Shown here in pieces: positions 1 to 42,825 of a stretch of 42,825 nt of DNA. This DNA is from Nanohaloarchaea archaeon B1-Br10_U2g21 (lineage in GTDB: Archaea; Nanohalarchaeota; Nanosalinia; Nanosalinales; Nanosalinaceae), in NCBI GenBank assembly GCA_001563915.1, contig LKMP01000006.1, positions 1 to 42,825 on the forward strand. Direction: 5' to 3'. A program made the position numbers and the translations under genes. How positions within the stretch are numbered: position 1 is the first letter of the stretch; every line of letters starts with the position of its first letter. The notes under the pieces are model-generated. The model did not search any database. It was given only the letters and a program-made list of their open reading frames with translations, and was not told where the DNA came from.

Positions 1-2
1 AA

Positions 3-869
3 ACACTTGAACAAGGCCTCAACGCAGAAACAGTCATAGAAAACCCTGAAATAGAGCTTTACTGGGACACCATACCCGAAAACCCTGAAAATCCATTCAT
101 AATCGGCCTCGATATAGAAGATTTGGCGGATTTTGCATCAACTTACAACGGAGAACACCACTGGCAGCAAATCGCATCTACACAATTAAATCAAAATACA
201 CTAGCGCTGTTGAATCACGAAATAAATCAGATGGCAGAACGAGAATTGGAAAAAGAGAGACACAAATACTCTGACTTCACGACACGCACTGTAATGCACG
301 ACACTAAAAATATCCTGCAAACTTTAGAAGGCTACATAGAACTATACCAAGAAACAGGCGATGAAAAACACTTCCAAACTGTATTAAACGCTAGTAAAAA
401 CATTCAAACCCTATATGAAGAACTTGAAGCACTCCAAAAACTCTATGAAGAAGACCATAAAACCCATATCAACGCATATGACATACTACAAGAAATAAAC
501 AGCAAACTAGAATTCAGAGAAGACCAGAAAAGCAAAAGCATCCATCTACCTGAAAATAACACACACTACACCTTCCATTCAAGTCCATTAATAGAAAGAA
601 TGATGTACAACCTCTTAGACAACAGTCTAGAACATGGACAAACAGATCCCGAAATAGACATGTACAAAGAAAACGGCCATATAAACATAGACGTATACGA
701 TAACGGAGAAATACCACAATCTATATGGGATAACTGGGGCTCAGAACACAACGGTATCGAAGACTATCCAGGCACAGGAACATTCCTAATAGGAGAAATA
801 GCCCAAAGAAACAATATCCGGATAGAGCCTTTAGAAAATGGCTACCGAGTTAAAATACCGGAAACATAG
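3..869 (+). CDS. Histidine-kinase-like ATPase, 5'-truncated
   Basis: The reading frame is open from the first bases, so the start lies outside the window; 288 codons are visible. A conserved-looking H-box (MHDTKN, His about residue 99 of the visible part) is followed by a helical dimerisation region. The C-terminal ATPase fold has an N-box (NLLDNSLEHG), a G1-like DNG motif and a G2-like GTGTFL. This order is that of a sensor histidine kinase, DHp then HATPase_c. The input domain, if any, is upstream and unseen. No response regulator is present in the window. Phosphotransfer activity is inferred from the motifs. Confidence 0.75.
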   Translation, partial: TLEQGLNAETVIENPEIELYWDTIPENPENPFIIGLDIEDLADFASTYNGEHHWQQIASTQLNQNTLALLNHEINQMAERELEKERHKYSDFTTRTVMHDTKNILQTLEGYIELYQETGDEKHFQTVLNASKNIQTLYEELEALQKLYEEDHKTHINAYDILQEINSKLEFREDQKSKSIHLPENNTHYTFHSSPLIERMMYNLLDNSLEHGQTDPEIDMYKENGHINIDVYDNGEIPQSIWDNWGSEHNGIEDYPGTGTFLIGEIAQRNNIRIEPLENGYRVKIPET

Positions 870-972
870 CCCAAATTCTTAGAAATAAATCTTTCTCTAA
901 ATTTTTTCGAATACTGTTTAACATGACTAGTCTCCTCACGAACCCATAATACTCTAGTGAGCTCTCAGACAT
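850..972 (-). CDS. Possible 40-residue small ORF
   Basis: An ATG at 972 is preceded by GGAGG only 4 nt away, and the frame runs 40 codons (begins MSESSLEYYGF), ending inside the 3' end of the kinase-like gene on the other strand. It lies 109 nt downstream of the orphan gene at 1082-1663 in the same direction. The composition is more basic and hydrophobic than its neighbours and no family is recognised. The ribosome-binding site is the main support, so this is a weak call. Confidence 0.25.
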   Translation of the reverse strand: MSESSLEYYGFVRRLVMLNSIRKNLEKDLFLRIWAMFPVF

Positions 973-1081
973 AATTCCTCCGCCTCATAGAATCCCTCCG
1001 AACACTCTAACTGTTTCTCTCAGCACCCCGGACTTAACTGATCAAGACCTATCATAACCAAACTGAATGAACAATAACACT

Positions 1082-1663
1082 TCAACCATCCAAACTACCA
1101 TAAATCCTATCCGAACCAAAAGAACCTCTGATAACATCAGAACTATACGCCATAAAAGTAGGAACACGAATACCCATAGCCTCTAAACCCAGATCAACAA
1201 CCTCAGTCTCATCATAACTACCAAAACCAATTTCAACACTTGAACCTCTAGGCGTTCTCCACTCATCCTCCTCCATCCTATCAAAGAACGGATGAGAAAC
1301 CTCCTCCATAAACTCTCCATACTCATTAGCAACCCTCAACCTCAACGGCTCAGGCCTCGGAAAACTATCATACTCCACCTGTCTAAAAGAGTCCCTCCCC
1401 ACATGAAGCTCAGCCTCATAACCATTATCTAAAAACATTTCATCCATTAAATAAAGCTCATCTGCAAAAGCATTAGACATCAAAATAGTCTGCCACTTAT
1501 CAATATCTGGCCCTGAAACAACACGAGAATCACCTATTTCAGAGTACAACTGATCCGACAAATCTCGTCTATTTGACACATACTCAACTTCATTTACCGA
1601 CATCTCAGATAGTTCTTCAATACCTATATCCCCAAAATTTTCAATGTCAAATTCTGCATCCAC
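1082..1663 (-). CDS. Hypothetical acidic protein
   Basis: 193 residues, very acidic, no signal peptide, membrane segment or family I recognise. The start is GTG at 1663, supported by a strong GGAGGTGG ribosome-binding site about 11 nt upstream. It lies 54 nt downstream of the orphan gene at 1718-2560 in the same direction, so the two probably form a small operon. The internal ribosome-binding site fits a second gene of a polycistronic message. The function is unknown; acidity indicates a cytosolic protein of a salt-in organism. Confidence 0.7.
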   Translation of the reverse strand: MDAEFDIENFGDIGIEELSEMSVNEVEYVSNRRDLSDQLYSEIGDSRVVSGPDIDKWQTILMSNAFADELYLMDEMFLDNGYEAELHVGRDSFRQVEYDSFPRPEPLRLRVANEYGEFMEEVSHPFFDRMEEDEWRTPRGSSVEIGFGSYDETEVVDLGLEAMGIRVPTFMAYSSDVIRGSFGSDRIYGSLDG

Positions 1664-1717
1664 TCTTTTTTTTCCACCTCCTGCACGTACTCTTTAAAAC
1701 AAACTCAAAATGTTAAA

Positions 1718-2560
1718 TCAATAACTATTGGCCGGCCCCTTATGATTTCCAAAAGCAGCTACATCCAGCTCCAATACTCCATCAACAAAATCATAATCAT
1801 TCGAAACAACAATATTTGAGTCTCTATCCGTACCACTCAACCTAAACTTGTAACTATTATTACCAGCTTTTCTCTCAGGCGTAATAGGCATATTTGGATC
1901 CACCAATTGATCCGATATATTATAATCTTCCTCAAAATCTCTGTAAAACTCTGCAATATCATTTAACTGTTTAAACAAGTTTTCAGCAGCATCATTATCA
2001 GACTCATACTTAGGAACCCCTTTAACACTGTCAAAACCTTTCAACAGCACATCCCCTCCTAAGGCCTCAAAACTCCCCGAATTTATCACATCGCCATACA
2101 GATCCGCATAGTTGCCGCCGAACCCTACATCAACGTCATTAGAGCTGACAACTCTTGACTCTCTTTGAACTGCTTCAACAATCGCCATGTGATGATTAAA
2201 TGGCATAGCACTAACCTCACTAGTAGAAATATTACCGCTTTCATCGATCAAGCTCATTGAGCCACCGTCTCCTAAAGCTGCTAAAACATATGTTGTGGTA
2301 CCTTTAGAATCCTGTACATCGACTAATCCATTCTGAAAATCAATTCCTACTCTATCAACACCTACTGCTTCAGGTGCGCTCAGTCCATCAACAATTGTAT
2401 CCCATTCTGATCTAGTGGATTGATTTTCAACAATACCAGGATTTAGTGAAAGTGCTTCTCCGAAAATGGATTTTCCTTCTAACTTTACGTTAGGGTTGAT
2501 GTATGCGAAATCGTCTGAGTCTGAGGGACTCTCAACTTCTAGCCAGCGACCATCAACCAT
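1718..2560 (-). CDS. Hypothetical acidic protein
   Basis: 280 residues beginning MVDGRWLEVES. I prefer the ATG at 2560 over the GTG at 2575 because a TATA box at 2585-2592 would start transcription near 2563, inside the longer version. The protein is acidic, mostly short strands and turns with many Gly/Ser/Asp, with no signal peptide or known motif. It is first in a probable two-gene operon with 1082-1663. No function can be assigned. Confidence 0.7.
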   Translation of the reverse strand: MVDGRWLEVESPSDSDDFAYINPNVKLEGKSIFGEALSLNPGIVENQSTRSEWDTIVDGLSAPEAVGVDRVGIDFQNGLVDVQDSKGTTTYVLAALGDGGSMSLIDESGNISTSEVSAMPFNHHMAIVEAVQRESRVVSSNDVDVGFGGNYADLYGDVINSGSFEALGGDVLLKGFDSVKGVPKYESDNDAAENLFKQLNDIAEFYRDFEEDYNISDQLVDPNMPITPERKAGNNSYKFRLSGTDRDSNIVVSNDYDFVDGVLELDVAAFGNHKGPANSY

Positions 2561-2584
2561 ATATGTTACTATCACTTAGTAGCA

Positions 2585-2592
2585 CTTATATA
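2585..2592 (-). promoter_or_regulatory. TATA box for orphan operon
   Basis: Reads TATATAAG on the minus strand, centred about 29 nt before the ATG at 2560. The expected transcription start leaves only a few leader bases. This supports the shorter start of the downstream gene. Confidence 0.5.
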
Positions 2593-2741
2593 GTTTTCCT
2601 GTATAATATACACGATAGAACAACAAACAATGAGTCTTACCCTCATATAAAACCTTTCACAAGACTCAGCAAAAATTTTTCTCCCTCAAAACATGAAAAG
2701 CAGGAACAAGTTCTATCAGTTAATCATAATGCAGTTTTTTA

Positions 2742-2787
2742 GAAAAAAGAAAAAGAAGAAAATGTGTGGGGAAAATGTTTTCCCGCA
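2742..2787 (-). terminator. Hairpin plus U-tract after S-layer gene
   Basis: Just downstream of the S-layer stop, GGGAAAA at 2769-2775 pairs with TTTTCCC at 2778-2784, with a further GTG/CAC pairing outside a one-base bulge. On the minus strand a T-rich tract (2742-2762) follows. Archaeal termination depends mainly on the U-tract; the added strong stem would suit a very highly expressed gene. Confidence 0.5.
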
Positions 2788-2792
2788 CTAGT

Positions 2793-5588
2793 TTACTCGA
2801 CTACTTGTCCAGTCTCTGTTGAGATTGTGACTTCGTCTCTGCCTTCTAGGTCAGCTTCATGGTCACGGTAGTTAGCTAGGAATTCTCCAGCAGCTCTTGT
2901 ATCTTCACCAGAGTGTCCGGCTACAATAAGTGCTTGCTGTCCATCGTTGAATCCATCAACTAACTGAACCATTCCTTCGCCTTCGGTGTAATCCTCAGCA
3001 GGCATGGTTCTGTTCTCTTCAACTAAGTCAGAAACCAAACTGTTTACGTTTGGTCCTCCAACTAGGACTAAGTGATCGTCACTTGTGATGTGCTCTGAAT
3101 CATCATCAGAGTCTAGGTTTCCAGCAGCCCAACTGTAAGTAGGCGTCTGTGAAGTGACTGATCCATCTGTAGCTCCTCCTTCAGCGGATAGAGCTCCATC
3201 TGTTCCTGTCATAGCCATTCCTGACGTGGATTGAACTGCAGGAACGTTCACTGTGATGTCTCCTTCGTCGTCAGTGTCGTGTGTGATGTAGGATCCGTAA
3301 ACTGTGTATCCTACTTCTACATCATCGTCACTGTCAAGTTCATGACCATAGAAGTCTTCAGAGTCTTCATCAGTGTAGTAGAAGTCTACTTCATTGATCT
3401 CTCCATTGTCGCCATCTTCAGCTTCAAAGACGAAAGCGTCTTCATCGCCGTCATCGTCTTCAGGCTGGACATAGATAGCTGCAGGGCCTTCTTGTCCTGT
3501 TTCTCCGTCTTGCTGAGTAACAACTAGATAATCATCGTCATCTCCATCTTCTACTCCGGTTCCATCTGCGTTACCTAAGCCATACTCAATTGATCCTGCC
3601 GTAAACGTATCATCGCCTTCTTCGTCATCTAGATTTACTGTCTCTGTCTCATCAATTCCGCTCGGAAGCTCTACATAATCTCCTTCTAAATCAGCTACAG
3701 CAACCGGCGCTGCGAATGCTGCTGCTCCGTCTGCTTCTGTGTAGAATGCGGAGAATACTTGCTGAGCGTAATCTTCTTCTGTTCCGAGCTCATCAGCTGC
3801 GTCATCTCTTACGAAGCTCACTGCTTCTTCTTCAGCTTCATCTTCGTTGTAGTAGACTTTGACATCAAATCTTAGACCTTCGATTCTCTCAGAATCGAGA
3901 GTATAAGATACGATATTGTCGCCGCCGATTTCACCTTCGTCTTCTACTTCTCCAATTCCGTCTTCTTCAATTGTAACTGTGTTGCCCGTGAATACATTTT
4001 CAAGCTCGAGCTCAAGCTCTCCATCATCATCGTCATCAACGATGTCTTCGTCTAGGTCTGCGAATAAGCTTGTGATTTCGTACATTGCTGCATCATCGTC
4101 CTGGTTCAGGACTACGAAATCGTCTTCGTCAAGTTGCTGTCCTTCGTAGGTTGCGATTGTTTCTTCTTCGCCACCTAGAGATACTGTATCGTCTCCGTCG
4201 CCTTCAGCGAAAGTGATTGTCTCTGTTTCTCCGTCATCGTTTGTTACTGTGAATTCTGCGTCATCTTCGCTTGCTTCTGCGTTTACGGTTTCTGCGTAGT
4301 CTTCTGCTGCGTCAGCGTTTAGGCCTCCGTAGTGGAATTCTAGTGCGCCGTTGAATACAGGTTCTACGTATGAGTCTTCTGCTTCTACGATGTTTTCATC
4401 GTTTTCTTGTGCTCCGAATCCGAATGTCATTCCGTCGATTGCTGCAAATTCTTGATCATCAGCATCGTCTAGGGATACATCGATTCCTCTGACTCGGTCT
4501 TCGTTGACTTCTACTCTTCCGTCTTGGATGGATAGTTCGTCAGTTCCGATTCCGAACTGTACTACGCCATCATTGTCTCCGAAGTCGTAGATGTTTCTTA
4601 CTCTGACATCGCTTCCTGATACTCTTACTGTGTCTCCTGATTCGACTGTTTCTAGTGATCCGTCTACTCTGACTGTTGCTTCGTCTGAGCCTGAAACGGA
4701 TACTACTTCAAATGTGTGTTCGTTTCCGTCTACTGTGATTGTTTCTTCTTCTCCTCTTTCGACATCAAAGTCTTCTGCGTCGCCGTATAGGATTAGTTCA
4801 GAGTCGTCTGAGTCGTCTGAGAATGTGTAAGTTTCTCCGAAGAGTGTGATTTCTTCTCCGTCTTCTACCCATTCGTCAGCTTCTTCGTTCAGGTCATCAT
4901 CGCTTCCTGCTGCGTGGAAGTCTAGTGTCTGTGAGAAGTCTACTGTGGCGGTGAAGAGATTGTTTTCTGAGCCTGCGTCTGCGTCAACGTCTCCTCTTGA
5001 TGGTACTTCGATGTATTTCGCTGGATCATCTAGATCTCCTTCATCTGAGTCGAAGGATTGTGGTCTTTCTCCCATTGCTACTTCGAAGTCTGTGCTAATT
5101 TCTTCTCCGTCTTCTGATGAGAATGTTGTTGATTCTAGAACGTCTAGGTCTCTGTCGTCTAGTGTTGATTCTCCATCATTTGTGTACTGGTTCAAGAATA
5201 GGTGGCTTCTTTCTCTGTTTAGTGTTACTCCGTTTTCTGCACTCCATTCTCCTACTCCGCCTTCTACGGATACTGTTTCTTCGGTTTCTGTGAATGCTGC
5301 GTTGCCGAGTGATCCGGCTACTTCGATTCCAGATACAACGTCAAGTGTTGATACTGGTTCTCCATCTTCTGCTGTCTCTCCGACAACAACTGATGAAGTT
5401 ACTTCTCCGTCTTCATCTACGAACGGATGAGGATAGTCTCCTAAGTCTCCACTGGACCCATTGTCCTGTGCTGCTGCGAAGGCTGCGCCTCCTGCAACTG
5501 TTGCACCGACCAATAGTGCGGAACCTAGAAGGGTTCTTGTGTTATTCTTAAGTTTTTTGATTATTTTCATGGTTGTGTTTGTCACCAT
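2793..5588 (-). CDS. S-layer glycoprotein
   Basis: 931 residues. An N-terminal basic stretch (KIIKKLKNN) and a hydrophobic run ending in an Ala-rich site near residues 36-40 form a signal peptide. The mature protein is extremely Asp/Glu-rich, with beta-type repeats. The C-terminal roughly 100 residues (LVLVGGPNVNS, then LIVAGHSGEDTRAA) match the C-terminal domain of Methanococcus-type and DPANN S-layer proteins. It should form the cell-surface lattice after Sec export and is a likely substrate of the AglB encoded at 30077-32671. Start: ATG at 5588 has GGGAAGG upstream; an in-frame ATG at 5570 has no such signal. Function is confident at family level; lattice role is inferred. Confidence 0.9.
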   Translation of the reverse strand: MVTNTTMKIIKKLKNNTRTLLGSALLVGATVAGGAAFAAAQDNGSSGDLGDYPHPFVDEDGEVTSSVVVGETAEDGEPVSTLDVVSGIEVAGSLGNAAFTETEETVSVEGGVGEWSAENGVTLNRERSHLFLNQYTNDGESTLDDRDLDVLESTTFSSEDGEEISTDFEVAMGERPQSFDSDEGDLDDPAKYIEVPSRGDVDADAGSENNLFTATVDFSQTLDFHAAGSDDDLNEEADEWVEDGEEITLFGETYTFSDDSDDSELILYGDAEDFDVERGEEETITVDGNEHTFEVVSVSGSDEATVRVDGSLETVESGDTVRVSGSDVRVRNIYDFGDNDGVVQFGIGTDELSIQDGRVEVNEDRVRGIDVSLDDADDQEFAAIDGMTFGFGAQENDENIVEAEDSYVEPVFNGALEFHYGGLNADAAEDYAETVNAEASEDDAEFTVTNDDGETETITFAEGDGDDTVSLGGEEETIATYEGQQLDEDDFVVLNQDDDAAMYEITSLFADLDEDIVDDDDDGELELELENVFTGNTVTIEEDGIGEVEDEGEIGGDNIVSYTLDSERIEGLRFDVKVYYNEDEAEEEAVSFVRDDAADELGTEEDYAQQVFSAFYTEADGAAAFAAPVAVADLEGDYVELPSGIDETETVNLDDEEGDDTFTAGSIEYGLGNADGTGVEDGDDDDYLVVTQQDGETGQEGPAAIYVQPEDDDGDEDAFVFEAEDGDNGEINEVDFYYTDEDSEDFYGHELDSDDDVEVGYTVYGSYITHDTDDEGDITVNVPAVQSTSGMAMTGTDGALSAEGGATDGSVTSQTPTYSWAAGNLDSDDDSEHITSDDHLVLVGGPNVNSLVSDLVEENRTMPAEDYTEGEGMVQLVDGFNDGQQALIVAGHSGEDTRAAGEFLANYRDHEADLEGRDEVTISTETGQVVE

Positions 5589-5820
5589 TGCTTTGCCTTC
5601 CCTGTTGTTTTGAGCGGGTTTTTCAGGCGAAATGTTTTCCGCTTTCCCATGTCTTTTCTTTGATTCCGAAGCCCTTGGGAATCTACGGCTCCGCGGGATC
5701 CCGTTTCCCGGAAAAAAACTTTTCCCTCTACTAGTATGGGAAGTTACTAAACGGGGTTTCCAAGATCCAGGTCTGAGTATACCTATGGCTCAGTCTCTGT
5801 TACCGTATAAGAACACCCAC
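5589..5820 (-). other. Long GC-richer leader region of S-layer gene
   Basis: About 230 nt without a supported gene. It is richer in G+C than nearby intergenic DNA. On the minus strand it can form several stems: AACTTCCC with GGGAAAAGTT, the palindrome CGGGATCCCG, GATTCC with GGAATC, and CTGAG with CTCAG. If the TATA box at 5821-5830 is used, this is a roughly 210-nt 5' untranslated leader. A separate small RNA is an alternative. It does not match 5S, SRP or RNase P RNA signatures that I could recall. Confidence 0.35.
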
Positions 5821-5830
5821 CTTTTTAAAT
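5821..5830 (-). promoter_or_regulatory. Candidate TATA box of S-layer gene
   Basis: Reads ATTTAAAAAG on the minus strand. It sits immediately downstream of the phased AACGG repeats, as expected for a core promoter next to activator sites. Transcription would begin near 5795-5800. The upstream BRE element is not well matched, so the call is tentative. Confidence 0.35.
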
Positions 5831-5846
5831 GCTGTGATTTTTATTG

Positions 5847-5910
5847 CGTTCTAACCGTTCACGAACCGTTTTTAACCGTTCTCCAACGTTCAAATATTAA
5901 TTTAAACGTT
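5847..5910 (-). repeat. Helically phased AACGG(TT) repeats
   Basis: On the plus strand CGTT occurs at 5847, 5856, 5867, 5877, 5887 and again at 5907. Spacings are 9, 11, 10, 10 and 20 bp; the three central copies are the longer AACCGTT. Read on the minus strand these are AACGGTT units about one helical turn apart, directly upstream of the putative S-layer TATA box. The layout suggests cooperative binding of a protein on one DNA face, or a phased bend. No known archaeal regulator is assigned. Confidence 0.6.
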
Positions 5911-6020
5911 TAAGATTGTTTTTCAGCCAGAAACAGGCCCAAATAATCATTTTTTGACTTAGAAATATCTTCTGCACAGCCTTCACATAAAACGTATTTT
6001 GAGAGCTCTGTTTTGTTCAT
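5910..6020 (-). CDS. Possible 36-residue CxxC small protein
   Basis: ATG at 6020 opens 36 codons beginning MNKTELSKYVLCEGCAED; GGGG lies 5-8 nt upstream. The composition (polar, acidic, a CEGC pair) and codon choice resemble real genes of this window. It lies between the class III protein gene and the S-layer gene, all on the minus strand, and the remaining DNA 6021-6175 is AT-rich with no other gene seen. Its stop overlaps the outermost AACGTT repeat. It could be a gene remnant; the single CxxC could bind metal only as a dimer. Confidence 0.35.
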   Translation of the reverse strand: MNKTELSKYVLCEGCAEDISKSKNDYLGLFLAEKQS

Positions 6021-6175
6021 AGCGCCCCAAAAGTTTTTTGTTAAGTGAAAGAATAGTTAAGATTCTGTTTTAACTTGTTTTTAGGCCTTGAGTTTTGTTC
6101 GGTTTCTGTCTAACAGCTCTTACATGAGTTATTGAGGATTATATATTTTTGACAGTATATTTTGTCAACCTTTAG

Positions 6176-7909
6176 TTATTCTAGCATATACAAGTGATGT
6201 CCATCATCCCGAGAATTGAAGTATAACCGGCCTTCACCTACTGTAGGCGTGGATCGGGAGTTGTGGCCTACTGATTTTTCCCAGATGGTTTCTCCTGTGT
6301 ATGCGTCGAATGCGAATAGGTTAGAGTCTTCGTCATCGTGATTTTGTGTTGACTGATAAACTGTTCCTTCTGTTATGAGAGGTGCTCCGTAAGCATCTCT
6401 TGCGTCCAGTGTTCTACTCCATTCTTCTTCGCCGCTTTCTTTATCGAATGAATTGACGTTTACTTCATTGGGCGATGCAGTTGCGTTACGGGTGGCGGCA
6501 TATACTTTTCCGTCATATATTCCGGGGCCTGACCATGCTCTTTCTCCAGTGTCATGACTCCATTCTATTTCGCCTGTTTCTTTGTCTAGTTTCCAAAAAT
6601 TGGATTCGTAGTGTTCAGGTAATTCTGTATTGTCTTCGTCTATGTCGTGGCCGCTGTCAGAGGTGATGTATAGGCCGTTTTCGCCTACTGCAGGTCTTCC
6701 TACTACGCCTTTTTCTATTTCTGTATTCCATTCTAGTTCTCCGTTTTCTTTGTCAAGTGCGAATACGTTTCCTCTTCCTACAGCATATAGTTTTTCATCG
6801 TCTATTACTGGAGTAGGTCTTATTCCTGCGTCTCTATACGGCCATCTTGCGCCATCTTCTTCTTCAGGTTCTAATTCGTTTGCTACGTTTTCTCGCTGGC
6901 CTGTTGCTTCAAATTCTATTTCTGTGCTCCAGAGTTCGTTTCCTGTATCTAATTCTAAAGCTGTTATTGTGTCAGGCCAGTCTCCGACCCCTTCACGGTT
7001 TATTGGGCTAGGCTCTCCTTGCCATCCATCTGTGATGTATAATATTCCATCTTCATATGCGTTGTATTGTCCTTCTTCTTCCCATTCAAGATTTCCTGTT
7101 TCTCTGTCAAGAGCGAATAGTGTGTTATTCCATCTGTAACCTATTACGTAGTCATCAGTTATTTCGAGGTTATCATAGTTGCTTATTCCTGTTCCTTCTT
7201 CTCCCGTTCCTTCCATGTCATAGCTCCATTCTTCTTCGCCAGTCTCCGCATCATAGGCATTAACGTAAAATCCTGTATCGGCCGTTTCATTTCTGACAGA
7301 TTGGTACACAGTTCCATTGGAAAGCGAGGGGTTGCTCCTATAGTTTCCTCCATCTTCCACTCTCCATTCTATGTCCGGTTCTGAAGCAGGCCCCCATGTG
7401 TAAGGATGGTATCCTGTTCCCTGTGCGTTATACTGCCAAGTCCTCCATTCTCTAGGATCAAAATTTTCATCTAAGAAGTAGTTCCCTGTTATTGTTCCTG
7501 AAGTTTCCATTCCCTCCAGGTTTCCAGAATCAAAATTTATGGTTGCATCAATAGCGTTTGTTCCTGAATCTGTTTCGAATACTGGAAACCTTACTGTATC
7601 TGTATCCGCAACGCTTACACTTTTACCCGGAAACACGATTACTTCATTATCTCCATCACTGAGCTTTATCTCATTTATAGTTATAGAATCAGAATCCTGA
7701 TTTCTTACTACAGCCGACATACCTTCTGAAGTCATTCCTACCTCATCTATCGCAATACTCTGACCATCAAAACCTGTAACAGTCTCAATGCTTTGATCTC
7801 CAACCATCGCAAATATCGCTCCTCCAACAATTGCTACTACGAGAAGCATCCAACCATAAGTCATCAAATACTCAATCGCAGACTGCGCTTTCGAGGTGTT
7901 GTAGCACAT
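6176..7909 (-). CDS. Class III signal-peptide protein with PQQ-type propeller
   Basis: 577 residues from the ATG at 7909; a TTG at 7918 in frame is a less likely start. Near the N-terminus AQSAIEYLMTYGW followed by a hydrophobic helix is a class III (archaeal pilin-type) signal: prepilin peptidase would cut before the Gln-containing motif, leaving the helix for assembly or anchoring. Residues about 35-150 form a beta-rich stalk shared with the neighbour at 8008-9075. From about 175 there are eight repeats with a Trp-bearing strand (for example IEWRVED, EEEWSYD, ELEWNTE, ETIWEKS), typical of a PQQ/quinoprotein-like beta-propeller. It is probably exposed at the surface for binding rather than catalysis, since no signal peptide for periplasmic quinoproteins or cofactor ligands are evident. 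Confidence 0.85.
   Translation of the reverse strand: MCYNTSKAQSAIEYLMTYGWMLLVVAIVGGAIFAMVGDQSIETVTGFDGQSIAIDEVGMTSEGMSAVVRNQDSDSITINEIKLSDGDNEVIVFPGKSVSVADTDTVRFPVFETDSGTNAIDATINFDSGNLEGMETSGTITGNYFLDENFDPREWRTWQYNAQGTGYHPYTWGPASEPDIEWRVEDGGNYRSNPSLSNGTVYQSVRNETADTGFYVNAYDAETGEEEWSYDMEGTGEEGTGISNYDNLEITDDYVIGYRWNNTLFALDRETGNLEWEEEGQYNAYEDGILYITDGWQGEPSPINREGVGDWPDTITALELDTGNELWSTEIEFEATGQRENVANELEPEEEDGARWPYRDAGIRPTPVIDDEKLYAVGRGNVFALDKENGELEWNTEIEKGVVGRPAVGENGLYITSDSGHDIDEDNTELPEHYESNFWKLDKETGEIEWSHDTGERAWSGPGIYDGKVYAATRNATASPNEVNVNSFDKESGEEEWSRTLDARDAYGAPLITEGTVYQSTQNHDDEDSNLFAFDAYTGETIWEKSVGHNSRSTPTVGEGRLYFNSRDDGHHLYMLE
7844..7885 (-). repeat. 42-bp near-identical repeat, copy 1
   Basis: Codes for the class III signal region. 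It matches 9013-9054 at 41 of 42 bases, far more similar than the rest of the two genes, suggesting recent duplication or gene conversion. Confidence 0.85.
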
Positions 7910-8007
7910 ATGAGCCAATAGGATTTTATAATTGAAATAGCTTAGTGGGGCGAAGATAAACTTTAGAACTAGAGCTACGCTTTTTTTTGAACTTAGATAA
8001 TGCCTAT

Positions 8008-9075
8008 TTATCTTGCTGTATATTCTTCTATTTCTGATTCTGACATCACATCATCCATCCAGATTATATCGCCTAATGAACCATCAAAGGTTTCATAGGT
8101 GCTGCTATCAAACCCTCCTATTCTTGCAGTACCCGAGTACGATAGTTCCTCCTCCCAGTCTTCTGAAGCTATTTGTTCTCCTTCTCTGTAGACTGTATAA
8201 GAGCCATCATTAATCGTTACGGCCCAGTCTTCCCATTTCCCTTCTTCAGGACCTATATCTGTAGAAAACGTGTTTTCTCCCCAGTGTCTAAATGCGATGT
8301 TGTCTGAATCTCTCCAGAGTATTACATTCCATGATCCAGATTCTCCTGACCCTGTTACTACATCTCTATCATTGTGGTTGCCTCCCCATTTTATTGAGAA
8401 CAGTATAGTCGCTGAGTCGCCTAAATCCAAGCTTTCGTCTTCTTCAGTAACAATATTTACTTTGCCGTCTTCTTCAGTATTGAAGGTTATGTGTTCTCCT
8501 CTTGAGGTAGATGACCAGTAAGCTTGATCCATTTCCCCATGATTGCTGTTTTCTGATAGATCAAAGATATGTGAGTTATTAGCATAATTGCTATTCAAAG
8601 ACCAATACGCTGCCAGCGCATCATTGCTTATAATAGAGTCTTCTAAATCAAAATTACCGGTAACAGTACCTGAAGATGTAACTCCTTCTAAATTTCCAGA
8701 GTCATAAGTAAACTCTATATCCAACTCGTTTGAGCTATCTGATTGAGATATGGGAAGCATAAGTACCTCTTCATCTCCTGCTGATACTTCAGTATTTGCA
8801 GGCAGAACAACTTCTTCTCCTTGTTGCTCAATTTTTATCTCTTTTACTTCAACTCCTGTTGAAGTCTGTGCACGTAAAACCGTTGATAATCCCTCAGAAG
8901 AGATTCCGAAATCTGTAATCGCTAAGTTCTGGCCGTGAAAACCTGATACACTTTCAACATCATGACCGCCTGTAAGCGAAAATATTGCTCCTCCGGCTAT
9001 AGCCACAACTAAAAGCATCCAACCATACGTCATCAAATACTCAATCGCAGACTGACCTTTGAGGCGACATATCAT
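8008..9075 (-). CDS. Class III signal-peptide protein with LamG-like lectin domain
   Basis: 355 residues. Starts MICRLKGQSAIEYLMTYGW, a class III signal motif plus membrane helix. The next roughly 110 residues align with the neighbour at 6176-7909 (both have SGNLEG and SGT(V/I)TGN(F/Y)). Residues about 155-355 look like a concanavalin A/LamG_3 fold: AAYWSLN at the start, a central SATILFSIKWGG strand, and the closing GDIIWMDDVMSESEIEEY typical of that family. The start is supported by a TATA box 25 nt upstream, giving a leaderless message. Probably a cell-surface carbohydrate-binding adhesin; the ligand is unknown. Confidence 0.85.
   Translation of the reverse strand: MICRLKGQSAIEYLMTYGWMLLVVAIAGGAIFSLTGGHDVESVSGFHGQNLAITDFGISSEGLSTVLRAQTSTGVEVKEIKIEQQGEEVVLPANTEVSAGDEEVLMLPISQSDSSNELDIEFTYDSGNLEGVTSSGTVTGNFDLEDSIISNDALAAYWSLNSNYANNSHIFDLSENSNHGEMDQAYWSSTSRGEHITFNTEEDGKVNIVTEEDESLDLGDSATILFSIKWGGNHNDRDVVTGSGESGSWNVILWRDSDNIAFRHWGENTFSTDIGPEEGKWEDWAVTINDGSYTVYREGEQIASEDWEEELSYSGTARIGGFDSSTYETFDGSLGDIIWMDDVMSESEIEEYTAR
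9013..9054 (-). repeat. 42-bp near-identical repeat, copy 2
   Basis: Partner of 7844-7885 with a single mismatch; encodes the same QSAIEYLMTYGWML segment in the second class III protein. Confidence 0.85.
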
Positions 9076-9095
9076 AATGAGGATTTGAAGATTCC

Positions 9096-9104
9096 AAATT
9101 TATA
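9096..9104 (-). promoter_or_regulatory. TATA box, LamG-type surface protein
   Basis: TATAAATTT on the minus strand, centred 25 nt before the ATG at 9075, so transcription should begin at or next to the start codon. Confidence 0.6.
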
Positions 9105-9137
9105 GTTAAAGGAGAAGGAGAAGTTGCTAGAGAGTTT

Positions 9138-9458
9138 TTATGGCATGAACTCTCTAGGATCTGGTGCACTAAGACTTTCTTTGGCACGATCTAGTGCTTG
9201 GATGTCTTTCCAGTACTCTGGTGCTCCATGACTGTCTATGGTTAATCCTCCTGTGCCTGAAGCTTTTCCGTTGTATTGGACGGCTTCTGCGATTTCTTCG
9301 TAGTGTTCGCCATCATAGTTCTCTAGTGCGGTTCCAATATCGTCTTGTTGGTCTAATAATGCATCGAATTCTTCGACTGCTTCTTCTGTTAGCTGTGTTC
9401 TGATTTGTGATACGTCTTGTCCGTTATACTCGTTGTTGTTTGTCATAACTGCGTCCAT
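9138..9458 (-). CDS. Hypothetical acidic helical protein
   Basis: 106 residues, acidic, mainly helical, no signal peptide or family recognised. ATG at 9458 and ATG at 9446 (MTNNNEY) are both possible; a TTTAATAA box at 9477-9484 lies 22 nt before the first and 34 nt before the second. It is 63 nt upstream of the class III lectin-like gene but that gene has its own TATA box, so it is probably a separate unit. Confidence 0.6.
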   Translation of the reverse strand: MDAVMTNNNEYNGQDVSQIRTQLTEEAVEEFDALLDQQDDIGTALENYDGEHYEEIAEAVQYNGKASGTGGLTIDSHGAPEYWKDIQALDRAKESLSAPDPREFMP

Positions 9459-9538
9459 CTCTACAGTTGTAAAGACTTATTAAACAGGGCTTTCTCATCG
9501 AAAGGAATGGTTTTTAAGAGGTGCGGGTTTTTTGCAGG

Positions 9539-10084
9539 TTATCTTTCGGCGAGATCTGTATCTATTGCTATCCATCCCCAGCTTTTCTCGATTTCGGCTC
9601 CAGGAAATACTGCTTCTCCAAAGCTTTGATCATAGTGTCCTTGAATATGACTTCCTTTTCCTATCTTGTATTCATCGAATGCCGTCATATCCTCTAGTGC
9701 TTTAGCTATTTGTTGTTCCGTGGAAGCCTTTACAGGCCCTGATTGAAGCTCAGTAACTGTGCGTTGTTCGTCGAAAGGATCTTCACCCATTGACTCATCA
9801 AATCCATATATTTCGATGAGTTTTTGGCATAGTTCTTTAGCAGAGTAATCCGCATCCATTTCATTCAGTTCTGGATATAGGCCATTATAGAGGCACAGTA
9901 GATGTGTTGCCTTGTCTTCGGCTGCAAGTTCTTCTAAACTCTGATCTATTCCTTCTAGCTCTTTTATATAGTCCCAGCGAGTTTCTTCTTTTCCTATAGG
10001 TGTTTGTAGCAGTTCTTCGCCGAGTTCTGCTGTTATGTATGCTTGTCTTGGTGTAAATTCGTATTGTTCTTGGCTTTTAGACAT
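9539..10084 (-). CDS. Hypothetical protein
   Basis: 181 residues, acidic and mostly helical in the first two thirds, ending in a short strand region (SWGWIAIDTD). No membrane segment or known motif. A GAGG ribosome-binding site lies about 12 nt before the ATG at 10084. Upstream is a TTTTAAAA box near 10147-10155 and a perfect inverted repeat at 10108-10123 around the expected transcription start, so this orphan may be under specific control. No function assigned. Confidence 0.65.
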   Translation of the reverse strand: MSKSQEQYEFTPRQAYITAELGEELLQTPIGKEETRWDYIKELEGIDQSLEELAAEDKATHLLCLYNGLYPELNEMDADYSAKELCQKLIEIYGFDESMGEDPFDEQRTVTELQSGPVKASTEQQIAKALEDMTAFDEYKIGKGSHIQGHYDQSFGEAVFPGAEIEKSWGWIAIDTDLAER

Positions 10085-10107
10085 TTTAGACTCTTTCCTC
10101 GATTTTT

Positions 10108-10123
10108 GTCAGGCCTGCCTGAC
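10108..10123. promoter_or_regulatory. 16-bp inverted repeat, candidate operator
   Basis: GTCAGGC-CT-GCCTGAC, a perfect 7-bp inverted repeat with a 2-bp spacer. It lies 24-39 nt upstream of the ATG at 10084 and at the position where transcription from the TATA box near 10151 should begin. It could be a repressor site or a short 5'-leader hairpin. Its centre contains AGGCCT, the over-represented hexamer of this window. Confidence 0.45.
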
Positions 10124-10241
10124 TTAGACTACTTTGATAGCCGCTTTTTTAAAATTTTCGAGGTATAATTACGCAGCTAGTGTTTATAGAGCCACTGCAT
10201 GTCTTGGTTATTTATTTTTTCATTACTATTTGTTGTAACTA

Positions 10242-10595
10242 ATGGGCGAAGAGTTTCACTTTGAGTACAAAGAAGGAGTTTACAGGATAGAAGACGTTGA
10301 TTCAAAAGACATGGCTTTTATGGGCCGCTATTCTGACTTAAGCGGCTCTATGCCTAATAGTCGCATTTTAAGACTGCGACTTGAGGAGTTAAGCGAGTGG
10401 GCGCGTTTAGAAGATTTTCAAGGAGAACCCTTGTACATGGATCAGGATAGAAACTTTTTGAGGCCTGACGGAGATGATTTAGTGCTTGATACTGGTGAAG
10501 AACGCTTTGAAAAAGAATTGTATTTAATGGATGCTGAAGCGCGTTTGAGAGGCGATGATGATGCCTGGACTGTAGAAAAAGCATTGAATCCTTAA
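10242..10595 (+). CDS. Hypothetical acidic protein
   Basis: 117 residues, acidic, beginning MGEEFHFEYKEGVYRIEDV. No known domain, signal peptide or membrane helix. An AT-rich TTATTTAT box lies about 30 nt before the ATG. Its last four bases overlap the stop of the convergent gene at 10592-11215, a compact arrangement seen repeatedly here. Function unknown. Confidence 0.6.
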   Translation: MGEEFHFEYKEGVYRIEDVDSKDMAFMGRYSDLSGSMPNSRILRLRLEELSEWARLEDFQGEPLYMDQDRNFLRPDGDDLVLDTGEERFEKELYLMDAEARLRGDDDAWTVEKALNP

Positions 10596-11215
10596 TCGAA
10601 GTATTCTGGTTCAATAGGTAACGCTCTGACATAGAGTTTTTCTATGAATTCCTCGATTTTTTCATTCTTATCTGCGTATTCAAAGGACTGATGAAATCCT
10701 CTAACGCTTTCTGCAAACTGTTCAGTAGTTTCAGCACTTCGGAGCGCAGTCTCTGTAAGGTCTTTTATTGATTCATAGTCTGCATCTAAGCTGCTTGGCG
10801 TGAGCTGTTGTAATTGTGCTTCTAAATGATTGAAAAATTCATCAGCTTCAGAATTATCTATATTTTCTATTTGTCCAAGTACTTTCTCATATTCTGGAAT
10901 TTCTAATTGCTGATATACTCCTACACATTTTTCAGTCATAAACTGTTCAAATTCCTGGGCTTTCTCAGAGTTTTCTTCCCCGTATTCTCCGATTTTTCTG
11001 GTCGTTTTTGAGCGAAGCGTTTCTATATCTGAGCTTTCTTCAAGTAAGTCTCCTAAATCTTGGACAAATTCTTGCTGTCTATGTTCTAAGCTTTGTAGTT
11101 CTTCCAAGTCTTTATCTGTAATGACATCTGCTGTTTCTGCTAAAGCCCACATATATTCTAACTGTATGGTTCTGCTTGTCAGGCCAAGTTCTTCAAAAAC
11201 TGTATCTAACTGCAT
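10592..11215 (-). CDS. Hypothetical alpha-helical protein
   Basis: 207 residues, almost entirely predicted helix with Glu/Gln/Leu heptad-like stretches, one Cys, and no signal peptide. It resembles in style, though not clearly in sequence, the helical orphans at 13949-14443 and 14587-15153. It could be a structural or scaffold protein. No family recognised. Confidence 0.6.
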   Translation of the reverse strand: MQLDTVFEELGLTSRTIQLEYMWALAETADVITDKDLEELQSLEHRQQEFVQDLGDLLEESSDIETLRSKTTRKIGEYGEENSEKAQEFEQFMTEKCVGVYQQLEIPEYEKVLGQIENIDNSEADEFFNHLEAQLQQLTPSSLDADYESIKDLTETALRSAETTEQFAESVRGFHQSFEYADKNEKIEEFIEKLYVRALPIEPEYFD

Positions 11216-11284
11216 CAGTAAAGAATCTATGATGTATATACTATTTTATACATATCTGGAAGCATAACTTCGCAGCAAAAATAG

Positions 11285-13723
11285 TTACAGATAAGGTATT
11301 GCTTCTATAATAGACTCCAGCATATTTCTAAGAGTTGACTGTTCTTCTTCTAATTCGTCCATTCTCTGTTCTAGTTCTTCTGTTTCATCCCTTGTTATTT
11401 GTATTTCTGCAGAATGGGTTTGATTAGCATCTTCAGGTGAGAACACGTATTCAAGTTCTATACTGCCTTCTTCTGCAAGTATTTCGTGCTCTCTGTCTTC
11501 AAGGTCTTCTTCATTGACTATATCGGTATCAGTCTGAAGGTTTGTTGTATCTTGGAAGTATGTTTCACCTTCTACTTTTAGTTCATAGTCTCCTCTAGCA
11601 GTTACGTCTTCTCCATTCTGATCTACTAGGTTGAGCGTCATTTCTTCGCCAAGTTCTGCTTCCTCTTGATCAAAGTATAGATCAAGCTCTGACTCTTTTA
11701 GCGAGTCATCTTTAACTGTGAGAGACTGGGAAAGGCTTTGATTCAGCTCCTCCGGCTCAAATAAGTATTCTAGCTCGAATTGGCCTTCCTCTCTAAGTAG
11801 TTCTTTCTGATCTTCTTCCAAATCCTGTTCAGTTAGTGTGTCTGTTTCTTCCTCTCTGATAGTAGTTGTTCCTTCACTTTGTAGCTCACCGCCCAAATAT
11901 AACTGGTAATCTCCTCCAACTGTAAGTGCTTCTCCATCTCTATCAGTTACAGACAGTATTACTTCTTCTCCAAGTTCTATCTCATTTTTATCGAACTCCA
12001 AATCCATATCTAATCTTTCTGTAACTAAAGTCATATCTGCTTCAAGCTGTTCGCCAGTATCTTCTGGCGTAAAAAAGTAATTTAGTTCTAGTTCGCCAGT
12101 TTCTGCCATTTCGGTTCTTTGTTGTTCGTTTAAATCTTGTTCATCAATAGAATCGGCTTCTCTGCTTTCAATACTTGTACGCCCATCCGAAACTAATTCT
12201 CCATCTAAAAATAATTCATAATTTCCTGAAACTCTTTCTTCTGAAGTTTGATCTTCCTCTAGCATTGCTATTTCAAATTCTTCTCCAAGTTCTGCAATAT
12301 CAGTTTCAAACTCTATATCGAGATCGGTTTCGGCCTCATAATCCGGATCTATCACTTCCACGCTATCAGATACTTGATTTTCTGTGTCTTGAGGAGTAAA
12401 AGCTATAGTCCATGTATAATAGCCTTGTTCTTCCAATATGTCGCTCGCTTCTTGATTTTGATCCGCAGTAGCCGACGTAGTGTATATCTCTTCATCATTT
12501 GTCTCCACATCTCCAGTCTCTTCTACCTCCACTTTAACTTCTCCCGCTACAGCTTCCTCCCGTCCAATTTCCTCTCCAGTATCTGGATCGAGAACAAGCA
12601 CATCAATTTCTTCTCCGGCTTCAACCTCACTTTCTGAAAATTCTAAAACAACTTCCTCTCGTTCATCACTCACTACATCAAAAGATACTGAATCCGAAGT
12701 CGTACCTCTTTCAGTTTGAAGCGCATATTCTATCTCATAATTTTTCCCTTCTTCATATTCACTATCCGTAATCCGGAGAGTCTCCGAATCTTCTTGTCCA
12801 GATACATCATTGTATTCCTGCTCAACTATTTCTCCTTCTTCATACATAGTGAGAAGGCCTGTTCTCTCAGACTCCATTATGTCTCCATTCTCATTCTGGA
12901 TCTCCATTCCAACCTCTATTTCGTCATCAATCTCAACAGCATTTTTGTCTGAAATCATCTCAACATTATCAGGGAGATCTTCAATATCACATTCTCCTGC
13001 TTCTCCATAAAGAACTCTTGATAAATCTCTGAGACTTATTCCCCCATCTTGATAATCTTCATAAGCACTATCAGCATCAAAGGCTTGACTTTCTTCGTCA
13101 AAATAGTCGATTGATGTTTCAGTTGCTCTTGCATCTGTGCAAGTCATTGTGTCAAATTGATCTATGACTAATTCTATCGTGCTATCTTCTTCATCACAAG
13201 ATTGTCCTTCATTTCCTATGATGAAGTTTCCATTCCAGTTTTGTCCTGGTTCAGTTAGCTGAATACTTTCATAGTCTATTGCTAGGCCTGATTCTTCTTT
13301 TGTTTTTAGTTCATCGCCTTCTGCTCCTATTATTGCTCCTCCGTCTCCTTCTACGTCTTCGTCTATTTCTGCTTCTGCTCCGAATACTAATCCTTCAGAA
13401 AAAGGAGTTACTTCAGGGTGCTCTACTACTACTTCTCCAAATCCGCAAATGCCGTTCTCTCCAGAGTTTAGTTCTAGATTGGGTCCGGATTCGTCGAGTT
13501 CAAATTCTGCGTCCTGATCTTCTACCGAATCATAATATATTTTTGTTAGAGTATATTCATCTTGAGTAGTTTGTTCATATCTTATGTCTTCATGACTGAA
13601 ATCAATGTTTTCTTCTTCTAAAATTAGAGAAGTTGTTTCTTCATGCTCAAAAGGGGATTCTGCAGATGCAGAGATTGATAATGCTAGGGTAAATGCTAAA
13701 ATTAGCAGTATTTTCTGTACCAT
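11285..13723 (-). CDS. Secreted Ig-like repeat protein with coiled-coil C-terminus
   Basis: 812 residues. A clear Sec signal peptide occupies residues 1-21 (ends SASA). Residues 22-260 form a unique domain with four Cys (93, 176, 195, 245), possibly two disulfides. Tandem beta-sandwich repeats of about 105 residues lie at roughly 467-568, 572-670 and 680-777, each with ELGEE near the start, a GxYELxxxG or similar strand, a (D/E)QDL or EEDL segment and a closing (F/Y)xFxPED; a diverged copy precedes them at 355-457. A short coiled coil (779-808) ends the protein. There is no C-terminal membrane anchor. The TATA box 25 nt upstream supports the ATG. Likely an extracellular stalk or adhesin. Confidence 0.75.
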   Translation of the reverse strand: MVQKILLILAFTLALSISASAESPFEHEETTSLILEEENIDFSHEDIRYEQTTQDEYTLTKIYYDSVEDQDAEFELDESGPNLELNSGENGICGFGEVVVEHPEVTPFSEGLVFGAEAEIDEDVEGDGGAIIGAEGDELKTKEESGLAIDYESIQLTEPGQNWNGNFIIGNEGQSCDEEDSTIELVIDQFDTMTCTDARATETSIDYFDEESQAFDADSAYEDYQDGGISLRDLSRVLYGEAGECDIEDLPDNVEMISDKNAVEIDDEIEVGMEIQNENGDIMESERTGLLTMYEEGEIVEQEYNDVSGQEDSETLRITDSEYEEGKNYEIEYALQTERGTTSDSVSFDVVSDEREEVVLEFSESEVEAGEEIDVLVLDPDTGEEIGREEAVAGEVKVEVEETGDVETNDEEIYTTSATADQNQEASDILEEQGYYTWTIAFTPQDTENQVSDSVEVIDPDYEAETDLDIEFETDIAELGEEFEIAMLEEDQTSEERVSGNYELFLDGELVSDGRTSIESREADSIDEQDLNEQQRTEMAETGELELNYFFTPEDTGEQLEADMTLVTERLDMDLEFDKNEIELGEEVILSVTDRDGEALTVGGDYQLYLGGELQSEGTTTIREEETDTLTEQDLEEDQKELLREEGQFELEYLFEPEELNQSLSQSLTVKDDSLKESELDLYFDQEEAELGEEMTLNLVDQNGEDVTARGDYELKVEGETYFQDTTNLQTDTDIVNEEDLEDREHEILAEEGSIELEYVFSPEDANQTHSAEIQITRDETEELEQRMDELEEEQSTLRNMLESIIEAIPYL

Positions 13724-13743
13724 AATATGACTTTTTTCTCCCC

Positions 13744-13752
13744 ATATTAAAA
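13744..13752 (-). promoter_or_regulatory. TATA box of secreted repeat protein
   Basis: TTTTAATAT on the minus strand, centred 25 nt before the ATG at 13723, predicting a leaderless message. Confidence 0.6.
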
Positions 13753-13804
13753 GTCTTTAGTCCCTTACTAGAGGATTTTTCTCTCAATGAGAAAAATAAA
13801 GAGA

Positions 13805-13887
<83 letters not shown>

Positions 13888-13948
13888 ATAGTCTATTTTT
13901 TCCTATAATTTGTGAAACGCTTTGTAACGTTAAAAATGTCGAGCCCAT

Positions 13949-14443
13949 TCAATCCGCTGCAGTAAATAATATTTGAGGCGGACGAAGAGGAGGGAATTCT
14001 GCAGGACTATCTGAAGGTGTATTTTCTAAGTAGCCTTGTACGGATACGTCAAGATTCTGGAGGTCGTGCTCTAAGGCAGTATAATTACCTATCATCAAGT
14101 CATAGTTGTCTGCTATCTCTTCTAACTTTGTATCCTCTTGTTCTTGAGCGAACTTTTTTACCTCCGCATCAAAGTCGTGCATAAAGTACTCAATGGATTT
14201 ATCCCATGCTTCTGATAAAAGCCTTGAATAGAACATCATGTCTGCATATGCCTCCTCATCAGACGATTCCTCCCATTTCACAACGTTATCCTGCGAAGAC
14301 TCAAATAATAGTGTTTGATCGGTAGTAAACGGTACTTGAGAGTGTTGTTCTGCAGCTTGAGCCAGTTTTTCACCGTATTTACGAGCATGTTCATATATAT
14401 CTCCTGCGCGATGAAAAGGACTGCAATCCATGTCTTTATCCAT
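13949..14443 (-). CDS. Hypothetical helical protein
   Basis: 164 residues, acidic and helical, with a Pro-rich C-terminal tail (EFPPLRPPQ). No signal peptide or membrane helix and no family recognised. The gene stands alone between tRNA-Leu and the similar-sized helical orphan at 14587-15153. The 143-nt gap upstream contains an 8-bp inverted repeat (ATTTGGAG at 14504 and CTCCAAAT at 14542) of unknown meaning. Confidence 0.6.
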   Translation of the reverse strand: MDKDMDCSPFHRAGDIYEHARKYGEKLAQAAEQHSQVPFTTDQTLLFESSQDNVVKWEESSDEEAYADMMFYSRLLSEAWDKSIEYFMHDFDAEVKKFAQEQEDTKLEEIADNYDLMIGNYTALEHDLQNLDVSVQGYLENTPSDSPAEFPPLRPPQILFTAAD

Positions 14444-14586
14444 ACTAATTTGTACTACCTGCTAATTTTTTATCTAATAACTATTTTCTAGTAAATTAGA
14501 GCCATTTGGAGGATTAGCTCTTGTTCATCCTAACTAGACTACTCCAAATATCGTTTTTAGCCTAATAGTATGACGATGTCTAGACT

Positions 14587-15153
14587 TCATTTCGCAACTT
14601 CTTCCTCCTCTACTGGCCCCAATATTTCCTTATAGAGCTGTGTTTCAAGTAGGCCTTCTATATCTATCCGTTCATAGTTTTCCATTCCTTTTCTCACTTT
14701 CCGGCCTTCATTTACTTCTTTTCTTATTTTTTCCAGCTCATGTTCAATATCATAGTACCTTGATTCTATCCGGTCTATCTCTGTAATAACCTGATAAAAC
14801 TGTTCCGCCTCTTCCTCAACCCACACTTTCGTTTCTGGCTCTATTTCTTGTCTTACGAACCTTATATAGTCAAATACTTCATCTAGAATTCTGTCGGTTT
14901 CTTCAATATGACTTTGTATATCGTGTTCAGAATCTATCCATTCGTCTATATTTTCTCCTTGAGCCAGATTTACTGTTTCAAGACTGAGTTCGGCAGGCCC
15001 ATTATAATTTATTTGAGAGTGTGATTGCGCAAGGCTTGCCGTCTTACTAAATTGGCCTACTAGTTTAGTATAGCTCTCTGAAAGATAGTTATCTGTTTCT
15101 TTTAATTGTTCTATAGATGAGTTATCCGTAGCCTCATAATGCTGAATCTGCAT
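14587..15153 (-). CDS. Hypothetical coiled-coil protein
   Basis: 188 residues, dominated by charged helix; residues about 75-165 look like a coiled coil (IDEWIDSEHD onward, then RIESRYYDIEHELEKI). No targeting signal or known motif. It lies between the ribosomal/RNA polymerase operon and another helical orphan, all on the minus strand, but 126 nt of AT-rich DNA upstream suggests its own promoter. Function unknown. Confidence 0.6.
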   Translation of the reverse strand: MQIQHYEATDNSSIEQLKETDNYLSESYTKLVGQFSKTASLAQSHSQINYNGPAELSLETVNLAQGENIDEWIDSEHDIQSHIEETDRILDEVFDYIRFVRQEIEPETKVWVEEEAEQFYQVITEIDRIESRYYDIEHELEKIRKEVNEGRKVRKGMENYERIDIEGLLETQLYKEILGPVEEEEVAK

Positions 15154-15279
15154 CTAGTAGTTTACACTCCGTTATTAGAACAGTTATATCTAAACTAATA
15201 TATCTATTTTTCTATATAGTAGCTTTCTTCAGCATTATCTCGCTATACTCAATGAAACGCGAGTTTATTAGAGAAAAAT

Positions 15280-15843
15280 TTACAGTCTATCTTCAAAACT
15301 TTCAAGATCATTTTTTAGTTCTTCGACTGCAGATGCTAAGAGATCTTCGTTGCTATATCCAGATGTTGATTCGATCCAGAACTTGAATTCTCCTTCTCCA
15401 GTCTTCTCATACCCTACTGTACCTCCTTGGTGTTTAGCGTGCTGATCTCCAGTCCCTAGCACAGCTGTAGCTTCAAGCTCAAGGTCTTGATTATCTTTAA
15501 GCGTTACGAGCCCAATATCATCGCTTACAGGTTCCGCTTCTTCATTGTCTGTCTGAATATCTCCAGATTTTACCTTTACAGGACCTTCTTTTTTGATTGC
15601 GATATGGAGTTCATCATCTTCATTGAACTTTTTTGGAACCGTAAATGGCACTTGTCCTAATCTATTGGCAAGTACTTCATCAAATAATCCTGACTCATTT
15701 CTCACTACATCTAGCTCTTTTATAGATAGTGTAGGAACTTTTGTCATTACTGATCTTCGAATTGCGTTTGCCATAGCTGGCGACGCATCTGTAAGTGTTG
15801 CTTCTAGTACTCCATCTTCTTCATCGCCTAGCTCAATATTCAT
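15280..15843 (-). CDS. rpoD: DNA-directed RNA polymerase subunit D (Rpo3)
   Basis: 187 residues. The N-terminal dimerisation motif [19 protein letters not shown] and the [15 protein letters not shown] segment are characteristic of archaeal subunit D (eukaryotic Rpb3/AC40, bacterial alpha). It pairs with subunit L to nucleate polymerase assembly. The protein is short against roughly 260 residues in many archaea: the cysteine-rich ferredoxin-like insert is absent and there is no Cys at all. Its ATG overlaps the rps11 stop by 4 nt, so translation is coupled. Last visible gene of the operon. Confidence 0.95.
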
Positions 15844-16223
15844 ACTCTTCTACCTCTTTTTCCTCCCTTTTTTCTGACACCATCATGAGGGATAGGTGTA
15901 ACATCTTCAATCTGTCCTACTTCTAAATCAGATCTGGAAATTGCTCTGATTGCTGGTTGTGCTCCTTTACCAGGGATCTTAGATTTTTGTCCTCCTGGTG
16001 CTCGGACACGAATATCAACTTTTTCTAGGCCTTTCTCAATTGCTTCTTCTGATGCCTGGTCTGCTGCCTTCATTGCAGGGAATGCGCTTCCTTGTAGTCG
16101 GCCTTTGTCTGTAGCCATTCCAGAGGTTATTCTAGAAATTGTTTCTGCCCCTGTGGCGTCTGTTATATGAATTATAGTATTGTTAAAGCTTGAATAAATG
16201 TGTACTACTCCTTTCTTACTCAT
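15840..16223 (-). CDS. rps11: 30S ribosomal protein S11 (uS11)
   Basis: 127 residues from ATG at 16223 ([17 protein letters not shown]). The frame stays open upstream, but that extension lies inside rps4 and is low-complexity Lys/Arg, so it is not used. [15 protein letters not shown], AAxxASEEA-like and RVRAPGGQ segments and the basic tail [10 protein letters not shown] are typical of uS11, which sits on the platform near the mRNA exit. Its start overlaps the end of rps4 by 8 nt and its stop overlaps rpoD by 4 nt. Confidence 0.95.
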
Positions 16224-16788
16224 TGTTTTCTTCCTCCTCTTCTTCATCTTCAGATTCAGCTTCCGTATCCGTTTCTTCTTCATCTTCTGAGACTTCTTCG
16301 GCCTCAGATTCTTCTGACTCTTCTGATTCTTCAAACTCTTCTACTTCAATTTGTTTTTCTTCTTCCTGGGTAAGCATGTATCCAGGAATGTTAACTCTTT
16401 TTCCATCAATATAGACATGTCCATGCACTACTAGCTGTCTTGCTTGCTTAGGAGTGTCTGCTAGACCTCTTCTGTGTACTGCTGTCTGTAGTCTACGGTT
16501 TAGAATGTCTTCAACTTGTAGTGTTAGTAGGTCTTCAAGCTGTGCGTTAGATTTTACTAGACCTAGCCTGTGTACTTTTTGTATTACTTCTTTTGCTTCT
16601 TCTGAGTCAGGTTCTGATACAAGTCTTCTTGCCTGTCTTCTCAAGCTTCTTAGTTCGGAGTATGCTTTGTAAATCTCTTCTTTGTTTGCGAGACCATAGT
16701 TTTCAGATAGTTCGGCCTCCTTGTTCATTCTTTCTTGGTTCCATGCCCTGTTAGGCGTTTCGTATTGTTTTTTGAGTTTCTTTACCAT
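16216..16788 (-). CDS. rps4: 30S ribosomal protein S4 (uS4) with acidic tail
   Basis: 190 residues. N-terminal archaeal uS4 region ([16 protein letters not shown]), then the S4 RNA-binding domain ([34 protein letters not shown]) at about residues 95-150. The last 45 residues are almost entirely Glu/Asp/Ser, an addition beyond the normal archaeal C-terminus and consistent with high-salt cytoplasm. uS4 is a primary 16S rRNA binder. The ATG at 16788 follows the micro-ORF stop by one base. Confidence 0.95.
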
Positions 16789-16789
16789 T

Positions 16790-16855
16790 CTATCTCAGCC
16801 TGTTTTTGAGTTCTCTGTATTTTCTCTTTGCTTTTTCTGTTGTTTCTGAGAACAT
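16790..16855 (-). CDS. Possible 21-codon micro-ORF between rps13 and rps4
   Basis: The ATG shares one base with the rps13 stop (TAATG) and the TAG stop is separated by one base from the rps4 ATG, so the frame exactly fills the gap. The peptide begins [16 protein letters not shown] and is strongly basic, unlike the window's proteome but like ribosomal tails. It may be a translated coupling peptide, or just a spacer that allows ribosome run-through. Too short to be judged by composition. Confidence 0.35.
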
Positions 16856-17319
16856 TATTCTTCTCCACTTGGTGCTGCTTCTTCTTTGATTGCTGCAGTG
16901 TCTACTCCAACTTTGCTTCCTGTTCTGAAGCTGGATTTGGTTTTTTGTCCTCTTACTGGTAGTCCGAGCTTGTGTCTCCATCCTCTATAGCTATCTATTT
17001 CTTTAAGCCTTCTGATGTCGAATTCTTGTTTTAGCTCGAGGTCTGACTCTATTAGATGTCCGTCTTCTCCAGTTTCTCTGTCTTTTCTCCTGTTAAGCAA
17101 CCATGATGGCACTTCAGGATTTTTAATTTCTTTTTCGATTTCTTCTATCTTTTCATCGCTTAGATCTCCAATCTTCTGGCCTTTCAGGCCTAGATCATGT
17201 GCGATTGCGTTCCCATACAGCTCTCCGACTCCGGTTAGGCCTGTCAAGGCTTTTTCCACCGGCTTTGTGCCGTCGATTCCTGTACGTGCAATTCTTACAA
17301 TTTCTTTAGTTTCGGACAT
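16855..17319 (-). CDS. rps13: 30S ribosomal protein S13 (uS13)
   Basis: 154 residues. Contains the uS13 helix-two-turn-helix region (KALTGLTGVGELYGNAIA), the archaeal SWLLNRRKD segment, and the C-terminal YRGWRHKLGLPVRGQKT motif that contacts rRNA and tRNA. The usual basic extreme tail is replaced by an acidic one (IKEEAAPSGEE). First gene of the rps13-rps4-rps11-rpoD operon, the conserved archaeal order. The ATG at 17319 follows the TATA box by about 33 nt. Confidence 0.95.
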   Translation of the reverse strand: MSETKEIVRIARTGIDGTKPVEKALTGLTGVGELYGNAIAHDLGLKGQKIGDLSDEKIEEIEKEIKNPEVPSWLLNRRKDRETGEDGHLIESDLELKQEFDIRRLKEIDSYRGWRHKLGLPVRGQKTKSSFRTGSKVGVDTAAIKEEAAPSGEE

Positions 17320-17347
17320 CGGGTATAGAACTGGGTCTCGCTTAAAT

Positions 17348-17356
17348 CTTATAAAG
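17348..17356 (-). promoter_or_regulatory. TATA box of ribosomal operon
   Basis: CTTTATAAG on the minus strand, giving a predicted leader of about 7 nt before rps13. A second AT-rich element, GATTTAAG, lies just downstream at 17341-17348. Confidence 0.55.
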
Positions 17357-17423
17357 GTATGAACCCCTAGAACTGATTCCGGCAGTAATTGTTAGAAAAA
17401 TGTTGCGCTCTAATTAGACTTAT

Positions 17424-17903
17424 ATGGTCTTAACCCGACTAATACACCGCTTAACTACGCCCCCAAGAGAGTTCGTAGAAATTGAAGAGGATATTGGCGA
17501 AGTTTTGACAACTCATGCGATAGCCGGAATGGAGGACGAGTATGGCGAAGTAGGCCGACAAAAATTGAATGCTGACTGGGACGAAGTAGAAAGACTAATG
17601 GAAGAAAGTCCAGGAGTTTTCAAGTCTCCTGAAGCCGAATTTAATTATAATGGCGGCCTTACCGCATTAAGCCGACGACCCGGATGCACAAACGTTGAAA
17701 GCCTGAGCTATGATGTTAATGGAAATGATTATTCAATATTCTTGATAGAGGTTGCCGAACCTATAATCACTGATGATAATCCTTTCTACATTGTGGGAGA
17801 GGTTTTTGAGTTTCCTGAGTCTGAAACAGATGCTAAGCTAAGTTACTTGAATGCTGAAAGACGAGATTATGACACTCCTCTTTCAGAAAATCTTGAAAGA
17901 TAA
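17424..17903 (+). CDS. Hypothetical protein, paralogue of 18807-19271
   Basis: 159 residues, acidic. No known family, signal peptide or membrane segment. It shares a layout and several positions with the protein at 18807-19271: an early (V/E)EIEE segment, then a strand pair followed by (Y)(I/L)(V/I)GEV and an acidic stretch, and similar lengths. The two genes flank the carbonic anhydrase gene. The ATG at 17424 has no obvious ribosome-binding site, as expected for leaderless messages. Function unknown. Confidence 0.65.
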   Translation: MVLTRLIHRLTTPPREFVEIEEDIGEVLTTHAIAGMEDEYGEVGRQKLNADWDEVERLMEESPGVFKSPEAEFNYNGGLTALSRRPGCTNVESLSYDVNGNDYSIFLIEVAEPIITDDNPFYIVGEVFEFPESETDAKLSYLNAERRDYDTPLSENLER

Positions 17904-17936
17904 AAAATTAAGAAAATGCGCGGCCTGTGTTAAATA

Positions 17937-18701
17937 TCAACTGATACGTTTTGCATTGATTAGACTATAGCTCGACACCTTTTCTTCAAGGGTTTCTGGA
18001 CTCTTTTCTCCACAATAATTTACCAGATATAACTGGCCTTTTTTACCCTCATACATGCCGTCAAGGTCAAAAACTAGACCTATGAATTCTGTATCTGTGT
18101 AATCTGACCGTTCTATGAGTTCTGCAACTTGATTGTCTACATTCCTTTCTACAAGCCTATCAACCTCTTCTATCTTCTCTGCATTACCCTTTAGTTCCTT
18201 GTAATCTTCTAGCAGCCCAGAGTTTATTAACAGACGAATTTTTGTGTTTATTCCTTGTGTTTTCCCATTATACTTGGCTAGGTTTACTTGATCTATTTCT
18301 ATATCATCTAAATCATAGTCTTTCTCTAGCGCTTCAAGAGTTTCATATGCTGCAGTTACCGCACCACAACCTGTATGCCCTATTACTGCCGCCACAGTAG
18401 GAGTCTCAGAGTGCTCCGGTATATAGTCTACATCTCCAGAAATAGTTGTTTCTCCTTCATGCGTATATTCTAGAACCGAGTTCCCTATTGTACCTCGAGT
18501 AAACTCCGCTCCTATTTCTTCATTACCCCACATGCCCTCCTGCTTAACTCTAGAGTCGCAGCACGACACCGTTGTAGTTACGGGATCTTGGCCGTCCACA
18601 TGTTCTTGCAGCTTCTCCTGCATTTTTTCTATATACTCATTATTTCCTTCAAAAACTTCGTTTAGAAAATTAAGCAAATTGAATGTTTCTTCTGTACTCA
18701 T
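17937..18701 (-). CDS. Beta-class carbonic anhydrase
   Basis: 254 residues. The zinc and catalytic signature is complete: Cys47-x-Asp49-x-Arg51 in SCCDSRV and His109-x2-Cys112 in VIGHTGCGAV. It would interconvert CO2 and bicarbonate in the cytosol; there is no signal peptide. The central region has extra acidic segments. The ATG at 18701 has a TATA box 24-25 nt upstream (leaderless). It is convergent with 17424-17903 and divergent from 18807-19271. Family assignment is firm; physiological role (pH or bicarbonate supply) is inferred. Confidence 0.85.
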   Translation of the reverse strand: MSTEETFNLLNFLNEVFEGNNEYIEKMQEKLQEHVDGQDPVTTTVSCCDSRVKQEGMWGNEEIGAEFTRGTIGNSVLEYTHEGETTISGDVDYIPEHSETPTVAAVIGHTGCGAVTAAYETLEALEKDYDLDDIEIDQVNLAKYNGKTQGINTKIRLLINSGLLEDYKELKGNAEKIEEVDRLVERNVDNQVAELIERSDYTDTEFIGLVFDLDGMYEGKKGQLYLVNYCGEKSPETLEEKVSSYSLINAKRIS

Positions 18702-18721
18702 CGGTGAGGAACCATTTGAAC

Positions 18722-18729
18722 ATTATAAT
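18722..18729 (-). promoter_or_regulatory. TATA box of carbonic anhydrase gene
   Basis: ATTATAAT on the minus strand, centred 24-25 nt before the ATG at 18701; predicts leaderless transcription. Confidence 0.5.
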
Positions 18730-18806
18730 TTAATTAACTGAACTACTCTTGACTCAACTGTAAAAATAGTAATAAGTAAACCAGAAAGTAAGACTTAATA
18801 CCTATA

Positions 18807-19271
18807 ATGACCAAAACTAGTCCCGACATTCTAGACCCTTATGAAGAAATAGAAGAAGAATATCAAGACATTTTATACAGTCATGCTAGCGACTCCGCAG
18901 CCCATTACGGCGGTTCTCTACACGAAAGCTCTTCATCATGGAGCCAAATACTAGAGCATATAGGAGACTCATGCGGCTCCATAGATGACAAATGCTATCT
19001 AGGTTATGAGTTAGAGATGGCTGCAGACATGCTTGAAAACACTTCCCATCTAGGTCTGAAAAACGAAGACGAGGAGATTTATCTTTTGATAGGTAGAGCA
19101 TCCGGATTCATAATCGACAAAAATATTCGAACTCCCGAATACTTAATTGGAGAAGTAAAAAAATGGGAAAGCGGAGACACAACCGTGCCCAACTGGAGAT
19201 TTATAGGCGAAATTCGCACTCCTAGCTTCCTGAAAGACACATTAAATAGGCCTCCATCGCTTTCAAAATAA
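18807..19271 (+). CDS. Hypothetical protein, paralogue of 17424-17903
   Basis: 154 residues, acidic, with two Cys (CGS and KCY) and no known motif. The segment YEEIEEEYQDIL and the later EIYLLIGRASGFII ... YLIGEVKKWESG match the order of VEIEEDIGEVL and YSIFLIEVAEPII ... YIVGEVFEFPES in the protein at 17424-17903. I infer a diverged orphan family. It is divergent from the carbonic anhydrase gene, sharing a 105-bp intergenic region. Function unknown. Confidence 0.65.
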   Translation: MTKTSPDILDPYEEIEEEYQDILYSHASDSAAHYGGSLHESSSSWSQILEHIGDSCGSIDDKCYLGYELEMAADMLENTSHLGLKNEDEEIYLLIGRASGFIIDKNIRTPEYLIGEVKKWESGDTTVPNWRFIGEIRTPSFLKDTLNRPPSLSK

Positions 19272-19316
19272 CCAAATTCTCCCTTCTTATCAGGCAGATA
19301 TCTTGAAAGAAAAAGA

Positions 19317-19598
19317 TTATTTTTCGTCGACCTTTTTTATTAGATGCCAGCCAAATTCTGTCTGTACAGGCTCAGATACTTCCTCTTTACCAAGATCGAA
19401 CGCCTCTCTTTCAAAAGGCTTAACCATATCTCCTCTTCCAAACCATCCGAGATCTCCGCCTTTATTTCCTGACGGACACTCCGATTTTTCTTTTGCAAGT
19501 TCTTCGAAGCTTTCTCCGCCATCTATCTCTTGTTTTATCTGACGAGCATGCTCCCGATTATCTACCAAAATATGTTTGGCGCGTACTTTTTGTACCAT
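19317..19598 (-). CDS. Parvulin-type peptidyl-prolyl isomerase
   Basis: 93 residues, a single PpiC/rotamase domain with the family signatures KHILV near the start (His9), the GGDLGWFGRGDMV loop, PFEREAF and the closing FGWHLIKK. This is the minimal cytosolic parvulin seen in bacteria and Thaumarchaeota, without a signal peptide. It catalyses cis/trans isomerisation of Xaa-Pro bonds during folding. It lies 64 nt downstream of the VOC protein gene on the same strand. Confidence 0.9.
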   Translation of the reverse strand: MVQKVRAKHILVDNREHARQIKQEIDGGESFEELAKEKSECPSGNKGGDLGWFGRGDMVKPFEREAFDLGKEEVSEPVQTEFGWHLIKKVDEK

Positions 19599-19662
19599 AA
19601 CACCTTTTTCGCCCTCGACATTTTTAGAAACTCGGGGAGAAAAAACATAACCCTCTCAGACT

Positions 19663-20268
19663 TTATACTCCCATTCCTCCAGAGGCCTCAGGAAGATCAA
19701 CTTTCTCATATTCTATTTCTAGCTCATCCAAAGCCTGCTCCAGATGTTTCTCCTTAGCATACTCTGAACCATCCTCTACTCTCAACTTATGAGCCCTAGC
19801 CAGTACTTTAGCCCTCTTCTCATCAGGAATCCTGTATTTATCCGCAGATAACTCCACCACCAACCCGTTATTATCCTGTGTATAAATCGAATGGAAAATT
19901 CCTCTGTTAAACACATTATAACCGTAGCCCTCTCCATCTAATGCATCAGTTATTTGCTCAAACTCGGCCGGATCGATTTTATAAGATATATGATGAACTG
20001 ACCCTGTCTGACCTCTCTGTAGTGGCACAGAAGGCCTATCATCATTAACAAAAAAAGTTAGTATTCTACCATCCCCTGTGTCAAAGAATAAATGCGTCTG
20101 ATTCGGATCATCAAGATTAGGCTGCTTCAATACCAAAGGCATCCCTAAAATATCTTGATAGAACTCTATAGTCTCCTCGGCATTACTCCCCCAAATTGTG
20201 ATATGATCGGTTCCACGAGTTTTCAATAAGCTATCAGGTCTTTCTGTATCAACGTTGAGATCAGTCAT
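19663..20268 (-). CDS. VOC (glyoxalase/dioxygenase) superfamily protein
   Basis: 201 residues. The DHITIWG start strand, FYQDILGMPLVLKQ helix, HLFFDTGDG strand, GSVHHISYKI second-half start and GLVVELS strand are the paired beta-alpha-beta-beta-beta modules of the vicinal oxygen chelate fold. Metal ligands His (DHI), His (VHH) and Glu (VEL) are present. A C-terminal helical extension of about 60 residues follows. The substrate cannot be told from sequence; the enzyme could be a dioxygenase or a lyase. Confidence 0.8.
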   Translation of the reverse strand: MTDLNVDTERPDSLLKTRGTDHITIWGSNAEETIEFYQDILGMPLVLKQPNLDDPNQTHLFFDTGDGRILTFFVNDDRPSVPLQRGQTGSVHHISYKIDPAEFEQITDALDGEGYGYNVFNRGIFHSIYTQDNNGLVVELSADKYRIPDEKRAKVLARAHKLRVEDGSEYAKEKHLEQALDELEIEYEKVDLPEASGGMGV

Positions 20269-20336
20269 ACTATAATTTGGGAGTCTTGATAGTTAAGTAG
20301 AAATCGGAACTGTATGACAAAAAAGAATAGGTTGTT

Positions 20337-20443
20337 TAGCCCCCCCCGGATTCGAACCAGGGTCACCGGCTTTCTCCTACCAACAGCTTTATCGCTGTAC
20401 AGTAGCCAAAGGCCGGAAGGATTGGCCACTACCCCAGGGGGCT
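20337..20443 (-). tRNA. tRNA-Gln(UUG) with 34-nt intron
   Basis: The acceptor AGCCCCC pairs with GGGGGCT, discriminator A. The anticodon stem CCGGC/GCCGG encloses CTTTGG, an inserted 34 nt (20372-20405), then A, giving anticodon TTG. Removing the insert leaves 73 nt, the same length as the tRNA-Gln at 21203. The insert lies after position 37, the canonical archaeal site, and forms its own hairpin (CTAC/GTAG and ACAGC/GCTGT), consistent with splicing by the bulge-helix-bulge endonuclease. Confidence 0.9.
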
Positions 20444-20455
20444 GTTTTAGATAAA

Positions 20456-20670
20456 TTATAGACCTTTAGCTTTAATTGGTTGAATCAGTCTTATAAACTT
20501 GTCAACTTCATCTTGAGCTGCAACCTGAACAGTCCTATAACCTCCTTTAGAAGTAGATATTCCTAACTCTTCACATGGTTCTCTGAATCTTTGAGATGTG
20601 GTTTTGATGCGTCTTGAATTGTGTTACATCATAGCCATCTAGAGTTATAGCTAGAAAGAGTTTGAGGCCT
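20456..20670 (-). pseudogene. LAGLIDADG homing-endonuclease remnant
   Basis: No intact gene is present. Just after the copper-lipoprotein stop, one frame gives KLFLAITLDGYDVTQ, like the first LAGLIDADG helix with its DGY end. A different frame then gives 55 codons to a stop at 20456, including RIKTTSQRFREPCEELGI and VDKFIRLIQPIK, the pattern of the C-terminal part of a LAGLIDADG domain. The frame change near 20620 and the missing start indicate decay. It lies 12 nt upstream of the intron-bearing tRNA-Gln. Remote-homology call made by eye. Confidence 0.5.
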
Positions 20671-21126
20671 TTATCTTACGGTTATTGTTCCTTCCATTCC
20701 TTGTTCTGCATGACCAGAAACTGAGCATTCGAAGTCGTATTCTCCTTCTTCATCGAACGTTACTTCAAACGAGTCTCTTTCTCCGGAAGAAATTACTTCT
20801 GTTCCCTCATCAAGGTCTGGAATTCTTAAATCATGCTGCATGTCTCCAGTATTAGCAAACACAATTTCAACTGTCTCTCCTTGCTCAACCTCTACATTAT
20901 CTGAGTCAAAGTAATGTTCTCCGCCTTCTATAACTATCTGTCTAACATCTTCTCCATTTTCAGCATCGCTAGTTTCAGAATCTTCATCATCCTCTTCCTC
21001 CACGGATTCGTCTGGTTCTGGCTGGTCCAGCTCTCCTTCAGGAGTTTCTGGATCTTCCCCATTTAAACAACCTGATGTCACTAAGATTGCTGAAACCAGA
21101 AGTAGAAGTGCTATCCGACTTTCCAT
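20671..21126 (-). CDS. Blue-copper (plastocyanin/azurin-like) lipoprotein
   Basis: 151 residues. Signal peptide with a lipobox ending VTSGC; Cys20 is the probable lipid attachment site. A Glu/Asp/Pro-rich linker (21-60) leads to a cupredoxin domain with type 1 copper ligands His98, Cys134, His139 and Met144 (MQHDLRI and ECSVSGHAEQGM). It resembles the halocyanins of haloarchaea: a membrane-anchored, outside-facing electron carrier or copper binder. No oxidase or other redox partner is visible nearby. It lies between two tRNA-Gln genes. Confidence 0.9.
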   Translation of the reverse strand: MESRIALLLLVSAILVTSGCLNGEDPETPEGELDQPEPDESVEEEDDEDSETSDAENGEDVRQIVIEGGEHYFDSDNVEVEQGETVEIVFANTGDMQHDLRIPDLDEGTEVISSGERDSFEVTFDEEGEYDFECSVSGHAEQGMEGTITVR

Positions 21127-21202
21127 AACTTTGTATTAAATCGGAGTTTTTTAATATAAACTCCAGATTACCCGATCTTAAGCGCAAACTTAAAATTGGC
21201 TA

Positions 21203-21275
21203 TAGCCCCCACAGGATTCGAACCTGTGTCTTCACGCCCAGAACGTGAAAGGATTGGCCACTACCCCAGGGGGCT
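21203..21275 (-). tRNA. tRNA-Gln(CUG)
   Basis: 73 nt. Acceptor AGCCCCC/GGGGGCT with discriminator A, D-arm GGGTAGTGGCCAATCC, anticodon stem TCACG/CGTGA around TTCTGGG (anticodon CTG), T-arm ACAGG-TTCGAAT-CCTGT. No intron, no CCA. The first half is identical to the other tRNA-Gln at 20337-20443. Confidence 0.95.
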
Positions 21276-21359
21276 GCTTTCTTAAGAACTGTAGAATATA
21301 GCAATCTTAATAACCGGAGACTTTTTTCAGAAATTCTCTAATAGACCTATTTTTGAGGT

Positions 21360-22271
21360 TTAGGCCTGTTTTTGCCTCATCCTTTCTACTGAGTCTGCTA
21401 CTATGTTTAGAGCATCTTCAACGTTTTCCTCTGCCTGTTCAATAGATTTCTTCTCAGATTCATAGAGTCTGGCTCTTCTGAGTTGTTTTTGGACTCTGTT
21501 TATTTCTAAGTGATATTTCTGGATTTCTTTTGAGAACTCTTCTACTTCTTCTTCGAGCTGTAATAACGTTATTTCTTCAGCTCCTTCTTCCTGCGCCATT
21601 TGGTTTATTTCAGCTCTGAGTGTAGCTTCTATTTTTTGTCCTAATTGTTCGAGTCTTTGCTCGAATTTTTTCTGTTTTCTTGTGCCTGATTCAGCCACGA
21701 TTTTTCTTAATGTGCTTAATTGTTGCTCGAATTTTTCTGATTCTTGTTGCAGATAGTCTTCGGCGGTAAATCCTTTTTCTTGGTTTTTCTCTAATTCTGC
21801 AACCATTAAGGCTAGAATTCTCATCTCTTCTGCCTCCTGCTCTAGTCTCTGTGAGATGTCCAGAAGAGATTTTATGATGTAATCTGCATCATCTTCAGTA
21901 AGGCTTTCCTTCATTCTGTTAATGTTGCGGTTAATGTCTTGTAGTTCTAATCGAACAGAGTATTGTTCTTCTCCAATTATTTGCTCTGTTTTCTGTATAA
22001 GAGCAATCATTTTGCTAATATCCTGTATTCCATTTTCTATACTTTTTAGAGAGTCTCGTATTTCTTCTTCTATGTTGTTGGCCTTATCTAAAGCCTGTCT
22101 AATTTCTTGATCAGTGAGTTCATCTCCCTTGTTTTCTAGCCATTCGTCCAATTGGAATTCTTTTGCCTCAAGTTCATTTTCTTTGCCTAAAACGTTTTCA
22201 AAAAGCAGTCTGGCATCTGGAGTTATACGTTTGAACTTTTTAGCAAATCTGTATACAGGAGTTTTCCCCAT
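21360..22271 (-). CDS. Coiled-coil protein, paralogue A
   Basis: 303 residues. Short basic N-terminus (RFAKKFKRITP), then nearly continuous amphipathic helix and coiled coil. Residues about 95-225 align closely with paralogue B at 22328-23347: (I/V)(I/V)G(E/K)E(E/Q)YS, ELQDI(N/S)RNI, DADY(I/V)(I/V)K(S/E)LLD(I/V) and QKKFEQRLE versus EARFEEKLE. No membrane helix. The family is not recognised; possibly a structural or membrane-associated scaffold. The gene lies 56 nt after its paralogue and is probably co-transcribed. Confidence 0.7.
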   Translation of the reverse strand: MGKTPVYRFAKKFKRITPDARLLFENVLGKENELEAKEFQLDEWLENKGDELTDQEIRQALDKANNIEEEIRDSLKSIENGIQDISKMIALIQKTEQIIGEEQYSVRLELQDINRNINRMKESLTEDDADYIIKSLLDISQRLEQEAEEMRILALMVAELEKNQEKGFTAEDYLQQESEKFEQQLSTLRKIVAESGTRKQKKFEQRLEQLGQKIEATLRAEINQMAQEEGAEEITLLQLEEEVEEFSKEIQKYHLEINRVQKQLRRARLYESEKKSIEQAEENVEDALNIVADSVERMRQKQA

Positions 22272-22327
22272 GTTTTAGGATATGCTTTTTCCGGTTAAAA
22301 AGATTTTACAGTCTAGATTCTTTTTAC

Positions 22328-23347
22328 TTAGTTACTGAAAATTTTCTTTGCCATGCTTCCTGCCTGTCCCGCCATCTTTTGTATATCTTGAAACTGTGCT
22401 TCTTCAGACTGAAGCTTGCCTGAAACACCCTCCATTCTTTGCTGAGCTTCCTGTACATTACCAATAGCTTGCTGAATGGCTTGTTCATCTTCTTGGTAAA
22501 CTGAGCTTTGAGGCAAATCTGATTCTACTCTGTTTACTTCAGTTCTAAATGTTTCTAGTTCTGATGTGAACTCTTCAACTCCTTTTTTCAATTGAGAAAT
22601 AGTATTTTTTTCAGCGTTGAGTTGTTGGGACTCTTGATTTAACTCAGTCTCAAGCTGTTCTTCAATTTTCCTCTCAATAGTTTCAAGTTTTTCTTCAAAT
22701 CGTGCTTCCTGTTCTGTTCCTGCTTCTCTTATCAGCCTCTTCAAAGCCTTCAGTTCTTCTTTAAACCGCCCTACTTCTTGTTCTAGATGACCTTCAGCTT
22801 GAAGTTCCATGCTTTCAGTTCTTTCAAGATCGTATATCATTAGGGCTAGTTCCTCCATATCTTCGGACGCTGCTTCTATTTTCACTGAAACATCAAGAAG
22901 TTCTTTTACAACGTAGTCAGCATCTTCTTTAGTTAGGCCTCCTTCCTCCATCTTTCCTATATTTCGGCTAATATCTTGAAGTTCTTGGCTGATAGAATAT
23001 TCTTCTTTTCCAACCACTTGTTCTGCCTGCCTGACTTTCTCAATCATTTTTGCTTTTTGTTGAATGGCTTTTTCCATCCTCTGAATTATATCTTCTAATT
23101 CTTCTTCGATATTTTCTCCTTCTTCCAGGGCTTTTTGAAGTTCTGCAGGACTTGGTGTGCCGTTGAGTCCGCTCAGCCAGTTTCCTAGCCTCGTCTCTCT
23201 TTGGTCTACATCTTCCTCCTCATCAACAACTAGCTCAGCAGTTTTCCTGACTTCTTGAGCGAGGCCTCTTACATCTTTTCCAGTTATTCTCTTGCGCTTA
23301 CGTTTCTTTTGCTTTCCTCTACTGAACAAGCTGCCGAGAATGCCCAT
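22328..23347 (-). CDS. Coiled-coil protein, paralogue B
   Basis: 339 residues. The N-terminus MGILGSLFSRGKQKKRKRKR is a short amphipathic, very basic segment that might touch membrane lipid or nucleic acid. A long coiled coil follows, with the central block shared with paralogue A, and a C-terminal tail (GQAGSMAKKIF) A lacks. It is upstream of A in a probable two-gene unit. Long basic-headed coiled coils recall ESCRT-III-like or PspA-like proteins in general form only; I see no diagnostic motif. Confidence 0.7.
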   Translation of the reverse strand: MGILGSLFSRGKQKKRKRKRITGKDVRGLAQEVRKTAELVVDEEEDVDQRETRLGNWLSGLNGTPSPAELQKALEEGENIEEELEDIIQRMEKAIQQKAKMIEKVRQAEQVVGKEEYSISQELQDISRNIGKMEEGGLTKEDADYVVKELLDVSVKIEAASEDMEELALMIYDLERTESMELQAEGHLEQEVGRFKEELKALKRLIREAGTEQEARFEEKLETIERKIEEQLETELNQESQQLNAEKNTISQLKKGVEEFTSELETFRTEVNRVESDLPQSSVYQEDEQAIQQAIGNVQEAQQRMEGVSGKLQSEEAQFQDIQKMAGQAGSMAKKIFSN

Positions 23348-23453
23348 ATATCAAATAGCGTATGTGTCCAGTTTAAACCTTTCTGCCTGTAAAAATAATG
23401 ATGGGTAAACCTATGTTGGTTCTGAACGTCTATTCAAAATCCCGGTTTAATTT

Positions 23454-23948
23454 TTAAGAGATATTTTTAACCATGTATGTTCTTTCAGGATGTTCTGGGT
23501 CAGAAACATTGAGATCCTCAAATCCGTGACTTTTGTAAAATTTATAGGCTTGTTCTGAATTTGGATTTGTTCTAAGCACCATCTTGTCATATTTCTCAGC
23601 TTTTTCAGTCATGTTTTTGAGCAGCTTACTTCCAAGATGTTCGTGCTGATGATTAGGACTAATAGCAAGTTCATCGAGATAGGCTACTTCAAATCCTTTT
23701 AGAGGCTTCCAAAAATTCTCTGAATCTGGGTAAGGAGAGTCTCTTTGATTCATAGGATAAAGCATTGCAAACCCTTCTACTACCTTATCTATCTCTGCGA
23801 CTAGGATAATCGAGTCTCGTTCTTCATTTTTCTCAAGTTCTTCCTCTTCTTCTTCAAAAGATGTATCTTCCCAATATGGAGGCTTCCAAACTTTACTCCC
23901 TATTTCAGCTATTCTTTCTTCATCTGAAGGTCTGAACTCTCTAATCAT
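23454..23948 (-). CDS. GNAT family N-acetyltransferase
   Basis: 164 residues. Starts IREFRPSDEERIAEI, the usual GNAT first strand and helix, followed by an acidic loop. YLDELAISPNHQHEHLGSKL is motif A with a degenerate acetyl-CoA loop (HQHEHLG rather than Q/RxxGxG/A), and EQAYKFYKSHGFED is motif B. It would transfer an acetyl group from acetyl-CoA to an amine; the substrate (protein N-terminus or small molecule) is unknown. Confidence 0.85.
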   Translation of the reverse strand: MIREFRPSDEERIAEIGSKVWKPPYWEDTSFEEEEEELEKNEERDSIILVAEIDKVVEGFAMLYPMNQRDSPYPDSENFWKPLKGFEVAYLDELAISPNHQHEHLGSKLLKNMTEKAEKYDKMVLRTNPNSEQAYKFYKSHGFEDLNVSDPEHPERTYMVKNIS

Positions 23949-24291
23949 GATCTATAGTTGTGAAATAGAGAACTTAATAATTAGAATCGTGGCAGAATTG
24001 GTTACGAAGCATGTTTGCTGACGGCGAAATAAGTAAGGAAGTATAAAAGGAAAAATTGAGTCCTCGAATATTTCTTCATCACACATCTGTAATAGTATTA
24101 GAATCCTTCCTACAGATCTATACCGTATTCCTTATTAGATCCTGATATTTTTATCAGATTTGAACGTTGTTTAGATTGGGTTTAAGCTTTCTTTTACCGT
24201 ATCCTATTTTTGACGAGACGTCACAACGCTTAAACCGCCAGAAGGTTAGTCGGCCTTATGTATCCGCTGCATAGTGAGTTAGATAGAAACA
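23949..24291. other. Intergenic region without supported gene
   Basis: 343 bp. On the plus strand 23989-24022 resembles the D-arm to anticodon part of a serine tRNA (GTGGCAGA, TGGTTACG, TTTGCTGAC) but lacks acceptor and T-arms. A 6-bp hairpin CTGATA-TTTT-TATCAG lies at 24142-24157. A minus-strand 44-codon frame starting at an ATG near 24090 has neither acidic composition nor a ribosome-binding site. I see no other feature. Confidence 0.4.
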
Positions 24292-24378
24292 CGCCGGGGC
24301 CGGGATTCGAACCCGGGCGGGCTTTAGAAGCCCAATGGCTTAGCAAGCCATCGCGTTAAGCCACTCTGCCACCCCGAC
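24292..24378 (-). tRNA. tRNA-Ser(GCU)
   Basis: 87 nt, class II. Acceptor GTCGGGG/CCCCGGC (one T-G pair), discriminator G as usual for Ser, anticodon stem ATGGC/GCCAT around TTGCTAA (anticodon GCT), long variable arm GGGCTTCTAAAGCCC, T-arm CCGGG-TTCGAAT-CCCGG. No intron and no CCA. Confidence 0.95.
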
Positions 24379-24446
24379 ACAGTGTATAGTTTTAGATGTA
24401 GGTTAACTGTTTAAAACTGGTCGGGCTCTGAGACCTATTTTTGAGA

Positions 24447-24821
24447 TTATTTTTCTTTTGAAATCTGAAACTCAAATATTACGTATGCTATACCAAGCGC
24501 CATGAATCCTGTGAATCCATTCCAAAATGCCTGTAATACGAATTTAGCGTCATTGGTTATATGGCCTAGATTGTATATGAATTCTATGGACATCCATAGT
24601 GCTACTAGAATGACTCCAAAAAGTGCTATGCCCATGTTTATAATTCCCCATTCTCCCGACAACTTATGCACTATGCCTCCTATCAGCGCTACTACTCCAT
24701 AAAGTAATGAAACAACAGTAAAAGTATTAAGAACAGAGTTAATATATGCAAAAGTTGTTACAGACACTAGTATCACTGCTGAAATTAGTATTGGCTTTGA
24801 ATCTTTCTGACCTTGCCTCAT
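24447..24821 (-). CDS. Small integral membrane protein
   Basis: 124 residues with four predicted membrane helices (about 10-30, 36-52, 59-82, 96-118) and short charged ends. No conserved motif that I recognise. It lies 69 nt downstream of nothing on its own strand except tRNA-Ser beyond its 3' end, and is divergent from the PRC-barrel gene. Function unknown. Confidence 0.7.
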   Translation of the reverse strand: MRQGQKDSKPILISAVILVSVTTFAYINSVLNTFTVVSLLYGVVALIGGIVHKLSGEWGIINMGIALFGVILVALWMSIEFIYNLGHITNDAKFVLQAFWNGFTGFMALGIAYVIFEFQISKEK

Positions 24822-24911
24822 ATCTATGTAGTAGACTTGGACTACGTATAAATTTCGCGGTCAAAATACCCGGTATAAAGTTTTTATTTGAGCCCTATGC
24901 TGAGCGGATAA

Positions 24912-24921
24912 GGTATTTAAG
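24912..24921 (+). promoter_or_regulatory. TATA box of PRC-barrel gene
   Basis: GGTATTTAAG, centred about 42 nt before the ATG at 24959, implying a leader of about 17 nt. Confidence 0.45.
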
Positions 24922-24958
24922 TTTCTGAGGGCCTTCTTGTTGTATAAGTGGTTCAATA

Positions 24959-25234
24959 ATGGCGCAAAATATCCTTGATTTCTCCGATGTAACGGGGAAG
25001 ACGGTATATACGAACAAGGGTTCGTACTGTGGAAAAGTAAAAGATATAGAGATTGACTTGGGAAAGTTCGCTGTCAGAGCAGTAGTAGTCGGAGCTGATA
25101 AAGAGTCTTATCTTGCCCAAAAAGTTGGGGGAAGTAAAAACGTTGTTATCCCTTATAGAATGGTTCAAGCCGTTGACGATGTAATTATCATTAAGGACTT
25201 CCAGACCAGCCAGGTAGATAAAGAAGATAATTAA
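24959..25234 (+). CDS. PRC-barrel domain protein
   Basis: 91 residues, one PRC-barrel: TGKTVYTNKGSYCGKVKDIEID, then a VVVGAD strand and NVVIPYRMVQAVDDVIII. Single-domain archaeal PRC-barrel proteins include ones that help assemble the FtsZ division ring (CdpB group in Haloferax), so a cell-division role is possible but not shown here. Its 3' end overlaps the convergent M24 peptidase gene by 4 nt. Confidence 0.85.
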   Translation: MAQNILDFSDVTGKTVYTNKGSYCGKVKDIEIDLGKFAVRAVVVGADKESYLAQKVGGSKNVVIPYRMVQAVDDVIIIKDFQTSQVDKEDN

Positions 25235-26226
25235 AGTTCTTTAGGCGTCTGGCTTAGTTGGTCTGAGCCGTTACTGGTTACATGAACCGTATCTTCTATT
25301 CTTACCCCTCCTAATTCTTTCAAGTGTAGTCCTGGCTCTACAGTCACTACCATTCCTTCCTTGAACTTTTCATCACAACTGTGTGATAGAGTTGGCGGTT
25401 CATGCGTCTCTAATCCAATTCCGTGGCTGAAATACAACACATTTTTATCAGGATTAAAGCCTTTTTCTTCAACCAAACGATATTCATGTTCTTTCCATTC
25501 GGCCACTGACAGTCCTGGTTCAATCATTTCTATTAGTTCTTTTTGTATATCTCTAACAGCATTGAACAATTCTATCTGTCTTTCGTTTGGATTTTCGCAG
25601 AAAGTACGAGTTACATCGCTACAGTAATGGTCTACTCTGCACCCTGTATCAACTATTACTAAGTCTTCAGAAAGAATTTTTTTGTGTGATGGAGGCCTAT
25701 GAGGTCTTAAAACATTTCTCTGCACCAGGCTTTCTCCTTTGTTCGTTATAAATGACTCTGGGACTTTTTCTTCTATGTAAAACTTTTTTAGCTCCCCTAC
25801 GGCCTCAAATTCAGTTAATCCTACTAAATTAGGTTTTAATTCTTCAAAAGCTCTGTCAGTTATCTGGCAAGCTTCCCTAATTTTTTCTACTTCTTCCATC
25901 GTCTTTATTTTTCTTAGCTCATTTACTATATCAGTTTGCTCTACTTCAAATTTTTCAGGTAGTAACCCTTCTTTTCCGGCAATATAGACTTTATCGTAGT
26001 CTAAATTCTCAAAATGATCTAGGTAATCTTGAAGAGAGAACGCGTATCGAGCGTCAACATCTTCATACATGTAGAAACGCGGAAGCACCATTTCAACGTC
26101 TTCCTGAGTTATAAAACAATATCCGGCCATTTCTAGGCCGAAGAAGTACAAAAAGTCATAGGAACTATTTATACAAACGGTTTCTATTCCTTCATCCCTC
26201 ATTTTCTGCCTTAACCGTTCTAACAT
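25231..26226 (-). CDS. pepQ: M24 family Xaa-Pro aminopeptidase/dipeptidase
   Basis: 331 residues. An N-terminal creatinase-like domain (1-105) precedes the pita-bread catalytic domain. All five dinuclear metal ligands are visible: Asp193 (VDTGC), Asp204 (SDVTRTF), His268 (HGIGLETHE), Glu297 (TVEPGLH) and Glu311 (GGVRIEDT). It should cleave Xaa-Pro peptides in the cytosol. Length is about typical for archaeal Xaa-Pro dipeptidases. The gene symbol is a family-level assignment; substrate preference is not proven. Confidence 0.88.
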   Translation of the reverse strand: MLERLRQKMRDEGIETVCINSSYDFLYFFGLEMAGYCFITQEDVEMVLPRFYMYEDVDARYAFSLQDYLDHFENLDYDKVYIAGKEGLLPEKFEVEQTDIVNELRKIKTMEEVEKIREACQITDRAFEELKPNLVGLTEFEAVGELKKFYIEEKVPESFITNKGESLVQRNVLRPHRPPSHKKILSEDLVIVDTGCRVDHYCSDVTRTFCENPNERQIELFNAVRDIQKELIEMIEPGLSVAEWKEHEYRLVEEKGFNPDKNVLYFSHGIGLETHEPPTLSHSCDEKFKEGMVVTVEPGLHLKELGGVRIEDTVHVTSNGSDQLSQTPKEL

Positions 26227-26280
26227 AGTTACATTTTTGGAAGCCTAACGGTTTAAACTTGGGGCTCCGAAATAATTTGT

Positions 26281-26577
26281 ATGATAGAAGTCTTTGTCTC
26301 AGTAGGTTACAGCCTGATTGAGGCCTCTTGGACGGCTGCTGCAATGGCGATAAAGTATTATCTTGCTTTTACTGTTTTCAGATTAAGCATGGATGAAAAA
26401 TTAGATTTGCCGTCCTTTGAAGAAAAAGTGCTTGAAGAGTCTGCTACAGTAGTTACTGCAGTTTTCGTATTTGGTGCTTTAATGCTGGTTACAGGTGTGA
26501 ATTCTGATCCTGTTCTAAAGTTTTTCAGTGAGTTAACAGCTTTGGCTTATCTTGGCTTCCTTTTCTGGAAGTTCTAA
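26281..26577 (+). CDS. Small membrane protein
   Basis: 98 residues with about three hydrophobic segments (5-35, 55-75, 80-97) and an acidic loop between the first and second. No family recognised. It is divergent from the M24 peptidase gene (54 bp between starts) and overlaps the convergent regulator gene by 4 nt. Confidence 0.65.
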   Translation: MIEVFVSVGYSLIEASWTAAAMAIKYYLAFTVFRLSMDEKLDLPSFEEKVLEESATVVTAVFVFGALMLVTGVNSDPVLKFFSELTALAYLGFLFWKF

Positions 26578-26936
26578 CTTAAGCGAGCTTGGATTTGTGA
26601 ATGCCAGTGATCTAATGCCTCAGAGGTGATGTCCATGATTTCTTCCATGGGTAGCGTTGTATAAACATAGTATACAGTCTTATCTGTTTTACCTTCTCTG
26701 ACTAAGAGATCTTTATCTAGCATTTTTTGAAGCGCTCTCTGAACTGTTGAACGATTTCGTCCTACTTTGGATGCTATTTCCTGTACTGTAAGTTGTGAAC
26801 CATCTAAAACTTGAAAAATATCTTTTTGGAGGTCGTTTAATCCAAAGACTTCGAATACTATTTCATCTTTGGACTTATTCTCTAGTTCCAGCAATTCCAT
26901 TGAATAATATGTAAAATTCCACAGGTTTAAATTCAT
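26574..26936 (-). CDS. Winged-helix transcriptional regulator
   Basis: 120 residues. LTVQEIASKVGRNRSTVQRALQKMLDKDLL is a helix-turn-helix with recognition helix, followed by a wing (REGKTDKTVYYVYTTLP). It is like archaeal TrmB-/ArsR-type single-domain regulators. The ATG overlaps the stop of the ubiquitin-fold gene in an ATGA junction, so the two are translationally coupled. A later in-frame ATG (MELLELENK) is possible but would lose the coupling. Target genes are unknown. Confidence 0.8.
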   Translation of the reverse strand: MNLNLWNFTYYSMELLELENKSKDEIVFEVFGLNDLQKDIFQVLDGSQLTVQEIASKVGRNRSTVQRALQKMLDKDLLVREGKTDKTVYYVYTTLPMEEIMDITSEALDHWHSQIQARLS

Positions 26937-27130
26937 CCCCCTGCTATAACGTCAAAGATATTTAGTTCGTCTCCATCTTTTACTTTATGGCTCTCAGAAA
27001 TAATTTGTCCGTTTCTAGCGACTAAAACTTCCTGCTTTTCTATATCGAGCTTATCCAGTAGTTCGGAGACAGTCAAACCTTTCTCAATCTCTATTTCTCT
27101 GATTCTTTGCTCTACTAAGTCATCTCGCAC
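26933..27130 (-). CDS. SAMP/MoaD/ThiS-type ubiquitin-fold protein
   Basis: 65 residues with a GTG start at 27130. The beta-grasp pattern (TVSELLDKLDI, EVLVARNGQII, DGDELNIFDVIAGG) ends in a di-glycine, the adenylation and thiolation/conjugation site. Such proteins carry sulfur for molybdopterin, thiamin or tRNA thiolation, or are conjugated to proteins as archaeal SAMPs. No MoaE, E1 or thiolase gene is in the window. Coupled to the winged-helix gene. Which role applies is open. Confidence 0.85.
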   Translation of the reverse strand: MRDDLVEQRIREIEIEKGLTVSELLDKLDIEKQEVLVARNGQIISESHKVKDGDELNIFDVIAGG

Positions 27131-27331
27131 AATTTTTATCTTGATCTTATATCACCTTTCTTCCTCAGTCATATACTGATATTTTCCGTAACGATTCGAA
27201 GGCTTTATTCTACATCGTTTCTTAAATAATTGAAGACTGAGAGCTTGCTTTCTATGTTTTTCAGTATAACCTCTTCACTTTTTTAGATTCGTAAATAATT
27301 GTTATAGGTTAAACGTAAAGTGTATTACCAA

Positions 27332-27341
27332 AAATATTTAA
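27332..27341 (+). promoter_or_regulatory. TATA box of orphan gene 27365
   Basis: AAATATTTAA, centred about 28 nt before the ATG at 27365; predicts leaderless or near-leaderless transcription. Confidence 0.5.
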
Positions 27342-27343
27342 GT

Positions 27344-27359
27344 GTTACTAACTAGTAAC
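27344..27359. promoter_or_regulatory. Inverted repeat between TATA box and start codon
   Basis: GTTACT-AACT-AGTAAC, a perfect 6-bp inverted repeat with a 4-bp spacer, placed just after the TATA box and 6 bp before the ATG at 27365. Binding here would block polymerase loading, the usual layout of an archaeal repressor operator. The regulator is unknown; the winged-helix gene 400 bp away is one candidate. Confidence 0.5.
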
Positions 27360-27364
27360 TACAT

Positions 27365-27853
27365 ATGACTAAGTCCTCTGGCATCGCAAGAATTCCGAAT
27401 CCTGTAAATGACCAAATAAGAGTGAAAGAATCCTATAACCCTGATAATCCTCCGGCAGAATATGACCCGGATGAACACGCTTTATTTGAATTAATATCTG
27501 AAAACGGTCGAGAAGGCTATATGTTGATGAGAAAACCGGGCGAAAATGAGTTCATAAGCCCAGGGCTAAATAACAGAGAATCCTTCAACAAACTCGTAAG
27601 AACTGATGCCGCCTCAGAATGGTATGAACAACCCGAAGATTTTGAGCCACACGACCCCGGATACGACCATAAGCCAAGCTCAGTATACGGACTCAGATGC
27701 CCCTCCCTAGAAGAAATAGATGAATTTGGAGAACAGTATCAAGAAAAAGTTGAAAATGCAGAGGGAGAAGAACTAGAAGAGATACTAGAAGAGGCTTGGG
27801 AAAATGCAGCAGAGTTCGTTCCAGAAAAGAGAGAAAGACTCGGAAATATCTAA
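27365..27853 (+). CDS. Hypothetical acidic protein
   Basis: 162 residues, acidic, Pro-rich in the first third (NPDNPPAEYDPDE), helical at the end (EELEEILEEAWENAAEF). No known motif, signal or membrane segment. Its promoter holds a TATA box and a perfect inverted repeat. The stop codon abuts the convergent ogg stop with no spacer. Codon use is richer in C/G third positions (CCC, GGC, GAC) than in many neighbours, perhaps recent arrival. Function unknown. Confidence 0.65.
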   Translation: MTKSSGIARIPNPVNDQIRVKESYNPDNPPAEYDPDEHALFELISENGREGYMLMRKPGENEFISPGLNNRESFNKLVRTDAASEWYEQPEDFEPHDPGYDHKPSSVYGLRCPSLEEIDEFGEQYQEKVENAEGEELEEILEEAWENAAEFVPEKRERLGNI

Positions 27854-28705
27854 TTATACATCAATCCAGCCCTTTCTAGCAGCATGAAACAGATATTCTT
27901 GCGCATATCCTGAGTACGGTCCAAAGAACTCCCTCAAGTTACTTGAAGCATCATCATAGTTTTCAGAATACAGCTCAGGATAATATTTCTCCACTGCTTT
28001 CAAAGCCCAAGTATCTAAAGGATAAGCTTGGTAGAAACCAAGAGAGAATAATAATACACAGTCCGCAACTTTATCTCCTACACCATACAACTTTTTCAAG
28101 TCTTCGCGAGCCCTCTCATAATCCTCAGAGATGACAAGACCGCCTTCATTAAGAATCTTTACTGTTTCAGCCACATATTTTGCCCTGTAACCTAGGCCTA
28201 GATTTCGCAGATCTTCTTCTGAGGCTTCAGCAAGCTCTTCCATACTAGGGAACTTTCTTAGCTCATCTCCATCGAAATTGATTTTTTCACCAAATTTTTC
28301 CGCAATATCATCATGCATTTTTTTGATTCTCGGTATCTGCATTTGAGGAGAGCAAAGATATGATACAAGACATGGGAAAAACTCATCTTGGACAATTCTG
28401 AGACCTGAAAGCTCTTTTGAAGCCTGTAAAAGAATTTCATCTTCTGGAAAAGTCTCTCTTATATCTTCTAAATTTTGATCTATGCCTAACGCTTTTTCAA
28501 CTTCTTCTCTAGCCAGTTCCGTTTCTGCAATTATTGAGTCTCTTTTTTGTTCGACTATAATCAGCTTCTCTTTTCTAAAAGTATAGAATTTTGAATCTCC
28601 TTCTCCATACAGCTCTCCGTTGAAACGGTTCCAACAGAATGTTTGTCCGCAGGTCATAGTCAACTCAAGATCAAAGTCTGGAGCCTGAATTTTGTATTTG
28701 TTCAT
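27854..28705 (-). CDS. ogg: 8-oxoguanine DNA glycosylase/AP lyase
   Basis: 283 residues, OGG1-type. The N-terminal OGG_N domain has TMTCGQTFCWNR. The helix-hairpin-helix-GPD region has YGVGDKVADCVLLFSLG with the Schiff-base lysine Lys212 and catalytic Asp231 (PLDTWA). It removes oxidised guanine and nicks the abasic site in base-excision repair. It is the last gene of the aglB operon on the minus strand, 31 nt after the zinc-ribbon gene. Functional link to glycosylation is not implied. Confidence 0.92.
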   Translation of the reverse strand: MNKYKIQAPDFDLELTMTCGQTFCWNRFNGELYGEGDSKFYTFRKEKLIIVEQKRDSIIAETELAREEVEKALGIDQNLEDIRETFPEDEILLQASKELSGLRIVQDEFFPCLVSYLCSPQMQIPRIKKMHDDIAEKFGEKINFDGDELRKFPSMEELAEASEEDLRNLGLGYRAKYVAETVKILNEGGLVISEDYERAREDLKKLYGVGDKVADCVLLFSLGFYQAYPLDTWALKAVEKYYPELYSENYDDASSNLREFFGPYSGYAQEYLFHAARKGWIDV

Positions 28706-28736
28706 AGTTCAGTATGTGTCAGAAACTGTTTAAGTT

Positions 28737-28910
28737 TCAGTCTTCTTTGCGGTACTTGAAGAACCCTACGCCTTTTTCATCATCAGGTTTTTTGGAAGCC
28801 TCATACTTCGCTCTTTTTCTATAGCTGCGACCACACCTATGGCATTTAATTCTTTTCTCTGCTTTGCTGCGCTGTTTGAATCCGCAGTCAGGGCATTGGA
28901 AGTATGTCAC
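28737..28910 (-). CDS. Small zinc-ribbon protein
   Basis: 57 residues from a GTG at 28910 (MTYFQCPDCGFKQRSK). Cys6-x2-Cys9 and Cys23-x2-Cys26 form a treble-cleft or zinc-ribbon pair; the protein is very basic (Lys/Arg over one third between the knuckles), unlike its acidic neighbours, so nucleic-acid binding is likely. The frame stays open upstream but offers no other start; no ribosome-binding site is evident. It lies 40 nt after the GlcNAc-1-P transferase gene and 31 nt before ogg. No specific family recognised. Confidence 0.8.
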   Translation of the reverse strand: MTYFQCPDCGFKQRSKAEKRIKCHRCGRSYRKRAKYEASKKPDDEKGVGFFKYRKED

Positions 28911-28950
28911 ATCTAGTTTTTTGAGGCCTAGTTTTTTCCATTTAACTGTT

Positions 28951-30066
28951 CTATACTGCCGATAGATATGGCGCGTAACTGAACGCTAGAAGAGTGATTA
29001 TCGCCCATACTGACATTGCAGCAGTCATTACGCCTGCTATTTGTTTTTCTGTTAGCCCTCTCCGCATTAAAGGATGAGTTAAAGAATAGTTTTTGCTGTG
29101 TAGTGGCTTTAGCGTTCCGTCAGGCTGAATTTCTCCCCAAGAATGCGCATTAAACTTATTTCGAGCTTTTAACAAAAACTCGGCCATCCATGGCATGAAC
29201 AAAATTATTCCAAATTTTTCCATATCGCCTATAACCATTGCAGAAAACATCACTGCTCCGCAGAGGTAAGTTAAAGAGTCTCCTGGAAGCACTGTAGCAG
29301 GATACTTATTATAGAACAGAAATGCTAGAAGAGTTCCCGAGAGCACAAAAGTTAACGCATAGGCCTCTACCGCTCCATTCTGGTAGGCGTGTATTCCTAG
29401 AGCTGTTGAGGCAACAAAGGCTAACGCAGCTTCCATCCCGTTTATGCCTGCCAACATATTCACCACATTCGACACAAAGAGTAGGCCTAAAGGCAATAAA
29501 AGCAAGGGATAAATGAGACCCCAGTCTATAACTCCTATTACAGGAAACGTCATTGTCCATGATCCTGCTCCTACAGCTATTAATGGAAATGCGGCAGGCA
29601 GAACCATCAACATTTTTACTGCTTGATTTAGGCCTGTACGTTCTATTTCCGAATCTTTAGCGCCGAATACGACATCTACATGGCGGTGAAAAATAGTTTT
29701 TCCGGTTTCAAGATCTATTTGGATGTCTTCTCCTACTCTTTCCTCTACTAATCGAGTTATATCAACATGCACATCATCAATAAGACCTATTAGTGCTATT
29801 AATGCTGCTGAAGATACTGCAGCAAATATGAGCGATCTGTCTGTCACTGTTTCTGTGAAAAGCGCAGTTGCTCCCGCATAAAATGATATGGCAAACATAA
29901 AACCTAGAAGAACTATAACTCCTCCTGAAGTCGGTATTCTAGGCTTCCCTAATTTTTGCTGATCTTTTCCATATATTCCTGACGCAAAAAGATATTTTTC
30001 CGCTACCGGCGTGCCTAAAAGCACCGTAAGAAATCCCAATATTATTGATAGAAATAGTAGCTCCAT
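28951..30066 (-). CDS. GlcNAc-1-phosphate transferase, MraY/WecA/Alg7 family
   Basis: 371 residues with about ten membrane helices. Family motifs: KPRIPTSGG near the start, LIGLIDDV (Mg2+-binding aspartates), NVVNMLAGINGMEA, LPGDSLT, and the C-terminal LHSKNYSLTHPLMR. It transfers a sugar-1-phosphate, probably from a UDP-HexNAc, to a polyprenyl (dolichyl) phosphate, the first step of lipid-linked glycan assembly. The gene is 10 nt downstream of aglB, so glycan start and glycan transfer are co-transcribed. Donor identity is inferred. Confidence 0.9.
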   Translation of the reverse strand: MELLFLSIILGFLTVLLGTPVAEKYLFASGIYGKDQQKLGKPRIPTSGGVIVLLGFMFAISFYAGATALFTETVTDRSLIFAAVSSAALIALIGLIDDVHVDITRLVEERVGEDIQIDLETGKTIFHRHVDVVFGAKDSEIERTGLNQAVKMLMVLPAAFPLIAVGAGSWTMTFPVIGVIDWGLIYPLLLLPLGLLFVSNVVNMLAGINGMEAALAFVASTALGIHAYQNGAVEAYALTFVLSGTLLAFLFYNKYPATVLPGDSLTYLCGAVMFSAMVIGDMEKFGIILFMPWMAEFLLKARNKFNAHSWGEIQPDGTLKPLHSKNYSLTHPLMRRGLTEKQIAGVMTAAMSVWAIITLLAFSYAPYLSAV

Positions 30067-30076
30067 AACATAATAC

Positions 30077-32671
30077 CTATTCTTCTACTCGCCAAGTCTT
30101 TACAAAGTCATTAGATGCTTCATCGACTCCTTCCAAATAATCTATTCCATACCCATCCATAAGATACATTCTTGCAATATTCGTTTCCTTAATATCTCTA
30201 GGTACGATTACTAGTCTTGCTTGCTGTCCAAACACCTGGCTTCTATCAAGAGTAAAGTATGGATCCTCAGCAATACAGTACTCTGAGTCTCCATCTTCAA
30301 ATTCTTGCACTCCATTCTCTGTAATAATGCAGCTCGCAGACATCCTTTGCCCGTCCATAGTTTGGATAGTAGCTGCTCCACTTATATCGGCAGAAGCTTC
30401 AGTTCTGTTTATAGGCGCGTATATTTCTGCAGGCAATCCTTCAATACTTCCAAAGAATGGTACTACTTCTGACTCTCCATCCGAAGTTACTACATCTTCT
30501 AGAGCCCCCATTGTCTGAGCTTGTGACCATGAGTCAAAGTTTTCATTGTCCTCTCTAGCAATCTGACTTACTGCAGCATATTTACCAATCATAGTATTAT
30601 CCAGCACTATATAGTCTACAGAATGCTTCTCTAAAAGATCTTGATCGTCCTCAGGATCATCAGATGTGAAGTATCTTGCAATCGGGAAGTTAACTCTCTC
30701 ATCGCTTGTGTAATAGTTATAGTTACCTCCATCCGCCACACTTGCAGAACGGCCAATCGTCTGGAAATGGTATCCATAATCCCACCATGACAAAACTACC
30801 GTCCCTTCATCAGCTTCTTCTCTCAAGTAGTCCAGATTCTCCATCCAGGCCTCATTAGGCTCTCCACCTATGCCTTGAACGGCCGCCCACCCGGCAAAAA
30901 TATTCACTGATAACAGTGCAATAATTCCCACGCCTAGTATCAACGTCCTCAGTTTGTCCCCATTGATATCAAGTTCGCTGAAATCCAAAGATTGGATTCT
31001 ACGGTATGCTATCGAGAATGTATATCCTGCTCCAAGAGCGACCGGGAATGCAGCCAAGAATATTAAACGGTTTCTTGCCGTTGCGCCTAACAAATTAGTG
31101 ATAATCCAGAAAAATGCAAGGAATTGATACCACTCTACTTGGATTTCACGAGGCTTAAAGTCTTCTAAAAAGTATACTACTCCCAGTCCTAAAGTCGCTA
31201 TCCATAATGGGTACGCTGCGCCTCTAAGCACAGAAGACTGATCTTCTTGTCCAAAAGAGAATAATGTGGCGATTATAGCGGTAAATAGAAGAGACATAAT
31301 AGTGATTGATAATACAGAATCTTCGTCAAGATAAAACACAAGAACCGAAACTAGGCCTAGCATAATAAGTCCTAACGCTATTCCAGCTGTCGTATAGCCT
31401 CCAAAGAACCCTAAAAATGTTACACCCCATGCTGATACGACTCCAGCCAGAAGCCCATAGTATTTACGACCTTCTAAGACTTCCTCTACTAACCCATAGC
31501 TTTTGGCAATCATTAAGATTGCTGAAACAAGAAGGAATGGAATTGAAAGGAAAACTAGTGTCCAAGGACCTACCAGCGCAGAAAGAATCTCTGCGCCCGG
31601 AAATATTTGATCAACAATTCCTGTACCAAGCTGAACTGTAAGTTCTCCTAGCCCTGGTGCTGCATCTTCTGCAACAGTTCCCGAAATAGTTCCTGCATCA
31701 GTCTGAGTTGCTCTACGATATATGCTGAAAGTTATATCTGCTAAGAAGCTAGAATAAAGTGGAGATAATGCGAGCGCCAGACCTCCTGTAATGTACATTG
31801 ATGGTGAAAAGTACTGTAAATAATCTTCCTTCAACAAGTTTAGCTCTTCTACAAGGAAACGAGCCCATAGCAGTGTAAGCATACCGACATTCAGGTAAAT
31901 ATACATATGGTCGAACCAGAATCGTCCGGAATTAAATATAGATGCGAAAAATGCGGCTATTAAGACTGTAGGCGTGAATGCAGCAACAAGATTTTCTATA
32001 TCTCTGTCAATTAAAAGCATGAAACCGACTGTCATCGGATACAGAAGCCAAAGTACTCCGCTTCCACCCCAAGTGATTGTGAATATTCCTAATGTGAGGC
32101 CTGCAAGTATGCCGTAAATCCAGTCTTTTTTCTTCCACGCTATAGTGAAGAAGAGAAGGGATAGTAGCATGAAGAATGTTCCTATGGCTTCTTTCTCGAA
32201 GAATCCTGCTGAGCTTCTAAACATTGCTCCCGGAATTACTGCTATGAAGAATGCTGCTCCAAGGCCTGTGTATTTATCGAACATTTCTTTTCCAAGGTAA
32301 TACATTGCTATTGCGCCAAGACCGGAGAAAAGAGGTTGTATCCAGTAACCAAACTCTAGATAAGAGTCAAAAAGTAGAAATCCTCCTGCCCAGTAAAGTA
32401 TTGCCGGTATTACAAGATTACCCATATGGTCTAAATGCAGCGGGTAAGCATATGGGAAATATCTTAGGAAATCAAGTTCTGGAAGTCCTCCTGTATATGC
32501 TATTTGCTGTGAGCTTCGGAACAGATTATACGGATCCATTGCAGAAAGATATTCAATAGTTCGTGTAGGATAGTATCGGAAGCCTACTGCTATGAAGAAA
32601 ATTGCTAGTAAAAACGGGGCGACCCAGTACTTTTCGGCCAGTTTTTTCGGATTTCTTTCTGAAATATTCAT
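30077..32671 (-). CDS. aglB: Oligosaccharyltransferase AglB (STT3)
   Basis: 864 residues. Many membrane helices (about 15-600) carry the catalytic first loop with Asp46 (AMDPYNLFR) and an FFEKEA segment near 157-162. The soluble C-terminal domain holds the invariant WWDYG at 629-633. It transfers lipid-linked glycan to Asn of N-x-S/T sequons outside the membrane; the S-layer and class III proteins here are plausible targets. A TATA box 25 nt upstream supports the ATG. First gene of the aglB-GPT-zinc ribbon-ogg operon, divergent from secF. Confidence 0.95.
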   Translation of the reverse strand: MNISERNPKKLAEKYWVAPFLLAIFFIAVGFRYYPTRTIEYLSAMDPYNLFRSSQQIAYTGGLPELDFLRYFPYAYPLHLDHMGNLVIPAILYWAGGFLLFDSYLEFGYWIQPLFSGLGAIAMYYLGKEMFDKYTGLGAAFFIAVIPGAMFRSSAGFFEKEAIGTFFMLLSLLFFTIAWKKKDWIYGILAGLTLGIFTITWGGSGVLWLLYPMTVGFMLLIDRDIENLVAAFTPTVLIAAFFASIFNSGRFWFDHMYIYLNVGMLTLLWARFLVEELNLLKEDYLQYFSPSMYITGGLALALSPLYSSFLADITFSIYRRATQTDAGTISGTVAEDAAPGLGELTVQLGTGIVDQIFPGAEILSALVGPWTLVFLSIPFLLVSAILMIAKSYGLVEEVLEGRKYYGLLAGVVSAWGVTFLGFFGGYTTAGIALGLIMLGLVSVLVFYLDEDSVLSITIMSLLFTAIIATLFSFGQEDQSSVLRGAAYPLWIATLGLGVVYFLEDFKPREIQVEWYQFLAFFWIITNLLGATARNRLIFLAAFPVALGAGYTFSIAYRRIQSLDFSELDINGDKLRTLILGVGIIALLSVNIFAGWAAVQGIGGEPNEAWMENLDYLREEADEGTVVLSWWDYGYHFQTIGRSASVADGGNYNYYTSDERVNFPIARYFTSDDPEDDQDLLEKHSVDYIVLDNTMIGKYAAVSQIAREDNENFDSWSQAQTMGALEDVVTSDGESEVVPFFGSIEGLPAEIYAPINRTEASADISGAATIQTMDGQRMSASCIITENGVQEFEDGDSEYCIAEDPYFTLDRSQVFGQQARLVIVPRDIKETNIARMYLMDGYGIDYLEGVDEASNDFVKTWRVEE

Positions 32672-32691
32672 CGGCTGTAATTTTGAATTGT

Positions 32692-32699
32692 GTATAAAG
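32692..32699 (-). promoter_or_regulatory. TATA box of aglB operon
   Basis: CTTTATAC on the minus strand, centred about 25 nt before the aglB ATG at 32671; leaderless transcription predicted. Confidence 0.55.
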
Positions 32700-32728
32700 C
32701 TTTTTTATGAGCTTCTAGACCTGGGACG

Positions 32729-32738
32729 ATTTTAAAAG
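32729..32738 (+). promoter_or_regulatory. TATA box of secF-secD operon
   Basis: ATTTTAAAAG, centred about 23 nt before the TTG at 32756 and 32 nt before a GTG at 32765. It leaves the secF start undecided between the two. Confidence 0.5.
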
Positions 32739-32755
32739 CATTTCAAGTGTAAATA

Positions 32756-33715
32756 TTGTTTACCGTGGAGCGGATTGATGAGTTAGAGAGAAATTTGAGC
32801 AAGAGATATACTCGGCTCTATGAGAACCATGAACGGTATTTTTTCATACCTTTAGTGCTCATACTTCTAGCAGCTTCAGTCTTATTCTATAACTTTGCTA
32901 CTACCGGCGAATTCCTTGAGAAAGGTACTGATTTCGCTGGAGGCACAGAAATAACGTTTGAAGTTGAAGGAGAATTTAGCTCTAGCGAAATAGAGCAAGT
33001 ATTCGCTGACGCAGACCGTTCAGGAACCACTGCATTAACCCAAGATACTGGGGAACGAGAACTCTTACTAGTTCAAGTACCTCCTCCAGACATGACTCAG
33101 GATGAAGCCGCAGAAATAATGGAAGATGCAGGCTATGAAGTTGAAATAGAAGGATTCAACTCAATATCTGCGGCAGTTTCCGGACAGTTCTTCCAGCAAG
33201 CCCAGTTTGCATTCATACTAGCATTCACGATAATGAGCATAATAATTTTCTACGCATTCAAAAACTTTACACCTGCAGCAGCAGTAGTATTTGCAGCAGG
33301 AGGAGATATCATGATAGCAGCAGCCGGAATGTCCTTACTAGGAATACCTTTGACTCTCGGATCGCTCGCTGCACTATTGATGCTTATAGGTTATTCTGTT
33401 GACACCGATATCGTACTATCTACGCGCGTATTGAAGATGAATAGGGGCTCTAACAGATCTCGTATGTGGAGTTCTGTCAAAACAGGATTGACAATGAGTT
33501 CGGGAGGAATAGCAGGATTTACACTACTATATCTTGTTTCTTACTCTATTGTCGGACCTTCAGAACTCTCAATAATCGCCTCAGTAATGGTTATAGGCCT
33601 TATGGCGGATATACCTCTTACTTGGCTTGGTAACACGGTCATTTTGAAGAAATATGTTGAAGGCGATTTTGAAAATCTTGATAACTTTACGAAGTGGTCG
33701 TTTTGGAGATCTTAA
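32756..33715 (+). CDS. secF: Protein-export membrane protein SecF
   Basis: 319 residues from TTG at 32756; GTG at 32765 (MERIDELERN) is an equal alternative. One N-terminal membrane helix, the DFAGGTEITFE motif and first periplasmic-type domain, then five more helices with the conserved GYSVDTDIVLSTRV segment. SecF with SecD pulls translocated proteins across the membrane using the ion gradient. Gene order secF then secD, with a 22-nt overlap, is the archaeal order. Confidence 0.93.
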   Translation: MFTVERIDELERNLSKRYTRLYENHERYFFIPLVLILLAASVLFYNFATTGEFLEKGTDFAGGTEITFEVEGEFSSSEIEQVFADADRSGTTALTQDTGERELLLVQVPPPDMTQDEAAEIMEDAGYEVEIEGFNSISAAVSGQFFQQAQFAFILAFTIMSIIIFYAFKNFTPAAAVVFAAGGDIMIAAAGMSLLGIPLTLGSLAALLMLIGYSVDTDIVLSTRVLKMNRGSNRSRMWSSVKTGLTMSSGGIAGFTLLYLVSYSIVGPSELSIIASVMVIGLMADIPLTWLGNTVILKKYVEGDFENLDNFTKWSFWRS

Positions 33716-35325
33716 AAGAACTCGCTAAGGAATGGCGTATTTGGCTTCTGCTAGTCTCTCTAGTTGGCGCCACACTAATGCTTGGCTTCAGCTATGAGGA
33801 AGACGATGCTGGAGACATAGCTTTAACGACAAATCTTGAAGACCGTATGGGTATTGACTTCACAGGCGGTACTCGGTTACTGCTAGCAATGGATACTGAT
33901 GCCGAAGGAGATGAACAATTAGAGCTAGCGGATCAAGTAAGAGATGTTTTAGAAGTACGAGTGCAGCAATTTGGTTTACCTGATCCCAATATTAGAACTG
34001 TAGATATCGGAGGAGGCAATCATAGAATACAGGTAGAAGTAGGTGCAACAAACCAAACTCAAATACAAGAGCTAATTGAACAAGAAGGCACATTTGAAGC
34101 TCGAATGCCTATATGGGTGGACGAAAGCGTAGATTTCACCCTATCAGAAACTCACACATTCACACGCAGTAATGGAGAAATAGAGGTAGAAGAATCAGGA
34201 GAAACATACAGCGAAGGAGAAAGGTTTGAACTAGAAGGCAGAGATTTCAAATACATAAACGACACCGAAGATAGAGCAGTATTAGAAGTAGTCACCTATG
34301 ACGGAAGCGACATACAAGATGTATTGACAGGCGATGCTTCTCTTTCCGAATCTGCGCCCTACGAATTCCAGTTCCCAATTGTTTTGTCTAATGACGCAGC
34401 ACAACACAAGTCCGCAGTAGCACAGAACTATGATGTTAGTATTGGTGATGGAGGCTGGCTGCAACATCCTAACACAAATGAATATGCTCGGATGAATCTC
34501 TACGTCGACGATGAAAGAGAAAGCGATCTTCGTATGAGCGGAGTATTCCAAGAACAAGTACTCACTCAGTCAAGTATCAGTGGCGGAGGAGAAACACGAG
34601 AAGATGCAAGTCAACAAATGGAAAATTTACAAGCCATACTTCAATCAGGAAGTTTGCCTGTTCCTGTAGAAATTGAAACTATAACTACACTGTCATCAGC
34701 GTTAGGAGATGACTTTATGAGAGCCTCAATACTTTCGATTATCGCTTCCTTAATAGCTGTAGGATTACTAGTAACAATAAGATATCAAGACCCTAGAATT
34801 GCTGCGCCAATAGTTCTTACTGGTGCTGCAGAAGTCTACATCATATTAGGATTTTGGTTCACCACTATGGGAACTTTAAGTCTTTCAGCTATCGCAGGAA
34901 TAATCGCAGCAGTAGGTACAGGCGTGGATGACCAAATTATTATTGCAGATGAGTCAGATCGAGAAGTAATACAATCTTGGACAGAAAAGATGAAAAGGGC
35001 ATTCTTTGTGATCTTCACTGCTGCAGCATCCACAATCGGAGCCATGACTCCTATACTCTATCCTGGATTGATGAGTATGCTGATTGCGATGGCAGGAATA
35101 GGATTGTTAATGTACAATTATTACAGCAGAGGAAGTAACTCACATCTCGTGGCAATTGGAGTTTTTTCAGTACTCATAGGATCATTTATATTCTCAATGG
35201 ATCCTTCAGGAGCAGCAATGTCAACAATCCATGATTTTGCATGGACCACAATATTAGGAATCCTTATAGGGATTACAATCACAAGACCTGCATTTGCAAA
35301 GGTTCTAGAAAAGATGAATGACTAG
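33694..35325 (+). CDS. secD: Protein-export membrane protein SecD
   Basis: 543 residues. DFTGGTRLLL after the first helix, a large extracytoplasmic domain (about 50-325) with archaeal insertions, then the RND-type membrane half with GTGVDDQIIIADES, the conserved acidic transmembrane 4 motif. Start: GTG at 33694 overlaps secF; TTG at 33703 is also possible. Partner of SecF for export of the many secreted proteins of this window. Confidence 0.93.
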   Translation: MVVLEILKELAKEWRIWLLLVSLVGATLMLGFSYEEDDAGDIALTTNLEDRMGIDFTGGTRLLLAMDTDAEGDEQLELADQVRDVLEVRVQQFGLPDPNIRTVDIGGGNHRIQVEVGATNQTQIQELIEQEGTFEARMPIWVDESVDFTLSETHTFTRSNGEIEVEESGETYSEGERFELEGRDFKYINDTEDRAVLEVVTYDGSDIQDVLTGDASLSESAPYEFQFPIVLSNDAAQHKSAVAQNYDVSIGDGGWLQHPNTNEYARMNLYVDDERESDLRMSGVFQEQVLTQSSISGGGETREDASQQMENLQAILQSGSLPVPVEIETITTLSSALGDDFMRASILSIIASLIAVGLLVTIRYQDPRIAAPIVLTGAAEVYIILGFWFTTMGTLSLSAIAGIIAAVGTGVDDQIIIADESDREVIQSWTEKMKRAFFVIFTAAASTIGAMTPILYPGLMSMLIAMAGIGLLMYNYYSRGSNSHLVAIGVFSVLIGSFIFSMDPSGAAMSTIHDFAWTTILGILIGITITRPAFAKVLEKMND

Positions 35326-35404
35326 AAATTAAGGCAATACCAGGTTTACTCAACCAACTCAAACATTTAAGCTATAAAAACAGGTTAAAGCTAAAATATA
35401 GTAA

Positions 35405-35629
35405 ATGAAAGGAGGCTCAGTTCTTAAACTAGTGGCTGCATCAATATTACTTCTCTTACTATTTGGAGTTGCAGTACTAGGAATATCAGCACTTGACAAT
35501 ACGCTAGATGATGAAATAGAAGCAGAATATTTTGAAGAAAATGAATCTGAGAGTGAATCTGGTGCGGAAGAAATGTTTATGAATCTAGAAGAACCTGGAA
35601 AAAATATTAAAGGCCCTGAAGCTTCATAA
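35405..35629 (+). CDS. Small single-span membrane protein with acidic tail
   Basis: 74 residues: one N-terminal hydrophobic helix (about 7-30, LKLVAASILLLLLFGVAVL) and a Glu/Ser-rich outer tail. It could be an uncleaved signal anchor or a secreted peptide. A CTATAAAAA box lies about 29 nt upstream of the ATG. It follows secD by 79 nt and overlaps the convergent nac gene by 23 nt. No family recognised. Confidence 0.6.
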   Translation: MKGGSVLKLVAASILLLLLFGVAVLGISALDNTLDDEIEAEYFEENESESESGAEEMFMNLEEPGKNIKGPEAS

Positions 35630-35924
35630 CGGCTCCAGCAACGTCACCTTCACTTTCCAAAGCTTTTCTAGCTTCTTCTTTTGAAGCATCTGTTTTTTCC
35701 ATTACAATTTCAATATCTTCTTCTGGTATAGCTGTCTCTTCAGTATATTTACCTTGTAGCTGGAAAATTTCCTGTCCTTGAGCCTTAACCTTTGAAATTT
35801 GAGGAGAATTGAAAACTACTTTTTTCCCTCCTGATAACGTTATTTCTACTTTTTCTGCGTTGAGTTCTTCCATATCAACGCCCATCTGTTTCATCATTTT
35901 TGACATATCTTTGCCGCCGAACAT
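35607..35924 (-). CDS. nac: Nascent polypeptide-associated complex protein (NAC alpha)
   Basis: 105 residues. The N-terminal MFGGKDMSKMMKQMGV is typical of archaeal NAC; the beta-barrel NAC domain (VEITLSGGKKVVFNSPQISKV, FQLQGKY) forms a homodimer; the C-terminal UBA domain (DIEIVMEKTDASKEEARKAL) follows. It binds chains emerging from the ribosome and shields them. The 3' end overlaps the small membrane protein gene on the other strand. Confidence 0.93.
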   Translation of the reverse strand: MFGGKDMSKMMKQMGVDMEELNAEKVEITLSGGKKVVFNSPQISKVKAQGQEIFQLQGKYTEETAIPEEDIEIVMEKTDASKEEARKALESEGDVAGAVMKLQGL

Positions 35925-36119
35925 ACATTAGGATTAACCCTTAGATTTTTTATCCCTGTTGAGACAAGCAAATTATCATTTCTAATATTTCTTGATGGAT
36001 CCACTTTAGAACAACATGAGTGTTCAAAATATGCGAACAATAAGATTAACTTTTCATAAAAACAAGACTATGTTCTTTTCAGGAAGAACTTTTATCTGAC
36101 TAAGTTCTAAAGATTATAC

Positions 36120-37121
36120 ATGGATACACAAAAAACCTTTCTAGCAGGTACAGCCGCCCTTCTAACACTCATTTCCTTAACGATGTTAGCACCATTTCTG
36201 GCGTATATACTAACTGCAATAATCCTAGCTTTTGTTTTAAGACCTCTACAGATTAAGCTTGAGCCTTACATAGGAGGAACTATTTCCTCAGCACTTCTAA
36301 TACTAGCGTTCATCTTAATTATAGCTCTACCTTTTGCATTAGCTGTGGGCACAGTAGCCACGGACGCACTAGAACTTGTAGACGAGATAGAAGACATTGA
36401 AGTAATAGATCTCGGCGAACTTGAACAGACAATATTTGATTTAACTGGACAAGAGATAGATTTAGAATCCGAGCTACAGGAACTACTTGAAAGATTCACT
36501 GCAGTGGCTGTGGGCGGCATTTCCCAGATTGTTGGCGTAATAACATCTGTAGCAATAGGCCTGCTGATAATGATATTTTCGTTATTCTACATGCTTAGAG
36601 ATGGAGATAGACTCTACAACTGGATTAGGTCAGTTACACCAGTGTCAGAAAAAATACAGAAAGATTTGTATTCTCGAGCCGAGATAATGACAAATGCAGT
36701 TCTCAAAGGGCATGTGCTGGTGGCAATAGTAGAAGGTCTCGTAGGCGGTCTAGGACTGTATTTAGCAGGAGTACCTAACTTTGCATTCTGGACCTTCATT
36801 ATGATACTTCTTTCCTTCATCCCTGTAGTCGGAGCATTCTTAGTCTGGGCTCCTGCGAGCCTGTATTTATTTTTAATACAGCAGCCGGTTGAAGGAGTAT
36901 TCTTGTTCTTATATGGAGCAATTATAATTTCCTTTATAGACAATGTGATGAGGCCTTATCTTGTTGATAGTCGAGCGGAACTGCATCCTGCCGCAATACT
37001 TATCGGTGTTCTTGGAGGCGTTTATGTTTTCGGAGCTATAGGACTATTCATAGGTCCTGTAATCTTTGGATTAACAAAGGCAGTGCTTGATGTATTCAAC
37101 GCTAACTACAAGGATTTATGA
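36120..37121 (+). CDS. AI-2E family (PerM/UPF0118) permease
   Basis: 333 residues with about eight membrane helices. Features of the family are an N-terminal hairpin of helices, an amphipathic acidic insert at about 85-125, FSLFYMLRDGDRLYNW at mid-protein, and the conserved C-terminal LLSFIPVVGAFLVWAPA plus LHPAAILIGVLGG ... GLFIGPVIFG. Members have been linked to autoinducer-2 export and to Na+/H+ exchange, the latter perhaps more relevant to a halophile. The substrate is not decided here. Confidence 0.88.
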   Translation: MDTQKTFLAGTAALLTLISLTMLAPFLAYILTAIILAFVLRPLQIKLEPYIGGTISSALLILAFILIIALPFALAVGTVATDALELVDEIEDIEVIDLGELEQTIFDLTGQEIDLESELQELLERFTAVAVGGISQIVGVITSVAIGLLIMIFSLFYMLRDGDRLYNWIRSVTPVSEKIQKDLYSRAEIMTNAVLKGHVLVAIVEGLVGGLGLYLAGVPNFAFWTFIMILLSFIPVVGAFLVWAPASLYLFLIQQPVEGVFLFLYGAIIISFIDNVMRPYLVDSRAELHPAAILIGVLGGVYVFGAIGLFIGPVIFGLTKAVLDVFNANYKDL

Positions 37122-37154
37122 GCGGAGAGAGCTTCAAATGACTTATTCTTTTTT

Positions 37155-37517
37155 CTATCTGTGTTCGCTGTAAGGATCTTCTATTCTCTCAATATCATCA
37201 GGCCTGTAAGGAAAAGATATTTCCAGTACTTTTGCGACCATCGAATCAATGTTCTGTAATTGGTGTTTCTCTCTACTTCTGATTATTTGAGCCTTTCCTT
37301 TCTTGAGCTCTTTCATTTTGTCCTCTAATCGGAGAGTTATATTTCCCTCTTCAAGATATATGATATCTGCCTGAGTGTCGTGAGAAGAGTAAGAAGTCAT
37401 CTCATCAGAGTTAATTACTAGTCTTCTGATTCCAAGCATTCCACGTTCTCCCCCAATATCTACCTGGGTAACAAGTATCTGCTCTTCATACCCCCAAGGC
37501 TTCTCAATCCTTCCCAT
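37155..37517 (-). CDS. Cupin, mannose-6-phosphate isomerase type II-like
   Basis: 120 residues, one cupin barrel. GRIEKPWGYEEQIL at the start and the KGKAQIIRSREKHQLQN segment resemble the C-terminal isomerase part of type II PMI/GMP proteins and related sugar cupins. The metal-binding HxH pair is reduced (SSHDTQ), so isomerase activity is uncertain. It lies at the left edge of the glycan cluster, 36 nt downstream of the Nudix gene. Confidence 0.7.
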   Translation of the reverse strand: MGRIEKPWGYEEQILVTQVDIGGERGMLGIRRLVINSDEMTSYSSHDTQADIIYLEEGNITLRLEDKMKELKKGKAQIIRSREKHQLQNIDSMVAKVLEISFPYRPDDIERIEDPYSEHR

Positions 37518-37553
37518 GGTAGGTTATACAGTCCTTTAATCTTATACCTCTTT

Positions 37554-38105
37554 CTAAAAATCCTGAAACTGCTTATCTATAAGAAAGTGCTTTGTAGGTT
37601 CAGTAAGCTCGATTTTTTTTAACTCAGATGGATCGACCCATCGGAAATCGGAGGCCTCATCATTTGTGCTGACTTCTACTGGTTCCTCTACAGTCTTAGT
37701 GTACAAATACCAGTAATGATAATCTGCGCCTCTCCTACAGGGATCTTCAACTTTTTCCTCTAATTTAAGTTCAGGAGCAGAAATTTCTAGATTTGTTTCC
37801 TCTTTAACTTCTCTTATAATAGCTTTTTCAGGATTTTCTCCTTCTTCCAAATGACCTGCTGGAATAGTATATTTGAAAGGATATTTTCTCCGGTTTAGCA
37901 ATAATATCTTACCGCTTTTTACAATTACCGCCCCAACAGACACATGAACAATCTCTCCTTCCTCATTGTAGTGTTCTAATCCCTTGTTAAGAATCATCCT
38001 TGAGTTTTTATGGCCTTCTGAACAAATATAGTATTCCTTCCCGTCTTCAGTCTTAATTTGAGTCTCTTTACCACAATCCATGCATTTCATCTTTCTCATC
38101 CTCAT
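37554..38105 (-). CDS. Nudix hydrolase with N-terminal zinc ribbon
   Basis: 183 residues. A short Cys-rich N-terminus (KCMDCG and YICSEGH) is likely a zinc ribbon, as in NudC/NadM-like Nudix proteins. The Nudix box GHLEEGENPEKAIIREVKEE follows the Gx5Ex7REUxEE pattern; the usual Gly after EEx is Asn here. It should hydrolyse a nucleoside diphosphate linked to another moiety, perhaps a nucleotide sugar given its neighbours. The 5' end overlaps the upstream cupin gene by up to 38 nt, and several in-frame ATGs (38105, 38099, 38090) are possible. Confidence 0.85.
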   Translation of the reverse strand: MRMRKMKCMDCGKETQIKTEDGKEYYICSEGHKNSRMILNKGLEHYNEEGEIVHVSVGAVIVKSGKILLLNRRKYPFKYTIPAGHLEEGENPEKAIIREVKEETNLEISAPELKLEEKVEDPCRRGADYHYWYLYTKTVEEPVEVSTNDEASDFRWVDPSELKKIELTEPTKHFLIDKQFQDF

Positions 38106-38685
38106 AATAGCTAAGTTTAGGGAAATCTATATCCTCTACATGCGAATATAGCTGATCTCCTTGTAGATCCCATTTGCCTACAACTGTTTCCTGAAGCTCT
38201 GGATCGCCTCTGGCAACAATTAACTGGCTTCCTGGCTCGCGTGATTGGATACCGTGATACATACCTGCAGGAATAATTAAAGGCTCATCAAACTCGATAA
38301 TAGTAAACCCTGATTCTGATTCTTTGGATGCCACCTCCATCTCAAAATTACCTGTTGGAACGTAAAGCTCAGGAGTATTGTGTACGTGTGTAAGCTCAGG
38401 ATATGATCTCAACTCTTCAGAAAATCGATATTTTAACTCTACTGGGGAATTATCCGAATTCATGAAATAGAAGCCATCGCTGCTTCTATCATCTCTTTCA
38501 ACAGTGTTTTCGTTTCCAAGAATTCTTGCATCAATGTAAAGGCCTTCTATACCAGGATCTCTACTCAAAACAACGTAATCTCCCTCTTCTATGTATCCAT
38601 TATCTTCCATTGCAACGAAACCCGGCTCCTCTAGGATTTCTCTTGCTTCATCCCATTCTCCAAAATGCGTGACTTCAGCAAACAT
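38068..38685 (-). CDS. Metal-binding cupin protein
   Basis: 205 residues from ATG at 38685 (MFAEVTHFGEWDEA). A longer version from 38739 would include the TATA box, so I reject it. The cupin motif 1 is clear: THVHNTPELYVPTG (HxHx3E), and motif 2 is PAGMYHGIQSREPGS. It probably binds a divalent metal and a small sugar-like ligand; sugar isomerase/epimerase or binding protein are both possible. It is first of three minus-strand genes, overlapping the Nudix gene. Confidence 0.75.
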   Translation of the reverse strand: MFAEVTHFGEWDEAREILEEPGFVAMEDNGYIEEGDYVVLSRDPGIEGLYIDARILGNENTVERDDRSSDGFYFMNSDNSPVELKYRFSEELRSYPELTHVHNTPELYVPTGNFEMEVASKESESGFTIIEFDEPLIIPAGMYHGIQSREPGSQLIVARGDPELQETVVGKWDLQGDQLYSHVEDIDFPKLSYYEDEKDEMHGLW

Positions 38686-38710
38686 CGTAATACACCATAT
38701 TACTTTTTTT

Positions 38711-38720
38711 GTTTTTAAAC
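38711..38720. promoter_or_regulatory. Shared TATA-like element for divergent genes
   Basis: GTTTTTAAAC, near-palindromic. Its centre is 26 nt before the ATG at 38741 on the plus strand and 30 nt before the ATG at 38685 on the minus strand, so one element could serve both divergent genes. Confidence 0.5.
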
Positions 38721-38740
38721 CATGGCATTTATTGTACATT

Positions 38741-39151
38741 ATGGGTAATGAATACTTGCGTTCAATGCTGACAGGCGAATCTCGATCCTATGGTTTTACT
38801 ATCGCATTCTGGGGTAGCGGCGCAGTCTTAATCAACTACTTCGGCGTACCAGAACTATTCCCCGCACTATTATTCGGAATAGGATCCATAACAGGTTTTG
38901 CTCTATTAGCTATACTTGCCCTAAGAATGGAAGAGCCTAAAGAAGCAACCTCAAACAAAAATCTGCTCATAATTTCAGGAATACACTATCTATCGGCACT
39001 ATTACCCATATTAGTAGCCTATTCAATAATATCCTTAGGTATAGAAATCCATGCAAGCTTCTTTTTATCAGGGATGAGCGTATCGCTTTTGTACACGCTA
39101 TTGTCAATACAAGAGCAAAACATGGCAGAATTTCTAAATAAGAAAGTATAA
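38741..39151 (+). CDS. Small integral membrane protein
   Basis: 136 residues from ATG at 38741 (MGNEYLRSML); the frame is open upstream but that part is antisense to the cupin gene and precedes the promoter. Four predicted helices (about 20-38, 42-62, 77-95, 102-122). No motif recognised. It is convergent with the nucleotidyltransferase fusion gene, 5 bp between stops. Role in the glycan cluster is unknown. Confidence 0.7.
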   Translation: MGNEYLRSMLTGESRSYGFTIAFWGSGAVLINYFGVPELFPALLFGIGSITGFALLAILALRMEEPKEATSNKNLLIISGIHYLSALLPILVAYSIISLGIEIHASFFLSGMSVSLLYTLLSIQEQNMAEFLNKKV

Positions 39152-39156
39152 CCCTA

Positions 39157-39903
39157 TTACTCTACTTTCCGCCATTCCCCACCATAAATATATCCTGTTA
39201 GCTCTTTTTCAGCCGCCAACTTCTCAAAAGTCTTATGAAGACCTCCAGTCTCCAATCCATCAAATATTTCCGGTTCAAAGATATATGCCCCCGCATTAAT
39301 CAGTCTAGTAGGCTCTTGTCCCGGATCAGGCTTTTCATCAAAACCTAATATAGTTCTACCTTTCATACGAACAACTCCATAATTTGTAGGATCTTGTACA
39401 GTCGTTAACGCCATTGAAGCTTTTTTACCTTCATCTCTATGCACCTGAAGCATATCCCTAAGATCAATATCTGCTATAACATCGCCATTAATTGCTAAAA
39501 ACGTTTTACCTATTTTATCCTTCAATTGTTTTAGCGCAGTGGCCGTCCCCCCATCTTCACTATCAGCAACATATTCAATAACTAAACTATTCCAACTACT
39601 TCCAAAATGATTTTCTAAATCTTCCCTATTAGACCCTGCTAAGAGTAAAACACGCGAAATTCCTTTGTCTGACAGCATATCAACAATATGGCTTAAAAGC
39701 GGCTTTCCATCTATCTCAGTCAAAGGATCATACTCTTCACCTCCGCAAAATACTGCAGCAGTATCTAACTCCTGCCCATGAATATAGTTCTCAACTATCT
39801 CCTCCACCATCTGAGACCTATTCATCGACCGGTACTCAGCTTCTGCATCAATACGCTGCACAAGTACGTCATCAAGAGTAAGAGAAACACGCTTTTTCGT
39901 CAT
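39157..39903 (-). CDS. Ribbon-helix-helix / sugar nucleotidyltransferase fusion
   Basis: 248 residues from ATG at 39903. Residues 1-43 (KKRVSLTLDDVLVQRIDAEA, then NRSQMVEEIVENYI) are a CopG/MetJ-type ribbon-helix-helix DNA-binding domain. Residues 48-248 are a nucleotidyltransferase fold like NDP-sugar pyrophosphorylases: GKPLLSHIVDML, LAINGDVIADIDL (139-NGD-141), NYGVVR, FDEKPDPGQEPTRLINAGAYIFEPEI. The N-terminal loop normally GGxGTRLxPLT reads GGEEYDPLT, losing the GTR phosphate-binding and catalytic residues, and the C-terminus ends early. It may be a sugar-nucleotide-sensing regulator rather than an enzyme. It lies 26 nt after the formyltransferase gene. Confidence 0.8.
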   Translation of the reverse strand: MTKKRVSLTLDDVLVQRIDAEAEYRSMNRSQMVEEIVENYIHGQELDTAAVFCGGEEYDPLTEIDGKPLLSHIVDMLSDKGISRVLLLAGSNREDLENHFGSSWNSLVIEYVADSEDGGTATALKQLKDKIGKTFLAINGDVIADIDLRDMLQVHRDEGKKASMALTTVQDPTNYGVVRMKGRTILGFDEKPDPGQEPTRLINAGAYIFEPEIFDGLETGGLHKTFEKLAAEKELTGYIYGGEWRKVE

Positions 39904-39929
39904 ACAAAATAAATGCCATAACACATTTT

Positions 39930-40610
39930 TTAGTTTGAGCCATTGACCTCTTCTACTTCAAGCTTCAAATTGTAGAATTTCCCATCCTTTTCAAAAACAC
40001 CGAGGCCTTTATCACCATAAGACAAACCTCTCAAAAGACCTATAGCCTCTTCTAAAGTCATTTCTTCGTTAAGATCAAGCCGTGATACCTCATCTAAATC
40101 TTCTCTATGATGCATAGATCCCTTCTCAAGGTCTTGCTCTTCGCCTTCTTTGCCTGCGTAAATATTAGGCCAATTCTTCTTAAACAGTTCTGCTTGAGCA
40201 GCCATCAAACGCTCCCGCAAACTAGAAGCAGTGTCATCAGATTTCAACTCTACTTTTTTCCTTGCAATTACTGGTCCAGTATCAAGACCCTTGTCCATGT
40301 AGTGTATGGCTACTCCTGCAGGACTTCCATCAATTATAGGCCATATATATGGATAAGCGCCTCTGTTAAAAGGCAGATAAGACGGATGGAGATTCACTAT
40401 ACCTTTTTCAGGAATTTCTAGTATTTCCTCAGGCACAATATGTTCAAAGCCTGAAGATATTACTAGATCAGGCCTCAACTCTTTAACCAGGTCTAATTGT
40501 TCTTTTTCAGTTAGTAAAGCCTTTACTTCAACATCACTCCTATTATTAAGCCACTCGTAGACTTCTTCACCTGCATCATTTATCCCTAGAAAGACTGCTT
40601 CGACCGTCAT
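39930..40610 (-). CDS. Formyltransferase-family protein (sugar N-formyltransferase-like)
   Basis: 226 residues. The formyltransferase core is complete: NLHPSYLPFNRGAYPYIWP with catalytic Asn73 and His75, then AIHYMDKGLDTGPVI with Asp110. It is shorter than methionyl-tRNA formyltransferase, which archaea lack, so a sugar-nucleotide formyltransferase using 10-formyl-tetrahydrofolate is more likely. A C-terminal helical and beta extension carries EEAIGLLRGLSYG. The start ATG at 40610 is followed by MTVEAVFLGI. Same direction as the RHH-nucleotidyltransferase fusion; together they suggest an N-formylated surface sugar. Confidence 0.8.
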   Translation of the reverse strand: MTVEAVFLGINDAGEEVYEWLNNRSDVEVKALLTEKEQLDLVKELRPDLVISSGFEHIVPEEILEIPEKGIVNLHPSYLPFNRGAYPYIWPIIDGSPAGVAIHYMDKGLDTGPVIARKKVELKSDDTASSLRERLMAAQAELFKKNWPNIYAGKEGEEQDLEKGSMHHREDLDEVSRLDLNEEMTLEEAIGLLRGLSYGDKGLGVFEKDGKFYNLKLEVEEVNGSN

Positions 40611-40660
40611 TAGTATAGTTAGAATAATGAAAAAATATTAAACCCAAGCTTTGGAGAAAA

Positions 40661-41407
40661 ATGGCTTTAATGTTTGATCTTTCAAAATTATACAAGATGC
40701 ACGGCCGAAAACGAATCAAATATGAATACAAGAAAAGGTCTTTCCAAGAGTTCCTTAAATGGCTTTATCATGGGCTAAAAGCTCGTATGGCGGTTAAGCT
40801 CCATAGTTTGTTATCAGACATATTGGGAGAAGAGAGATACTTTAATGCTCTAAAAAGGCTTCGGTGCCGAAAGATAAGAGAAGATGAGTTCATAGAGCTA
40901 AGGAAAATAGATCCTGACACAGTGGAATATGTTTCGCCAACACGAGAAAAACAGAAATGGTACTCTACCGGCAAACTGAAAAACGGAGGTTGGGATAAAG
41001 GTCTAGATAGATACAATGATCTTCCTTTTCATCGCGCAATGATAAAGAGAGTAAAAGAAGATATTAAGTGGGATGAAATTGAAGAAGTTCAAGAGGCTAG
41101 GAAAGGAGGAATAAAATGGCCAGGAAAGCCGTATAACGTAGACAGAGACATTCAAAAGACTGAAGAATTATTGGAGAATATTAAGGAGAATGGTTACAGG
41201 TCTCAAGAAGAAATTAGAAACATTTCTTACGAAGAAGCAGAGAAGAACTGGGATTTTAAGGCCTTAAATGAAGTATGTGTAGATCTTGACAGAAATGGCG
41301 ACCCTTTATTTGTAGACGGACGGCATAGATTAAGTATTGCAAAAATTCTTGGAATAGATGAAATACCTGTTCGTATAGTTATGAGGCACAGAAACCTCAA
41401 AAAGTAA
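40661..41407 (+). CDS. ParB/sulfiredoxin-like domain protein
   Basis: 248 residues. The first 100 are very basic and helical, unusual in this acidic proteome. The C-terminal part has LNEVCVDLDRNGDPLFVDG followed by RHRLSIAKILGIDEIPVRIV, the ParB-N/sulfiredoxin-like (ParBc) signature DGRHRLxxA. Such genes often accompany archaeal glycan clusters, but biochemical role is unknown. The ATG at 40661 is used; a second ATG is at 40670. It lies 36 nt before the flippase gene and is probably co-transcribed. Confidence 0.75.
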   Translation: MALMFDLSKLYKMHGRKRIKYEYKKRSFQEFLKWLYHGLKARMAVKLHSLLSDILGEERYFNALKRLRCRKIREDEFIELRKIDPDTVEYVSPTREKQKWYSTGKLKNGGWDKGLDRYNDLPFHRAMIKRVKEDIKWDEIEEVQEARKGGIKWPGKPYNVDRDIQKTEELLENIKENGYRSQEEIRNISYEEAEKNWDFKALNEVCVDLDRNGDPLFVDGRHRLSIAKILGIDEIPVRIVMRHRNLKK

Positions 41408-41443
41408 CAGCTTATTAGTACCTCCAAAGACCGAGTGTAAATA

Positions 41444-42825
41444 ATGACCGAGTCCAAAGTTGTGAAATCTCTTTTCACTGGGGGCGCCATAATTTTCGCA
41501 GGGATGATAATCTCCAAGCTTTTTGGGTTGCTTTACCGAGTAGTAGTTGGTAGAGCGCTCGGACCAGAAGAATATGGCATAATCTCGGTTATGCTTGCAG
41601 TTTCCTCTGTGATAGGAGCCTTAGCATACATAGGAGTGCCCAAAGGAGTCCAGAAATACGTATCAGAGTATAGAGGTAAAAATGACATAGGCAGTCAAGT
41701 TGGTGTGCTTCGCACAGGACTCATACTGGTAACAATACCATCATTCTTAACTGGTATAGCGCTTTTTCTACTAGCTCCTTGGATTTCTACAGAAATATTT
41801 AATGAGCCGCGAGCCATATGGCCGCTAAGATTTCTAGCAATTATACTTCCTTTACGAGCCTGGAGAAAAACTATGATTAAGACCACAGAAGCCTATGAAA
41901 AAATGCAGTATAGAGTCTATACTAACTATATTTATGGAAATGTCCTAAAGGTAATACTCACAGTATTCCTCGTAATAATGGGCTACGGCTATCTTGGCGC
42001 AGCTTTCGCATACGTATTTGCTTGGGGATCTGCAATCATACTTGCAATAATATTCACATACAGAGTTTTACCTGAGACCTTTCAACTCTCGAGGAGTCCA
42101 GGAGCACAATATCGGAAGCTCTTCCACCACTCTTGGCCGCTGTTTGCGGCAGGTTTGTTTGCATCAATCGCCGGATACATAGACACGTTTATGCTTCAGG
42201 CCTTCCTTGGCAGCGAAGAAGTAGGACTATACAACTCAGCCTATCCTTTCGCAGCAGTAATATCATCTGCAGGAGGAGTATTTGGATCAATCTATCTGTC
42301 AAATGCCTCTAAACTCTATGGACAGGACAAAAAAAATGAAATGACTGATGCCTATAGGCTCGTTGTGAAATGGATTGCATTAGTATCTCTTCCAATGTTC
42401 ATGATAATGGTAGCGTTTCCACATGCAGTGCTTCAAATCTTTGGTAGCGAATACCTTGGAATGGGTAACGTTCTTAGAGTACTTGCTTTCGGCTTCTTGT
42501 TGTCGGCCATGATAGGTCCTGTAGGCAAAGTAATACAGGCTATAGATAAGACCAGGTACAAACTATACCTTACTCTGTTTATAGGGTGTTCAAACATATT
42601 GCTCAATTACTTGTTGATTCCTATTTATGGAATAATGGGTGCTGCAGTCGCCACCACTCTTACATTTGCAATAGCTTTCATACTTAAAATCTTAGTAATG
42701 GAGTATCTTGCTGATATACAGCCATTTCGTCCGATTATCCTTAAAATAATAACTAGTTCAGGTCTTGCAGCGCTAGCAGTTTTCTTAATAGCTTTACTGG
42801 CGTTTGAAACAACGCCATTATGGTA
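41444..42825 (+). CDS. Polysaccharide flippase (Wzx/MATE-like), 3'-truncated
   Basis: 460 complete codons visible from ATG at 41444 (MTESKVVKSLFTGG); the frame is open at the window end. Polysaccharide-synthase/flippase family: KLFGLLYRVVVGRALGPEEYG at the first helix and YGIMGAAVATTLTF near the visible end, with about twelve membrane helices. It should flip lipid-linked glycan across the membrane for AglB or for a surface polymer. A later ATG at 41506 would delete part of the first helix, so I keep 41444. Confidence 0.9.
   Translation, partial: MTESKVVKSLFTGGAIIFAGMIISKLFGLLYRVVVGRALGPEEYGIISVMLAVSSVIGALAYIGVPKGVQKYVSEYRGKNDIGSQVGVLRTGLILVTIPSFLTGIALFLLAPWISTEIFNEPRAIWPLRFLAIILPLRAWRKTMIKTTEAYEKMQYRVYTNYIYGNVLKVILTVFLVIMGYGYLGAAFAYVFAWGSAIILAIIFTYRVLPETFQLSRSPGAQYRKLFHHSWPLFAAGLFASIAGYIDTFMLQAFLGSEEVGLYNSAYPFAAVISSAGGVFGSIYLSNASKLYGQDKKNEMTDAYRLVVKWIALVSLPMFMIMVAFPHAVLQIFGSEYLGMGNVLRVLAFGFLLSAMIGPVGKVIQAIDKTRYKLYLTLFIGCSNILLNYLLIPIYGIMGAAVATTLTFAIAFILKILVMEYLADIQPFRPIILKIITSSGLAALAVFLIALLAFETTPLW

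Follow-up and report, generated by a model that had tools for sequence, protein, structure and literature searches.

A ribbon-helix-helix protein with a loop-less nucleotidyltransferase domain in Nanohaloarchaeota, a candidate regulator of sugar-nucleotide and glycan genes

Described systems with related domains

NikR is a one-component transcription regulator with an N-terminal ribbon-helix-helix (RHH) domain and a C-terminal ligand-binding domain, the latter being an ACT-type domain that binds nickel. In trigger enzymes, or enzyme-repressors, such as PutA (an RHH joined to an enzyme), BirA and NadR, a DNA-binding domain is combined with a metabolic enzyme. GMPPA and KJC1, which are inactive paralogues of GDP-mannose pyrophosphorylase, exert regulation through a nucleotidyltransferase (NT) fold that has no activity. 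Although catalytically inactive, GMPPA still binds GDP-mannose (PMC11228364, PMC9168903), and its contacts with GMPPB are mediated by a beta-helix domain (PMC9168903).

The window analyzed here, a stretch of 42,825 nucleotides from an 815 kb nanohaloarchaeal genome, encodes at 39157–39903 on the minus strand, from an ATG start, a protein of 248 residues in which the open reading frame and its Pfam matches reveal an RHH domain fused to an NT fold (RHH-NT). RHH-NT shares with NikR the N-terminal RHH of the same type and the C-terminal position of the candidate sensor, which is, however, a dead NT instead of an ACT-type nickel sensor. As in GMPPA and KJC1, the NT fold appears to lack activity, but whereas GMPPA uses its beta-helix to act on the enzyme GMPPB, RHH-NT has a DNA-binding domain and no beta-helix, the chain finishing at residue 248 in both sequence and model. 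PutA, BirA and NadR use other enzyme folds; members of the RHH-NT group with an intact loop would fit among them, whereas most of the sampled proteins have a deleted or altered catalytic site. The NT core resembles AglF, Arch_glmU and mannose-1-phosphate guanylyltransferase, from which RHH-NT differs in the absence of the loop and the addition of the RHH. RHH antitoxins (Rv0298, CopG-like) have the same type of RHH, but no toxin partner was seen for RHH-NT, which is fused to an NT fold and lies among sugar-nucleotide genes.

The combination of an RHH with a dead NT appears to be new, whereas its layout (NikR) and the principle of a dead sensor (GMPPA) are already known. The open-access papers that were searched, a body that leaves out most subscription papers, yielded no description of RHH-NT. 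The earlier note had allowed that the fusion might turn out to be a common known architecture; it proved to be frequent among DPANN and CPR genomes, but not known, as judged by the lack of a describing paper in that search. A paper on archaeal dark matter was considered as a prior description and rejected, since it covers only MNT/HEPN modules and RHH antitoxins.

Domain architecture and the deleted catalytic loop

The RHH domain spans residues 5–41 (39781–39891, minus strand), with the strand KKRVSLTL and the N-cap NRSQ, and is matched by Pfam RHH_1 above its cutoff (E 7.6e-5). A search of the RHH profile against the PDB matched the antitoxin Rv0298, NikR (1q5v, E 8e-9) and CopG. Strand positions 5, 7 and 9, which we take to face the DNA as in CopG-type RHH proteins, are occupied by R or K in 119, by S or T in 115, and by T, S or N in all of 123 fused proteins (the best 30 per search, dereplicated), and R29 and S30 are invariant in the same set. 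The polar DNA-facing strand residues of NikR/CopG-type RHH regulators are therefore present in the fusions. Even at a threshold of E 0.01, RHH_1 picks up just 35 of a set of 68 fused proteins; this may explain why such fusions readily escape notice.

The NT (NDP-sugar pyrophosphorylase) domain spans residues 48–248 (39160–39762, minus strand). Pfam NTP_transferase matches residues 59–217 with an E value of 1e-23, and the profile is entered only at its position 22, past the catalytic loop. The best NCBIfam matches of the core are the AglF, Arch_glmU and mannose-1-phosphate guanylyltransferase families, with scores far under the family cutoffs. An AlphaFold2 model of the window protein, built with 68 family sequences as input (pLDDT 93.7, pTM 0.85), consists of RHH helices 12–24 and 29–44 and an NT fold beginning with strand 48–52, so that three residues link the second helix to the first strand. 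The nearest solved folds in Foldseek were VTC1 GDP-mannose pyrophosphorylase, glucose-1-phosphate cytidylyltransferase and the GMPPA/GMPPB complex. Pfam, the model and the fold matches indicate that the overall Rossmann-like NT fold is present. For a relative with an intact loop (L227), the model has the same layout (pLDDT 92.7) plus a C-terminal helix.

Aligned against loop-bearing relatives, both fused and unfused, the window protein has lost the catalytic loop at GGEEYD, residues 54–59 (39727–39744, minus strand), where its VFCGGEEYDPLTEIDGKPLL stands opposite ILAGGKGTRLRPLTDNITKPMIQVKEKPIL in an intact fused relative. About 10 residues are gone from the NT, in the GTRLRPLTxxxPK segment, which carries both the phosphate grip (GTRLxP) and the catalytic lysine; the position of this lysine (PKPLLPV) holds an aspartate in the window protein.

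By contrast with the phosphate grip, which is gone, the part of the pocket that faces base and sugar is retained, as judged by its motifs. GTA at residues 119–121 (39541–39549, minus strand) is a predicted nucleotide-side contact, the GT (G119/T120) presumably contacting the base as in the enzyme family. NGD at residues 139–141 (39481–39489, minus strand) corresponds to the metal site by motif comparison, EKP at residues 190–192 (39328–39336, minus strand) to the sugar-phosphate contact, and NAG of NAGAY at residues 203–205 (39289–39297, minus strand) to the sugar pocket, the last two assigned by motif conservation. All 68 aligned family members carry G119, T120, G176 and G205, and E190-K191-P192 is almost invariant. 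Among the 92 loop-lost members, EKP is exactly intact in 68, and EKP or NAG is changed in a minority. The metal-binding aspartate of NGD, present in the window protein, is His or Asn (NGH/NGN) in 9 of the 16 dereplicated Nanohaloarchaeota members. The WxD of active enzymes is WRK in the window protein, whose C-terminus is WRKVE. As the aspartate of WxD is also lost, affinity for a ligand or metal could be weak.

The earlier note, made from the sequence alone, had described an RHH ahead of an NDP-sugar pyrophosphorylase fold with a shortened C-terminus and with NGD, EKP and NAGAY remaining, and all of this was borne out: the two Pfam domains recur together across Nanohaloarchaeota, the chain ends at the WxD position where the intact fused relative carries an extra terminal helix, and the three motifs are present. 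It had also described the GxGTRLxPLT loop as replaced by GGEEYDPLT. The loop is indeed absent, but the 'PLT' of GGEEYDPLT aligns with the KPLLPV segment, which indicates that GTRLRPLTxxxPK was deleted rather than that GxGTRLxPLT was swapped.

Distribution and repeated change of the loop

The fusion was found, with common neighbors, in about 20 Nanohaloarchaeota genomes, which are most of those examined. Comparison of two of these fusion genes (L131 and L132) gave a dN of 0.08 and a dS of 0.91 (dN/dS about 0.09), indicating purifying selection. A wider survey used a profile (A1) covering the RHH and the region of the loop, with matches counted at E ≤1e-15 and with each surveyed set labeled by the phylum of the record at its center. 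Matches were obtained in 47 of 295 Micrarchaeota-type, 22 of 87 Diapherotrites-type and 106 of 279 Nanoarchaeota-type genomes, and in 49 of 380 genomes of the phylum of a Falkowbacteria record (Patescibacteria-type), corresponding to frequencies of 13–38%, in which some weaker matches may be partial. With the same profile, the fusion was absent from about 690 Pseudomonadota-, Actinomycetota- and Thermoplasmatota-type genomes, in sets without an internal positive control: 199 genomes of the phylum of an Actinomycetota record, 299 of that of a Methylotenera record, and two overlapping sets of 194 and 116 of that of a Methanomassiliicoccales record. In plasmid records, the best five places begin at residue 60 and thus cover the NT only (nine records with at least 80% cover were left out).

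A further set of RHH fusions, more divergent than the first, occurs in the Nanoarchaeota-type genomes, with matches ending at about profile position 93–95, and CPR bacteria contain a shorter set of 212–229 residues. Both are possibly RHH domains on other degraded NT-like domains.

The G[TS]R[LM]...K loop is kept in 31 and gone in 92 of the 123 fused proteins, a proportion that, given how these proteins were selected, is not a census. Intact loops are present in the Nanoarchaeota-, Diapherotrites- and Patescibacteria-type sets, and the loop is absent from every sampled Micrarchaeota-type and Nanohaloarchaeota member (16 of 16 dereplicated for the latter). On one Diapherotrites contig (L037), two RHH-NT fusions lie close together, at 4158–4961 and 5983–6828, one with a degenerate and one with an intact loop, and similar pairs occur at L267 and L268.

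In a tree of the NT domain with the loop columns removed, the fused proteins lie to the same side of one branch with a support of 90; this is a quick tree with weak deep branches, in which the unfused rows were picked for their similarity to the window protein. On this tree, the loop state changed at least eight times among the fused proteins and 10 times over all rows, four of these changes being forced by starred branches, and loop shortening required seven changes, of which five are forced. The counts themselves are blind to direction; repeated loss is nevertheless far likelier than repeated gain because the loop is a long conserved motif. The designation of the window protein as a former enzyme is therefore well supported, the RHH-NT group having both members with the full GxGTRLxPxT...PK and members without the loop, with repeated changes between these states.

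It is plausible, at about an even chance, that RHH-NT forms a widespread and undescribed family of one-component regulators in DPANN and CPR, in which a single fusion of an RHH to an active NT was followed by many parallel losses of catalysis, yielding pseudo-enzyme sensors of sugar nucleotides that control the glycan and sugar-nucleotide genes of very small symbionts.

Genomic setting and proposed function

Directly upstream of the fusion gene, across a gap of 26 bp and likely in the same operon, lies a sugar N-formyltransferase-like gene (39930–40610, minus strand; Pfam Formyl_trans_N and N_formyltrans_C), the best NCBIfam match of which, dTDP-4-amino-4,6-dideoxyglucose formyltransferase, is under its cutoff. 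A 50-bp intergenic segment (40611–40660) separates this pair from divergent genes at 40661–42823 on the plus strand, which encode an unknown protein with no confident Pfam match and, to judge by eye, a polytopic membrane protein resembling flippases. By gene layout, this segment is a candidate promoter/operator; its inverted repeats are weak and imperfect only, as seen without comparison to chance. Downstream on the minus strand, Pfam and synteny identify a cupin gene (37155–37517), a conserved partner of RHH-NT (family c4), and a NUDIX hydrolase gene (37554–38105). The family c7 gene at 38068–38739, with a probable start at 38694, has no Pfam match, is cupin-like by eye only, and follows RHH-NT in several Nanohaloarchaeota. 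The conserved syntenic neighbors at 28951–32671 (minus strand) are an MraY/GPT-like transferase and an STT3/AglB-like oligosaccharyltransferase, both under their family cutoffs. The open reading frame at 38591–39151 encodes a membrane protein (family c8) that is convergent with the fusion gene and occurs in 11 compared loci; its listed start is probably too far upstream, a start at 38741 (MGNEYLRSM) being likely.

Across Nanohaloarchaeota, the fusion is surrounded by genes for STT3/AglB-like and MraY/GPT-like proteins, cupins, NUDIX hydrolases and NAD-dependent epimerases, with SecDF farther out. In other phyla, the neighbors include phosphomannomutase, UDP-glucose dehydrogenase, epimerases, UDP-GlcNAc 2-epimerase, GHMP kinases and another NT. 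The upstream neighbor was divergent for 16 of 19 Nanohaloarchaeota fusions, compared to 108 of 275 other genes there (39%; p 1.4e-4), and for 13 of 21 fusions in larger DPANN/CPR loci, compared to 85 of 250 other genes (p 0.011), both p values ignoring shared ancestry. The same was true of 62 of 100 other fusions and 5 of 72 unfused NTs, a comparison that likewise ignores shared ancestry and draws its controls mostly from other phyla. Overall, 62–84% of the fusions diverge from the upstream neighbor, compared to 7% of the unfused NTs.

We consider that the window protein is probably a one-component transcription regulator with a dead NT as its sensor, controlling sugar-nucleotide and glycan genes. 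The role as a regulator of the glycan cluster, proposed in the earlier note, is indirectly favored by the conserved DNA-contact positions, the divergent promoters and the neighbors in N-glycosylation and sugar-nucleotide synthesis, but no inverted-repeat operator emerged from the promoters: in 70-bp segments ahead of the 19 Nanohaloarchaeota fusions, inverted repeats did not exceed those in dinucleotide shuffles, except for a borderline case (L128, 5% level). The TATTAC-AAG-GTAATA dyad upstream of another of these fusions (L129) was rejected as an operator, being within chance. As for responsiveness to sugar nucleotides, we infer it solely from the conserved motifs of the pocket.

In the mechanism that we propose, the RHH would dimerize and bind an operator at the promoters of the surrounding sugar-nucleotide and N-glycan genes. 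Loss of the phosphate-gripping loop and the catalytic lysine would halt the chemistry between NTP and sugar-1-phosphate, while the surviving recognition pocket for base and sugar would bind an NDP-sugar or a sugar-1-phosphate. The ligand signal would travel through the three-residue link from the second RHH helix to the first NT strand, and the synthesis genes would probably be repressed at high levels of their product. In those lineages where the loop is intact, the fusion may serve as both enzyme and regulator, that is, as a trigger enzyme, and lineages like that of the window would have retained the sensing half only.

Part of the evidence could also be read in other ways. The protein may regulate through DNA binding without sensing any sugar nucleotide, its NT fold being a mere scaffold for oligomerization or for the binding of partners. 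The lost loop, the replacement of the metal aspartate in part of the family (NGH), the frequent loss of the WxD aspartate and the minority of loop-lost members with altered EKP or NAG are consistent with such a scaffold, which would not, however, require EKP, NAG and GT to be among the most conserved positions of the family, and we regard it as unlikely. Still less likely is a GMPPA-like non-catalytic partner that exerts allosteric control over another NT and uses the RHH just for dimerization. The GMPPA/GMPPB complex is among the nearest folds and an NT gene lies beside some fusions, but a second NT is adjacent in only a minority of loci, so that it was rejected as a general partner; moreover, the RHH retains its DNA-contact pattern, and the fusion has no counterpart of the beta-helix domain through which GMPPA and GMPPB make contact (PMC9168903).

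Lower again in probability is an NT that is still an enzyme, with an altered loop or another chemistry, tethered to DNA. The NGD, EKP and NAGAY kept in the window protein and the intact loops of several fused relatives would fit an enzyme, whereas the deletion of the phosphate-binding G-T-R segment and the catalytic lysine, the loss of the metal aspartate in many close relatives, and the other NTs with intact-looking loops in the same genome (L002 and L005) argue against it. A decaying pseudogene or an assembly artifact, which the missing catalytic motif might suggest, is very improbable for a full-length, syntenic gene under purifying selection across Nanohaloarchaeota; recurrence in about 20 genomes with shared neighbors rules out a pseudogene, misassembly or chance. 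The regulator with a dead NT sensor thus remains our preferred reading.

DPANN and CPR are major, mostly uncultured lineages with few characterized regulators, in which surface glycans matter for contact with the host. If the proposed reading is true, the fusions would offer a testable way into how these symbionts regulate their surface glycans, and the series from fused active-looking to fused dead enzymes would represent living intermediates in which an enzyme became a gene switch several times.

Separately from the fusion, the genome of the window carries two tandem unfused NTs (L003 and L004; contig C11, about 17250–18811), one with the degenerate loop AATKKESMFPLNDTIPTSLMP and the other with AAGCSSRFKPISDNKHKG. 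This pair resembles a dead/live pair of the GMPPA/GMPPB kind, and the degenerate unfused type recurs in other Nanohaloarchaeota (L025, L029 and L032).
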